A stretch of DNA of 44,659 nucleotides from Burkholderiales bacterium. GTDB lineage: Bacteria; Pseudomonadota; Gammaproteobacteria; Burkholderiales; Burkholderiaceae_C. The notes beneath the pieces are model-generated. The model saw only the letters and a list, made by a program, of their open reading frames with translations. It made no database searches and was not told the origin of the DNA. This document shows positions 1 to 44,659 of the stretch, one piece after another. Each line of letters opens with the position of its first letter. Position 1 is the first letter of the stretch. The DNA lies in assembly GCA_016191995.1 (NCBI GenBank), contig JACPVA010000008.1:1-44659 (forward strand), read 5' to 3'. A program made the translations under genes and the position numbers.

Positions 1-2
1 AC

Positions 3-125
3 TCCATCATTCAGACGATCAAGGCCAACGCCCGCGGATTCCGCAGCTTCGAGAACTTCCGCACGCGCATCCTGTTCTTCTGCGGCAAGCTTGATCTCCG
101 GCCGGTCAGTGTCGGATCCCACTGA
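3..125 (+). mobile_element. ISL3-type transposase, C-terminal end only
   Basis: The frame is open from the window edge to a TGA at 123-125 and encodes 40 residues. The string [13 protein letters not shown], preceded by an ARGFRSFENF segment, resembles from memory the extreme C-terminus of ISL3-family DDE transposases. The rest of the element lies outside the window, so its intactness cannot be judged. It abuts a restriction gene that begins in mid-domain, so the element, or a deletion next to it, probably removed the start of that gene. I cannot delimit the terminal inverted repeat; it should lie near 100-130. Confidence 0.6.
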
Positions 126-2500
126 AAGTCGCGAAGATCCTGAACTTCAAGCCGCAGATGGTGCTGCGCTACTCGGCCACCCACAAGACCGCGCACAACA
201 AGGTGCACCGGCTGGACGCGCTGGACGCCTACAACCAGAAGCTGGTGAAGAAGATCGCGGTGCGCGGCATTGCCGTCAAGGGGCTGGCCGGCACCAACGC
301 CTACCTGTACCTGCAGGCTATCGAGATCTCGACGAAGAAGCCGCCCGAGGCGCGGGTGGAGCTGGAGCAGAAGCTCGCCAGCGGGCAGATCAAGCCCGTG
401 CTGCGCAAGCTGGGCAAGGGCGACAACCTCTTCGACCTGTCCAACGGGCTCGACCAGTACCGCGGCTATGTGGTGTCGGAGATCGACGCCACGACCGACA
501 CGCTGAGCTTCACCAATGGGGTGGAGCTGTTCGTGGGCGAAGCGGCGGGTGACGTGAACGAGGCGACCCTGCGCCGCATCCAGATCCGCGAGGCCATCAA
601 AGCCCACTTCGACAAGGAGCAGGTGCTGTTCCCGCAGGGCGTGAAGGTGCTGACACTCTTCTTCATCGACGAGGTGGCCAAGTACCGCGACTACGCGGCG
701 GCCGACGAGAAGGGCGACTACGCCCGGGTGTTCGAGGAGGAGTACCAGGCACACCTGAACGAGGTGCTGGACCTGGACGAGACGCCCTACGTGCATTACC
801 TGAAAGGCATCCCGGTCGGCAAGACGCACAGCGGCTACTTCTCCATCGACAAGAAGAGCAAGCGCCTGGTCGACCCCGACATGGCTGCGCGCGGCGAGAA
901 CGCGGGCCAATCGGACGACGTGGACGCGTATGACCTGATCCTGAAGGACAAGGAGACGCTGCTGTCGCTGCCCGGACCCAACGACGGCCCCGAGGCGCAT
1001 GCGAAGAAGTCGGTGCGCTTCATCTTTTCGCACTCGGCCCTGCGTGAAGGTTGGGACAACCCCAACGTGTTCGTGATCTGCGCGCTGAAACACAGCGACA
1101 ACACGATCTCCAGGCGGCAGGAGGTCGGGCGCGGTCTGCGGCTGTCGGTGAACCAGCACGGCGACCGCATGGACCACCCGGCCACGGTGCACGACGTGAA
1201 CGTGCTGACCGTGGTGGCCAGCGAGAGCTACAAGGACTTCGTCTCGGCGCTGCAGAAGGACATCAGTGAATCGCTGTCGGCCCGGCCACGGTTCGCAAAC
1301 GAGGAGTTCTTCACCGGCAAGGTGCTTCAAACCGCCGCCGGCGAAGTGCAGGTCACCCCGCAAGTGGCCAAGCAGATCTACAAGTACCTGCTGAAGAACG
1401 ACTACACCGATGACGACGACCGCGTCGCGGCGGCCTATCACGAGGCGAAGACCACCGGCACGCTGGCCGCGCTGCCGACAGAGCTGCAGCCCTACGCGGA
1501 GCAGGTATTCCAGCTGATCGACAGCGTCTTCAGCGACAAGCAGCTGCCGCAGTTCGACGACGACCGCCGGCCGAAGAAGAACCCGCTCAACGACAACTTC
1601 GACAAGCAGGAGTTCAAGGCGCTGTGGAGCCGCATCAACCGCAAGGCGGCCTACAGCGTGCGCTTCGACTCCGCCGAGCTGGTCGGCAAGGCGGTCACGG
1701 AGATGAACCAGCACCTGCGTGTGACGCCGCTGCAGTACACCATCCAGCGGGGCGAGCAGGCTGACATCACGACGCATGACGACCTGAAGTCCGGCCAGGG
1801 CTTCGTGCTCAAGGCCACCGAGACCGAATCGAACCGTCAGCACTCGGTGCACTCCGCGGTCAAGTACGACCTGGTTGGCAAACTGGCCGAAGGCACGCAA
1901 CTCACCCGGCGCACGGTGGTGGACATCCTCAAAGGGCTGAACGTCGCCGTCTTCGCCCAGTTCAAGACCAATCCCGAGCACTTCATCGCGGAAGCCCGGC
2001 GACTGATCAACGAGCAGATGGCCACGATGGTGGTCGAGCACCTGGCCTACGACCCGGTGGAAGAACGCTACGAGCTGGACATCTTCACCGCGGGCCAGAC
2101 CAAGCAGGACTTCAGCAAGTCAGGCGCCAAGCTGGGCCGGCACATCTACGACTACGTGCTGACCGATTCGGACACCGAGCGCAAGTTCGTCAAGCAACTC
2201 GATACGGCATCCGAGGTCGTGGTCTATGCCAAGCTGCCGCGCGGTTTTCTGATCCCGACGCCCGTGGGCGACTACAACCCCGACTGGGCCATCGCCTTCA
2301 AGGAAGGCGTGGTCAAGCATGTGTACTTCGTCGCCGAGACCAATGGCTCGATGTCGTCGATGGAGCTGCGCAAGATCGAAGAGACCAAGATCGCCTGCGC
2401 CCGGAAGTTCTTCGACCAGTTGAACCTGAAGTACGCGCCGGAGAACGTGAAGTACGACGTCGTCAACAGCTTCGACAAGCTGATGGAGTTGGTGAAGTAG
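125..2500 (+). pseudogene. Type III restriction enzyme Res subunit, 5'-truncated
   Basis: This is the C-terminal part of the helicase/nuclease subunit of a type III restriction-modification system. The frame opens after a stop at 92-94, next to the transposase scrap, and the first recognisable helicase motif is LRYSATH at 164-184. Motifs V-VI ([12 protein letters not shown] and [11 protein letters not shown]) fall at about 1036-1143. A PD-(D/E)xK nuclease domain follows near the end: PDWAIAF with Asp at 2282-2284, then FVAETNG at 2324-2347. Walker A and the whole N-terminal third (family members are about 900-1000 residues) are missing. The nuclease motif reads E-T-N where the family has E-T-K, so the catalytic lysine is replaced. 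No cognate methylase is visible. Start codons at 158 and beyond could yield only an incomplete protein, so it is almost certainly non-functional as a restriction enzyme. Confidence 0.85.
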
Positions 2501-2674
2501 AACGGGACGTCCTGACGCCGGTGGAAGAATCCATGGACGCCGCAGCGATAGCGAAAAGCCCCACGGCGCAAGGCCGAGACGAACCGACAGAGCCGGCAGA
2601 ACATCGAGAAGGGCCACGCTCCCCTGCCCCCGGCCCGGTTCCGCCGGCCTCGGCCGGCACGGGCGACCCGCCGC

Positions 2675-3697
2675 TCAGCGCGTCGCCGCCACCCACCCCG
2701 CGCGCGACCCGAACAGCCAGCGCCCGGCGCCCGCCGGCAGCGCCGCGGTCAGCGTCAGCCGGTCGTCGCGCGGCGCGGCGCTGAAGCTGCGCCCGCCGTC
2801 GCGGCTGTAGGCGACATGGCCGTCCAGGCCGACGGCGGCGACCTCGTCGCCCTGCACCGCGATCGCGGTGATCGACCCCTTGCCGCCGCTGTCGACCGCC
2901 TGCCAGCTCGCACCGCCATCGGCGCTGCGCCACAGCGACCCGCGCTGGCCGCCGACGAGCAGGCTGCCGTCGCGCATCACCGCGCCGCTCCACAGCGAGC
3001 CGCGGTAGCCGGTGTCGAGGTAGCTCCAGGTCTGGCCGCGGTCGTCGGTGCGCAGCAAGCGGCCCTGCTCGGCGGTCGCGTACACCCGGCCGTCGCGGTC
3101 GGCGAACAGCGCCAGCAGGTTCAGGTCGGCGCGCTTGGCGCCGGGTGCCGCCTCGATCGCCACCTCGCGCCAGTTGCGCCCGCCGTCGTCGGTCAGGAGC
3201 ACCAGCGACCACAGCCCGACCGCGACGCCGCGCATCGGATCGCTGAAGTGGACGGCGAACAGCGGCCGGTCCTGCTCCAGGTCCATGCGCTGCACGGCCC
3301 AGGTCTGGCCGCCGTCGGTCGTCGCCAGGATCGCGCCCCAGTGGCCGACCGCCCAGCCGCGCTGGGCATCGACGAAGTGCACCGCGGTCAGCGTCGCGTC
3401 GGCCGGCACCGAGCGCGCCGGGGCGACCTCGGCCGCGCGCGCATCGGTCAGCAGCACGGTGCCGCGCTCGCCGACCGCGACCGCGCGCTCGCCGGCCCAG
3501 GCCGCGCCGAGCAGCAAAGCCTGGGTCGCGCTGGCGTCCAGCCGCGCCGGCCGCGGCTCGATGCGGACCAGCGCCTCGGCCGCTTCGCCGGCGGCAGCCA
3601 CCGCATCGGCACCGACGATCGCCGCCAGCAGCAGCGTCGCCACGGCCGCCGCCCGCGCGCGCCAGCGCTGCATCCGCAAGTCGGCCGGCCCGCGCAT
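2675..3697 (-). CDS. YCF48/BNR-repeat beta-propeller protein, exported
   Basis: This 340-residue protein has an N-terminal signal segment (alanine/leucine-rich after MQRWRARAA) and then a beta-propeller with at least five Asp-box repeats: TTDGGQTW, TDDGGRNW, TDDRGQTW, SADGGASW and SRDGGRSF. Proteins of this type are named after the photosystem II assembly factor YCF48, but in heterotrophs they recur beside RND/MMPL, DUF1302 and DUF1329 genes and have no assigned reaction. The ATG at 3697 overlaps the stop of the transporter gene (ATGA), which suggests translational coupling. An internal ATG at 3673 would give a more typical signal peptide and is an alternative start. It is the last gene of the four-gene envelope operon. 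The family and periplasmic location are well supported; the function is unknown. Confidence 0.85.
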   Translation of the reverse strand: MRGPADLRMQRWRARAAAVATLLLAAIVGADAVAAAGEAAEALVRIEPRPARLDASATQALLLGAAWAGERAVAVGERGTVLLTDARAAEVAPARSVPADATLTAVHFVDAQRGWAVGHWGAILATTDGGQTWAVQRMDLEQDRPLFAVHFSDPMRGVAVGLWSLVLLTDDGGRNWREVAIEAAPGAKRADLNLLALFADRDGRVYATAEQGRLLRTDDRGQTWSYLDTGYRGSLWSGAVMRDGSLLVGGQRGSLWRSADGGASWQAVDSGGKGSITAIAVQGDEVAAVGLDGHVAYSRDGGRSFSAAPRDDRLTLTAALPAGAGRWLFGSRAGWVAATR

Positions 3698-6120
3698 CAG
3701 TGCCCCAGCATCCCCGGCGCGCGCGCCGGCCGCCGCCGCGGGATCAGGCGGTCGATCCAGACCGCGAACGCCGGCAGCACCGTCATCGCCATCACCATGT
3801 TGATCATGAACATGAAGGCCAGCAGCTTGCCCATGTCGGCCTGGAACTTCAGCGCCGAGAACGACCAGGTCGCCACGCCGATCGCCAGCGTGATCGCGGT
3901 GAAGATCGTCGCCACGCCGACCTCCTGCAGCGCGCGCCCTACCGCCTCGCCGATCGCGCGCCCGGCCGCCAGGTGCAGCTGCAGCCGGTTGTAGATGTAG
4001 AAGGCATAGTCGACGCCGATGCCGACCGCCAGCACCATCACCGGCAGCGTCGCCACCGTCAGCCCGATATCGAGCGCCTTCATGAAGGCGTAGCCGACGA
4101 AGGTGCCGACCGTCAGCGGCAGGCAGCATGCGAGCACCGCACGCCAGTCGCGGTAGACCGCGAAGACCAGCAGCACGATGACGGCATACACGTACAGCAT
4201 CATCGGCAGCTCGCTGGTGGCGACGGCGTCGTTGACCGCCGCCAGCACGCCGGCGTTGCCGGCCGCCAGCCGCAGCGCCAGCCCCGGCAACGGGTGCGCG
4301 TCGCGGAAGGCCTTGGCGGCGTCGAGCACGCGCTCGATCGTCTCGGTGCGGTGGTCGGCCAGGTACAGGTGCGCCGCGGTCATGCTGCAGTCCTTGCGCA
4401 TCGTGCCCGGCGCGCGGCCGACCTCGAACGACAGCGCCGAGTAGTTCGCCGGGTCGATCGGCACCGCCGACATCTTCGGGTTGCCCTCGTTGTAGCCCTC
4501 GTTGTACTGGCGCAGCTGGGTCGCGTACGAATCGATCGACTGCACCCCCGGCACGCCGCGCATCGCCAGCACGAAGCGGTCGTGCTGCTGGCCGATCGCG
4601 ACCGCCTCGCACGAGTCCGGCGGCGCCTCGAAGACCACCGTCAGCCAGTCCAGCCCCATGTCGAAGCTCGACGCGATCGAGACCGCGTCGCGGTTGAATC
4701 GCGCCTCCGGGCGCAGCTCGGGCGCGCCGGGCTCGAGCGTGCCGACGACGCGGTCCTGGCTGTAGAGGAAGGCGAGCACGAACACCACCGCGGCCGCCAC
4801 CAGCACCGCGGCCGCCGGGCGCGGCTGCGCCAGCCGTGCCAGCGCCGCGATCCAGCGCGCGCGGCGCTCGCGCAGCGCCATCTGGCGCGCCGCGTAGGCC
4901 TGGCCCGGCTCGACGTAGGAGGCCGCCAGCGGCAGCATGACGAGGTTGGTGACGATCTTGTACGCGACGCCGAGTGCCGCCGCGACCGCGAGCTCGCGCA
5001 CCATCGGGATCGGGATCAGCAGCAGCGTCACGAAGGTGACGAAGGCCGTCACCAGCGCCAGCGTGCCGGGCACCAGCAGCGCCGAGAAGCTGGCGCGCGC
5101 GGCGTCGTGCCCGCTCTTGCCGTGCGCGATCTCGCGCACGATGGTGTTGACCTGCTGCACGCCGTGCGACACGCCGATCGCGAACACCAGGAAGGGCACC
5201 AGCACCGCGAGCGGGTCCAGCCCGTAGCCGAGCAGCCGCAGGCTGCCGAACTGCCACACCAGCGACGCCAGCGAGCAGGCCACCGGCAGCAGCGTGTAGC
5301 GCCACGAGCGGCAGTAGCCGTAGACGGCCAGCGCTGTCAGCACCAGCGCGACGAGGCAGAACTCGAGCACCGCCGACGCACCGTCGGCGATGTCGCCGAC
5401 CTGCTTGGCGAAGCCGATCATCTGGACCTCGAACGCGTCGTCCTCGTGGCGCGCGCGCAGCGCCTCGAGCACGGCGTTGTAGTCCACGTAGTCGATCCGC
5501 CGGCCCTCGGCGTCGAACTCGTTGAGCTCGGCGGTGATCATCGCGCCGTCCTGGTCGTGCGAGACCAGCAGGCCGACGAAGCCGCCCTGGCTTGCGGTGC
5601 GCGCGATCGACGCGATCGTCGCGTCGTCCAGGCCCTCGGGCGTGACGGTGCCGGGGATCAGCGGGTCGGCGCGGAAGCCCTCCTCGGTGATCTCGTTGAC
5701 GAAGGCATTCGGCGTCCACAGCGAGGTCACGCTGCCACGCGAGACATGCGGCAGGAACATCACCGCCTGCGTCACCTCGTACAGCCGGGTGAGGCCGGCG
5801 CGGGTCCAGATCGTGCCGTCGCGCGCGCGCACGACGACCGTCAGCCGGTTGGCGCCGATCAGGTCTCCGCGGTAGGTGTCGAAGGTCTGGACGTATTCGT
5901 GGCCGACCGGCAGCTGCTTGTCGAAGCCGGCGTCCATGCGCAGCTGCAGCGCGAACACGCCCATCACGAGCGTGAGCAGCACGAGTGCGACGAGGACCGC
6001 CGCGCGGCGCGCGAACAGTGTGTCCTCGATGCGCTGGATCGCACGCGCGAGCCGCCCCGGTGCGGCCGGGGCGTGCTGCGGGTCGGCGGGCGGCGCGCCG
6101 GGGGTCGTCACGTCGATCAT
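3697..6120 (-). CDS. RND superfamily transporter, MMPL type
   Basis: This 807-residue inner-membrane protein has the RND/MMPL architecture: a cytoplasmic N-terminus, a first membrane helix at about residues 40-58, a large periplasmic domain, a block of helices, a second periplasmic domain starting near the YSQDRVVGTLEPG segment, and a second block of helices ending near residue 790. The VGIGVDYAFYIYNRL segment is the conserved transmembrane element of this superfamily. It lies 22 bases downstream of the DUF1302 gene and overlaps the YCF48-like gene. RND proteins of this subgroup accompany DUF1302/DUF1329 genes in many proteobacteria that metabolise hydrophobic compounds, where a role in lipid or hydrophobic substrate movement is proposed. 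The substrate and direction of transport cannot be read from the sequence. Confidence 0.9.
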   Translation of the reverse strand: MIDVTTPGAPPADPQHAPAAPGRLARAIQRIEDTLFARRAAVLVALVLLTLVMGVFALQLRMDAGFDKQLPVGHEYVQTFDTYRGDLIGANRLTVVVRARDGTIWTRAGLTRLYEVTQAVMFLPHVSRGSVTSLWTPNAFVNEITEEGFRADPLIPGTVTPEGLDDATIASIARTASQGGFVGLLVSHDQDGAMITAELNEFDAEGRRIDYVDYNAVLEALRARHEDDAFEVQMIGFAKQVGDIADGASAVLEFCLVALVLTALAVYGYCRSWRYTLLPVACSLASLVWQFGSLRLLGYGLDPLAVLVPFLVFAIGVSHGVQQVNTIVREIAHGKSGHDAARASFSALLVPGTLALVTAFVTFVTLLLIPIPMVRELAVAAALGVAYKIVTNLVMLPLAASYVEPGQAYAARQMALRERRARWIAALARLAQPRPAAAVLVAAAVVFVLAFLYSQDRVVGTLEPGAPELRPEARFNRDAVSIASSFDMGLDWLTVVFEAPPDSCEAVAIGQQHDRFVLAMRGVPGVQSIDSYATQLRQYNEGYNEGNPKMSAVPIDPANYSALSFEVGRAPGTMRKDCSMTAAHLYLADHRTETIERVLDAAKAFRDAHPLPGLALRLAAGNAGVLAAVNDAVATSELPMMLYVYAVIVLLVFAVYRDWRAVLACCLPLTVGTFVGYAFMKALDIGLTVATLPVMVLAVGIGVDYAFYIYNRLQLHLAAGRAIGEAVGRALQEVGVATIFTAITLAIGVATWSFSALKFQADMGKLLAFMFMINMVMAMTVLPAFAVWIDRLIPRRRPARAPGMLGH

Positions 6121-6142
6121 GCGCGCCGCGGGTCGGGCGGCC

Positions 6143-7864
6143 TCAGAAGTTGCGCGACAGGAACATGCCGAAGAAGTCCCGGTCGCCCAGAGGCTGGTCG
6201 AACGGGTTCTTGCCGCCGCCGTAGACGGCGTAGTTCATGCCGATCTGCCAGTTCGCCGGGTTCTGCGTCACGAGCAGGTAGAAGTTCGTGACGCGCGCAC
6301 CCTTCATGAAGTTGGCCGCCAGGTTCGGCGTCCGCCCCGACATGGCCTGGAAGTGGTAGATGCCGGGGGTGACCTGAAAGCCCGGGATGATCGAGCCGTC
6401 GTAGACCCAGCTGAAGTCGAAGTTGAATCCCCACGAAGTCTTGGTGCCGGCACCGTAGACCGTGACGCCGCCATCGTCGGACCAGTTCCAAAGCCCCGCG
6501 GCCGGCAGTTGCGCCACCGGCGTGCCGTCCGGCGCGTTGCGCAGGAAGACCTTCTTCATGTCCGGGTAGTGGATGAAGACCGCCTCGGCCAGCAGGGTCG
6601 CGGTGTCGGCGCCGAGCAGGTCGAGGAAGCCGCCGTGGTCGCCCGGGGTCAGGCTCAGCAGACCCGTGACGTGCATCTGCCAGCGCTTGCCGTCGATGTA
6701 GTTGTGGCACTCGCCGGCCGGCGCGAAGCCGGCGACGTTGTCGCCGACCATCGCGGGGTCGAAGCAGCTCGACAGCGTCATCGCATCCTTCGGCCGGTAC
6801 GACAGCTCGGTGCCGATCGCCCAGTTGCCGAGCGGGAAGCTGACCGACGCGCCGTAGAGCTTGCGGTCCTCGAGGAAGGTCCACTGCGCCTCGGACTGGC
6901 CGTTGATGAATCGCAGGTTGGGCAGCTTGTCGTGGTAGTTCAGCGCGTAGAAGCCCCAGTTGGCCGAGCTGCCGCGAGGCTGCCAGCGCAGCGCCACACC
7001 CCACTGGCCGCTGTCGCGCGGCTCGTCGTCGGCGGCGAACGGGATCGACGGGAACTCGGGCTCGCCCAGCGCCGCCGCCGAGGCCGGATCGGGGCCGAGG
7101 TAGATCGGCTGCTTGCCCTTGTCGTAGAGGTCCACGGGCGACCAGTAGCCGCCCACCGGCGGGAACTTGGTGCGGTTCCAGCGCAGCTGGTAGTAGGCCT
7201 CGGCGCTGACACCGTTGCCGAAGGACCCCGAGACGTTGATCATCGGCTCGGCCAGGAAGGCCTCCTTGATCTGCAGCCCGGGCTGTGACAGGCGCTGGAT
7301 GTCGATCGCGTTGGTCGAGTTGATGCCGCCGGGCAGGAACAGGCTTTCGCCCCAGTTGAGGAACTGGTTGCCGACGCGCGCGCTGAAGCGCCGGCCGCCG
7401 CCGAAGTCCGTCGTCTTGCCGAGCCACAGGTCGAGCACGCGCACATCGTTCACGATCTCGCCCTTGGCCGCCGACGAAAGCGGCGTGCGTGCGGTGTCGT
7501 CGGCCTTGGCGTCGTGCAGCCAGTTGATGCGGCCGAGGAACTTCCAGCCGTCGGGCATGTTCAGCAGCAGCTCGTGGTTGCCCTTGATGTAGCCGGTGAA
7601 GAGGTCGCCGCTGCGGTAGTTGAGGTTGCCGTCGTCGCCGCTGCCCCAGCGGAAGATGTCGGCCGCATCGCAGTACGACAGGTCGCCCACGAGCGAGCAC
7701 GACGGGTCGCCCGCGCGCACGCCCAGGCCGGCGGTGATGGTCGAGTCGAAGTTGCCGCGCACGCCGCCGCCGGCATCGAAGGTGAAGGCCTGCGCGGCGG
7801 TGCCGCAGGCGGCCAGCGCGGCCAGCGCGGTGCGCCGAAGCGCCCGGGTCGTCCTCGGGGTCAT
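6143..7864 (-). CDS. DUF1302 family outer-membrane barrel protein
   Basis: This 573-residue protein has a signal peptide (cleavage probably after AQA near residue 26). The mature part is rich in aromatic, Gly, Asn and alternating hydrophobic residues and ends in Phe (FLSRNF), typical of outer-membrane beta-barrels inserted by the BAM complex. The N-terminal GGGVRGNFDSTITAGLGVR and the INSTNAIDIQRLSQPG region are characteristic of DUF1302. It is preceded by an AGGAGA ribosome binding site and follows the DUF1329 gene by 73 bases. DUF1302 and DUF1329 proteins are a recurrent pair and are thought to act together at the outer membrane. The substrate is not known; a role in uptake or export of hydrophobic compounds is inference from genome contexts. 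Confidence 0.88.
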   Translation of the reverse strand: MTPRTTRALRRTALAALAACGTAAQAFTFDAGGGVRGNFDSTITAGLGVRAGDPSCSLVGDLSYCDAADIFRWGSGDDGNLNYRSGDLFTGYIKGNHELLLNMPDGWKFLGRINWLHDAKADDTARTPLSSAAKGEIVNDVRVLDLWLGKTTDFGGGRRFSARVGNQFLNWGESLFLPGGINSTNAIDIQRLSQPGLQIKEAFLAEPMINVSGSFGNGVSAEAYYQLRWNRTKFPPVGGYWSPVDLYDKGKQPIYLGPDPASAAALGEPEFPSIPFAADDEPRDSGQWGVALRWQPRGSSANWGFYALNYHDKLPNLRFINGQSEAQWTFLEDRKLYGASVSFPLGNWAIGTELSYRPKDAMTLSSCFDPAMVGDNVAGFAPAGECHNYIDGKRWQMHVTGLLSLTPGDHGGFLDLLGADTATLLAEAVFIHYPDMKKVFLRNAPDGTPVAQLPAAGLWNWSDDGGVTVYGAGTKTSWGFNFDFSWVYDGSIIPGFQVTPGIYHFQAMSGRTPNLAANFMKGARVTNFYLLVTQNPANWQIGMNYAVYGGGKNPFDQPLGDRDFFGMFLSRNF

Positions 7865-7937
7865 GGCTCGTCTCCTGTCGTTCGTTCGTCGTTCGTCGGC
7901 GCCCGCGGCGCGCGCCGCGGACGTGCCAGTCCGTGCT

Positions 7938-9311
7938 TCAGCGCTCGCTGACCGAGCGCAGGTTGTCGGCGGTGTAGTACTCGGGGCTGAAGCGCGCGCC
8001 CTCGGGCTGCGTCATCCAGCGCACGTCGGCGCCGGTGCCGGCGGCGTGCATGTCGAACAGGTAGCGCCCTTCGGTCAGGTTGTGCTGCACGAAGGCCGAG
8101 ACGTCGCAGCTGCCGGTCTCGAAGACCGGGATCAGGAAGCCCTCGCGCACCTTGGCGAGCTTGCCCTGGGCGTCGTAGTCCTCGGCCAGCAGCAGCCCCC
8201 AGCTGTCCTCGTCGAGGTAGAAGGTGCGCTTCGGCGCGGTGTGGCGCATGCCCGCCTTGACGGTGGCCTCGACGACCCAGACCCGGTGCAGCTCGTAGCG
8301 GCGTGCGCTCGGGTCGATGAAGTCGGCCTTGGCGATGTCCTCCCACTTGCGGTCGAAGGCATAGGCGCCGAAGGCGTTGTACGGCACGATCAGCTCCTTC
8401 TTGCCGACCAGCTTCCAGTCGAAGCGGTCGATCGTGCCGTTGAAGACGAAAGGCTCGTCCAGCGTGTACTGGTTCTCCATCCCGATCTGCGGCGAGTCGT
8501 ACGAATACGACGGCATGCGCCGCACCCGGCGCTGGCCCGGGAAGTAGTAGAAGGTCTCGCTGCCCGGCTGGTTCAGGTAGAAGGCGATCGCCAGCGCCTG
8601 CCCCGCGAGCGCAGTCGGCGAGTTGTAGGCGAAATAGGCGTAGTACTCGACCTGCGGCAGCGTCGACAGCTTGGTCGAGCCCTTGGCGCCCCAGGGCATG
8701 AAGGCGGTGAACTCCTGCCCGGCGCGGATCCAGGTGCTGCCGCCCTTGCGCGGCGCCACCGAGGTGACGGTATTCTTGTAGTCGATGCCGACGCCGCGAT
8801 AGCGCATCTTGGCGTTCCACATCGCCTCGGTGCCGCTCGCCGGCATCGGGAACGGGTAACCCGGCACCCAGGCCTCGGCGAGGCTCCAGCCGTCGGCGCC
8901 GATCTTGGCCAATCCGACGTTTTTCTTCGTGTTGTCGGCGACGAAGTCCGGCACGCCGCAGCTGCGCCGCGACGGATACACATCCATCCGGTAGCCCTTG
9001 ACCTGCTCGACGATCGCGCGCTGCCCCGGCGCCAGCCTGGCCGCGTGCTGCGCGAGGTTGCCGGCGTCGATGCTGAACAGCGGCTTGTCGCCCTGGTGCT
9101 TCCAGTGCGCGCCGCGGAACTTGCCGAAGCTCCAGCCGCTTTGCTGCGGCTCGTTGCCGCCCCAGGCCGGGATGCTGCCGTCGGCGTTGCCGGCCTTCTC
9201 GGCGCCCGAGGGCGTCAGGTCGGCGCCCAGGCGCGCGGCGTCGGCGGCGAAGGCGGAGCTGGCCAGCGCGGCGACGGCCAGTGCGACGATCGTGGGGGCG
9301 AGGCGGTGCAT
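7938..9311 (-). CDS. DUF1329 family periplasmic protein, LolA-like
   Basis: This 457-residue protein starts at an ATG preceded by AGGAGA and has a clear signal peptide (hydrophobic core at residues 5-18, cleavage after AFA near residue 22). The mature N-terminus ARLGADLTPSGAEKAGN, followed by GSIPAWGG, is the signature of DUF1329, often annotated as an outer-membrane lipoprotein-sorting (LolA/LolB-fold) protein. No lipobox cysteine is present, so it is predicted to be soluble in the periplasm. It is the first gene of the operon DUF1329-DUF1302-RND-YCF48. The upstream region carries a 20-bp sequence nearly identical to two sites beside the MarR gene at 19169, so expression is probably tied to that regulator. 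Confidence 0.88.
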   Translation of the reverse strand: MHRLAPTIVALAVAALASSAFAADAARLGADLTPSGAEKAGNADGSIPAWGGNEPQQSGWSFGKFRGAHWKHQGDKPLFSIDAGNLAQHAARLAPGQRAIVEQVKGYRMDVYPSRRSCGVPDFVADNTKKNVGLAKIGADGWSLAEAWVPGYPFPMPASGTEAMWNAKMRYRGVGIDYKNTVTSVAPRKGGSTWIRAGQEFTAFMPWGAKGSTKLSTLPQVEYYAYFAYNSPTALAGQALAIAFYLNQPGSETFYYFPGQRRVRRMPSYSYDSPQIGMENQYTLDEPFVFNGTIDRFDWKLVGKKELIVPYNAFGAYAFDRKWEDIAKADFIDPSARRYELHRVWVVEATVKAGMRHTAPKRTFYLDEDSWGLLLAEDYDAQGKLAKVREGFLIPVFETGSCDVSAFVQHNLTEGRYLFDMHAAGTGADVRWMTQPEGARFSPEYYTADNLRSVSER

Positions 9312-9445
9312 GCGGTCTCCTCAGTCGTGGGCGGCCCCGCGTGCACGGGGCCGGTGAACGTGCCATCGGTCGGGCCATCGGGCCGGCCCTGGGGCGGGCC
9401 AGGAGCCGGGCCGGTCGACGCGGTGGGCGCCGCGCCGTCCGGCTG

Positions 9446-9465
9446 ATTGTTTCATTGACAACGAG
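9446..9465 (-). promoter_or_regulatory. Putative MarR operator, copy 1
   Basis: The plus-strand sequence ATTGTTTCATTGACAACGAG matches the two perfect inverted repeats at 19042 and 19121 (arms ATCGTT and AACGAT, 8-base spacer), and its central eight bases TCATTGAC are identical to those of copy 2. It lies 135 bases upstream of the DUF1329 start and downstream of the preceding aldehyde dehydrogenase gene, so it can only serve the DUF1329 operon. No convincing -10 or -35 was picked out here. Confidence 0.65.
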
Positions 9466-9510
9466 ATCGCCGAATCCGCAATCACCCTGAGGAACGGCGA
9501 CGCCACAGGC

Positions 9511-10941
9511 TCATTTCTTGATGCTGATCACCTGCGGCTGCGTCACCGCCTTGAGCCCGTCGACGCCGAACTCGACCCCCCAGCCCGATCCCTTGGTGCC
9601 GCCGAACGGCACCATCGGGTGGATCATCCCGTGCTGGTTGATCCAGACCGTGCCGGCCTGGATGCGCGACGCCACCTCGCGCGCGCGCTGCAGGTCGGTC
9701 GACCAGACCGACGCCCCGAGACCGACGTCGAGCCGGTTCGCGCGCGCCACGGCGTCGTCGACATCGCGGTAGCGGATCACCGGCAGCACCGGGCCGAACT
9801 GCTCCTCGTCGACCAGCGGCGCGCCGTCGTCGATCCCGGTGACGATCGTCAGCGGGTAGAAGTTGCCGGGGCCGTCGGCCGGCCGGCCGCCGCAGACGAT
9901 GGTGGCGCCGTCGGCACGCGCGCGCTCGACCAGGCGCGAGACCTTGTCGAACTGCATGCGGTTCTGGATCGGGCCCATCACGGTGCCGTCCTGCATGCCG
10001 TCACCCATCGGCATCGCCTCGGCCAGCCCCTTCAGCTCGGCGACGACGGCGTCGTGCAGGCTGTCGGGCACATACAGCCGCTTGGCGCAGGCGCAGGTCT
10101 GCCCCATGTTGAGGAAGGCGCCCCAGAACAGGCCCATCGCGATCGCCTTCGGGTCGGCGTCGGGCAGCACGATCGCGGCATCGTTGCCGCCCAGCTCCAT
10201 CGTCGTCGGTGTCAGGTTCTTGGCCGCCGCGGCGGCGATCTTCGCGCCGGTGGCCCCGGATCCGGTGAACATGATCTTGTCGACGCGCGGGTCCTCGACC
10301 AGCCGCGCGCCGACCTCGCCCGGCCCGCTGACGGTGTTGAGCACGCCCGGCGGCAGCACCTCGGCGATCAGCCGCACCATCTCGAGCGTGCCGATGCTGG
10401 TGTACTCCGACGGCTTGATGACGACCGTGTTGCCGGCGCGCAGCGACGGCACGATCTGCCAGATCGCGATCAGCAGCGGCCAGTTCCACGGCGCGATCGC
10501 CGCGATCACGCCGTAGGGCTTGCGGTGCACCTCGTCGCGCCGCGTCTCGTCCTCGAACGCGAGGTCGACCGGCAGGTCCAGGCTCGCCGGCACCTGGGTC
10601 CAGACCTCGCAGCCCCAGGCCTCGAAGCGCGCGCCCGGCACCTGGTCCGGCCCGACGCCGCCGAGCGGCTTGCCCTGCTCGCGCGTGACCCAGGTCGCCA
10701 GCGTCTCGGCGTTGGCCTTGATCGCCTCGGCGACCTTCATCATCAGCGCCTTGCGCTCGGCGTCGGGGCGCGCGGCCCAGGCCGGCTGCGCCGCCTTCGC
10801 CGTCGCGACCGCCTGCGCGACCTGCTCGGGGGTCGAGTGCGGGACCAGCCCGAGCACCTCGCCGGTGGCGGGGTTGCGCGACTCGAACGTGCGGTCGGAC
10901 ACGACGGCGCGGCCGTCGACGGTATTGGCGTAGGTCTTCAT
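9511..10941 (-). CDS. NAD(P)-dependent aldehyde dehydrogenase
   Basis: This 476-residue class I/II-like aldehyde dehydrogenase oxidises an aldehyde to its acid with NAD(P)+ in the cytoplasm. The visible signatures are the cofactor-binding APWNWPL segment, the glycine motif FTGSGATG, general base Glu249 in MELGGND, and the catalytic Cys283 in GQTCAC. The MKTYANTV start is chosen because GGAGA lies at the right distance and the coding matches the usual length; the frame stays open upstream but that extension is not protein-like. It is transcribed divergently from a LuxR-type regulator across a 284-base spacer. The closest functional types are aldehyde or succinate-semialdehyde dehydrogenases. 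The substrate is undetermined. Confidence 0.93.
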   Translation of the reverse strand: MKTYANTVDGRAVVSDRTFESRNPATGEVLGLVPHSTPEQVAQAVATAKAAQPAWAARPDAERKALMMKVAEAIKANAETLATWVTREQGKPLGGVGPDQVPGARFEAWGCEVWTQVPASLDLPVDLAFEDETRRDEVHRKPYGVIAAIAPWNWPLLIAIWQIVPSLRAGNTVVIKPSEYTSIGTLEMVRLIAEVLPPGVLNTVSGPGEVGARLVEDPRVDKIMFTGSGATGAKIAAAAAKNLTPTTMELGGNDAAIVLPDADPKAIAMGLFWGAFLNMGQTCACAKRLYVPDSLHDAVVAELKGLAEAMPMGDGMQDGTVMGPIQNRMQFDKVSRLVERARADGATIVCGGRPADGPGNFYPLTIVTGIDDGAPLVDEEQFGPVLPVIRYRDVDDAVARANRLDVGLGASVWSTDLQRAREVASRIQAGTVWINQHGMIHPMVPFGGTKGSGWGVEFGVDGLKAVTQPQVISIKK

Positions 10942-11043
10942 CGGGGTCTCCTGGGCGGTGGTCGGGTCGATGCGCGCGCGCCATGTCGTCGCGGTACGCA
11001 CACAGCGGCGCGAGTCTGGCGGCGGCGGCGCCGGCGTTCCATC

Positions 11044-11055
11044 GCGAACATTCGC
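11044..11055. promoter_or_regulatory. Small palindrome in the ALDH/LuxR divergent region
   Basis: GCGAACATTCGC is a 12-base inverted repeat with 5-base arms and a 2-base spacer, midway between the divergent aldehyde dehydrogenase and LuxR genes. It is a possible regulator binding site, but 12-base palindromes are expected by chance in GC-rich DNA. I saw no convincing -10/-35 pair in the rest of 10942-11225. Confidence 0.2.
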
Positions 11056-11225
11056 ACCGGGCAAACCCGCGCTCGCGTGCGCGGCCCGACCGCGACCGCC
11101 TCTTCGACCGCTCCCGCGGCCGGACCGCGCGCCGATGGCGGGACACGCGCCAGGCGCGATGCGCGAACATCCCGATGCGGCGTGCACGGTCTTGCGGCAC
11201 ATTCGGGGTGCAGCATCGCCTCGCC

Positions 11226-12161
11226 ATGCACGACCAGCTCCTGCTCGACACCCAGCGCCGCCTGCGCCGCCGCCTGTTCGAAGGCCCGGACGCGATCGCC
11301 TGGCGCCCGGCGCGCGAGCTCGCGGCGCAGCTGCTGCTGTACCTGGACGAGCCGGCGCGCTGCTGGCAGATCGCCGCCGAGTGGCTGCGCGAGACGCTGG
11401 ATGCCGACCGCGTCGACGGCGGCTGGGGCGGCTGGGTCGGCGTCGACGGACGGTCCAGCCGCTACGTCGTGCTGGCCGAGGCGCGCCGGCCGACGCTGGC
11501 ACTGCCGTCGGTGCGCGGGGTCAGCTTCGACGCGGCCGACCCGTCGATCCGTGCCGTGTGGGCCGGCGACGGCGTGGCGGCGATCGCCGAGGTCGCGCAG
11601 GAGCGACACTTCAGCGCCAGCATGCGCGGTGCGCTGCAGGCGCTGGGCACCGCGGCCAAGCTCGCGCTGCCGGTGCGCGACGGCACGCGCCCGGTCGGGC
11701 TGATCTGCGCCGACTGGCACCGCCAGGCCCCGCGCTGGCGACCGCGGCCGTGCAACGCGCTGCCGTCGGTCGCGGCACAGCTGCTCGGCCCGGTGCTGGC
11801 GGCGAGCCAGCGGCTGGCGGTCGAGACGATCGAGATGGATGGTGCGTCGCCGCCGCCCGGCCCGGTCCTGACCGCAGCACGGGCTGGCGACGCCGGGCTG
11901 CCGGACTGGGTGCCTGCGGAGTCGAAGCCCGACGATGCGCCGAGCCTGACGAGCCCGCTGGCCGCAGCCCTGACGCCCGCCGAACGCCGCGTGGCACTGC
12001 TGGTCGCGCAGGGCCTGAGCTACAAGGAGATCGCGCGCCGGCTCGACCGCTCGCTGTCGACCGTCGACCACCAGTTGCGCAGCATCCGCACCAAGCTCGG
12101 CGTGCGCTCGACCTCGCGCCTGGTGCATCTGCTCAGCGAGCAACCATCGTCACTTCGCTGA
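11226..12161 (+). CDS. LuxR-type transcriptional regulator
   Basis: This 311-residue protein has a C-terminal LuxR/FixJ helix-turn-helix: LTPAERRVALLVAQGLSYKE, then IARRLDRSLSTVDHQLRSI and TKLGVRS, about residues 247-305. The N-terminal 200 residues look like a GAF-type sensory region (AAKLALPVRDGTRPVGLICADW), so it probably senses a small molecule rather than a phosphoryl group; no receiver aspartate motif is present. The start at 11226 is chosen because the protein-like sequence begins there; an upstream ATG at 10983 would add an arginine-rich stretch unlike a protein domain. It is divergent from the aldehyde dehydrogenase gene, which is the obvious candidate target. Confidence 0.82.
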   Translation: MHDQLLLDTQRRLRRRLFEGPDAIAWRPARELAAQLLLYLDEPARCWQIAAEWLRETLDADRVDGGWGGWVGVDGRSSRYVVLAEARRPTLALPSVRGVSFDAADPSIRAVWAGDGVAAIAEVAQERHFSASMRGALQALGTAAKLALPVRDGTRPVGLICADWHRQAPRWRPRPCNALPSVAAQLLGPVLAASQRLAVETIEMDGASPPPGPVLTAARAGDAGLPDWVPAESKPDDAPSLTSPLAAALTPAERRVALLVAQGLSYKEIARRLDRSLSTVDHQLRSIRTKLGVRSTSRLVHLLSEQPSSLR

Positions 12162-12309
12162 ACCGCGACTGCGAACCTGCGCCTCGTGGTCTCGGGTTGT
12201 GTCGCAGTCGAGCGCAGCCGACCTGCCGCCCGGTGCCGCTGCCTACGTCTTGCGGTCTTTGACGGCCTGCGCGCATGCGGCGTGCGACGACACGTGCGAG
12301 CCGAGGCCA

Positions 12310-12525
12310 GCGGGTGCCCTTCCGCTCCATGTCCCCCGCCACCGGCCTTCGGCCGCTGGCTCCTCCTTTACTTGCGCGGAAGGGCACCCGCTGCCCTCGG
12401 CGGGCAACGGCTGGGGTATTCGACGGTCGAATACCCGGGCGGTGACAGGCCAAGGTCGGCGGGTGCCCTCCCACGTAAGTAAAGGAGGAGCCGGCGGCGC
12501 AAGCCGACGGCGGGGGAGCGAGCCC
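12310..12525. repeat. Nested imperfect palindrome, REP/BIME-like
   Basis: Two inverted copies of one repeat face each other around position 12425. The centre is a perfect palindrome at 12414-12436 (arms GGGTATTCGAC and GTCGAATACCC). Perfect 16-base arms GGCTCCTCCTTTACTT (12358-12373) and its complement (12477-12492) are exactly symmetric around it, and GGGCACCCGC-type segments and CCCCCGCC-type segments further out also match. The left half is itself bounded by perfect 16-base arms at 12310-12325 and 12376-12391. It fills most of the 569-base gap between the LuxR gene and the UPF0261 gene, where no coding is evident. Confidence 0.8.
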
Positions 12526-12529
12526 GGAC

Positions 12530-12554
12530 ACAAACAGTCCTGCGGACTGTTTGT
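12530..12554. repeat. ACAAACAGTCC palindromic repeat, copy 1
   Basis: Perfect 11-base arms ACAAACAGTCC and GGACTGTTTGT flank the trinucleotide TGC. The same palindrome with ACT as its centre occurs at 21498 and 21579. The flanking GGGGGAGCGAGCCCGGACAC is shared with 21480-21499, so this is an interspersed family in the genome rather than a local terminator. The neighbouring 12555-12730 holds further GC hairpins (GCCCGGGG/CCCCGGGC near 12566-12596) but no gene. Confidence 0.85.
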
Positions 12555-12730
12555 GCCTGGCAAGCGCCCGGGGCACTGTCCCCGGGCATGGAGCGGGAGG
12601 GTGCCCGCCGGCCTTGGCACGTTGGCACGTCGAACGCCAGAACAAGCGAAGGACTGACTTCGACGAGCCTCGGCAACGTGCCGAAGGCAGCCGCAGTCGA
12701 TCAGGCTTGCAGGAGACCGGACACGCAGGC

Positions 12731-13981
12731 CTATCCGCCAGGTGAAACTCGCGCCACCCTTCCCTCCGCCGCCCAGCGGTCGAAAATCGCCAGCGCCAGG
12801 TCGACGAAGCCCTCGTCGTTGATGTGCAGATCGGGCTCGTGCAGCTCGATCGGTGCTCGCGCGTGCTCGCGCAAGGCCTGCATGAACGTAGCGTGGCCGG
12901 CCGGGTCGTGCATCGGCTCGCCCTCGCGGTCCCAGGCGTGGATGCCACGCTGCGGCAGCAGCAGCGCCACCGGGCCGCGGGCCTGCGCGAGCCTCGCGCC
13001 GATCTCGGCTGCCAGTGCGCGCTTCTCGTCGTCGGTCGCCGCCACCGACGCGATCAGCCGGTTGTGCGCGTGGTAGGCGCGGCCCTGGAAGCGCGGCGGC
13101 AGCGCGGCCCAGGTCTGGACGTCGATCATGTCGCTCGCCCCTGGGGCGACGATCTGCGGCACGCCGAGCCGCCCAGCGGCGCGCAGCCGGTCGGGCCCCG
13201 CGTGCACGACCGAGCCCTGCATCCAGTTGGCGAGCTCGGCCTGGCAGAAGTCGAAGACGGCGGCGAACTGCCCCTGCTCCAGCAGCGCCTCCAGCGCGCG
13301 CCCGCCCATACCGGTCGAGTGGAAGACGACCGGCTCGTAGCCGCGCGAAGCGAGCGCCGGCGCCAGCCGCACCATGTACGCGAGGCAGGACTTGCCGAGC
13401 GACGTGATCGCCACCCGCGGCCGCCCGGCGCGCGGCGGCTGCACGGCGCGGCAGGCGCCGACCACGGCGCCTGCGGCCTGGCTCAGCGTCGCGCGGCAGA
13501 CATCGTTGAGGCCGTACAGCCCGCCGGCCCACAGCACCATCATCAGGTCGGGCGCGAGGCGCTCGGGCGGGATCAGGTGCGAGCTGGCGACCGTCGTCAC
13601 GATCACCTTCGGCACGCCCAGCGGCAGCGCGGCGGCGACGTCCAGCGCGAGGTCGGTGCCCATCGTGCCGCCGAGCGCGATCAGGCCGTCGAGCTCGCCG
13701 CATGCATGGCGCTGGCGCGCGATCGCCGCCGCGCCGCGCGCCATCGCCGCCATCGCGGCGTTCTCGTCGCCGAGGGCCGCCAGCGCCGCCAGCGTCGTGC
13801 CGGCCGCGGCGGCGACCTCGGCATTGCCGATCTCGGGCGCATAGGGTGGCGTGCCGAGCACGCCGACATCCATCAGCGCGACGCGCGCGCCCTGCGCCTC
13901 GGCCGTGCGGCGCAAGTACGCGAGCTCCTCGGCCTTGGTGTCGGCGGTGCCGACCAGCAGCAGCGCAGGGGCGTCGCGCAT
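12731..13981 (-). CDS. UPF0261 / Tm-1-like ATP-binding domain protein
   Basis: This 416-residue cytoplasmic protein opens with LLLVGTADTKAEELAYLR, the signature of the UPF0261 family, whose N-terminal domain resembles the ATP-binding domain of the tomato mosaic resistance protein Tm-1. GGTMGTDLA and GAPGASDMIDV-like segments (here VAPGASDMIDV) support full-length membership, and the C-terminal half resembles a TIM-barrel signal-transduction fold. The start at 13981 follows the permease stop by 4 bases and has AAGGAG upstream; an ATG at 14002 is an alternative. It is the last gene of the operon that begins at 19051. No bacterial reaction is established for the family. Its company here suggests a role in metabolism of an amino compound, which is inference. 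Confidence 0.85.
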   Translation of the reverse strand: MRDAPALLLVGTADTKAEELAYLRRTAEAQGARVALMDVGVLGTPPYAPEIGNAEVAAAAGTTLAALAALGDENAAMAAMARGAAAIARQRHACGELDGLIALGGTMGTDLALDVAAALPLGVPKVIVTTVASSHLIPPERLAPDLMMVLWAGGLYGLNDVCRATLSQAAGAVVGACRAVQPPRAGRPRVAITSLGKSCLAYMVRLAPALASRGYEPVVFHSTGMGGRALEALLEQGQFAAVFDFCQAELANWMQGSVVHAGPDRLRAAGRLGVPQIVAPGASDMIDVQTWAALPPRFQGRAYHAHNRLIASVAATDDEKRALAAEIGARLAQARGPVALLLPQRGIHAWDREGEPMHDPAGHATFMQALREHARAPIELHEPDLHINDEGFVDLALAIFDRWAAEGRVARVSPGG

Positions 13982-13985
13982 GGCC

Positions 13986-15407
13986 TCACTCCTTCGTCGC
14001 ACCCGGCAGCGCCGCCAGCTCGGGCCGCTCGGGTTCGAACAGCCCGCGCTTCATCGCCAGCTTGACCCACAGCGCGCCGACGACGGCGAAGATCGCCAGC
14101 ACGATGCCGGTGTAGCTCGCGATCTGGCCCGTCATCTCGGGCGCCGGCGACGCGTTCAGGACGACCACCGCCATGCCGGCGATCGCCGCCAGCGGCAGCA
14201 GCGGGAACAGCGGCATGCGAAACGGCCGCGGCCAGTCGGGGTGGCGCCAGCGCAGCACCAGCAGCGAGACCTGCGCCATCGTGTAGGCCAGCAGCCAGGC
14301 CACCGACGCCGCGATCATCAGCGGCAGGATCGCCTCGACGCTGCCGCCCGACCACAGCAGCCCGACCAGCGGCAGCGCGGCGACGAAGGCGATCGCCGCC
14401 ACCGGCGTGCCATGGCGAGGATGCGTAGAGCGGAAGATCGGGAACACCTGCCCGTTCATCGCCATGCCCCACAGCATGCGCGGTACCGCCGCCAGCACGG
14501 TGTTGAACAGGCTCGCCGACGCAACCAGCGCCAGCGCCGCAAACCAGACCTTGGCATGCGGGCCGAAGATCGCGACCACCGCATCCAGGTGCGGTGTGGC
14601 GCTGCCGGCGAGCTGCGCGCGCGGCAGCACCGCGGCGCCGCCGAGCGCGAACAGCAGCTGGGCGACGAAGATCGCCGTCAGCCCCGTCACCATCGCGCGC
14701 GGCATGTCGCGCCGCGCGTCGCGCGCCTCGTTGACCAGCGGGGTGACGAACTCCACCCCCATGAAGATCCAGAACGCGAGCGCGACGATGCCCAGCACCA
14801 TCGTGTCCTCGGCCAGCGACGCCAGCGCCACGTCCTGCCCGACCTCGACCGCCGGCGTGCCGGCCCCGAGCAGCGCGGCCGCGCCGGTCACGAGCAGGAA
14901 GACGAGCACGATGAAGCCGAGCGCCGTCTGCACGCGCGCGAAGATGTCGGTGCCGAGCACGTTGAGCCACGCGAACAGCGCGACCAGCGCGACCGCCCAG
15001 GCGAACGGCGGCAGCGGCAGCGGCAGCGCCTGGGTGACGATCTGGTCGACCAGGATCAGCTCGGCCGGCAGCCCGAACATCGCCGGCGTGATGTAGCCGG
15101 CGAAGACGAGCAGGATCGCCGGGAAGTGCCCGAGTGCCGCCTGCGCGAAGCTCGACAGCGACCCGGCGCTGGGCAGCATCAGCGACAGCTCGGCATAGGC
15201 CAGCACGTTGGCCAGCGCGAGCGCGTAGGCGATCGCCAGCGCGGCGACAAAACCCCAGCCGGCGATGCCCAGGCCCTGCATCACCGAGACCATGCCGATC
15301 TGGGCGACGATGACGCCGATCGCGGCCGCGAACAGCGCACGAAAGCCCAGCGTGCCCGCGGGCGCGGCCGCCGATGCGGCAGCGGGTCTGGCGATGGCCT
15401 CGTTCAT
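13986..15407 (-). CDS. APC family amino acid/amine permease
   Basis: This 473-residue membrane protein has about 12 hydrophobic helices. The first, ALFAAAIGVIVAQIGMVSVM, follows a short Ala-rich cytoplasmic tail, and the helix pattern and GVEFVTPLVNEARDARRDMP loop are typical of the amino acid-polyamine-organocation superfamily. The ATG at 15407 has GAGGAGA six bases upstream; an in-frame ATG at 15434 lacks this. It lies 70 bases downstream of the aminotransferase gene and 4 bases upstream of the UPF0261 gene. It probably brings in the substrate of the aminotransferase/aldehyde dehydrogenase pair (an amino acid or amine). The exact substrate is not readable from the sequence. Confidence 0.88.
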   Translation of the reverse strand: MNEAIARPAAASAAAPAGTLGFRALFAAAIGVIVAQIGMVSVMQGLGIAGWGFVAALAIAYALALANVLAYAELSLMLPSAGSLSSFAQAALGHFPAILLVFAGYITPAMFGLPAELILVDQIVTQALPLPLPPFAWAVALVALFAWLNVLGTDIFARVQTALGFIVLVFLLVTGAAALLGAGTPAVEVGQDVALASLAEDTMVLGIVALAFWIFMGVEFVTPLVNEARDARRDMPRAMVTGLTAIFVAQLLFALGGAAVLPRAQLAGSATPHLDAVVAIFGPHAKVWFAALALVASASLFNTVLAAVPRMLWGMAMNGQVFPIFRSTHPRHGTPVAAIAFVAALPLVGLLWSGGSVEAILPLMIAASVAWLLAYTMAQVSLLVLRWRHPDWPRPFRMPLFPLLPLAAIAGMAVVVLNASPAPEMTGQIASYTGIVLAIFAVVGALWVKLAMKRGLFEPERPELAALPGATKE

Positions 15408-15477
15408 GGTCGTCTCCTCGTGGTGTCGTCGCACTGCGCGCTTGTCCCCGGGCGCGGGTCGCGCGCCCGCGTCGCGC

Positions 15478-16851
15478 TCAGCCGCCCTCGACCGCCGTCA
15501 GCGCGGCGTCGATCGCATCGCACAGCAGGTCGGTCTGCGCGCGCTCGATCGTCAGCGCCGGCGACAGGATGATGTTGGCACCCGAGGTGCGCAGCATCGC
15601 GCCGCGCCGGTAGGCCTCGCGCGCGACCTGCGTCACCTCCTTGGCGCCGCGCGGCAGCGGCGCCTTGGTCGCGCGGTCGGCGACCAGCTCCAGGCAGGCC
15701 ATCAGCCCGATGCCGCGCACGTCGCCGACGAGGCGGTGGCGCGCGCCGATCTCGCGCAGCCGCCCGTTCAGGTACGCGCCCTCGCGCGCCGCGGCGCCGA
15801 CGATGTCCTCGCGCTGCAGGATGTCCAGCGTGGCCAGCGCCGCCGCCGCCGCGACCGGGTGCGCGCTGTAGGTGTAGCCGTGCGAGACCGAGCCGAAGGT
15901 GGCGTCGCCGGCCGCGACCGCGTCGGCCACACGGGTCGAGACCGCGGTCGCGCCGAGCGGCACGTAGCCCGACGAGATGCCCTTGGCCAGGCACCACATG
16001 TCGGCCTGCACGCCCCACATCCGGGTGCCGAACATCTCGCCGGTGCGGCCGAATCCGGTCACGACCTCGTCGGCGATCAGCAGCACCTCGTACTTGTCGC
16101 ACACCGCGCGCACGCGCGGCCAGTAGCTCGCCGGCGGCACGATGACGCCGCCGGCGCCCTGCACCGGCTCGGCGATGAAGGCCGCGACCGTGTCGGGGCC
16201 CTGGAAGACGATCTCGCGCTCGAGCAGCTCGGCGCAGATACGCGCCAGCTCCTCCGGGTCGTCGCTGTAGGGGTTGCGGTACAGCCAGGGCGTGTCGACG
16301 TGGAAGCAGCCCGGCAGCAGCGGCTCGTAGGCGCGGCGGAAGCTGGTGTTGCCGTTGACGCTCATGCCGCCGAAGTGCACGCCGTGGTAACCCTGGCGCA
16401 GCGCGATGAACTTCGTGCGGTCGCGCTGGCCGCGGCACTTCCAGTACTGGCGCGCGATCTTCAGCGCGCCCTCGACCGCATCCGATCCGCCGTTGCTGAA
16501 CACGACCGCCGCGACGCCGTCGCCGGCCATCAGCGTCACCAGCCGCTCGGCGAGCTCGATCGCGCGCGGGTGCGTGGTGCCGCGGAAGATGTTGTAGAAG
16601 GCCAGCTCGTCGAGCTGCTCGACGATGGCGTCGCGGATCTCGCGCCGGCCGAAGCCGAGGTTGGCGCTCCACAGCCCGCCGACGCCGTCGACCAGCCGGT
16701 GGCCGTCGACGTCCCAGATCCAGCTGCCCTCGCCGCGCACGATGATGTCGGGCGGCTGATCGAGCATCGCCTGCGGGTGCGCCATCGGGTGCCACAGGTG
16801 GCGCGCGTTGGCCGCCTTCAGCGCCTGCGGATCGAACTTGCGGTGCGTCAT
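15478..16851 (-). CDS. Class III omega-aminotransferase (PLP)
   Basis: This 457-residue fold-type I enzyme transfers an amino group from a terminal amine or beta/omega-amino acid to a keto acid, giving an aldehyde or keto product. Signatures are HLWHPMAHP near the N-terminus, the SNGGSDAVEGALKIAR cofactor phosphate region, IADEVVTGFGRTG with the PLP-nitrogen aspartate, and the Schiff-base Lys290 in CLAKGISSGYVPLGA. The family includes beta-alanine:pyruvate and putrescine aminotransferases. The ATG overlaps the HAD gene stop (ATGA). With an aldehyde dehydrogenase and a permease in the same operon the likely pathway is uptake, transamination to a semialdehyde and oxidation to an acid. Confidence 0.92.
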   Translation of the reverse strand: MTHRKFDPQALKAANARHLWHPMAHPQAMLDQPPDIIVRGEGSWIWDVDGHRLVDGVGGLWSANLGFGRREIRDAIVEQLDELAFYNIFRGTTHPRAIELAERLVTLMAGDGVAAVVFSNGGSDAVEGALKIARQYWKCRGQRDRTKFIALRQGYHGVHFGGMSVNGNTSFRRAYEPLLPGCFHVDTPWLYRNPYSDDPEELARICAELLEREIVFQGPDTVAAFIAEPVQGAGGVIVPPASYWPRVRAVCDKYEVLLIADEVVTGFGRTGEMFGTRMWGVQADMWCLAKGISSGYVPLGATAVSTRVADAVAAGDATFGSVSHGYTYSAHPVAAAAALATLDILQREDIVGAAAREGAYLNGRLREIGARHRLVGDVRGIGLMACLELVADRATKAPLPRGAKEVTQVAREAYRRGAMLRTSGANIILSPALTIERAQTDLLCDAIDAALTAVEGG

Positions 16852-17582
16852 CGCCACTCCTCGCACGGCAGAGCGAGCCGCGCCGCGACCGCCGCCACGT
16901 TGCCGGGCACGTCGCGCAGGTCGAAGAACTGCACCTGCATGCCGGCGTCGACCGCGCCGGCGATATTGCGGAACTGGTCGTCGACGAACAGGATCTGCGC
17001 CGCCGGCAGCGCCAGCCGCTCGGCCGCCAGCGCATAGGCGCGCGGATCCGGCTTGAGGATTCCGGTGTGCGTCGCGTCGACGACCGCGTCCAGCCCGCGC
17101 AGCACGTCCATGCGTTCGAGGAAGGCGGTGCCGTAGAACAGCTCGAGCTCGTTGGACAGGATCCCGACGCGCAGCCCGGCGGCGCGTGCCGCGCCGATCA
17201 GCCGCGCCACCAGCGGCCGCACGGTGTGCACGGGGTCGGTGTGGCGAACCCGCGCCAGCATCGCCCGCGTATCCCAGCCACGCTCGCCGACCGCCTCGCC
17301 GACCTCGCGCGCCCGGATCGCCCAGTAGTCGCGCTCGCTGATCTCCTGGCGCAGCATCGACTGCCACAGCGGGTCGTTCGACGGGTCCAGCGGGCCGAGC
17401 CAGGTCAGCGTGCCGCGCGGCAGGCGCAGGAGCTGCTCGGTCTGGCGGTGGCACTCGAACAGCGAGACGCTGATCACGGCGCCGAAGTCGAGCAGCAGGC
17501 CGCGCACGGGGGTGCGCAGCGACGGCGCCGCCTCCGCGCCCGCGGCGGCGGCACGGCGGGCCTGCACGTCCTCGAACCTCAT
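16848..17582 (-). CDS. HAD superfamily hydrolase
   Basis: This 244-residue protein of the haloacid dehalogenase superfamily (subfamily IA-like) shows motif I LLLDFGAVIS with the nucleophile Asp, motif II ILSNE, motif III Lys in ILKPDPRAYALA, and motif IV FVDDQFRN. A helical cap lies between motifs I and II. As in YihX-type members, the second aspartate of motif I is replaced by glycine. It overlaps both the upstream aldehyde dehydrogenase (ATGA) and the downstream aminotransferase (ATGA), so translation of the three is probably coupled. Phosphatase activity is likely for the family; the substrate and its place in the pathway are unknown. Confidence 0.85.
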   Translation of the reverse strand: MRFEDVQARRAAAAGAEAAPSLRTPVRGLLLDFGAVISVSLFECHRQTEQLLRLPRGTLTWLGPLDPSNDPLWQSMLRQEISERDYWAIRAREVGEAVGERGWDTRAMLARVRHTDPVHTVRPLVARLIGAARAAGLRVGILSNELELFYGTAFLERMDVLRGLDAVVDATHTGILKPDPRAYALAAERLALPAAQILFVDDQFRNIAGAVDAGMQVQFFDLRDVPGNVAAVAARLALPCEEWR

Positions 17583-19051
17583 GCCGCCACGCTCACGAGC
17601 TTGAGCTCGGTGCAGCCGAGCAGGCCCTCGAGCCCGCTCTCGTGGCCGATGCCGCTGGCCTTGACGCCGCCGAACGGCGTCTCCGGCTGCGACACGCCGA
17701 AGTGGTTGATCCCGACCATCCCTGCCTCCAGGCCCTCGGCCAGCCTGTGCGCCGCCCGAAGGTCGTTCGTGAAGCCGTACGCCGCGAGGCCGTAGGGCAG
17801 TGCATTGGCGCGTGCGATCGCATCGTCCAGCTCGTCGAAGAGGTCGAGGACCGCGATCGGGCCGAACGGCTCCTCGCGCTGCACGCGCGCCGCCGGCGGC
17901 ACGCCCTCCAGCACCGTCGGCGGGTAGAAGAAGCCCGGGCGGCCCAGCCGCCGCCCGCCGCAGGCCACGCGCCCGCCGTGCGCGATCGCGTCGTCGACGA
18001 AGTCCTGCATCTCGTGCACGCGGTGTGCGGCGACCAGCGGCCCCATCTGCGTCGCCGGGTCCATCCCGGGACCGACGCGAAGCGCCTCGGCGCCGGCGAC
18101 GAAGGCGTCGCGGAAGGCCGCGTAGCGCGAGCGATGGACGAGGAAGCGGATCGGCGACGCGCAGACCTGCCCCGCGTTGCGGTACTTGGCCACCACCGAC
18201 ATCGCCGCGATCGCCTCGGCGTCGGCGTCGGCGCAGACGATCACCGGCGCATGGCCGCCGAGCTCGGCCGTGTAACGCTTGCCGTGCCGCGCCGCCAGCT
18301 CGCCGAGCTGGCGCCCGACCGCGACCGACCCGGTGAACGAGACCTTGGCGATACGCGCGTCGGGAACCAGCGCCGACGAGATCGCCGCCGGGTCGCCAGC
18401 GATGAGATTCAGCACGCCGTCGGGCAGGCCGGCGTCGACGAAGCAGCGCACCAGCTCGACCGCCGCCGACGGCGTGCGCTCGTCGGGCTTGAGGACGACG
18501 CTGCAGCCCGCGGCCAGCGCGCCACCGAGCTTGCGCGCCGGCAGGTTGCACGGGAAGTTCCACGGCGTGAACGCCGCCACCGGCCCGACCGGCACCCGCA
18601 TCACGGTCTGGCTCGCCACGCCCGGCGTGCGCGGCGGGACGCCGCGGGCGGCGAGCCGCTTGGCCTCCTCTGCGAGGAAGTCGATGATCTCGGCCGACAG
18701 CCGCACCTCGCGCTCGGCCTCCGCCAGCGGCTTGCCCTGCTCGCGCGTCAGCCGCGCGGCGATCGCGCCGGCGCGATCGCGCAGCAAGGCGGTGGCGCGC
18801 GTGATCAGCGCGTGACGCTCGACCGGCAGCCGCCGGCGCCAGGCCTCGAAACCCTCGGCTGCGGCCGCCGCCGCGGCGTCGATCTCGGCCGGGCCGGCGG
18901 CCGGCAGCGCACCGACCGTCTCGCCGCTGGCCGGGTCGACGAGCGGGCGCGTGCCGGCGGAGGTCGCGTCGATCCAGCGTGCGCCGATGCGCAGCGCCGG
19001 GGCGGGATCGACCGTCGTGGCCCGCGGGTCGGAGGCGGGAGATCGTTTCAT
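17579..19051 (-). CDS. Aldehyde dehydrogenase, succinate-semialdehyde type
   Basis: This 490-residue NAD(P)-dependent aldehyde dehydrogenase is similar to GabD-type enzymes: AFTPWNFPCNLPARK, FTGSVAVGRQL, AELGGHAPVIV with the general base, and catalytic Cys297 in GQVCASPIRF. It heads an operon with HAD hydrolase, aminotransferase, permease and UPF0261 genes, so the semialdehyde made by the aminotransferase is the likely substrate. The only plausible ATG (19051) lies inside a putative MarR operator and directly below a -10-like CATAAT at 19065-19060, with no Shine-Dalgarno, so the mRNA may be leaderless. A TTG at 19057 is the other possible start; no other methionine occurs before residue 150. 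Confidence 0.92.
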   Translation of the reverse strand: MKRSPASDPRATTVDPAPALRIGARWIDATSAGTRPLVDPASGETVGALPAAGPAEIDAAAAAAAEGFEAWRRRLPVERHALITRATALLRDRAGAIAARLTREQGKPLAEAEREVRLSAEIIDFLAEEAKRLAARGVPPRTPGVASQTVMRVPVGPVAAFTPWNFPCNLPARKLGGALAAGCSVVLKPDERTPSAAVELVRCFVDAGLPDGVLNLIAGDPAAISSALVPDARIAKVSFTGSVAVGRQLGELAARHGKRYTAELGGHAPVIVCADADAEAIAAMSVVAKYRNAGQVCASPIRFLVHRSRYAAFRDAFVAGAEALRVGPGMDPATQMGPLVAAHRVHEMQDFVDDAIAHGGRVACGGRRLGRPGFFYPPTVLEGVPPAARVQREEPFGPIAVLDLFDELDDAIARANALPYGLAAYGFTNDLRAAHRLAEGLEAGMVGINHFGVSQPETPFGGVKASGIGHESGLEGLLGCTELKLVSVAA

Positions 19052-19061
19052 TGACAACGAT
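19042..19061. promoter_or_regulatory. Putative MarR operator, copy 2, overlapping ALDH start
   Basis: ATCGTTTCATTGACAACGAT is a perfect inverted repeat with 6-base arms (ATCGTT/AACGAT) and an 8-base spacer. It covers the ATG of the minus-strand aldehyde dehydrogenase (19049-19051) and part of a -10-like CATAAT at 19060-19065, so a bound repressor would block the promoter of that operon. Copy 3 is 79 bases away (centre to centre), and copy 1 is in front of the DUF1329 operon. Confidence 0.75.
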
Positions 19062-19065
19062 TATG
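19060..19065 (-). promoter_or_regulatory. -10-like element for the ALDH operon
   Basis: On the minus strand CATAAT (5 of 6 matches to consensus) stands in a very GC-rich context, about 9 bases before the ATG at 19051, so transcription would begin at or just before the start codon. No good -35 hexamer lies 16-18 bases upstream; an activator or weak promoter is possible. Confidence 0.4.
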
Positions 19066-19120
19066 GTGCGGCGCGGCTGCGGTGCGTACAGGGTGGACCC
19101 TGATGGGCGAAGCCCGGCAG

Positions 19121-19140
19121 ATCGTTTTATCGTCAACGAT
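19121..19140. promoter_or_regulatory. Putative MarR operator, copy 3
   Basis: ATCGTTTTATCGTCAACGAT has the same perfect arms and spacer length as copy 2. It sits immediately upstream of a plus-strand -10-like TAGAAT (19140-19145), 28 bases before the MarR start at 19169. Binding here would repress the regulator's own gene, which is the common arrangement for MarR proteins. Confidence 0.75.
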
Positions 19141-19168
19141 AGAATCAACCCTGCTCCGGCCGTCGTCG

Positions 19169-19744
19169 ATGCCCTCCAAGCCCCGTCCCCGCACCCCGAC
19201 CGGCGGCGCCGCGCGCAGCACGGCGCGCGCCAAGACCGCGGCCGCGGCGGCGACGCCAGCCAAGTCCGCGCCGCGCCGCGTCACCGTGCGCCGCCCGACG
19301 CTCGGCCCGATCGGCCGGCTCGAGGATTTCATCCCGTTCAAGCTCGCGGTCGTCGCCAACCGCGTCTCGCAGTCGATCGGGCACCTGTTCGAGACCCGCT
19401 ACGGGCTGCAGATCCCCGAGTGGCGCATCCTGATGGCGCTGTACGCCTACGGTCGCCAGGCCTTCCACGAGGTCGTCGACCGCACCAGCATGGACAAGGC
19501 GCGCGTGTCGCGTGCGCAGCGCCGGCTGGTCGACCTTGGGATGATCGACACCGCCCCCGACCCCGACGACGGCCGCCGGCTGCTGATGTCGATCACCGAC
19601 ACCGGCGCGCGGCTGTGCGCGCAGATCCTGCCCGAGGCCGCCGCGCGCGAGGCCTGGTACCTGGCCGCGCTGACCGACGACGAGCACCGCCAGCTCGACC
19701 TCATCCTCGACAAGCTGATGGTGCGAAGCGGGCAGGAACCGTAG
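19169..19744 (+). CDS. MarR family transcriptional regulator
   Basis: This 191-residue protein has a winged helix-turn-helix of the MarR family at about residues 60-160: IPEWRILMALYAYGRQAFHE, RTSMDKARVSRAQRRLVDLG (recognition helix) and the wing APDPDDGRRLLMSIT. The N-terminal 50 residues are a low-complexity basic Ala/Pro/Arg tail before the dimerisation helices. The start at 19169 is preferred because the frame upstream of it runs through the operator at 19121-19140. It is divergent from the catabolic operon at 19051. MarR proteins usually repress until a small, often aromatic or amphipathic, ligand binds; the ligand here is unknown. Confidence 0.9.
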   Translation: MPSKPRPRTPTGGAARSTARAKTAAAAATPAKSAPRRVTVRRPTLGPIGRLEDFIPFKLAVVANRVSQSIGHLFETRYGLQIPEWRILMALYAYGRQAFHEVVDRTSMDKARVSRAQRRLVDLGMIDTAPDPDDGRRLLMSITDTGARLCAQILPEAAAREAWYLAALTDDEHRQLDLILDKLMVRSGQEP

Positions 19745-19773
19745 CGCCGTGTCCTGCGGCAGGGCGGGGCCCG

Positions 19774-19982
19774 TCAGGCGTCGACGCGCACCAACCGACT
19801 CGTGGAACTGGGCTCGGGGATCGGCGTCCCGGGCGGCACCTCCTCGCCGGGCTTGCCGGCGACGGTGACCGTACCGGGCTTCGTCGGGTGATGAAACGGG
19901 CGGCGGCTTCCCTCTTCTGACGCACCTGGACCCCACCGTCGGCCGACAGGCGGGCGCGGAGGTCCTCGACCTTGACCAGCAT
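19774..19982 (-). pseudogene. hicA-like toxin remnant, frameshifted
   Basis: Reading from 19982, the first frame gives KVEDLRARLSADGGVQVRQK, resembling the start of HicA mRNA-interferase toxins (LLEADGW..VRQKGSH). The matching continuation, FHHPTKPGTVTVAGKPGEEV followed by PPGT, is in another frame, so a single-base shift near 19910-19916 splits the gene. The usual C-terminal end (SILKQAGL-like) is replaced by unrelated sequence. No hicB antitoxin gene is recognisable on either side. It lies between the MarR gene and the RES/Xre module, in a region of accumulated accessory debris. Confidence 0.6.
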
Positions 19983-20004
19983 GCGGCCAGAATCGCATCG
20001 CCGG

Positions 20005-20478
20005 TCACGACAGCCGAGGGTCGAACTCGAACGGGTCGCGCTCCTTCACCAGCGCGACCTCCGGGAGCCTTGGATGTAGGGCATTGAGGAGCATGTTGTG
20101 CTCGGCCGGCTCGACGTAGGAAGGAACCCAGAGCGCAAGTTCGGCGCACGCATCGAGCCACCGGTCGCCGAACGCCTGGGTCACGGCTTCGCTGTCGCGC
20201 CAGTGATCCGGAAGTCCGGCCGCCTGCGCGGTCCGAACCACCAGGCCGTCGGGCAACTCCAGTCTGAAAAGGGCCTGTCCGGCTGGCGTGATGCCGTTCG
20301 CGTTGACACGCTTCTCGAGTTGCGCCAGCGCACGCGACCCTGCGCAGTAGATCACCCGCCGCGATGCAGCACCGGATCGCAGACTGTGCCAGCGTCCTGG
20401 CGCCAAGGCTGAGCCGTAGGCCTGGTCGGCAACGGTCTTCGCGGCGGCCAGACCGATGCGGAAGACGGCGATGCTCAA
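20005..20478 (-). CDS. RES domain toxin
   Basis: This 157-residue protein of the RES family is the toxin half of Xre-RES (ParT/MbcT/NatR-like) modules; characterised members consume NAD+ or ADP-ribosylate a target. Family features are the N-terminal FRIGLAAAK, the Arg-Trp of LAPGRWHS, and the conserved VIYCAGSRALAQLE. The start is a TTG at 20478 whose last two bases form part of the antitoxin TGA (TTGA overlap); no ATG fits, because the protein-like sequence begins within three residues of it. A weak start coupled to the antitoxin would keep toxin output below antitoxin output. It seems intact. Confidence 0.82.
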   Translation of the reverse strand: MSIAVFRIGLAAAKTVADQAYGSALAPGRWHSLRSGAASRRVIYCAGSRALAQLEKRVNANGITPAGQALFRLELPDGLVVRTAQAAGLPDHWRDSEAVTQAFGDRWLDACAELALWVPSYVEPAEHNMLLNALHPRLPEVALVKERDPFEFDPRLS

Positions 20479-21107
20479 GCGGCGGCGCCGTATCTCAGCG
20501 CGACGAGCATCGACTGCACCTTGCTCATGCCCCAGGGCGTGCGCGCTCGTCTGAGCGGGGTCTCGCCATCCAGAGAGGGATGCGGCCGAGTCAGCCAGGT
20601 CGACGCCTGCGTCGGCGAGCCGAAGACTTCGGTGGCCTGGGTCAAGAGGTCCGTGATCTGCAGGGCCTTGACGGCGGCATCCCGGGGCAACGCCGAACCA
20701 CTGGCCTTGCGGCGGCTGACCGTCGTTCGATCGATACCCACGAAGTCGAGCACGTCGCGCGATTCGAGCCCGCTGAAGGCCGCGATGTCGCCCAGGAAGT
20801 CGGGGTCCAGTCCGTCGGCGACCAGGGTTTCCGCAACTTCGGGCGCCATGCGGCATCCGTAGGCCTCACCGCTGAGGGCCTGGGGTTGGCCGGCGCCGGG
20901 AAAGAAGTCGCCGCCCGTCAGCAGCAGCCCGCCGCCGCCGCCTTTCATTCCGTTTTGCCCGGCACCCCCACGCCGTGCCGAGTCGGAACCCTTGCGCGCG
21001 CCCCCTGCCCTCGCCGCCAGCCTGTTGATCGTGCTGGCCCACTCGCCAAGCGACTCGGCTGGCCGTGGAGGCAGATGCTGGACCTCAGCAGCTGCATGTG
21101 CCGTCAT
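20475..21107 (-). CDS. Xre/ParS-type antitoxin with toxin-binding domain
   Basis: This 210-residue protein is the antitoxin of the RES module. Residues about 85-150 form an Xre-like helix-turn-helix (FSGLESRDVLDFVGIDRTTV followed by SRRKASG), and the C-terminal 60 residues are the DUF2384 (MbcA/ParS/Xre) toxin-binding domain with FGSPTQASTWLTRPHPSLDG and TPWGMSKVQSML. The first 75 residues are Gly/Ala/Arg-rich and longer than in most relatives. An internal ATG near 20850 would give a conventional length, but the ATG at 21107 has GGAG at proper spacing and lies just below a clear promoter/operator. The gene overlaps the RES gene. Confidence 0.82.
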   Translation of the reverse strand: MTAHAAAEVQHLPPRPAESLGEWASTINRLAARAGGARKGSDSARRGGAGQNGMKGGGGGLLLTGGDFFPGAGQPQALSGEAYGCRMAPEVAETLVADGLDPDFLGDIAAFSGLESRDVLDFVGIDRTTVSRRKASGSALPRDAAVKALQITDLLTQATEVFGSPTQASTWLTRPHPSLDGETPLRRARTPWGMSKVQSMLVALRYGAAA

Positions 21108-21126
21108 GATTCAACTCCAGAGTCTT

Positions 21127-21166
21127 TGCAAACGCACGCATATTCTAGTGCGTTTGCACCCGTCAA
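21127..21166 (-). promoter_or_regulatory. Promoter and inverted-repeat operator of the RES/Xre module
   Basis: Perfect 11-base arms TGCAAACGCAC (21127-21137) and GTGCGTTTGCA (21148-21158) flank a 10-base AT-rich spacer. On the minus strand the spacer holds TAGAATATG, a -10-like stretch, and TTGACG at 21166-21161 is a good -35. A repressor on the arms would cover the promoter, as expected for autoregulation by an Xre-type antitoxin. The start codon is 20 bases downstream. Confidence 0.7.
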
Positions 21167-21497
21167 GCTAGCGTCAGTTCCTCGTCACTGGTCGCGCCAA
21201 CCTCGATGAAGTCAGGCACGCCATCGGCGCCGCAGCGGTACACACCGTCCAGCACCGGGCAGTGCAGGTGAATGTCGAGGTTTGCCGCGAAGACGAGCTG
21301 GATCAGCGTGACAGCGCCGCCGTGGCCTTCATCGGCGGGGAGCTCGGCGGCGTCCAGCAGATGCCGCGTGATCGCGCGCTGCACCACCTGCAGCACCGGC
21401 GTGACCAGCTCGGGCTGCGCGCCCAGCAGCACGCGCAGCGGGATGGGCAGCGACAGCACCCACTGCCGCACCGGCACGTGGGGGAGCGAGCCCGGAC

Positions 21498-21522
21498 ACA
21501 GACAGTCCACTGGACTGTTTGT
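21498..21522. repeat. ACAAACAGTCC palindromic repeat, copy 2
   Basis: ACAGACAGTCC and GGACTGTTTGT arms around ACT (one mismatch) form a copy of the palindrome seen at 12530 and 21579. It lies inside the IS91 relic. The upstream flank shares 20 bases with that of copy 1. Confidence 0.85.
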
Positions 21523-21578
21523 AGCCGGGCTCAGCCTTGCAGGCCGCGCCTGGCCAGTGGCCAGGCCCTTCGCCAGGC

Positions 21579-21603
21579 ACAAACAGTCCACTGGACTGTT
21601 TGT
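21579..21603. repeat. ACAAACAGTCC palindromic repeat, copy 3
   Basis: Perfect 11-base arms around ACT, about 80 bases from copy 2. The outer flanks of copies 2 and 3 (GCCCGGACAC and GTGTCCGGGC) are complementary, so the pair is organised as a larger inverted unit within the IS91 relic. Confidence 0.88.
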
Positions 21604-22025
21604 GTCCGGGCTCAGCCTCGATGAACCGCGGCAGCTCGGCGCCAGTGCTGGCCTCGGTGTGGGCGATGAAGCTGGCCGCACGCTGCTGCACCAGGTGGTA
21701 CAGCGTGGATTGCTCGGGGCGGTGGCGTTCGTGGTGGGGCGAAGGGCCATCTGGCGCACGCTGGGGCCGCTGCGCCTTGGCTTGCACGATGGGCTCCCGG
21801 TGGGGTGAGCCCGCACGGTCTCGAGCCGTGCTCCTTGCCTCAATCGCCTGGAATGCTGCCCGAGGACATCTGCCCCCCGCGGCGGGACGTCCTACGGGTA
21901 ACTGTTGGAGGTGTCCGACCGGTTGCTTCAGGCGGCGAGAGCGGGACAGCCAATGTCTCTTCCGGGTCGACCGCCGCCGTTCGCCCGCGGGCGCCGCCCG
22001 ATGAAGCCTAGACCGCGATCCCGTA

Positions 22026-24662
22026 TCAGACGCTTCCGCGCGCCTTCAAACTCGGCCCGTCGAACCCCGCTGCATGCGCCGACGGCCCCAGCGACTCGAC
22101 CCGCCCGCGGCCGAGCTTGTAGCGGTAGTTATTGGTCAGCGGGTCCGGCACCGCGTGGCATACCGCATTGGCGTGCTGCCCCGGGTGGTTGAAGCCGGCC
22201 TTGGCGACCCCTTCGCGCATGCCGTCGTCGAGCACCGCCACCGCCTCGAACGACCCGCGCGTGACGCGGATATGCCCGGCCGCGAGCAGCGCGTCGAAGT
22301 GCTGCTCGTGGGCCTGCACGCCGAGCGGCATCCCGGTCTGCACGTAGACCGCATCGTTGCTGACGCGAACGAGGTCGCCATTGCCGATGCCGCGCGCGGC
22401 GGCGTCGCGCGGGTGGATGAACAGCATCTGCACCACCCCGCGCGCCGCGGTATAGGGCTTGCGCCGGTCGTCGAAACCGCTCTGCCAGACCTCGTCGATG
22501 CGGCCGTTGGTGATCCACAGCTCGCCCTTGTCCGCGCGCGGACGCGCGGCGGCGTAGAACTCGCTCCAGCCCGGGAAGTCCCACGGAGCCTTCAGCAGCA
22601 CGGCCTTGCCGCTGTGGGTCGCGAAGCCCTGCAGCAGCCGCGTGCGCCAGCGGTCCGCGTCGGGCAGCGCCTGGTCCGGGTCGTGCAGCCGCACGGTGCC
22701 GATCAGCCGATCGGCGGCGCGCCGCACCGGGGTCTGGATGCCGTCCGGGCCGAGCCGCCTCAAGGCCTCGTGGCCGGGCAGGCCGTCGCGCCTGGCCTGC
22801 CGCACCAGCTCGTCGTAGTCGTAGACGCCGCCGCGGCCGTGGCGCGCCGCCTCCTCGAACACCTCGCTGGCGTCGCGCCAGGCGAAGCGGTCGCCCCAGC
22901 CCATGCGGCACGCGAAGGCCTGCACCGCCTGCCAGTCCGGCCGCGCCTGCCCGGGCGGGTCGCAAAAGCGCGCGTACAGGCGCAGCCGGCGCTCGCCGTT
23001 GCAGCGCGTGAAGTCGGCCTCGCCCCAGGTCGCCGCCGGCAGCACGATGTCGGCGTAGCGCGTGCCCAGCGGCTCGACCGGGTAGATGTCGGAGTCGACC
23101 AGCACCATGCCGCCGGCATCGGCGCGCGCGATCAGCGCCTCGGCGGCATGCGCCGCGTCGGCACGCCTGGGCTGCTCGGGCCGCTCGATGGTCAGCGCGG
23201 CGATCGCGCGCTCCAGCTCGGCGGAAGCCGCCATGGCGCCGATCCAGGTCGTCCCGAAGACCCAGGCGAATCGCAGCCGGCCGTCGATCAGCCAGCGGTC
23301 GAGGTTGAGCGGCTTGCGCCGCCGGCCCGGGTACTTCTCCGGCGACAGCCAGCCCGGCATGCCGGGCGCGCCGGCCCAGCCGCGCTGGTGGCCGCCACCG
23401 CGGCCGATGACGCGCCCGGGCCGGTTGCCGGCGCCGCAGACCAGGCCCAGCGCCGCCAGCGACGCGCTGTTCATGTAGTTGTTGGACCAGTAGTTGCCCT
23501 TCTCCAGCATGAAGGACGCCTTGGGCCGCGAGCCGTCGGCGCGCGGCCGCGCGAGCAGCTCGGCCGCGCGCTCGATCAGCGCCGCATCGACGCCGGTGAT
23601 GCGCGCCGCCTGCGCCAGCGCCAGTTCCTCGCGCGCGAGCAGGAAGGCGCGGTAGTCGGCCCAGTCGCTCTGGAACAGGCCCCAGGTCGTTCGCCACTGC
23701 CAAGGTGTATCGCGTGTGCCCCGCCCCAGCCCCTGGTCGACCTCCCAGCGCCGCGCGACCCAGCGGTCGATGAAGCCCTGGTCCTGCCAACCGCGCTCGA
23801 CGATCACGCGCGCGATCGCCTGGTTCAGCACGCTGTCGGTGCCGGGGATCACCGGCAGCCACAGCCCGCCCTGCTTCAGCCCCCAGGCGACGCCGCCGCT
23901 GCGGTGCGGGGTGGCGAAGATCAGCGTCTTGCCCGGCTCGGCGCCGCGCATGATCTGGGTCGTGAACAGCGTGGCCTTGGTCTCGAAGGGGTCGGTGCCG
24001 GAGCAGAACAGGACCTCGCACGCACCCCAGTCGTCGTAGCTCGGCGCGAAGGCCTCGATCCCGGCATCGTCGAGCCCGGCGGCATCGTTCGTCGCCGCGC
24101 ACTTGTCGTGCGGTGCGAACGCCGGCGTGCCGACGGCGTCGAACGCCAGCCGCGCGATCGCGTAGGTATTCTCGAAATACTGGTACGAGTAGGCCTTGAT
24201 GCCCCAGGCGTGCTCGCCGTGGCGGCGCAGCACATGCTGCGAGACGCGCGCCATGACCTCGATCGCGTCGTCCCAGGAGACCTCGCGCAGCGTCCCCCCG
24301 ACGCGCAGCAGCGGTGTCGTCAGCCGCTCGCGCGTGCGGTTGCCCGGGTGGTGGCATTTCTGTGCCAGCGTGCCGCCGCGCATCGAGTGCCCGCCGCCGG
24401 GGTTGACGGCGCGCGCCAGCGGGTCTGGCAGCACCAGCACGTGATGCGGCCGGCCCTGCCAGGCGACGATATTGTGCTGCGCCGGGTTGGCCCAGGGTTG
24501 CTCGTCGGCGCGCGGGAGGCCCGCGCTCGCCGACTCGGCGCGCGACGGCGCACCGTCGGCCGGCCAGCGCCAGACGCGGTAGGCGCAGCCGACGACGCAG
24601 TAGTCGCACGCGGTGCCGATCTGCTCCGCGTGCGGCGGCGCCACGGGCGGGCGATCAGCCAT
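22026..24662 (-). CDS. Molybdopterin oxidoreductase, AioA/IdrA-like large subunit
   Basis: This 878-residue DMSO-reductase-family enzyme (bis-MGD) belongs to the arsenite oxidase/iodate reductase branch. Cys19, Cys22 and Cys26 (CDYCVVGC) with Ser93 of HSMRGG match the three-cysteine pattern that binds a [3Fe-4S] cluster in AioA. Other AioA-like segments are GRGGGHQRGW, NGERRLRLYARFCDPPGQ and NGRIDEVWQSGFDD. Where arsenite oxidases have the HATRE motif this protein reads CAATND, so an arsenite-contacting His appears to be lost, arguing against arsenite as substrate. It has no signal peptide and would be co-exported with the Tat-targeted Rieske partner, as in AioAB. The ATG at 24662 overlaps the Rieske gene by 8 bases. 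It is last in the amine dehydrogenase operon. Whether it reduces iodate, oxidises something else, or serves the amine dehydrogenase is open. Confidence 0.85.
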   Translation of the reverse strand: MADRPPVAPPHAEQIGTACDYCVVGCAYRVWRWPADGAPSRAESASAGLPRADEQPWANPAQHNIVAWQGRPHHVLVLPDPLARAVNPGGGHSMRGGTLAQKCHHPGNRTRERLTTPLLRVGGTLREVSWDDAIEVMARVSQHVLRRHGEHAWGIKAYSYQYFENTYAIARLAFDAVGTPAFAPHDKCAATNDAAGLDDAGIEAFAPSYDDWGACEVLFCSGTDPFETKATLFTTQIMRGAEPGKTLIFATPHRSGGVAWGLKQGGLWLPVIPGTDSVLNQAIARVIVERGWQDQGFIDRWVARRWEVDQGLGRGTRDTPWQWRTTWGLFQSDWADYRAFLLAREELALAQAARITGVDAALIERAAELLARPRADGSRPKASFMLEKGNYWSNNYMNSASLAALGLVCGAGNRPGRVIGRGGGHQRGWAGAPGMPGWLSPEKYPGRRRKPLNLDRWLIDGRLRFAWVFGTTWIGAMAASAELERAIAALTIERPEQPRRADAAHAAEALIARADAGGMVLVDSDIYPVEPLGTRYADIVLPAATWGEADFTRCNGERRLRLYARFCDPPGQARPDWQAVQAFACRMGWGDRFAWRDASEVFEEAARHGRGGVYDYDELVRQARRDGLPGHEALRRLGPDGIQTPVRRAADRLIGTVRLHDPDQALPDADRWRTRLLQGFATHSGKAVLLKAPWDFPGWSEFYAAARPRADKGELWITNGRIDEVWQSGFDDRRKPYTAARGVVQMLFIHPRDAAARGIGNGDLVRVSNDAVYVQTGMPLGVQAHEQHFDALLAAGHIRVTRGSFEAVAVLDDGMREGVAKAGFNHPGQHANAVCHAVPDPLTNNYRYKLGRGRVESLGPSAHAAGFDGPSLKARGSV

Positions 24663-25161
24663 GCGCGGCCTCGTCGCCGAAGACCAGCCCCTGGACGCCG
24701 ACCGCAAGGATCGCGTCGCCGTCGAGCTCCAGCACGATCTGCGGTAGCGCCTGCGTCGCGTGCCCGGCGAGCACGACGCCGTGGCGCGTCAGGTCGAACC
24801 GCGTCAGGTGGCGCGGGCAGGGGCCGAGCAGCTGGTTGGCGGCGTCGAACACGCCCTCCAGCGGCCCGCCGAGGTGCGTGCAGCGGGTGCTGAAGGCGAC
24901 GATGTCGCGCTGCGGCCCGACGCCGCCGCCGGCCGGCACGCCCAGCCGCACCAGCATCGCCGGCAGCCCCGGGCGCGGGTAGTCGAACCAGACCGGCGTG
25001 CCGACGCGCAGCGCGCCCAGTCGCGCGACGCTGCGGGGCGCGTGCGCCGCACGCTCGGCGCGCAGCGGCATCGGCAAGCCCGCCAGCGGCGCCAGCACGA
25101 CCAGCCGCGCGCCGGCCAGCAGCGCGTCGCGCCGGCTCAGGCACGCGCGCTCAGCGTCCAT
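24655..25161 (-). CDS. Rieske [2Fe-2S] small subunit, Tat-exported
   Basis: This 168-residue protein opens with a twin-arginine signal (LSRRDALLAGARLVVLAPLA, residues 8-27) that would also serve as membrane anchor or be cleaved. Ligands of the Rieske cluster are Cys94/His96 (CTHLGG) and Cys115/His118 (CPRH). The disulfide cysteines present in high-potential Rieske proteins (CTHxGC and CPCH) are Gly99 and Arg117 here, which suggests a lower redox potential. It is the expected partner of the molybdopterin subunit that overlaps it downstream, in the same order as aioBA. It overlaps the preceding dihaem gene by 11 bases. Confidence 0.88.
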   Translation of the reverse strand: MDAERACLSRRDALLAGARLVVLAPLAGLPMPLRAERAAHAPRSVARLGALRVGTPVWFDYPRPGLPAMLVRLGVPAGGGVGPQRDIVAFSTRCTHLGGPLEGVFDAANQLLGPCPRHLTRFDLTRHGVVLAGHATQALPQIVLELDGDAILAVGVQGLVFGDEAAHG

Positions 25162-26284
25162 CGTGCGCTCCTGCCGCAGGCAGCGGCCGCGTCGGCGGCA
25201 GCTCGGGGGCGGGCATGGCAGGCAGTTCGTCCATGCTCAGGCTCTCCAGGAAGGCGACGAGGTCGCGCTTGTCGTCGTCGCTCAGCCCCAGCGGCTGCAG
25301 CCACGCCGGCCTGGCGGCCGCGTCGCCGCCGCCGCGGTCGAAGAAGTCGATCACCTCGCGCAGCGTCGCGAAGGCGCCGTTGTGCATGTAGGGCGCGGTG
25401 TGGCGCAGCTCGCGCAGCGACGGCGTGCGGAACTTGCCGCGGTCGCGCGGGTCGCGTGTCAGGTATTCCAGCCCGAGGTCATCGTCGCCCGACGCGTACT
25501 GCTCGCGCGACACGCCGCGCTGCAGGTTCTGCCAGCGCGCGGTCACCTGCAGCAGCACATGCGCGTCGGCCTGCGGCAGCCGCGGCACGCCGAGCGCGTG
25601 GAAGCGCTGGTCGGAAAACAGCGGCCCTTCGTGGCAGCGGATGCAGCCGGCCTTGCCGCTGAAGAGCGCCCAGCCGCGCTGCGCCGCCGGGCTCAGCGCA
25701 TCGCGGTCGCCGGCCACCCAGCGGTCGAACGGCACCCGCGCCGGGTCCGACACCAGTGTGCGCTCGAAGGCCGCGATCGCCTGCCACGCGTGCGTCAGGC
25801 GCGGCCACTCGGTGCCGAAGACCGCGCGGAAGCGCCGCACGTACTCGGGGACGAAGCGCAGCCGCATCTCCATCATCGCCGGGTTGCCGTTGCCGGCCAC
25901 CGCGCCGGTGGCCGCCGACTCCGCCTGCGCCTCCAGGCTGCCGACGGCGCCGTCCCAGAACAGCCGCTCGTAGTGCGCGGCGTTCCAGACCGTCTGCGAG
26001 TTGCGCCAGTGGATCGTGCCGGGGTAGCCGCGCGAGACAGGGCTGCGCTCGCCCATGCCGAGCGCCGGCAGGTGGCACGAGGCACACGAGGTGGACCCGT
26101 TGCCCGACAGCCGCGGGTCCCAGAACAGCAGCCGGCCGAGTTCGACCTTGGCCGCGCTGCCCGGGTTGTCGGCCGGGGCGACGACCGGCGGCAGCGGGCC
26201 GGGCGGTGCCGCCGGCGCCTGGGCCCGCGCGGCGCCCAGACCGAACAGCACCGCGCCGACCGCAAGCGCGACGCACGCCCTCAC
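25151..26284 (-). CDS. Dihaem cytochrome c peroxidase / MauG family protein 1
   Basis: This 377-residue periplasmic protein has a signal peptide ending near ARA (residue 21) and two c-haem sites, Cys67-Cys70-His71 (CASCH) and Cys214-Cys217-His218 (CIRCH). The GKFRTPSLRELRHTAPYMHN segment is the conserved region of the CcpA/MauG family that contributes to the second haem pocket. It starts with GTG overlapping the previous stop (GTGA). In iodate reductase clusters two such proteins (IdrP1, IdrP2) are proposed to remove peroxide; in methylamine dehydrogenase clusters MauG completes the TTQ cofactor. Both fit the neighbours here. I cannot separate peroxidase from MauG on sequence alone. Confidence 0.85.
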   Translation of the reverse strand: MRACVALAVGAVLFGLGAARAQAPAAPPGPLPPVVAPADNPGSAAKVELGRLLFWDPRLSGNGSTSCASCHLPALGMGERSPVSRGYPGTIHWRNSQTVWNAAHYERLFWDGAVGSLEAQAESAATGAVAGNGNPAMMEMRLRFVPEYVRRFRAVFGTEWPRLTHAWQAIAAFERTLVSDPARVPFDRWVAGDRDALSPAAQRGWALFSGKAGCIRCHEGPLFSDQRFHALGVPRLPQADAHVLLQVTARWQNLQRGVSREQYASGDDDLGLEYLTRDPRDRGKFRTPSLRELRHTAPYMHNGAFATLREVIDFFDRGGGDAAARPAWLQPLGLSDDDKRDLVAFLESLSMDELPAMPAPELPPTRPLPAAGAHDGR

Positions 26285-27375
26285 CGGCGCCCCCTGGGCA
26301 GCGCCGCATAGTCCTGCGGCAAGGCCTGCGGGTAGGCCGGCAGCGGCGGCGACAGCGCACGCAGCAGCGCCAGCAGCGCCGCGCGCTCGCGGGCTTCGAG
26401 CGCGACCGGCGCCAGCTCGCTGCCGGCACCGCCTCCGCGCAGGTGGAAGTCGAGCACCTCCTCCAGCGTCGCCAGCGACCCGTCGTGCAGGTAGGGGGCC
26501 GTGTGCGTCAGCATGCGCAACGACGGCGTGACGAAACGCCCGCGGTCGGCTTCGACCTTGCTCACCACGTAGCCGCCCAGGTCCTCGCGCTCGTCCATGT
26601 AGCCCGGCACGCCCATCGTCGCGTGATGACGCAGCAGCGTGATCATGCGCAGCGCATCGCGGGACACCGCCGGCGACGCGGGCACGCCGAGCCGGTGCGC
26701 GCGACCGTCGCTGCCCAGCGGCCCGTGGTGGCAGCGCGCGCAACCGGCCTTGCCGTGGAACAGCGCGAGCCCTTCGCGCAGCGCCGGCGGCAGCGCGACG
26801 CGCTCGCCGCGCAGGTGGCGGTCGACCGGCGTGTCGGGTGCGTCGAGCGTGCGCAGATACTCGGCGATGGCCGCGAACAGGCGCGGCCCGTAGGGCTCGC
26901 TGGCATCGCCGAACGCGCGCCGCCAGGCCTGCATCAGCGCCGGGATCTGGCGCACGCGCTCCTGCACGAGGCGCGCATCGGCATTCATGAAGTGCGCCTC
27001 GGTGACCATGTCGCGCACCGCGGTCGCGAGGTCGGCGCCGTCGAGCCGGCCGTCCCAGGTCAGCCGCGTCTTCAGCCGCACCGACAGCAGACCCGGCGCG
27101 TTGCGGAAATACTCGGTCCCGTTGTAGCCGCGGGACAGTGGCTGCCCGTCGGCGAATCCGCGCACCGGTTCGTGGCAGCTCGCGCAGCTGCGGCTGCCGT
27201 CGCCCGACAGCCGCGGCTCGAAGAAGAGCTGGCGGCCGAGTTCGGCCAGCGCGGCGTCGACGCGCGTTGCCGCCGGCAACGCCTGCAGCGCCGGCGGCAG
27301 CTCGGCGCGTGCCGGCGCCGCCGCCAGCAGCACGACGGCCGCGATGGCGGCCCGCGCACGCGCCGCGCGTCTCAT
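26281..27375 (-). CDS. Dihaem cytochrome c peroxidase / MauG family protein 2
   Basis: This 364-residue protein has a signal peptide (cleavage near residue 24, PARA) and two haem sites, Cys64-Cys67-His68 (CASCH) and Cys212-Cys215-His216 (CARCH). The late conserved block reads RFVTPSLRMLTHTAPYLHDG. It is a paralogue of the gene directly downstream, with the same architecture but clearly diverged, so the pair is probably old rather than a recent duplication. The ATG overlaps the stop of the monohaem cytochrome gene (ATGA). Candidate roles are TTQ maturation for the amine dehydrogenase and peroxide removal beside the molybdoenzyme. Confidence 0.85.
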   Translation of the reverse strand: MRRAARARAAIAAVVLLAAAPARAELPPALQALPAATRVDAALAELGRQLFFEPRLSGDGSRSCASCHEPVRGFADGQPLSRGYNGTEYFRNAPGLLSVRLKTRLTWDGRLDGADLATAVRDMVTEAHFMNADARLVQERVRQIPALMQAWRRAFGDASEPYGPRLFAAIAEYLRTLDAPDTPVDRHLRGERVALPPALREGLALFHGKAGCARCHHGPLGSDGRAHRLGVPASPAVSRDALRMITLLRHHATMGVPGYMDEREDLGGYVVSKVEADRGRFVTPSLRMLTHTAPYLHDGSLATLEEVLDFHLRGGGAGSELAPVALEARERAALLALLRALSPPLPAYPQALPQDYAALPRGRR

Positions 27376-27797
27376 CGGACGTAGGCCTGGCCGGTGTAGC
27401 GCACGCTCGGCGCGGCCTGCAGGATGACGTGGCAGCTCGCCTTCCAGGTGAGGATCTCGCGCCACAGCCGCGCATCCTGGTCCGCCGGCATCGGTGTGCC
27501 ATCCGCCGGAAGGTCGATGAAGAAGATCCTGCCGCCTTCGGTCTGCGCGAACTGCCCGACGCCGGGCGGCTGCGAGGGGCGATGCCCCGGCGGCGCCGAA
27601 TGGCAGCCGCGGCAGTTGAGCGCCCAGAAGGTGGCGGCCGACTGGGCCGCCAGCGCATGAGGTGGCGCTGCGATCGCCAGCCATATGGCTGGAAGCAGCA
27701 GCGCTCGCCACGGCCCGAGAGCATTGCCCGCCGCCGGCGCGCGCCGATCACGACCGCGCGGACCCTGCATGCCGCGACGGGCGCACCCCGCCGTCAT
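27372..27797 (-). CDS. Monohaem c-type cytochrome
   Basis: This 141-residue protein has a basic N-terminal tail, a hydrophobic export segment at about residues 30-50 and one haem-binding motif, Cys62-Cys65-His66 (NCRGCHS); a Met in GTPMPADQD is a possible sixth ligand. The first ATG lies two bases after the aauA stop (TGAGATG); an ATG at 27770 would give a shorter signal peptide. In Alcaligenes faecalis a small periplasmic monohaem cytochrome gene also follows aauA, so this is probably its counterpart and a candidate electron acceptor or carrier for the dehydrogenase. No azurin or amicyanin gene is present in the window. Confidence 0.8.
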   Translation of the reverse strand: MTAGCARRGMQGPRGRDRRAPAAGNALGPWRALLLPAIWLAIAAPPHALAAQSAATFWALNCRGCHSAPPGHRPSQPPGVGQFAQTEGGRIFFIDLPADGTPMPADQDARLWREILTWKASCHVILQAAPSVRYTGQAYVR

Positions 27798-27798
27798 C

Positions 27799-28344
27799 TC
27801 ACTTGCCCGGCTGGGCGATGCCGACGATCAGCGAGGTCGTGCAGTGGAACATGTTGTTGTCGTTCGCCATGCACCAGTTGACGTCGTTGTGCAGGCTGAT
27901 GCGGTAGCCCGGACGCTCGCCGAGGTTCATGTTGCACAGGCAGCGGCCGCACGAGATCTTGCCGCAGCAGTCGTTGTAGCTGATCAGGTAGTCGCGCCCG
28001 TCGGCCGGGTTGCGGCAGGTGCCGATCCAGCCGACCTTGGACGGCTCGGTGCCGGGCGGGCAGGTCGACGCGCTGCCGCCGCAGCAGCTGCACAGGAAGC
28101 CGTCGATCGCGCAGTAGCGCCAGTAGTCGCACTGCGTGTCGTCGGGCGCCTTGCCCTTGGCGGAGCCGCCGCCCCCCGCCGCGGCGTGCGCCTTGCCGCC
28201 GCTGCGGTCGAACGGCAGCACCGGCAGCGCCACCACCGAGCCCGCGAGCAGCGCCTTGCCGACGCGCGCCAGCGCGCTGCGGCGCGAGGTCGAGCACGCC
28301 ACGCGGCGCGCCGAGCGCTCGATCCAGTCGTCGAACCACTTCAT
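27799..28344 (-). CDS. aauA: Amine dehydrogenase light chain, TTQ-bearing (AauA-like)
   Basis: This 181-residue small subunit of a tryptophan tryptophylquinone amine dehydrogenase converts primary amines to aldehyde and ammonia in the periplasm. The two cofactor tryptophans are Trp106 (GWIGTC) and Trp157 (NDVNWCMAN), 51 residues apart as in known TTQ enzymes. Asp125 (SYNDCC) matches the catalytic base and Asp81 (AIDG) the aspartate needed for cofactor synthesis. A dense set of about a dozen cysteines from residue 72 on forms the family's disulfides. The leader contains SRRSAL, a Tat-like motif. Details such as GFLCSCCGG and RPGYRISLHNDVNW are closer to aromatic amine dehydrogenase than to methylamine dehydrogenase, judged from memory. 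It lies 10 bases after aauD. Confidence 0.9.
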   Translation of the reverse strand: MKWFDDWIERSARRVACSTSRRSALARVGKALLAGSVVALPVLPFDRSGGKAHAAAGGGGSAKGKAPDDTQCDYWRYCAIDGFLCSCCGGSASTCPPGTEPSKVGWIGTCRNPADGRDYLISYNDCCGKISCGRCLCNMNLGERPGYRISLHNDVNWCMANDNNMFHCTTSLIVGIAQPGK

Positions 28345-28354
28345 GGCCTAGCCC

Positions 28355-28954
28355 TCATTGACGCGCCGCGCGCGTTTCGATGAAACCCTGGACGGAGGCG
28401 ACCTCGAGCTCCTTGGCGGTGAACAGGCTCTCGAGTTGCTCGCGCGAGTTGACCAGCCCCTTCGCGCGGACGAGGCCACGCTCGTCGATCAGCACCGCAT
28501 ACGGCAGCTTGCCGACGCGAAACGCCATCCCGAGCTCGGCCGACAGCACGTAGGGGAAGCCCTGCAGCCCGGCGCGCTCGCGGAAGGCACGGTGCTCGTC
28601 GGGCTCGCCGTCGCTGGCGAAGACCAGCCTCAGCCAACGGTCCTCGTCGCGCGCGATCGACTTCAGGATCGGCAGCAGCTTCTTGCACACCGGGCAGGTC
28701 GGCGACAGGAAGAACAGCAGCTGGCTGTGCTCGGCCGGCGCGCCGACGGCGACCCCGGCGCCATCGAGCGACGCCAGCGACATCGCCGGCGCCGCCTCGC
28801 CCGGCTTGGGGCCGGTGTCGAGGATCAGCGCCCCCATCGGCGCGATGCGTTCGTACAGGATGCCGACCTGGCGCGCCAGCGCGGCCACGACGACCAGCAA
28901 TGCGATCACGACCCCCCACAGCACGATCGTCGATACCAGCAGCGCCTCGTTCAT
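28355..28954 (-). CDS. aauD: Amine dehydrogenase maturation thioredoxin-like protein (MauD/AauD)
   Basis: This 199-residue protein has an N-terminal membrane anchor (STIVLWGVVIALLVVVAALA, residues 8-27) and a periplasmic thioredoxin-like domain with the redox pair Cys87-Cys90 (SPTCPVCKK). MauD-type proteins are needed to form or isomerise the six disulfides of the light chain. The start has a perfect AGGAGGTGA Shine-Dalgarno that overlaps the end of aauE, so it is probably translated strongly. It sits between aauE and aauA, as in all mau/aau clusters. Confidence 0.9.
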   Translation of the reverse strand: MNEALLVSTIVLWGVVIALLVVVAALARQVGILYERIAPMGALILDTGPKPGEAAPAMSLASLDGAGVAVGAPAEHSQLLFFLSPTCPVCKKLLPILKSIARDEDRWLRLVFASDGEPDEHRAFRERAGLQGFPYVLSAELGMAFRVGKLPYAVLIDERGLVRAKGLVNSREQLESLFTAKELEVASVQGFIETRAARQ

Positions 28955-28958
28955 CGTC

Positions 28959-29507
28959 TCACCTCCTGAGCCCGGACAGCCGCGGCGCATTCGCCAGCAG
29001 CTGGTTGCCCGCCGCGTAGAGCAGGTACAGGCCGACCGTGCCGGTGGCCACCGTCAGCGCGTCGAGCCAGACCAGCTCGCGCGCCGGCGCCAGCGTGCCC
29101 GCACCCAGCGCGAGCCCGGCCAGCAGAGCATTGTGCGCGACCAGCAGCCATGACAAGTGCTGCCGCCCCTCCGGGCCGCCGCAACCGCAGTCGATGTGGG
29201 TACGCCCGCGCAACAGGTTGACGACGACCGCGCCGGTCACGACCGCGAGCAGCGCGATCGCCGCCGCTGCGCCCCACGGCCGCGACGCCACCGGCAGCAG
29301 CAGCAAGCCGGCCACCAACTCGGCGAGCGGCAGCAGCCACGCCATCGGCGCCACCAGCGGCTCCGGCAGCAGCCGGTACTGCGCCAGCGCGCCGGCGAAA
29401 CCGTCGCGGTCGGCGAGCTTGTGCCCCGCGCCGACCAGCAGCACGACGGCCAGCGTCGCCGCGGCGATATGCGCGAGGATCGGGTCCAGCGGCGGCAGCG
29501 CGGCCAT
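28959..29507 (-). CDS. aauE: Amine dehydrogenase maturation membrane protein (MauE/AauE)
   Basis: This 182-residue inner-membrane protein has four to five hydrophobic segments, beginning with ILAHIAAATLAVVLLVGAGH, and the HIDCGCGG motif typical of the MauE/DoxX-like family. It is required in methylamine-oxidising bacteria for production of the light chain, possibly by passing reducing equivalents to MauD. Its ATG overlaps the aauB stop (ATGA), indicating coupling to the heavy chain gene. Confidence 0.88.
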   Translation of the reverse strand: MAALPPLDPILAHIAAATLAVVLLVGAGHKLADRDGFAGALAQYRLLPEPLVAPMAWLLPLAELVAGLLLLPVASRPWGAAAAIALLAVVTGAVVVNLLRGRTHIDCGCGGPEGRQHLSWLLVAHNALLAGLALGAGTLAPARELVWLDALTVATGTVGLYLLYAAGNQLLANAPRLSGLRR

Positions 29508-30673
29508 CAGTGCAGTTCCAGCATCGTCGCCGACTCGGCCACGCCCTCGATGCGGCCGACGAAGCGAGGCTTGGCGCCGGCATCGAAGCGTGCGATCGCC
29601 ATCGCCACCGCATCGAGCCCGTACAGCGTCGGCTTCGGCGTCTGCGAGACCACCAGCGCCACCGCCATATGGCCCGGCAGCCGGGCGACGCGCTCGCGCT
29701 TGCGCAGGTCGACGACCCAGATCTCCTCGGCCGGATTCTTGTGCGAGCCTTCCGCACCGCCCTTGTGCATGCCGATGTACATCCGGTGCTGCCCGCGGTG
29801 GACGGCGAACAGCTGGTAGCCGCCCGGGCGCCAGCCGCGCCTGGCGTCGGCGGCGCCGACCAGGCTCCAGGCCGGCTCGATGCGCGCAGTCTCCTGCGAC
29901 AGGTCGACGACGTGGACCTTGCCGCGGAAGCTCACCAGCGCATGCCGGTCTCCCGCAGCGCCAGTCGCGCCGAGAAACTGCGACTGAACGAAGATCGGGT
30001 CGACGTCGGCATCGAAGAAGGGCTCGCTGCGCGTGCTCGACGCGAGCGACCCGTCGGCGGCCAGGACCATCGTCTGCAGCGTGCCGTCGCCGCAGATCGT
30101 CGAGAAGCGGTCGGCCGCCGTCTCCGACGGGATGATCGCCCAGCAACCGGGGTTGGGGATCTCGGCGGCGAACTTGCGCGCCTTCAGGTCGACCACCGTG
30201 ACCGAGGTCGCCGGCGTCACGTTCTGCACGAACAGCCAGCGCCCGTCGACCGAGCTGCGAACCAGCCCCTCGTACGGCAGGGCCTGCGCGCGCCGCGGCG
30301 GAATCGGGATCTCGGCCACCAGGTCCAGCGTCGTCGGGTCGTGGATCTCGACCACATCGCTGCGCGCGCCGCGCGACAGCCGCGCGTAGTAGCTCGTCGT
30401 GACATAGAGCTCCTTGCGGTCGCGCGACAGCACCGACTGCCCGGCGTAGCCGGTCGCGAACTGGCCCAGGTAGCGCCCGCTCGCGCCGTCGAGGACGTGC
30501 AGCCGGTTGTCGACGATATGCTGGATCGTGATATCCGAGACATACAGCCGGTGCTCGTCGGGAGGCGGCAGCTTGGCCACCGCCAGTGCCTCGGTGGCGA
30601 GCTGCGCCGCCGCCGGCGCGGCAAGACACCAGGCGGCGGCGACAGCAACCAGGATGCTCGGCATGCGACTCAC
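29507..30673 (-). CDS. aauB: Amine dehydrogenase heavy chain (AauB-like)
   Basis: This 388-residue subunit has a signal peptide (SILVAVAAAWCLAAPAAAQ) and then a seven-bladed beta-propeller with methylamine/aromatic amine dehydrogenase heavy-chain features: HRLYVSDITIQHIVDNRLHV, IPNPGCWAIIPS, CGDGTL and QHRMYIGMHKGGAEGSHKN. It forms the alpha2beta2 enzyme with the light chain. The GTG at 30673 is chosen as start because AGGAGA lies six bases before it; the ATG at 30664 would be too far from that site. It is the first gene of a nine-gene transcription unit and is divergent from the AraC-family regulator gene. Confidence 0.88.
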   Translation of the reverse strand: MSRMPSILVAVAAAWCLAAPAAAQLATEALAVAKLPPPDEHRLYVSDITIQHIVDNRLHVLDGASGRYLGQFATGYAGQSVLSRDRKELYVTTSYYARLSRGARSDVVEIHDPTTLDLVAEIPIPPRRAQALPYEGLVRSSVDGRWLFVQNVTPATSVTVVDLKARKFAAEIPNPGCWAIIPSETAADRFSTICGDGTLQTMVLAADGSLASSTRSEPFFDADVDPIFVQSQFLGATGAAGDRHALVSFRGKVHVVDLSQETARIEPAWSLVGAADARRGWRPGGYQLFAVHRGQHRMYIGMHKGGAEGSHKNPAEEIWVVDLRKRERVARLPGHMAVALVVSQTPKPTLYGLDAVAMAIARFDAGAKPRFVGRIEGVAESATMLELH

Positions 30674-30920
30674 GGCGACTCTCCTGCGGGTTGCGCGGCC
30701 AGGCACGGCCACGGCCGGCCACGACGCGGCCGACGCCGGCATGCTAGCGCGCGGCGGGGGCGAAGCGATAGCCGAAATCGGCAAGCGGGCACTCGGCATT
30801 CAGCGCGTCCGCGGCACGCGTGCCGCCGCGCGGCCCGGCGGTCGGCCCCGGTTCGCCGCCGATGCCCGGGCACAAAGTCGGCCCGATGCGGGGCCGCCGC
30901 GGATGCGGCCTCGGGCCGGG

Positions 30921-30946
30921 CCCGGATTGACCCGCCGCAATCCGGG
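30921..30946. promoter_or_regulatory. Inverted repeat in the aauB-araC divergent region
   Basis: CCCGGATTG (30921-30929) and CAATCCGGG (30938-30946) are perfect 9-base arms around an 8-base spacer. They lie 44 bases before the AraC-family start and about 250 bases before aauB. It may be an operator or a stem in the regulator's leader. The rest of the 316-base spacer 30674-30989 is GC-rich and shows no clear promoter hexamers or gene. Confidence 0.4.
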
Positions 30947-30989
30947 CGCCGAGAATCGGCGGCTGCGATCAACCCAGGAGACTCTCGCG

Positions 30990-32060
30990 ATGCCAGCGCG
31001 CGCCGCGCTGCGGGCCCTCGAGCGCGCCGTGCGGCAGCACGGCGATGACGCTGGCTGCCCCCCGACCCGGCCGGCGCAGGTCGTCTGCCGCGAGACCCGC
31101 GATGCCGACGAGCAGGCGTCCTGCCTGCGCAACTGGGACCAGGTCTACGAGCAGCTCGCCCCGGGCGGATTCGAGGGTCGTTTCACCGAGGTCCGGCTGG
31201 GTCGCCTGCAGCTCTTCCGCGAGGTCACGAACCGGGCGCTGTACCAGGCCGGGCGCGTGCGCGAAGGCGAGCAGGTGCTCGGCGTGCCGGTGGCGATGCA
31301 AGGCGCTGGCTGCTGTGCCGGCCGTCCGCTCGGGCCCGACGGCATCGTCTCGATGCGCGGCGGCGGCACGCTGGACCTGTGCACGCCGCAGGACTTCGAC
31401 ATCGTCGCCGCCGCGATGCCGGTGGCGGCGCTGGAGCGCTACGCGAACGAGGTCGAGGACTGCGCGCCGGGCCGCGCCGGCGCGGGCTGCGCCGTCCTCG
31501 ATCTCGGCAGCGGTCCCGCGCAGGAGCTGCGAACGCTGCTGCGGACCGCGCTCGACGTCGCCCGGCTCAGGCCGTCGGCGCTGCAGATCACCGCGCTGCA
31601 CCGCACGCTCGAGCAGGCGCTGCTCGCCAGCGCGGCGCGCGTGCTGTCGCGCGCTTCCGACGACCTGCCGTCCAGGGCCCCGGCGCGCCTGCGGCACGCG
31701 CTCGTCGCCCGCGCCCGGGACTATATGCGCGCGCATGTCGACGAGCCACTGACGATCGGGGACCTGTGCCGCGCGCTGCGCGTCAGCCGCCGCACGCTGC
31801 AGTACAGCTTCCAGGACGTGCTGCAGATCAACCCCGCGAGCTACCTGCGCGCGCTGCGGCTGAACGGCGCGCGGCGCGCGCTGCGCGCGGCGCAGCCCGG
31901 CGGCGACGGCGTGCACGACATCGCCGCGCGCTGGGGCTTCTGGCATCTGAGCCGGTTCGCGAGCGACTACCGGCGCATGTTCGGCGAGCTGCCGTCGCAG
32001 ACCCTGCGCGCCGGCGGCGCGAGCCCGGACGCGGCGCGCGCCGCCGCCCGGCCTCGGTGA
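30990..32060 (+). CDS. AraC family transcriptional regulator
   Basis: This 356-residue protein has a C-terminal AraC double helix-turn-helix (about residues 240-345) with TIGDLCRALRVSRRTLQYSF, ALRLNGARRALRAAQ and IAARWGFWHLSRFASDYRRM. The N-terminal domain (SCLRNWDQVYEQLAPGGFEG, REVTNRALYQAGRV) is of the type found in EutR and in regulators of amine oxidation genes. The start has AGGAG about nine bases upstream. Its divergent position to a nine-gene amine dehydrogenase operon makes it the probable amine-responsive activator of that operon, which is inference from position and domain type. Confidence 0.87.
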   Translation: MPARAALRALERAVRQHGDDAGCPPTRPAQVVCRETRDADEQASCLRNWDQVYEQLAPGGFEGRFTEVRLGRLQLFREVTNRALYQAGRVREGEQVLGVPVAMQGAGCCAGRPLGPDGIVSMRGGGTLDLCTPQDFDIVAAAMPVAALERYANEVEDCAPGRAGAGCAVLDLGSGPAQELRTLLRTALDVARLRPSALQITALHRTLEQALLASAARVLSRASDDLPSRAPARLRHALVARARDYMRAHVDEPLTIGDLCRALRVSRRTLQYSFQDVLQINPASYLRALRLNGARRALRAAQPGGDGVHDIAARWGFWHLSRFASDYRRMFGELPSQTLRAGGASPDAARAAARPR

Positions 32061-32138
32061 TCGGCGGGGCACCGCCGAGGATCGGCCTGCCCCATGGGCC
32101 CGCTAAACTGCGCCGCCGCGGCAGCGCCCCGACCGTCG

Positions 32139-32759
32139 ATGGAAATCCCAGGCAATCTCTTCGTCGTCTCCGCGCCGAGCGGCGCGGGCAAGTCCAGCCT
32201 CGTCAAGGCGCTGCTCGAGCTCGATGCGCGGCTGGGGGTGTCGGTGTCGCACACGACACGCGCGCCGCGCGGGCAGGAGCAGCATGGGCGCGAATACTGG
32301 TTCGTCGACGAGCCGGCCTTCCGCGCGATGATCGCGGGCGGCGAATTCATCGAATGGGCCGAGGTGCACGGCAACCTGTACGGCACCTCGCGCGGCGCGA
32401 TCGACGATCGGCTGCGCGCCGGCCAGGACGTGGTGCTCGAGATCGACTGGCAGGGTGCGCTGCAGATTAGGCGGCTGTTCCCGCACGCGGTGCTGATCTT
32501 CGTCCTGCCGCCGAGCTGGGACGAGCTGCGCGACCGGCTGCGCCGCCGCGGCGAGGACGGCGAGGAGGTCATCGAGCGCCGCATGGCCAACGCGCGCGAG
32601 GAGGTGGCGCAGGCGCGGCACTTCGATTTCGTTATCATCAACGGTTTGTTCGAGACGGCGCTATTCGACCTGAAGACGGTCGTGCACTCGCAGCGCCTGA
32701 AGTATGCGTCGCAGCTGCGCAACCGCTCGCAGGTCTTCGCCGCCCTCGGACTGAGCTGA
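32139..32759 (+). CDS. gmk: Guanylate kinase
   Basis: This 206-residue enzyme phosphorylates GMP to GDP with ATP. The P-loop [11 protein letters not shown] is at residues 8-18, followed by [20 protein letters not shown] (GMP binding), [16 protein letters not shown] and the late HFDFVIIN segment. It has the normal length for the family. The ATG at 32139 is preferred to one at 32094 because the family starts just before the P-loop. It lies 24 bases upstream of rpoZ, a very widespread gene pair. A -10-like TAAACT at 32104-32109 could serve as its promoter. Confidence 0.97.
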
Positions 32760-32783
32760 CCCCCCGACCCCGGAGCCCACCCG

Positions 32784-32987
32784 ATGGCGCGCATCACCGT
32801 CGAGGATTGCCTCGAGAAGATCCCGAACCGTTTCCAGCTCACGCTGGCGGCCACCTACCGCGCGCGCATGCTCAGCCAGGGCCACGCGCCGAAGGTCGAG
32901 GCGCGCAACAAGCCCGGCGTGACCGCGCTGCGCGAAGTCGCCGCCGGCGAGGTCGGGCTGGAGATGCTGAAGAAGGTTCCGATCTGA
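32784..32987 (+). CDS. rpoZ: RNA polymerase omega subunit
   Basis: This 67-residue omega subunit assists assembly of the beta' subunit of RNA polymerase and forms part of a ppGpp site. [20 protein letters not shown] is the diagnostic N-terminus and matches proteobacterial family members in length. It is co-directional with gmk, 24 bases apart. In many relatives spoT follows immediately; here a two-component system and a DUF4148 gene lie between. Confidence 0.97.
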
Positions 32988-33096
32988 CGCCGGCGCGCCG
33001 CGCAGGCCCGCCGAGGTCTCGACGACCGGGCGCCCGCGACGCCCGTGCCCGTCGCCGCTGAACTCAGGCTGGGCCGCGGCGCTGCCGCACCCGGCC

Positions 33097-34455
33097 TCAC
33101 CGGGTCGCCAGCGTAAAACCGACCCGCGTCGTGCCGGCGGCCGACTCCGCCAGCGTATGCCCGGCGTGCATGCGCGCGATCGCGGCCACGATCGCCAGCC
33201 CCAGCCCGTGGTGCTGGGCGTCGTCGCAGCAGCGCGACTCGTCGACGCGGAAGAAGCGGTCGAACAGCCGCGGCAGGTGGTCGGGCGCGATGCCGGCACC
33301 GGCGTTCTCGACCGCCACCCGCACCTGCCCAGGCTCGTCGGGCGCGATCGAGACGACGACCGTCGAGCCGCGCGCCGCGAAGCGAGTCGCATTGCCGAGC
33401 AGGTTCGACAGCGCGCGCTTGAAGAGGGGCTCGTCGACCGCGACCTCGGCATCGCCATCGATGCGCAGCGCCAGCCCCGCATCCTCGAGCGTCGCCTCGT
33501 GGAACTCGCTGACCTGGCGCGCCAGCGCCGCCAGGCTGACCGGGCCGCCGCGCCGCGCGGCGGCGCCGCGGTCGGCCTGCGACAGGAACAGCATGTCGTT
33601 GACCAGCGCGCGCATGCGCTGCATCTCCTCCAGGTTCGACACCAGCGTCTCGCGCAGCGCGTCGACTTCGCGCTCGCGCGACAGCGCGAGCTCGGTCTGG
33701 CCGATCAGCGTCGCCAGCGGCGTGCGCAGCTCGTGCGCGACGTCGGCGTTGAAGGCCTCGAGCTGCGCCATCGCGCGCTGCAGCCGGTCCATCAGCGCAT
33801 TGAACTGCTCGATCCACGGCAGCAGCTCCTCGGCCGGGTCGGCCAGCGACAGCCGCTGATCGAGGCTGCGCGCCGAGATCGCGCGCGTCTGCGCCGCCAG
33901 GTCGCGCAGCGGCCCCAGGCCGCGCCGCACATGCCAGCGCGTGCCGGCCGCCACCAGCGCGCCGGCCGCCAGCGTGACGCCGACGAGGATCCAGGCCCAG
34001 CGCGTGCCGAGCGCGACGTCGCGCTCGTAGTCCACCGTGTAGCTCGCGCGCACGCTGCCGCCGGCCACGCCCGGCGTGTCGATGCGGAAGTCGCGCGTCT
34101 GCGTGTGCACCGACATCGCGCGCGTCGCCGTCCCGACGTCGCCGTCGGCGTACAGCAGGCTGCCGTCGGCGCGCCAGATCACGAGCTGCGTGCCGCCGCG
34201 CATGCGCGCGTCGGCGCGCAGCCGCGCGACGACCGCCGCCTCGCCGCCCTGGCGCGCCTCGAGCGCGACGACATCGCGGATCAGCTCGCAGCGCGCGCCC
34301 AGGTCCTGCGCGTTGCGATCGACGAGCAGCATCTTGACCATGCCCCAGGCGAGCGCGAACAGCAGCCCGAGCACGAGCATCGTGAACAGCGCCAGCTTGC
34401 GCGACAGCCGCGTGCTGATCGAGTGCGTGCACAGCGGCGTCGGGCAGGCGCTCAC
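33097..34455 (-). CDS. Sensor histidine kinase, CusS/QseC-like
   Basis: This 452-residue membrane kinase has a first helix at about residues 20-44 ([20 protein letters not shown]), a periplasmic domain of about 110 residues, a second helix ([17 protein letters not shown]), a HAMP linker, the H-box with His241 ([10 protein letters not shown]), and an ATPase domain with N ([11 protein letters not shown]), G1 (VENAGAGI) and G2 (HHGLGLAIV) boxes. The architecture resembles heavy-metal sensors. The GTG start overlaps the regulator stop (GTGA). The signal is not defined by sequence; no metal-resistance gene is adjacent. Confidence 0.9.
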
Positions 34456-35141
34456 GACGCACGCTCCTCGAGCACGTAGCCCATGCCGCGCACGGTGTGC
34501 AGCAGCTTGCCCTGGAAGGGATCGTCGAGCTTGGCGCGCAGCCGCCGCACCGCGACCTCGACGACGTTGGTGTCGGAGTCGAAGTTCATGTCCCAGACCT
34601 GCTCGGCCAGCGTGGTGCGCGACAGGATCTGGCCGCGACGGCGCAGCAGCAGCGCCAGCAGGCTGAACTCCTTGGCCGTCAGGTCCAGCCTCTGGCCGCC
34701 GCGCGTCGCGCGCCGGCTCAGCAGGTCGACCTCGAGGTCGGCCAGCGACAGCAGCGTGGTCGCGGCGGCCGCGGTGCCGCCCGCGCCGCGCCGCAGCAGC
34801 GCGCCGACGCGCGCCAGCAGTTCGGAGAAGGCGAAGGGCTTGACGAGGTAGTCGTCGGCACCCTGCTCCAGCCCGCGCACCCGATCCTCGACCTTGTCGC
34901 GCGCGGTCAGCATCAGCACCGGCAGCTGGCGCTTGGCCGAGCGGATCGCCGCCAGCACGCCGAAGCCGTCGACGCCAGGCAGCATGAGGTCCAGCAGCAC
35001 GAGGTCGTAGTCGCCGCCGACGGCGAGCCGCCGGCCGTCGATGCCGTCGTGCGCCAGGTCCACCACATAGCCGTTCTCGCTCAGCCCCTTGTGCAGGTAC
35101 TGCGCGAGCTTGACCTCGTCCTCGATCACCAGCAGTCGCAT
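34452..35141 (-). CDS. OmpR-family response regulator
   Basis: This 229-residue regulator has a receiver domain with acidic pair Glu7-Asp8, phosphoacceptor Asp51 ([10 protein letters not shown]) and Lys in YLVKPFAF, followed by an OmpR/PhoB winged helix ([43 protein letters not shown]). It most resembles CusR/IrlR-type regulators. It is translated first in a two-gene unit with the kinase and is divergent from a DUF4148 gene with a candidate binding box between them. Confidence 0.92.
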
Positions 35142-35178
35142 AGGGCTGCAATGGTGCCATTTCCGGCGCCGCCGTTGG

Positions 35179-35194
35179 ATTACGAATTTGTCAT
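35179..35194. promoter_or_regulatory. Candidate response-regulator box
   Basis: ATTACGAATTTGTCAT is an imperfect palindrome (6 of 8 positions in each arm) similar to the ATGACAAnnTTGTCAT-type boxes of CusR/CopR regulators. It is the only AT-rich stretch in the 168-base spacer between the regulator gene and the DUF4148 gene, 38 bases from the regulator start. It could serve both genes. Confidence 0.45.
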
Positions 35195-35309
35195 CTCGGC
35201 GTTCGGGTGGCGTTAGCTGCGCCGCGCAAAGTCCGTTCCGTGGTCGACGCGTCGTCGGCCGCGACGCAAGAGACCCAACCCCACCGTCCCGAAACCAAGG
35301 AATCGCATC

Positions 35310-35651
35310 ATGAACACCCGCCACCTCGTTGCCACCCTCGCCCTGTCCTTCGCCGCCGCCGGCGCCTTCGCCCAGGAGGCCGGATCGGACGCCTGGATGC
35401 AGGCCGCCTCGACCCAGACGCGGGCCCAGGTCCAGGCCGAACTGGCCCAGGCGCGCGCCGACGGCAGCATCAAGGCCTTCAGCGTCGGCTACATCCCGAG
35501 CCTGAAGGCGTCCGCATCGCGCGCCGAAGTCGCCGCCGCCGTCCAGGCCGCTCGCGCCAACGGCGACTTCGACCGCATCCAGGCCGAGGCCTGGTCCTTC
35601 GAGCCGACGGCGCCGGCATCCGCCACCCGGCTGGCGCAGACCGCTCGCTGA
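35310..35651 (+). CDS. DUF4148 domain exported protein
   Basis: This 113-residue protein has a signal peptide ([16 protein letters not shown], cleaved near residue 21) and the DUF4148 core [18 protein letters not shown], in a charged alanine-rich helix-forming sequence. The family is common in Burkholderiales and of unknown function, often adjacent to CusRS-like systems. It is divergent from the response regulator and probably under its control. The downstream 90 bases to spoT are GC-rich with no obvious terminator. Confidence 0.82.
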
Positions 35652-35744
35652 TCCCCGACGATCCCGCGCGCGGCCGCTGCCGCGCCGCGCGCCGTCGTTT
35701 GCCCGGGCCGCGCGCGCGAGCGCGCTCCGGGCTAAGCTCCGCGC

Positions 35745-38030
35745 ATGGGGATCCGCTCGCTCGCCGCCGAACTGCTGCCCAGCGCGCTGCAAGGGCTGCA
35801 GCGAGTCAGCTTCGCGCCGGCGGCGCGCGATGTGCAGGCCGCCGAGACCTTCGACGGCCTGGCCGCGCGCCTGGCCTACCTGTCCAAGGCCGACCTGAAG
35901 CGCGTGCGCGAGGCCTACAAGTTCGCCGACGAGGCCCACCTGGGGCAGTTCCGCGCCAGCGGCGCGCCCTACATCACGCACCCGACCGCGGTCGCCAGCC
36001 TGTGCGCCGAGTGGCGGCTGGACGTGCAGGCGATCATGGCCGCGCTGATGCACGACACGATCGAGGACCAGGGCGTCAGCAAGGTGACGCTGGTCGAGCA
36101 CTTCGGCGCCCCCACCGCCGAGCTGGTCGACGGGCTGACCAAGCTCGACCGGCTGCGCTTCAACACGCGCGAGGAGGGGCAGGCCGAGTCCTTCCGCAAA
36201 ATGCTGCTGGCGATGGCGCGCGACGTGCGCGTCATCCTCGTCAAGCTCGCCGACCGGCTGCACAACATGCGCACGATGGGCGCGATGGCACCCGACCGGG
36301 CGCGCCGCATCGCGCGCGAGACGCTCGAGATCTACGCCCCGATCGCGCACCGGCTCGGCCTGAACGAGGTCTACCGCGAGCTGCAGGACCTGTGCTTCGC
36401 GCACATCCACCCCTGGCGCCAGGCGGCGCTGGCGAAGGCGCTGCAGCGTTCGCGCGGCACCCGGCGCAACGTCGTCGAGCGCGTCGAGCAGGACGTGCAC
36501 AAGGCTTTCGCGCGCGCACGCATGAAGGTCCAGATCGGCGGGCGCGAGAAGACGCTGTACTCGATCTACCGCAAGATGCGCGACAAGCGCCAGGGCTTCG
36601 CGCAGGTCAACGACATCTTCGGCTTCCGCATCATCGTCGCCGGCATCGACGACTGCTACCGCGCGCTGGGCGTGCTGCACCAGCTCTACAAGCCGGTTCC
36701 CGGGCGCTTCAAGGACTACATCGCGATCCCCAAGTCCAACGGCTACCAGTCGCTGCACACGACGCTGGTCAGCCCGCTGGGCACGCCGGTGGAGTTCCAG
36801 ATGCGCACCGAGGCGATGGACGCGGTGGCCGAGAAGGGCATCGCCGCGCACTGGCTGTACAAGTCGGGCGACAAGTCCGGCCAGGCCGCCGCCGAGGCGC
36901 AGCGCCTGGGGACGATGTGGCTGCAGTCGCTGCTGGACATCCAGGACGAGACGCGCGACTCGACCGAGTTTCTCGAGCATGTCAAGATCGACCTGTTCCC
37001 GGACGCGGTCTACGTCTTCACACCGATGAGCCGCATCCTGGCGCTGCCGCGCGGCGCAACGCCGATCGACTTCGCCTACGCGATCCACTCCGACGTCGGC
37101 AACCACACGGTGGCGGCGACGATCAACGGCGAGCCGGCGGCGCTGCGCACCGAGCTGAAGAGCGGCGACGTGGTCGAGACCGTCACCGCCCCCGGCGCGC
37201 GCCCCAACCCGGGCTGGCTCAACATCGTGCGCACCGGGCGCGCGCGCTCCAAGATCCGCCACTTCCTGAAGAACCTCGAGCAGGAGGAGACGCTGGCGCT
37301 GGGCGAGAAGATGCTGGCGCAGGCGCTGCGCGCCGAGGGGCTGAAGCTGCCGGCCTCCGACCCGGGCGACGAGGCCGCCAGCGCGCTTTGGCAGCAGCTC
37401 ACGCGCTGGAGCGGCAACCGGACCCGCGCCGAGCTGATGGTCGACATCGGGCTGGGGCGCAAGCTCGCGATCATCGTCGCCAAGCGGCTGGCGGCGCTGA
37501 TGATCGAGCAGGGATCGCGCCCCGACGCGGTGACGCTGACGCTGGGCCGCTACGGCGCCGACGACAGCGCGCCGGTGCACGGCGTGGTCTTCGTCGACGG
37601 CAGCGAGGGGGCGTCGATCCAGCTCGCGACCTGCTGCCGGCCGATCCCGGGCGACGCCATCACCGGCTACCTCGGCCGCGGCGAGGGCCTGACGGTGCAC
37701 ACCGCCGATTGCGGCGTCGGCCGGCGGCTGCGCCAGCGCGACCCCGAGCGCTGGATCAGCGTCGCCTGGTCGGACGAGCCGACGCGCGGCTTCCAGACCG
37801 GCGTCGTCGCGCTGCTGAGGAACGGCAAGGGCGTGCTGGCGCAGGTCGCCTCCGCGGTCAGCGCCGCCGAGGCCGACATCACGCACCTGGACATGGGCAA
37901 CGAGCCCGCCGCCGAGACGACGGAGCTGCGGCTGCTGCTCGCGGTGCGCGACCGCCAGCACCTGGCTGACGTGCTGCGCGCGCTGCGCCGCGTCCCCACC
38001 GTGCTGAAGGTCGCACGCATCAAGCCCTGA
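35745..38030 (+). CDS. spoT: Bifunctional (p)ppGpp synthetase/hydrolase
   Basis: This 761-residue RelA/SpoT homologue both makes and degrades the stringent-response alarmone. The HD hydrolase domain appears intact (PYITHP at residues 75-80, His103-Asp104 in HDTIED). The synthetase domain carries the RxKD form [19 protein letters not shown] that marks bifunctional enzymes. Next come a TGS domain ([20 protein letters not shown]) and a C-terminal ACT domain. The start at 35745 has no strong Shine-Dalgarno, but the family N-terminus begins within about 30 residues. It is co-directional with gmk-rpoZ but separated from them by oppositely oriented genes. Confidence 0.95.
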
Positions 38031-38079
38031 GCGCCGGCGTGCGCCGGTCCGGCGCGGCCACGGCCGGCACGGCGCGGGT

Positions 38080-38658
38080 TCATCCGTGCGCGCCGGCGCC
38101 GGGCGCCGGGTAGCGCACCTCGAGCAGCTCGATGCGCTCCACGCCGGCCGGGGTCACGAGCGTCACCTCGTCGCCCTCGCGTGCGCGCAGCAGCGCGCGC
38201 GCCACCGGCGACACCCAGCTGACCTCGCCGGCCAGCGGGTCGGACTCGTCGATGCCCTTGATCGTCACCGTCCGCTCGCGCCCGGCGGCATCGGCGTAGG
38301 TCACGGTGGCGCCGAAGAAGACCAGGTCGCTGCCGTGGTGCAGCGACGGGTCGACGACCTCGGCGAGGTCGAGGCGTCGCGTCAGGAAGCGGATGCGGCG
38401 GTCGATCTCGCGCAGCCGCTTCTTGCCGTAGAGGTAGTCGCCGTTCTCGGAGCGGTCGCCGTTGGACGCCGCCCAGGCGACGATCTCGACGACCCTCGGC
38501 CGCTCGACCTCGAGCAGCTGCCTGAGCTCGTCGCGCAGCCGCCGGTAGCCGGCGGGGGTGAAGTAGTTCTTGCTGCCGGCGGGCAGCGGCGTGGGCGCGG
38601 CGGATTCGTCGTCGTCGTCGGCCGGCGCCTCGGCCTCGCGCGTGAAGGCCTTGCTCAT
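38080..38658 (-). CDS. greB: Transcription elongation factor GreB
   Basis: This 192-residue factor rescues backtracked RNA polymerase by stimulating transcript cleavage. It has the GreA/B coiled coil ([20 protein letters not shown], with tip [20 protein letters not shown] and acidic residues) and the FKBP-like C-terminal domain ([20 protein letters not shown]). The [16 protein letters not shown] segment favours GreB over GreA. The first 30 residues are an acidic extension. It converges with spoT, an arrangement common in betaproteobacteria. Confidence 0.93.
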
Positions 38659-38687
38659 CGCGGGCCCGACGAAAGTCGCAAGGGTGT

Positions 38688-39266
38688 TCAGGCCGCGCGC
38701 GGCGCGTGCCAGGCGACCAGGCGCGGCAGCAGCGCGCGATAGGGCGCCAGCAGCAGCAGCGCCATCAGCCACTTCGTCCCCAGGTCGCCGGCAGCCAATG
38801 CGAGCCAATTCGACTCGGTGCCGGCGAATGCGAGAAAGAAGAAGATCAGGGTATCGATCACCGAGGCGATCAGCGACCCGACGAGCGGTGCCTGCCACCA
38901 CGACATCTCGCGCAGGCGGTTGAAGACGCCGATATCCAGCCATTGCGCGGCGATGAATGCGCTGCCCGAGGCGACCGCGATGCGCCAAGGCGCGACCAGC
39001 AGCGACGCCGCCACCGCGACCGCAAATCCGGCCCAGGCGACGCGCCGCGCCGCCACCGGCCCGAGCGCGCGATTGGTCAGGTCGGTGACGAGAAAGACGA
39101 CCGGGTAGGTGAATGCGCCCCAGGTCAGCCAGTCGTTGATCGGGAATTGCACCGCCCAATTCGACAGCACGACGACGAAGACCATCGCGGCGATCGGCTG
39201 CCATAGCCTGAGCGCGTGCCTCGCGACGCGGGTCGCGATGGCATTCGGGGAAGTTTTCTCGGACAT
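38688..39266 (-). CDS. Queuosine precursor transporter (VUT/YhhQ family)
   Basis: This 192-residue membrane protein has about six helices. The conserved FTYPVVFLVTDLTNRALGP and WLDIGVFNRLREMSWWQAPL segments and the late SLIASVIDTLIFFFLAF identify the vitamin-uptake-transporter/YhhQ family, which imports preQ0 or related queuine precursors for tRNA modification. It is co-directional with greB, 29 bases upstream. The 220-base spacer to the H-NS gene was checked for a preQ1-type riboswitch and none could be recognised by eye. Confidence 0.88.
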   Translation of the reverse strand: MSEKTSPNAIATRVARHALRLWQPIAAMVFVVVLSNWAVQFPINDWLTWGAFTYPVVFLVTDLTNRALGPVAARRVAWAGFAVAVAASLLVAPWRIAVASGSAFIAAQWLDIGVFNRLREMSWWQAPLVGSLIASVIDTLIFFFLAFAGTESNWLALAAGDLGTKWLMALLLLAPYRALLPRLVAWHAPRAA

Positions 39267-39486
39267 CCGATTCTCGGTGCGCGTGCTTCGACGCCAGAGT
39301 CTTCATGTTCCGCGACCACGGCGCGGAGCAAAAAAGTCGATGTGGAAGTCTTTCATATCCAGGCCGATGCCCCGGATATGGAAGTTGGCGCGAATTATTC
39401 TAGACTCCATGATCGCTCGCGCCGGCCTCGACTTCGCTGGGATGCTGGCGTGCGATTCCGAATCACTTCCGAGGATGCATCCGACC

Positions 39487-39840
39487 ATGTCCAAGACCTA
39501 TGCCCAGATCGTCAAGCAGATCGACCAGTTGCAGCGCGAGGCCGAGACCTTGCGGCAACGGGAGGTCCAGGGCGTCGTCGATCGCATCCGCGAAGCGATC
39601 GCGGTCTACGGGCTGACCGCGGCCGACTTGGGCCTGGCCGCAGCCAGGTCGGCTCGCGCGGCGGCGGCCAAGCGGCCGCGCAAGGCCGGCAAGGGCCGGC
39701 GTGCCGGCCCGGCCGCCAAGGCGCCGGCGGTCAAATTCCGCGACGATGCCGGCCACACCTGGGGCGGGCGCGGCCCGCGCCCGGGCTGGCTGCGCGAAGC
39801 GCTCGCCGCCGGCAAGTCGCTGGCCGACTTCGCGGTCTGA
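39487..39840 (+). CDS. H-NS family nucleoid protein
   Basis: This 117-residue protein has an N-terminal coiled coil for oligomerisation (YAQIVKQIDQLQREAETLRQ), a basic Ala/Lys/Arg linker (about residues 50-80) and the C-terminal H-NS DNA-binding motif TWGGRGPRPGWLREALAAGK. Proteins of this form bind AT-rich DNA and silence acquired genes. The ATG at 39487 is chosen because the coiled coil begins there; upstream in-frame ATGs add non-family sequence. It stands alone between the divergent transporter gene and the tungsten-enzyme operon. Confidence 0.9.
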   Translation: MSKTYAQIVKQIDQLQREAETLRQREVQGVVDRIREAIAVYGLTAADLGLAAARSARAAAAKRPRKAGKGRRAGPAAKAPAVKFRDDAGHTWGGRGPRPGWLREALAAGKSLADFAV

Positions 39841-40061
39841 ACCCGCGCGGCCCGGACTGCGTCGGGCCGCGAGTAAGTCTCATTCCCGCACCAAGGCGTC
39901 GCAGCCTGGGACAACGGCGCGTCCGCGGAAGCGCCGGGATCGCCCTGCATCAGGGTTAGGCCTAGCTGGTACCGGACCGCCCTATGAACATCATTGCATA
40001 GTCGGACGCGTGGGGCTCGGTTGCCGCGCGTCCGCCCGAACCACGAACGCGGAGCCCCCTG

Positions 40062-40535
40062 ATGCAAAAGAGCCTCCACATCAACCCGGAGAAGTGCACG
40101 GGTTGCCTGCAGTGCGAGATGGCCTGCAGCTTCGAGAACTACGGCAGTTTCGCGACCGCGCGGTCGCGGATCAAGGTGTTCGACTTCCACGAGACCGGGC
40201 GCAAGGTGCCGTACACCTGCACCCAGTGCGACGAGGCCTGGTGCCTGCACGCCTGCCCGGTCGAGGCGATCACGATCGACAAGCTGACCGCGGCCAAGGT
40301 CGTCAACGACACGACTTGCGTCGGCTGCAAGGTCTGCACCATCGCCTGCCCGTTCGGCACCATCAACTATGTGCAGGAGACCGGCAAGGTCCAGAAATGC
40401 GACCTGTGCGGCGGCGAGCCGGCCTGCGCCGAGGCCTGCCCGACAGGTGCCATCACCTTCATCGACGCCAACTGGACCGGCATCGACCGCATGAAGGCCT
40501 GGGCCGACAAGCTCGGCAACCAGGCTGCCGCCTGA
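40062..40535 (+). CDS. aorA: Polyferredoxin subunit of tungsten aldehyde oxidoreductase
   Basis: This 157-residue HycB-like protein contains sixteen clustered cysteines for four [4Fe-4S] clusters: CTGCLQCEMAC, CTQCDEAWCLHACP, CVGCKVCTIACP and CDLCGGEPACAEACP. It has no signal peptide, so it is cytoplasmic. In Aromatoleum-type AOR complexes a protein of this kind (AorA) wires several AOR subunits to the FAD subunit. The start has GGAG eight bases upstream, and AOR follows after 19 bases. The preceding 220 bases contain a CTATG/CATAG short inverted repeat around 39983-40002 but no firm promoter. Confidence 0.9.
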   Translation: MQKSLHINPEKCTGCLQCEMACSFENYGSFATARSRIKVFDFHETGRKVPYTCTQCDEAWCLHACPVEAITIDKLTAAKVVNDTTCVGCKVCTIACPFGTINYVQETGKVQKCDLCGGEPACAEACPTGAITFIDANWTGIDRMKAWADKLGNQAAA

Positions 40536-40554
40536 TACGCAAGGAGTACGCAAC

Positions 40555-42402
40555 ATGTCATGGGCTGGAACCATCCTGCGTGTCGACCTGACGGCCGGCA
40601 CGGTCAAGAAAGAGCCGCTGAACATGGCGTGGGCCAGGGAATACCTGGGCTCGCGCGGGCTGGCGTCGAAGTACCTGGTCGAGGAGGTCGACCCCAAGGT
40701 CGACCCGCTGTCGCCGGCCAACAAGATCATCTGGTCGACCGGGCCGCTGACCGGCACCATGGCCTCGACCGGCGGCCGCTATACCGTCGTCACCAAGGGG
40801 CCGCTGACGGGCGCGATCGCCTGCTCCAACTCCGGCGGCTACTGGGGTGCCGAGCTCAAGTTCGCCGGCTACGACATGGTGATCTTCGAGGGCAAGTCGC
40901 CCAAGCCTGTGTACCTCTACGTCAACGACGACGTCGCCGAGCTGCGTGACGCCTCGCACCTGTGGGGCACGACGGTCTGGCACACCGAGGAGCAGCTCAA
41001 GAAGGATCACCAGGACCCGCTGCTGCGCATCTCGAGCATCGGCGGCGCGGGCGAGAACCAGGTCCTGTTCGCCGCCGTCGTCAACGACCTGCACCGCGCG
41101 GCCGGGCGCTCGGGCGTCGGCGCCGTGATGGGCAGCAAGAACCTGAAGGCGGTCGCGGTGCGCGGCACCCAGGGCGGTTCCGCGCTCGCCGACCCGAAGG
41201 CCTTCCTGAAGGTCACCTCCGAGAAGAAGAAGATCCTGAAGGACCACGCCGTCACCGGCCAGGGCCTGCCGACCTACGGCACCCAGGTGCTGATGAACGT
41301 CATCAACGAGGTCGGCGCGCTGCCGACGCGCAACCACCGCGACGTCCAGTTCGAAGGCGCCAAGGACATCTCGGCCGAGGCCATGGCAACGCCGCGCAAG
41401 ACCGACGGCAAGGCGCAGCTCGTCACCAACCAGGCCTGCTTCGGCTGCACGATCGCGTGCGGGCGCATCAGCAAGATCGACAAGACGCACTTCAGCGTCG
41501 AGAACAAGCCGCAGTACTGGGGCGCCAGCGGCGGGCTGGAGTACGAGGCCGCATGGGCGCTGGGCGCGGCCAATGGCGTCAGTGACCTCGAGGCGCTGCA
41601 GTACGCGAACCTGATCTGCAACGAGCACGGCATGGACCCGATCACCTTCGGCGCCACCATCGGGGCGGTGATGGAGCTGTACGAGATGGGTGTGCTGAGC
41701 AAGGAGCAGATCGGCGTCGAGTCGCCGTTCGGCTCGGCCAAGGCGCTGTGCGAGTTCGCCGACATGACGGCCAGGGGCGAGGGATTCGGCAAGGAAATCG
41801 GGCTGGGAAGCAAACGGCTTTGCACCAAGTACGGCCACCCCGAGCTGAGCATGAGCGTCAAGGGGCAGGAGTTCCCGGCCTACGACAGCCGCGGCATCCA
41901 GGGCATGGGGCTGACCTACGCGACGAGCAACCGCGGCGCCTGCCACCTGCGCAGCTATACGGTCGCCTCCGAGATCATGGGCATCCCGGTCAAGACGGAT
42001 CCGCTGACCGCCGAGGGCAAGCCCGAGCTGGTGATCGCGTTCCAGGACGCCACCGCCGCCTTCGACGCCGCCGGCATCTGCATCTTCACCAGCTTCGCCT
42101 GGGGCCTGCCCGACGTCGCCGACCAGGTCGCCGCCGCCTGCGGCCCGGAGTTCACGCTGGAGAACATGGCCAAGATCGGCGAGCGGATCTGGAACATGGA
42201 GCGCGACTTCAACAACCGCGCCGGCTTCACGTCCAAGGACGACACCCTGCCGCCGCGGCTGCTGAACGAGCCGGCCAAGACGGGCCCGGCCAAGGGCCTG
42301 GTCAACAAGCTGCCCGAGATGCTGCCGAAGTATTACCAGCTGCGCGGCTGGGATGCCGACGGCCAGCTCAAGGCCGAGACGCGCGCGCGGCTCGGCCTTT
42401 GA
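40555..42402 (+). CDS. aorB: Tungsten-dependent aldehyde:ferredoxin oxidoreductase
   Basis: This 615-residue cytoplasmic enzyme oxidises aldehydes to acids, and in related complexes also reduces acids at low potential. The N-terminal domain GRYTVVTKGPLTGAIACSNS, then GGYWGAELKFAGYD, holds the tungstopterin contacts. The [4Fe-4S] cluster is bound by Cys295, Cys298 and Cys302 (CFGCTIAC) and Cys509 (AAGICIF). The length equals that of the AOR family. AAGGAG precedes the ATG. It is flanked by the polyferredoxin and FAD subunits, the three-gene set of bacterial AorABC complexes. No tungstate transporter is in the window. Confidence 0.95.
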   Translation: MSWAGTILRVDLTAGTVKKEPLNMAWAREYLGSRGLASKYLVEEVDPKVDPLSPANKIIWSTGPLTGTMASTGGRYTVVTKGPLTGAIACSNSGGYWGAELKFAGYDMVIFEGKSPKPVYLYVNDDVAELRDASHLWGTTVWHTEEQLKKDHQDPLLRISSIGGAGENQVLFAAVVNDLHRAAGRSGVGAVMGSKNLKAVAVRGTQGGSALADPKAFLKVTSEKKKILKDHAVTGQGLPTYGTQVLMNVINEVGALPTRNHRDVQFEGAKDISAEAMATPRKTDGKAQLVTNQACFGCTIACGRISKIDKTHFSVENKPQYWGASGGLEYEAAWALGAANGVSDLEALQYANLICNEHGMDPITFGATIGAVMELYEMGVLSKEQIGVESPFGSAKALCEFADMTARGEGFGKEIGLGSKRLCTKYGHPELSMSVKGQEFPAYDSRGIQGMGLTYATSNRGACHLRSYTVASEIMGIPVKTDPLTAEGKPELVIAFQDATAAFDAAGICIFTSFAWGLPDVADQVAAACGPEFTLENMAKIGERIWNMERDFNNRAGFTSKDDTLPPRLLNEPAKTGPAKGLVNKLPEMLPKYYQLRGWDADGQLKAETRARLGL

Positions 42403-42424
42403 CGACGACGCGCTGAGCGCCGAT

Positions 42425-42460
42425 CCGAAGGCGGTGCTCGCACCGCCTTCGGCCTTTCTT
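42425..42460 (+). terminator. Terminator-like hairpin between aorB and aorC
   Basis: CCGAAGGCGGTG and CACCGCCTTCGG form a perfect 12-base-pair stem closed by the tetraloop CTCG (42425-42452), followed by CCTTTCTT. It has the shape of an intrinsic terminator, though the T-run is interrupted. It lies 19 bases before aorC, so it may lower aorC expression or protect the 3' end of the aorAB message rather than end the operon. Confidence 0.7.
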
Positions 42461-42470
42461 GGAGCCCCTG

Positions 42471-43778
42471 ATGAAGCACGTGATCCTGGGAGCCGGACCT
42501 GCCGGCGTCATCGCCGCCGAGACGATCCGCAAGCATGCACCGGCCGGCGACGAGATCGTCATCCTCGGTGACGAGCCCGAACCGCCCTATTCGCGCATGG
42601 CGATCCCCTACCTGCTGATGGGCAACATCCGGGAGGAAGGCACCCATCTGCGGCGCGACCCGGATCACTTCGGGAATCGGCGCATCGACCTGCGCCGCGC
42701 GCGCGCGAAAGCGGTCGACACCGACGCGCGCAAGGTCGTGCTCGACGACGGCAGTTCGATCGCCTTCGACCGCCTCCTGATCGCGACCGGGTCGTCGCCG
42801 GCCGTGCCGCGGATCCCGGGGATCCACGCGCAGGGGGTGCACACCTGCTGGACGCTGAAGGATGCCCGCGCGATCCTCGCCCGCGCGCGGCGCGGCACCC
42901 GCGTGCTGCAGATGGGCGCGGGCTTCATCGGCTGCATCATCATGGAGGCGCTGGCGGCACCGAAGGATGTCGAGCTCACGGTCGTCGAGATGGGCGACCG
43001 CATGGTGCCGCGCATGATGGGCCCGACGGCCGGCGGCATGATCAAGGCCTGGTGCGAGTCCAAGGGTGTGAAGGTGTACACCGGCACGCGCGTCGAGGCG
43101 ATCGACCATGCCGGTCCGGCGTCTGGCCAGGCCGCGGCGCGGGCGCAGGGCAGCGCGCTGAGCGTCCGCCTGTCCGACGGAAGACATCTCGAGGCCGACC
43201 TCGTGATCAACGCCACCGGCGTACGCCCGAATATCGGCTTCCTGGAGAACTCGCCGATCAAGTGCCTGATCGGCGTGCTGACCGACGAGCACCTGCAGAC
43301 CAGCGTGCCCGGCATCTATGCCGCCGGCGACTGCGCCGAGGCCTTCGACAAGGTCAGCGGCAAGACCATCGTCAGCGCGATCCAGCCCAACGCCGCCGAG
43401 CAGGCGCGCGTGGCCGGCATGAACATGGCCGGCAAGGCGGCCACGCTGGGGGGCGTGACGCAGATCAACGTGCTCGACACGCTGGGGCTGATCTCGGCCA
43501 GCTTCGGGCAGTGGGACGGTGTGCCCGGCGGCGAGCATGTCGAGCTGACCGACGGGGCCGCCGGGCGCCACCTGAGCCTGCAGTTCGCGGGCGACCGGCT
43601 GGTCGGCTGCAACGCGATCGGCTGGACTGCCCATGTCGGCGTCATGCGCGGGCTGGTCGAGGGCGGGGTCGCGCTCGGCGCCTGGAAGGACAAGCTGCTG
43701 GCGGACCCGACGCTGCTGATGCAGGCCTACCTCGCCAGTGCGCAGGCGCAATCGCAGCACGCGCTGGTCAAGGCCTGA
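42471..43778 (+). CDS. aorC: FAD-dependent NAD(P)H oxidoreductase subunit of AOR
   Basis: This 435-residue pyridine-nucleotide-disulfide-type oxidoreductase has an N-terminal FAD site (VILGAGPAGVIAAE, residues 4-17), an NAD(P) site (VLQMGAGFIGCIIMEALA) and the second FAD motif (TSVPGIYAAGDCAEA). It would pass electrons between the AOR/ferredoxin subunits and NAD(P)+. No redox-active CxxxxC pair is seen, in line with nitrite-reductase-like relatives rather than glutathione reductases. The ATG at 42471 has GGAG at proper distance. It follows AOR after 68 bases that contain a strong hairpin. Confidence 0.9.
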   Translation: MKHVILGAGPAGVIAAETIRKHAPAGDEIVILGDEPEPPYSRMAIPYLLMGNIREEGTHLRRDPDHFGNRRIDLRRARAKAVDTDARKVVLDDGSSIAFDRLLIATGSSPAVPRIPGIHAQGVHTCWTLKDARAILARARRGTRVLQMGAGFIGCIIMEALAAPKDVELTVVEMGDRMVPRMMGPTAGGMIKAWCESKGVKVYTGTRVEAIDHAGPASGQAAARAQGSALSVRLSDGRHLEADLVINATGVRPNIGFLENSPIKCLIGVLTDEHLQTSVPGIYAAGDCAEAFDKVSGKTIVSAIQPNAAEQARVAGMNMAGKAATLGGVTQINVLDTLGLISASFGQWDGVPGGEHVELTDGAAGRHLSLQFAGDRLVGCNAIGWTAHVGVMRGLVEGGVALGAWKDKLLADPTLLMQAYLASAQAQSQHALVKA

Positions 43779-43839
43779 CGAGCCCGCGCAAGGCCCGCCC
43801 GGCAGCGGGGGGCAGCGCGAGCGCTATCGTGGCGGTTCC

Positions 43840-44094
43840 ATGAAGATCACCTTCAAGCTCTACGCGATGCTCACCGACCACCTGCCGCCCGACAAGCGGC
43901 AGGGCAACGCGATGACGCTCGACGTCGAGCCCGGCGCGACGATCGCGCAGGTCACGGCGCCGTTCCAGCTGCCACCCAAGCTCGTCCATCTGGTGCTGGT
44001 CAACGGCCACTTCATCGCCCCCGAGGCGCGCGCGACGCACGCGCTGCAGGAGGGCGACGTGCTGGCGATCTGGCCGCCGATCGCCGGCGGCTGA
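43840..44094 (+). CDS. MoaD/ThiS-like sulfur carrier protein
   Basis: This 84-residue ubiquitin-fold protein ends in Gly-Gly (PPIAGG), the C-terminus that is thiocarboxylated to deliver sulfur to pterin. It begins MKITFKLYAMLTDHLPPDKR as in MoaD. It is 61 bases after aorC. A dedicated MoaD-like gene inside AOR operons is known and may serve synthesis or insertion of the tungsten cofactor. A role as the general molybdenum cofactor MoaD cannot be excluded, since other moa genes are not in view. Confidence 0.88.
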   Translation: MKITFKLYAMLTDHLPPDKRQGNAMTLDVEPGATIAQVTAPFQLPPKLVHLVLVNGHFIAPEARATHALQEGDVLAIWPPIAGG

Positions 44095-44110
44095 CCGGCG
44101 GGGAGCGCGA

Positions 44111-44419
44111 TTGCCCCCGTTGCGGGCCTTCGACACCGCCTTCGAGCGCGAGCAGGGCTGCACCGAGGCCGAGTGGCTGCGCGGGCTGCCCGGCGCGGTC
44201 GGCGAGCACCGCTGGCGCCTGAGCGGCCCCGCCGCCGCGCGGGTCGAGATCGGCGACGGCCGGCTCGACGTCGACTGGGAGCCGCTGCCGCCGCGCCAGA
44301 TCGCGCTGATGCGCATGCCGCGGCTGCGCGTGCGCTATCGCTTCGACGGCGTCGACGCCGAGGCGCGCAGCCGCTTCATGCAGTATTTCGACCTCGTGCT
44401 GCAGCGCGGCGGCGGCTGA
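44111..44419 (+). CDS. Small conserved-looking protein of the AOR operon, unknown
   Basis: This 102-residue protein uses a TTG start with GGGGAG five bases upstream; no ATG fits. I do not recognise a family. It reads as a compact alpha/beta protein with CTEAEWLRGLPGAVGEHRW near the N-terminus and PLPPRQIALMRMPRLRVRY followed by FMQYFDLVLQRGGG at the end. No cysteine cluster, signal peptide or membrane segment is seen. It lies 16 bases after the MoaD-like gene and before a strong hairpin, so it probably belongs to the AOR transcription unit. A role in AOR assembly is a guess from position. Confidence 0.7.
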   Translation: MPPLRAFDTAFEREQGCTEAEWLRGLPGAVGEHRWRLSGPAAARVEIGDGRLDVDWEPLPPRQIALMRMPRLRVRYRFDGVDAEARSRFMQYFDLVLQRGGG

Positions 44420-44467
44420 TCGCGGGCCTGTCTGTGCGACGGGCGCGCAGGCTGTGGGGCGCGTCTC

Positions 44468-44498
44468 GGCCCTGAGCGGCCGTTGGCCGCTCAGGGCC
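44468..44498. terminator. Strong hairpin after the AOR operon
   Basis: Perfect 14-base arms GGCCCTGAGCGGCC and GGCCGCTCAGGGCC flank a GTT loop, 49 bases after the last gene. There is no T-run, so it would act with Rho or by stabilising the 3' end. The remaining 44499-44659 is GC-rich without a recognisable gene. Confidence 0.6.
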
Positions 44499-44659
44499 CA
44501 CGATGCCGTGCCCGCGTGCGATGGCCAGGGCGGCGAAGCCGGGACCGGGCCGGCCGGGGCGCGCGGCGGAGGCGGTCGGCGCTACGCGCCGACTCCCCTG
44601 CGATGCTCGGTCGCCTGGCCCGTCGCCTAACTCGCTACGCTCACTTCGTTCGCTGCGCT

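Follow-up and report, generated by a model that had tools for sequence, protein, structure and literature searches.

Arsenite oxidase (Aio) and iodate reductase (Idr) both pair a Mo catalytic subunit with a Rieske subunit, and two dihaem genes are a trait of Idr that is absent from Aio. Aromatic amine dehydrogenase (AADH) is encoded by aau genes; the content of the aau cluster of Alcaligenes faecalis was reportedly set out by Chistoserdov in 2001 and, to our knowledge, aau clusters lack mauG. A study of iodate reductases, in the portion of its text available, takes the conserved synteny of idrABP1P2 to mark an iodate-respiring clade and gives a model in which cytochrome c551 donates electrons to IdrAB (PMC8692401). 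The available part of a further study reports that an idrA mutant of Denitromonas iodatirespirans IR-12 does not grow with iodate (PMC11445184). A literature search returned no paper joining iodate with an amine dehydrogenase, and nothing on 'aromatic amine dehydrogenase' with 'gene cluster', a weak negative given that most subscription papers lay outside its coverage.

Our results indicate that the two gene sets are joined in one run of genes, a putative operon, in the window, that is, the whole stretch of 44,659 nucleotides analysed here (contig JACPVA010000008.1, Burkholderiales bacterium). All nine reading frames are open on the minus strand between 30673 and 22026 (Table 1). By coordinates, the junctions from aauB to the Mo gene are an overlap of 1, gaps of 4, 10 and 1, and overlaps of 4, 4, 11 and 8 bases, bearing out a sequence-only reading of nine same-direction genes whose junctions all overlap or span at most 10 bases. 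A consensus scan of 21500-31300, which is a weak test, gave a single promoter-like and a single terminator-like site; these lie on the plus strand, and the minus strand has neither kind. The correct division of the nine genes is four aau genes plus the five-gene module cytN-dh1-dh2-Rieske-Mo, because the monohaem cytochrome heads the Mo module.

Table 1. Features of the operon and its flanks, in window coordinates.
Feature	Coordinates	Strand	Evidence and remarks
aauB, AADH large (beta-propeller) subunit	29507..30673	-	PF06433 1.9e-46; GTG start, in-frame alternative ATG 30664
aauE, MauE-family membrane protein	28959..29507	-	PF07291 2e-30
aauD, MauD-family thioredoxin-like	28355..28954	-	TIGR02661 203 bits, cut-off 188.6
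aauA, AADH small TTQ-bearing subunit	27799..28344	-	PF02975 5e-53; 2i0r 197 bits
cytN, monohaem c-type cytochrome, one CxxCH	27372..27797	-	Profile comparison and HMM against cytB
dh1, dihaem MauG/CCP-family (CCP_MauG)	26281..27375	-	PF03150 1.1e-36
dh2, dihaem MauG/CCP-family (CCP_MauG)	25151..26284	-	PF03150 1.9e-41
Rieske subunit, IdrB/AioB-like (arsenite_ox_S)	24655..25161	-	TIGR02694 102.5 bits, cut-off 95.65
Mo catalytic subunit, IdrA clade N (arsenite_ox_L)	22026..24662	-	TIGR02693 359.6 bits, cut-off 359.05; tree
AraC-family regulator, divergent	30990..32060	+	PF12833 5e-23
Aldehyde dehydrogenase 1; associated, putative part	17579..19051	-	PF00171; kept in L052
Aldehyde dehydrogenase 2; associated	9511..11001	-	PF00171; counterpart directly upstream of cytN in L049/L050
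DUF1329, DUF1302, RND/MMPL, YCF48-like block	2675..9311	-	Pfam

The aau genes stand in the order aauBEDA, and both chains belong to the MADH-type family, on its AADH side. The large chain is nearer to AADH structures (283 bits) than to MADH (152 bits), as is the small chain (197 against 167 bits). Alignment of aauA to the AADH structures 2i0r and 2agl keeps the Trp and Cys residues, which we take to be the TTQ tryptophans and the disulphide cysteines. By these comparisons the window operon includes a complete TTQ AADH operon, and the oxidation of aromatic amines is predicted.

A quick LG+G4 tree, built from the window's Mo subunit and 58 of the 103 Mo proteins fetched, puts that subunit in a clade of nine members, here called N (SH-aLRT 100), nested within proteobacterial IdrA. 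All of N falls within a starred group of 23 rows in this 59-row tree, together with D. iodatirespirans IR-12; five rows (the window, L052, L049, L050 and L045) carry a flag for unusual amino-acid composition. The Rieske subunit and, narrowly, the Mo subunit exceed the cut-offs of the NCBIfam arsenite oxidase models, so that automated family models score the module as an arsenite oxidase. The tree contradicts this identity, which was rejected: the Mo subunit branches well away from the rows regarded as AioA, a label assigned by sequence likeness. An Aio locus would have its Mo subunit in the AioA clade and no adjoining dihaem genes, and the window departs from it on both points; its two dihaem genes adjoin the Rieske and Mo genes, which is the idrABP1P2 gene set. 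The earlier view of an IdrA-type Mo part with two dihaem genes thus agrees with both tree and gene content, and the module is most likely an Idr variant not previously known, for which iodate reduction would be predicted by descent. An Idr would carry a Tat signal on its Rieske subunit and lack one on its Mo subunit; judged by eye, the Rieske N-terminus of the window, SRRDALL, is twin-arginine-like.

Several comparisons across genomes bear on whether this association has any meaning. An AADH small-subunit gene occurs in eight of the nine N genomes and in 12 of 368 other genomes of the class, tallies that take in weak or partial matches (G312; G567, G643). The Fisher p of 1.2e-10 overstates the evidence, as the N members are related and the samples are non-independent, with entries overlapping by identical coordinates (G457 = G369, L049; G787 = G370, L050; G505 = G376, L099). 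The gene was found in none of the 14 class genomes carrying other IdrA-like Mo subunits. In seven N genomes, the Mo module and AADH lie on the same contig and strand, at most 13 kb apart, in three arrangements, and in the eighth AADH-bearing genome they are on different contigs. A search of other genomes for the exact nine-gene order found it again in L052, and five further genomes have the two sets linked on one contig in other arrangements, so the claims that they are truly joined, and not in a single genome only, hold. Groundwater is named in two of the eight record titles.

Linkage of the Mo module with AADH was seen neither at 72 other Mo loci, 40 of which are shorter than 22 kb with their flanks cut, nor at 26 other fetched AADH loci (taken from genomes with a match: 9 of the 12 others in the class and 13 of the 22 others in the order). 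Genes in the flanks were called with a purpose-built codon-usage caller. Matches to each of dh1, dh2 and the Rieske subunit were found at 64 of those 72 Mo loci. Two weak aauD-like, thioredoxin-type matches (30-31%, 43-44 bits), in L070 and L231 close to ordinary Idr genes, were taken as background. The Mo-linked AADHs split into two separate clades, and a single clade is disfavoured (AU p 0.006) in a 31-row tree that leaves out L164, L168 and L213, which have no aauB match, and in which aauB of L171 is incomplete. Given the three arrangements and two AADH lineages, the link has therefore been kept or remade. The restriction of the full nine-gene order to the window and L052 is what an adjacency of two operons by chance would have in its favour; we consider this extremely improbable and reject it in view of the contrast of 8/9 with 12/368, the three same-strand arrangements and the kinship of cytN with aau cytochromes.

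That kinship had to be sought by profile, as cytN matches no Pfam or NCBIfam family. Profile comparison relates cytN to cytB (98.8%, E 1.3e-16), and the cytB HMM matches it at 2.2e-5. In the window's whole own genome, cytN is the sole match to cytB at E <= 0.001, and a weak one (1.5e-4). cytN is not necessarily copied directly from cytB, because cytA is nearer to cytB (E 3.5e-24) and cytA-type proteins rank above cytN in the cytB HMM search. cytN is specific to clade N; judged from these profiles, it is distantly related to the monohaem cytochromes of aau clusters, and the alternative of an unrelated cytochrome was dropped. In L049, L050, L051, L053 and L090, cytN heads the Mo module, apart from aauA, and in L099 it is present in a genome without detected aauA. 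The sequence-only reading had counted this cytochrome among the aau set; the relationship stands, and its place is with the Mo module.

We propose, with a probability of roughly 0.45, that a TTQ AADH operon took in a derived Idr-type module with its own aau-like cytochrome, and that this module serves amine oxidation as its dedicated outlet for electrons. In the periplasm, AADH would oxidise an aromatic amine to an aldehyde and ammonium, and pass the electrons to small c-type cytochromes, here cytN in the slot after aauA. cytN would reduce the Rieske subunit; with these electrons the Mo subunit would then reduce an acceptor that by descent is most likely iodate, the default, or a similar oxyanion; dh1 and dh2 may clear peroxide or other reactive by-products, and the aldehyde dehydrogenases may complete the carbon pathway. 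Among the modes of cooperation considered earlier, exchange of electrons via the cytochrome fits best, given the kinship of cytN with aau cytochromes. The direction of electron flow, which we infer, and the acceptor are the weakest steps. A more specific form, which we put forward tentatively, is a quinone-free periplasmic short circuit from amine to oxyanion, in which AADH would feed a private aau-derived cytochrome and an Idr-type Mo reductase as an anaerobic or microaerobic sink.

Some features of the Mo subunit and its surroundings count against this proposal. Trp742 is changed to Gly in all nine N Mo subunits, and the inner N members deviate at 31 positions that are conserved across the other IdrA rows (gap columns excluded), so the substrate may have changed. 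In L049 and L050, where the module is likewise tied to the DUF/RND/YCF48 and aldehyde dehydrogenase set, it follows the counterpart of aldehyde dehydrogenase 2 and not aau, which lies beyond the 10-kb flank and was found by whole-genome search. aauA was not detected in L099 (genome G376), the deepest N member, which keeps cytN and the module and has a YCF48 gene nearby; AADH is thus not indispensable. All this would suit an oxidative role, in which the Mo/Rieske pair runs like arsenite oxidase on an organic or inorganic compound of the same catabolic set (the DUF1329-DUF1302-RND-YCF48 block and aldehyde dehydrogenase), and both enzymes feed the same cytochromes. We regard this as somewhat unlikely, as the Mo subunit is nested among iodate reductases and the two dihaem genes are retained, an Idr-like and not an Aio-like condition; His185, Arg421 and His425, common to AioA, are silent on direction. 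Five fetched AADH loci (L160, L212, L215, L218, L220) have the DUF1329/DUF1302/RND/YCF48 block after aau but carry no Mo module. Other N loci have a similar AraC-family gene, either adjacent to aau or separating it from the module.

The module has all four Idr genes and keeps the Mo motifs examined, as would an ordinary iodate reductase that lies in a catabolic operon by accident and whose induction and use have nothing to do with the amine pathway. Organisms with idrABP1P2 have been argued to be likely iodate respirers, according to the accessible text (PMC8692401). However, the linkage is repeated with rearrangement and two AADH lineages, the aau-like cytochrome is clade-specific, and two N genomes, G373 (L082) and G376 (L055), keep an ordinary Idr-type Mo subunit besides that of clade N, suggesting that the two enzymes have different tasks. 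An ordinary iodate reductase is accordingly improbable, and the dedicated outlet for amine oxidation is preferred.

It had also been suggested that the dihaem proteins are shared for TTQ synthesis. If dh1 and dh2 were substitutes for MauG that mature the AADH, the Mo pair would be a passenger or a supplier of oxidant; both proteins are CCP_MauG members that score below the cut-off of the MauG model, and the lack of mauG from aau clusters would leave room for such a role. The tyrosine axial haem ligand, Tyr294, is described as conserved in MauGs in the text available to us (PMC7567364). At this position, assigned from equal-length match ranges, the window has His311 in dh1 and Phe315 in dh2. 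Among inner N rows, dh2 has Phe in 6/6 and dh1 His in 4/6; Tyr is kept by dh1 in L049, L050, L053 and L099, and by dh2 in L053 and L099. In contrast, Tyr stands in both proteins in 73 of 73 other rows longer than 300 residues (two shorter ones dropped), or at 59/59 loci with two separate dihaem genes once 14 with overlapping dh1/dh2 best matches are removed, a criterion that comes from this comparison and is not a published Idr one. Moreover, dh1/dh2-type proteins occur at other Idr loci without AADH, and the 26 fetched AADH loci outside clade N gave no dh1/dh2-like match at E 1e-6. TTQ maturation by dh1 and dh2 is disfavoured, and we hold it to be very unlikely.

Taken together, these observations suggest that an enzyme of halogen respiration may have been rewired to amine breakdown in a small betaproteobacterial group. 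If so, electrons would have a route of their own from a quinone-cofactor dehydrogenase to a Mo reductase, and clade N would be a natural experiment on the roles of the Mo enzyme and of the dihaem proteins that accompany it. Were an idrABP1P2 clade wired to amine and aldehyde metabolism, the synteny mark would over-call iodate respiration. If the short circuit is true and its acceptor is not iodate, it would add a new substrate class to the Idr family and break the rule that idrABP1P2 denotes an iodate respirer.

Compared with Idr of Pseudomonas sp. SCT, D. iodatirespirans IR-12 and Roseovarius azorensis, the window shares the two dihaem genes, the Rieske and the Mo subunits, in the order found in L075 and L084. 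It differs in the addition of cytN and in the linkage to AADH and aldehyde dehydrogenase, in the Trp742 to Gly change of all nine N rows, and in the loss of the MauG-type Tyr from dh2 of the inner group. AioAB has the Mo and Rieske pair in common with the window, whereas the adjoining dihaem genes are found in the window only. dh1 and dh2 belong to the same superfamily as MauG and MbnH, and among solved structures dh2 is matched best by 6e1c, 'Di-heme enzyme', presumably MbnH; the window proteins lack the Tyr of MauG position 294. The aau cluster of Alcaligenes faecalis shares with the window the aauBEDA order and subunits nearest to AADH, but cytN and the Mo module occupy the cytochrome position downstream of aauA in the window.

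The nine genes lie on the minus strand in a single run, as the sequence-only reading had claimed, and the family models concur with the identities it gave them. In gene order (aauB, aauE, aauD, aauA, the monohaem cytochrome cytN, the dihaem genes dh1 and dh2, Rieske and Mo), the coordinates give junctions of overlap 1, gap 4, gap 10, gap 1, overlap 4, overlap 4, overlap 11 and overlap 8 bases. A divergent AraC-family gene is found upstream, and a consensus scan of the minus strand inside the run returned no promoter-like or terminator-like site. Both chains of the dehydrogenase score higher against aromatic amine dehydrogenase (AADH) structures than against the methylamine type (large chain 283 versus 152 bits; small chain 197 versus 167 bits), which assigns it to the aromatic type. 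The Mo subunit barely exceeds the NCBIfam cut-off for arsenite oxidase (359.6 versus 359.05), and the Rieske subunit also passes its own (102.5 versus 95.65), so that automatic annotation would probably label both as arsenite oxidase. Other features of the contig are listed in the table; the core of the 46-base repeats is a near-perfect palindrome, and the aldehyde dehydrogenase to UPF0261 gene set occurs, whole or in part, near aau also in L052/L158, L154, L155 and L156.

Coordinates of the features described
Feature	Location	Strand	Content
Nine-gene run	window 22026-30673	-	aauB to Mo
Direct repeats	window 21492-21537 and 21573-21618		two copies of 46 bases, 89% alike, 81 bases apart, between the Mo and MarR genes
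AOR-type cluster	window 40062-44094	+	ferredoxin, aldehyde:ferredoxin oxidoreductase, FAD-dependent reductase, ThiS-family gene
Gene set found near aau	window 12731-19051	-	aldehyde dehydrogenase, HAD hydrolase, class III aminotransferase, amino-acid permease, UPF0261
Fused dihaem frame	L053:7234-9438		734 aa
Fused dihaem frame	L099:2141-4372		743 aa

Phylogeny places the Mo module (cytN to Mo) in the iodate reductase (Idr) type, by descent from Idr. In a tree of 59 rows, the window protein belongs to a clade of nine Mo subunits (clade N, SH-aLRT 100). That clade lies inside a starred group of 23 rows, one of which is Denitromonas iodatirespirans IR-12. The neighbouring branch includes Roseovarius azorensis and Notoacmeibacter marinus, both of which reduced iodate when tested (PMC11445184). 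AioA-like rows are distant from clade N. His185, Arg421 and His425 of the window Mo subunit align with AioA residues and are retained in the rows printed. Seven positions set clade N apart from other IdrA rows, among which Trp742 is Gly in all nine N rows and Trp in 24/24 others, and the inner seven N rows deviate at 31 positions conserved in at least 23 of the 24 other IdrA rows (gap columns excluded). Genomes G373 and G376 retain a second, ordinary IdrA-type subunit beside the clade-N one, which argues that the latter does a different job, or works at a different time, from ordinary Idr.

The joining of the two gene sets, proposed from the sequence alone, recurs in other genomes, and chance adjacency is rejected. 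An Aquabacterium MAG (L052) has the identical nine genes in identical order. In L051, L053, L056 and L090 the module comes first and aau follows, with an AraC-type gene between them in L051, L056 and L090. Whole-genome search of L049 and L050 located a single aauA 12-13 kb upstream of the module on the same contig and strand, in the order aauBEDA, cytochrome, DUF1329, DUF1302, RND, TerB, YCF48, aldehyde dehydrogenase, cytN, dihaem, dihaem, Rieske, Mo. Overall, aauA is present in 8/9 N genomes versus 12/368 other genomes of the class (p 1.2e-10), and seven N genomes carry aau and the module on one contig. In G375 (L090), one contig stops and another starts inside aauB, which fits, without proving, a single locus cut in two.

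Ordinary Mo subunits lacked this company in the loci covered. Of the 369 genomes of the class, 14 besides that of the window have a Mo subunit 43-61% identical to the window's, with the dihaem-dihaem-Rieske-Mo block complete in 11, contig fragments in two, and Rieske and Mo only in one; the regions fetched around them gave no aau match (0/14), and aauA is found in none of these genomes, versus 8/9 for clade N (p 1.8e-5). In 399 genomes of the order, aauA matched in 24 (two weakly) and the Mo subunit in six (E ≤ 1e-60), and the only overlap is the window's genome and that of L049, both clade N. Genes for aau, DUF1329, DUF1302, RND, YCF48 and aldehyde dehydrogenase gave no matches at E ≤ 1e-10 in the 72 other named Mo loci (among the best 80 of 502; flanks cut in 40/72), nor, apart from one weak aauD-like match, in 20-kb regions around four further ordinary Mo genes of the order. 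One TGA lies within each of five matches to the AADH small subunit in genomes of the order (L183, L185, L195, L196, L200).

Wherever the 5' side of an N locus is present, the cytochrome cytN is the first gene of the module; this applies to eight loci (window, L049-L053, L090, L099), L056 being cut. At the same threshold, those 72 other loci, 40 of them with cut flanks, gave no cytN match. Pfam and NCBIfam have no family for it. In the window it occupies the slot after aauA that in other AADH loci belongs to the small cytochrome cytB, and profile comparison matches the two beyond the haem motif (98.8%, E 1.3e-16), the controls being cytA, a second aau-side cytochrome (E 1.8e-9 with cytN), and the six-frame ORFs of the other loci. 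The cytB model recovers all eight cytN (E 5e-10 to 2e-5) and matches 4/86 other Mo loci, each at 1.8e-4 or weaker; a cytB search of the complete genome that the window comes from returned cytN alone at E ≤ 0.001 (E 1.5e-4). A simple copying of cytB into cytN has evidence against it, since the match between cytA and cytB (E 3.5e-24) is stronger than the one that either makes with cytN, and cytA-type proteins outscore cytN under the cytB model. On the best reading, the module took up a cytochrome of the aau stock.

A shared role of the dihaem proteins in TTQ synthesis, also suggested from the sequence, fares poorly. According to PMC7567364, Tyr294 of MauG is conserved among MauGs, where peroxidases have Met or His. 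At the position equivalent to MauG Tyr294, located through match ranges of equal length, both proteins have Tyr in all 59 loci outside clade N whose two dihaem genes are separate (73/73 rows before overlapping dh1/dh2 matches were removed). In clade N, the inner rows all have Phe in dh2 (6/6), and L053 and L099 have Tyr there; in dh1, the window, L051, L052 and L090 carry His, with Tyr present in L049, L050, L053 and L099. Because the tyrosine is replaced, in the window in both proteins, this speaks for a peroxidase-like or altered role rather than TTQ maturation. L053 and L099, which branch deepest in clade N, each have both dihaem proteins in a single open frame, that of L099 with two CCP_MauG stretches.

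The AADHs of clade N form two separate four-row clades (100/100 each), a single common clade being rejected (AU p 0.006), and the Mo subunits of the same genomes form one. Either joining to an AADH happened twice, or one AADH replaced another with the link retained. The module is probably the newcomer, given that aau with DUF1329-DUF1302-RND-YCF48 occurs without it in five fetched loci (L160, L212, L215, L218, L220); its position within or next to these genes takes three different forms.

The path we propose would run from amine through AADH to cytN, the Rieske and Mo subunits and an acceptor, which by descent would be iodate or similar; the dihaem pair would dispose of peroxide and the two aldehyde dehydrogenases would take the aldehydes. 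Residues are retained in the alignments of both AADH and Mo. Against this path, aauA was not detected in the genome of L099, where one contig ends with DUF1329-DUF1302-RND and another with YCF48 and the module; the partner of the Mo enzyme may thus be the whole catabolic set, in which the enzyme may oxidise something. As for the known system, the dh1 and dh2 of the 59 other Idr-like loci carry the MauG-type tyrosine and not Met or His, so the name "cytochrome c peroxidase" for IdrP1/P2 may be wrong. The direction of electrons into the Mo enzyme would follow, by analogy only, the published model in which cytochrome c551 feeds IdrAB (PMC8692401).
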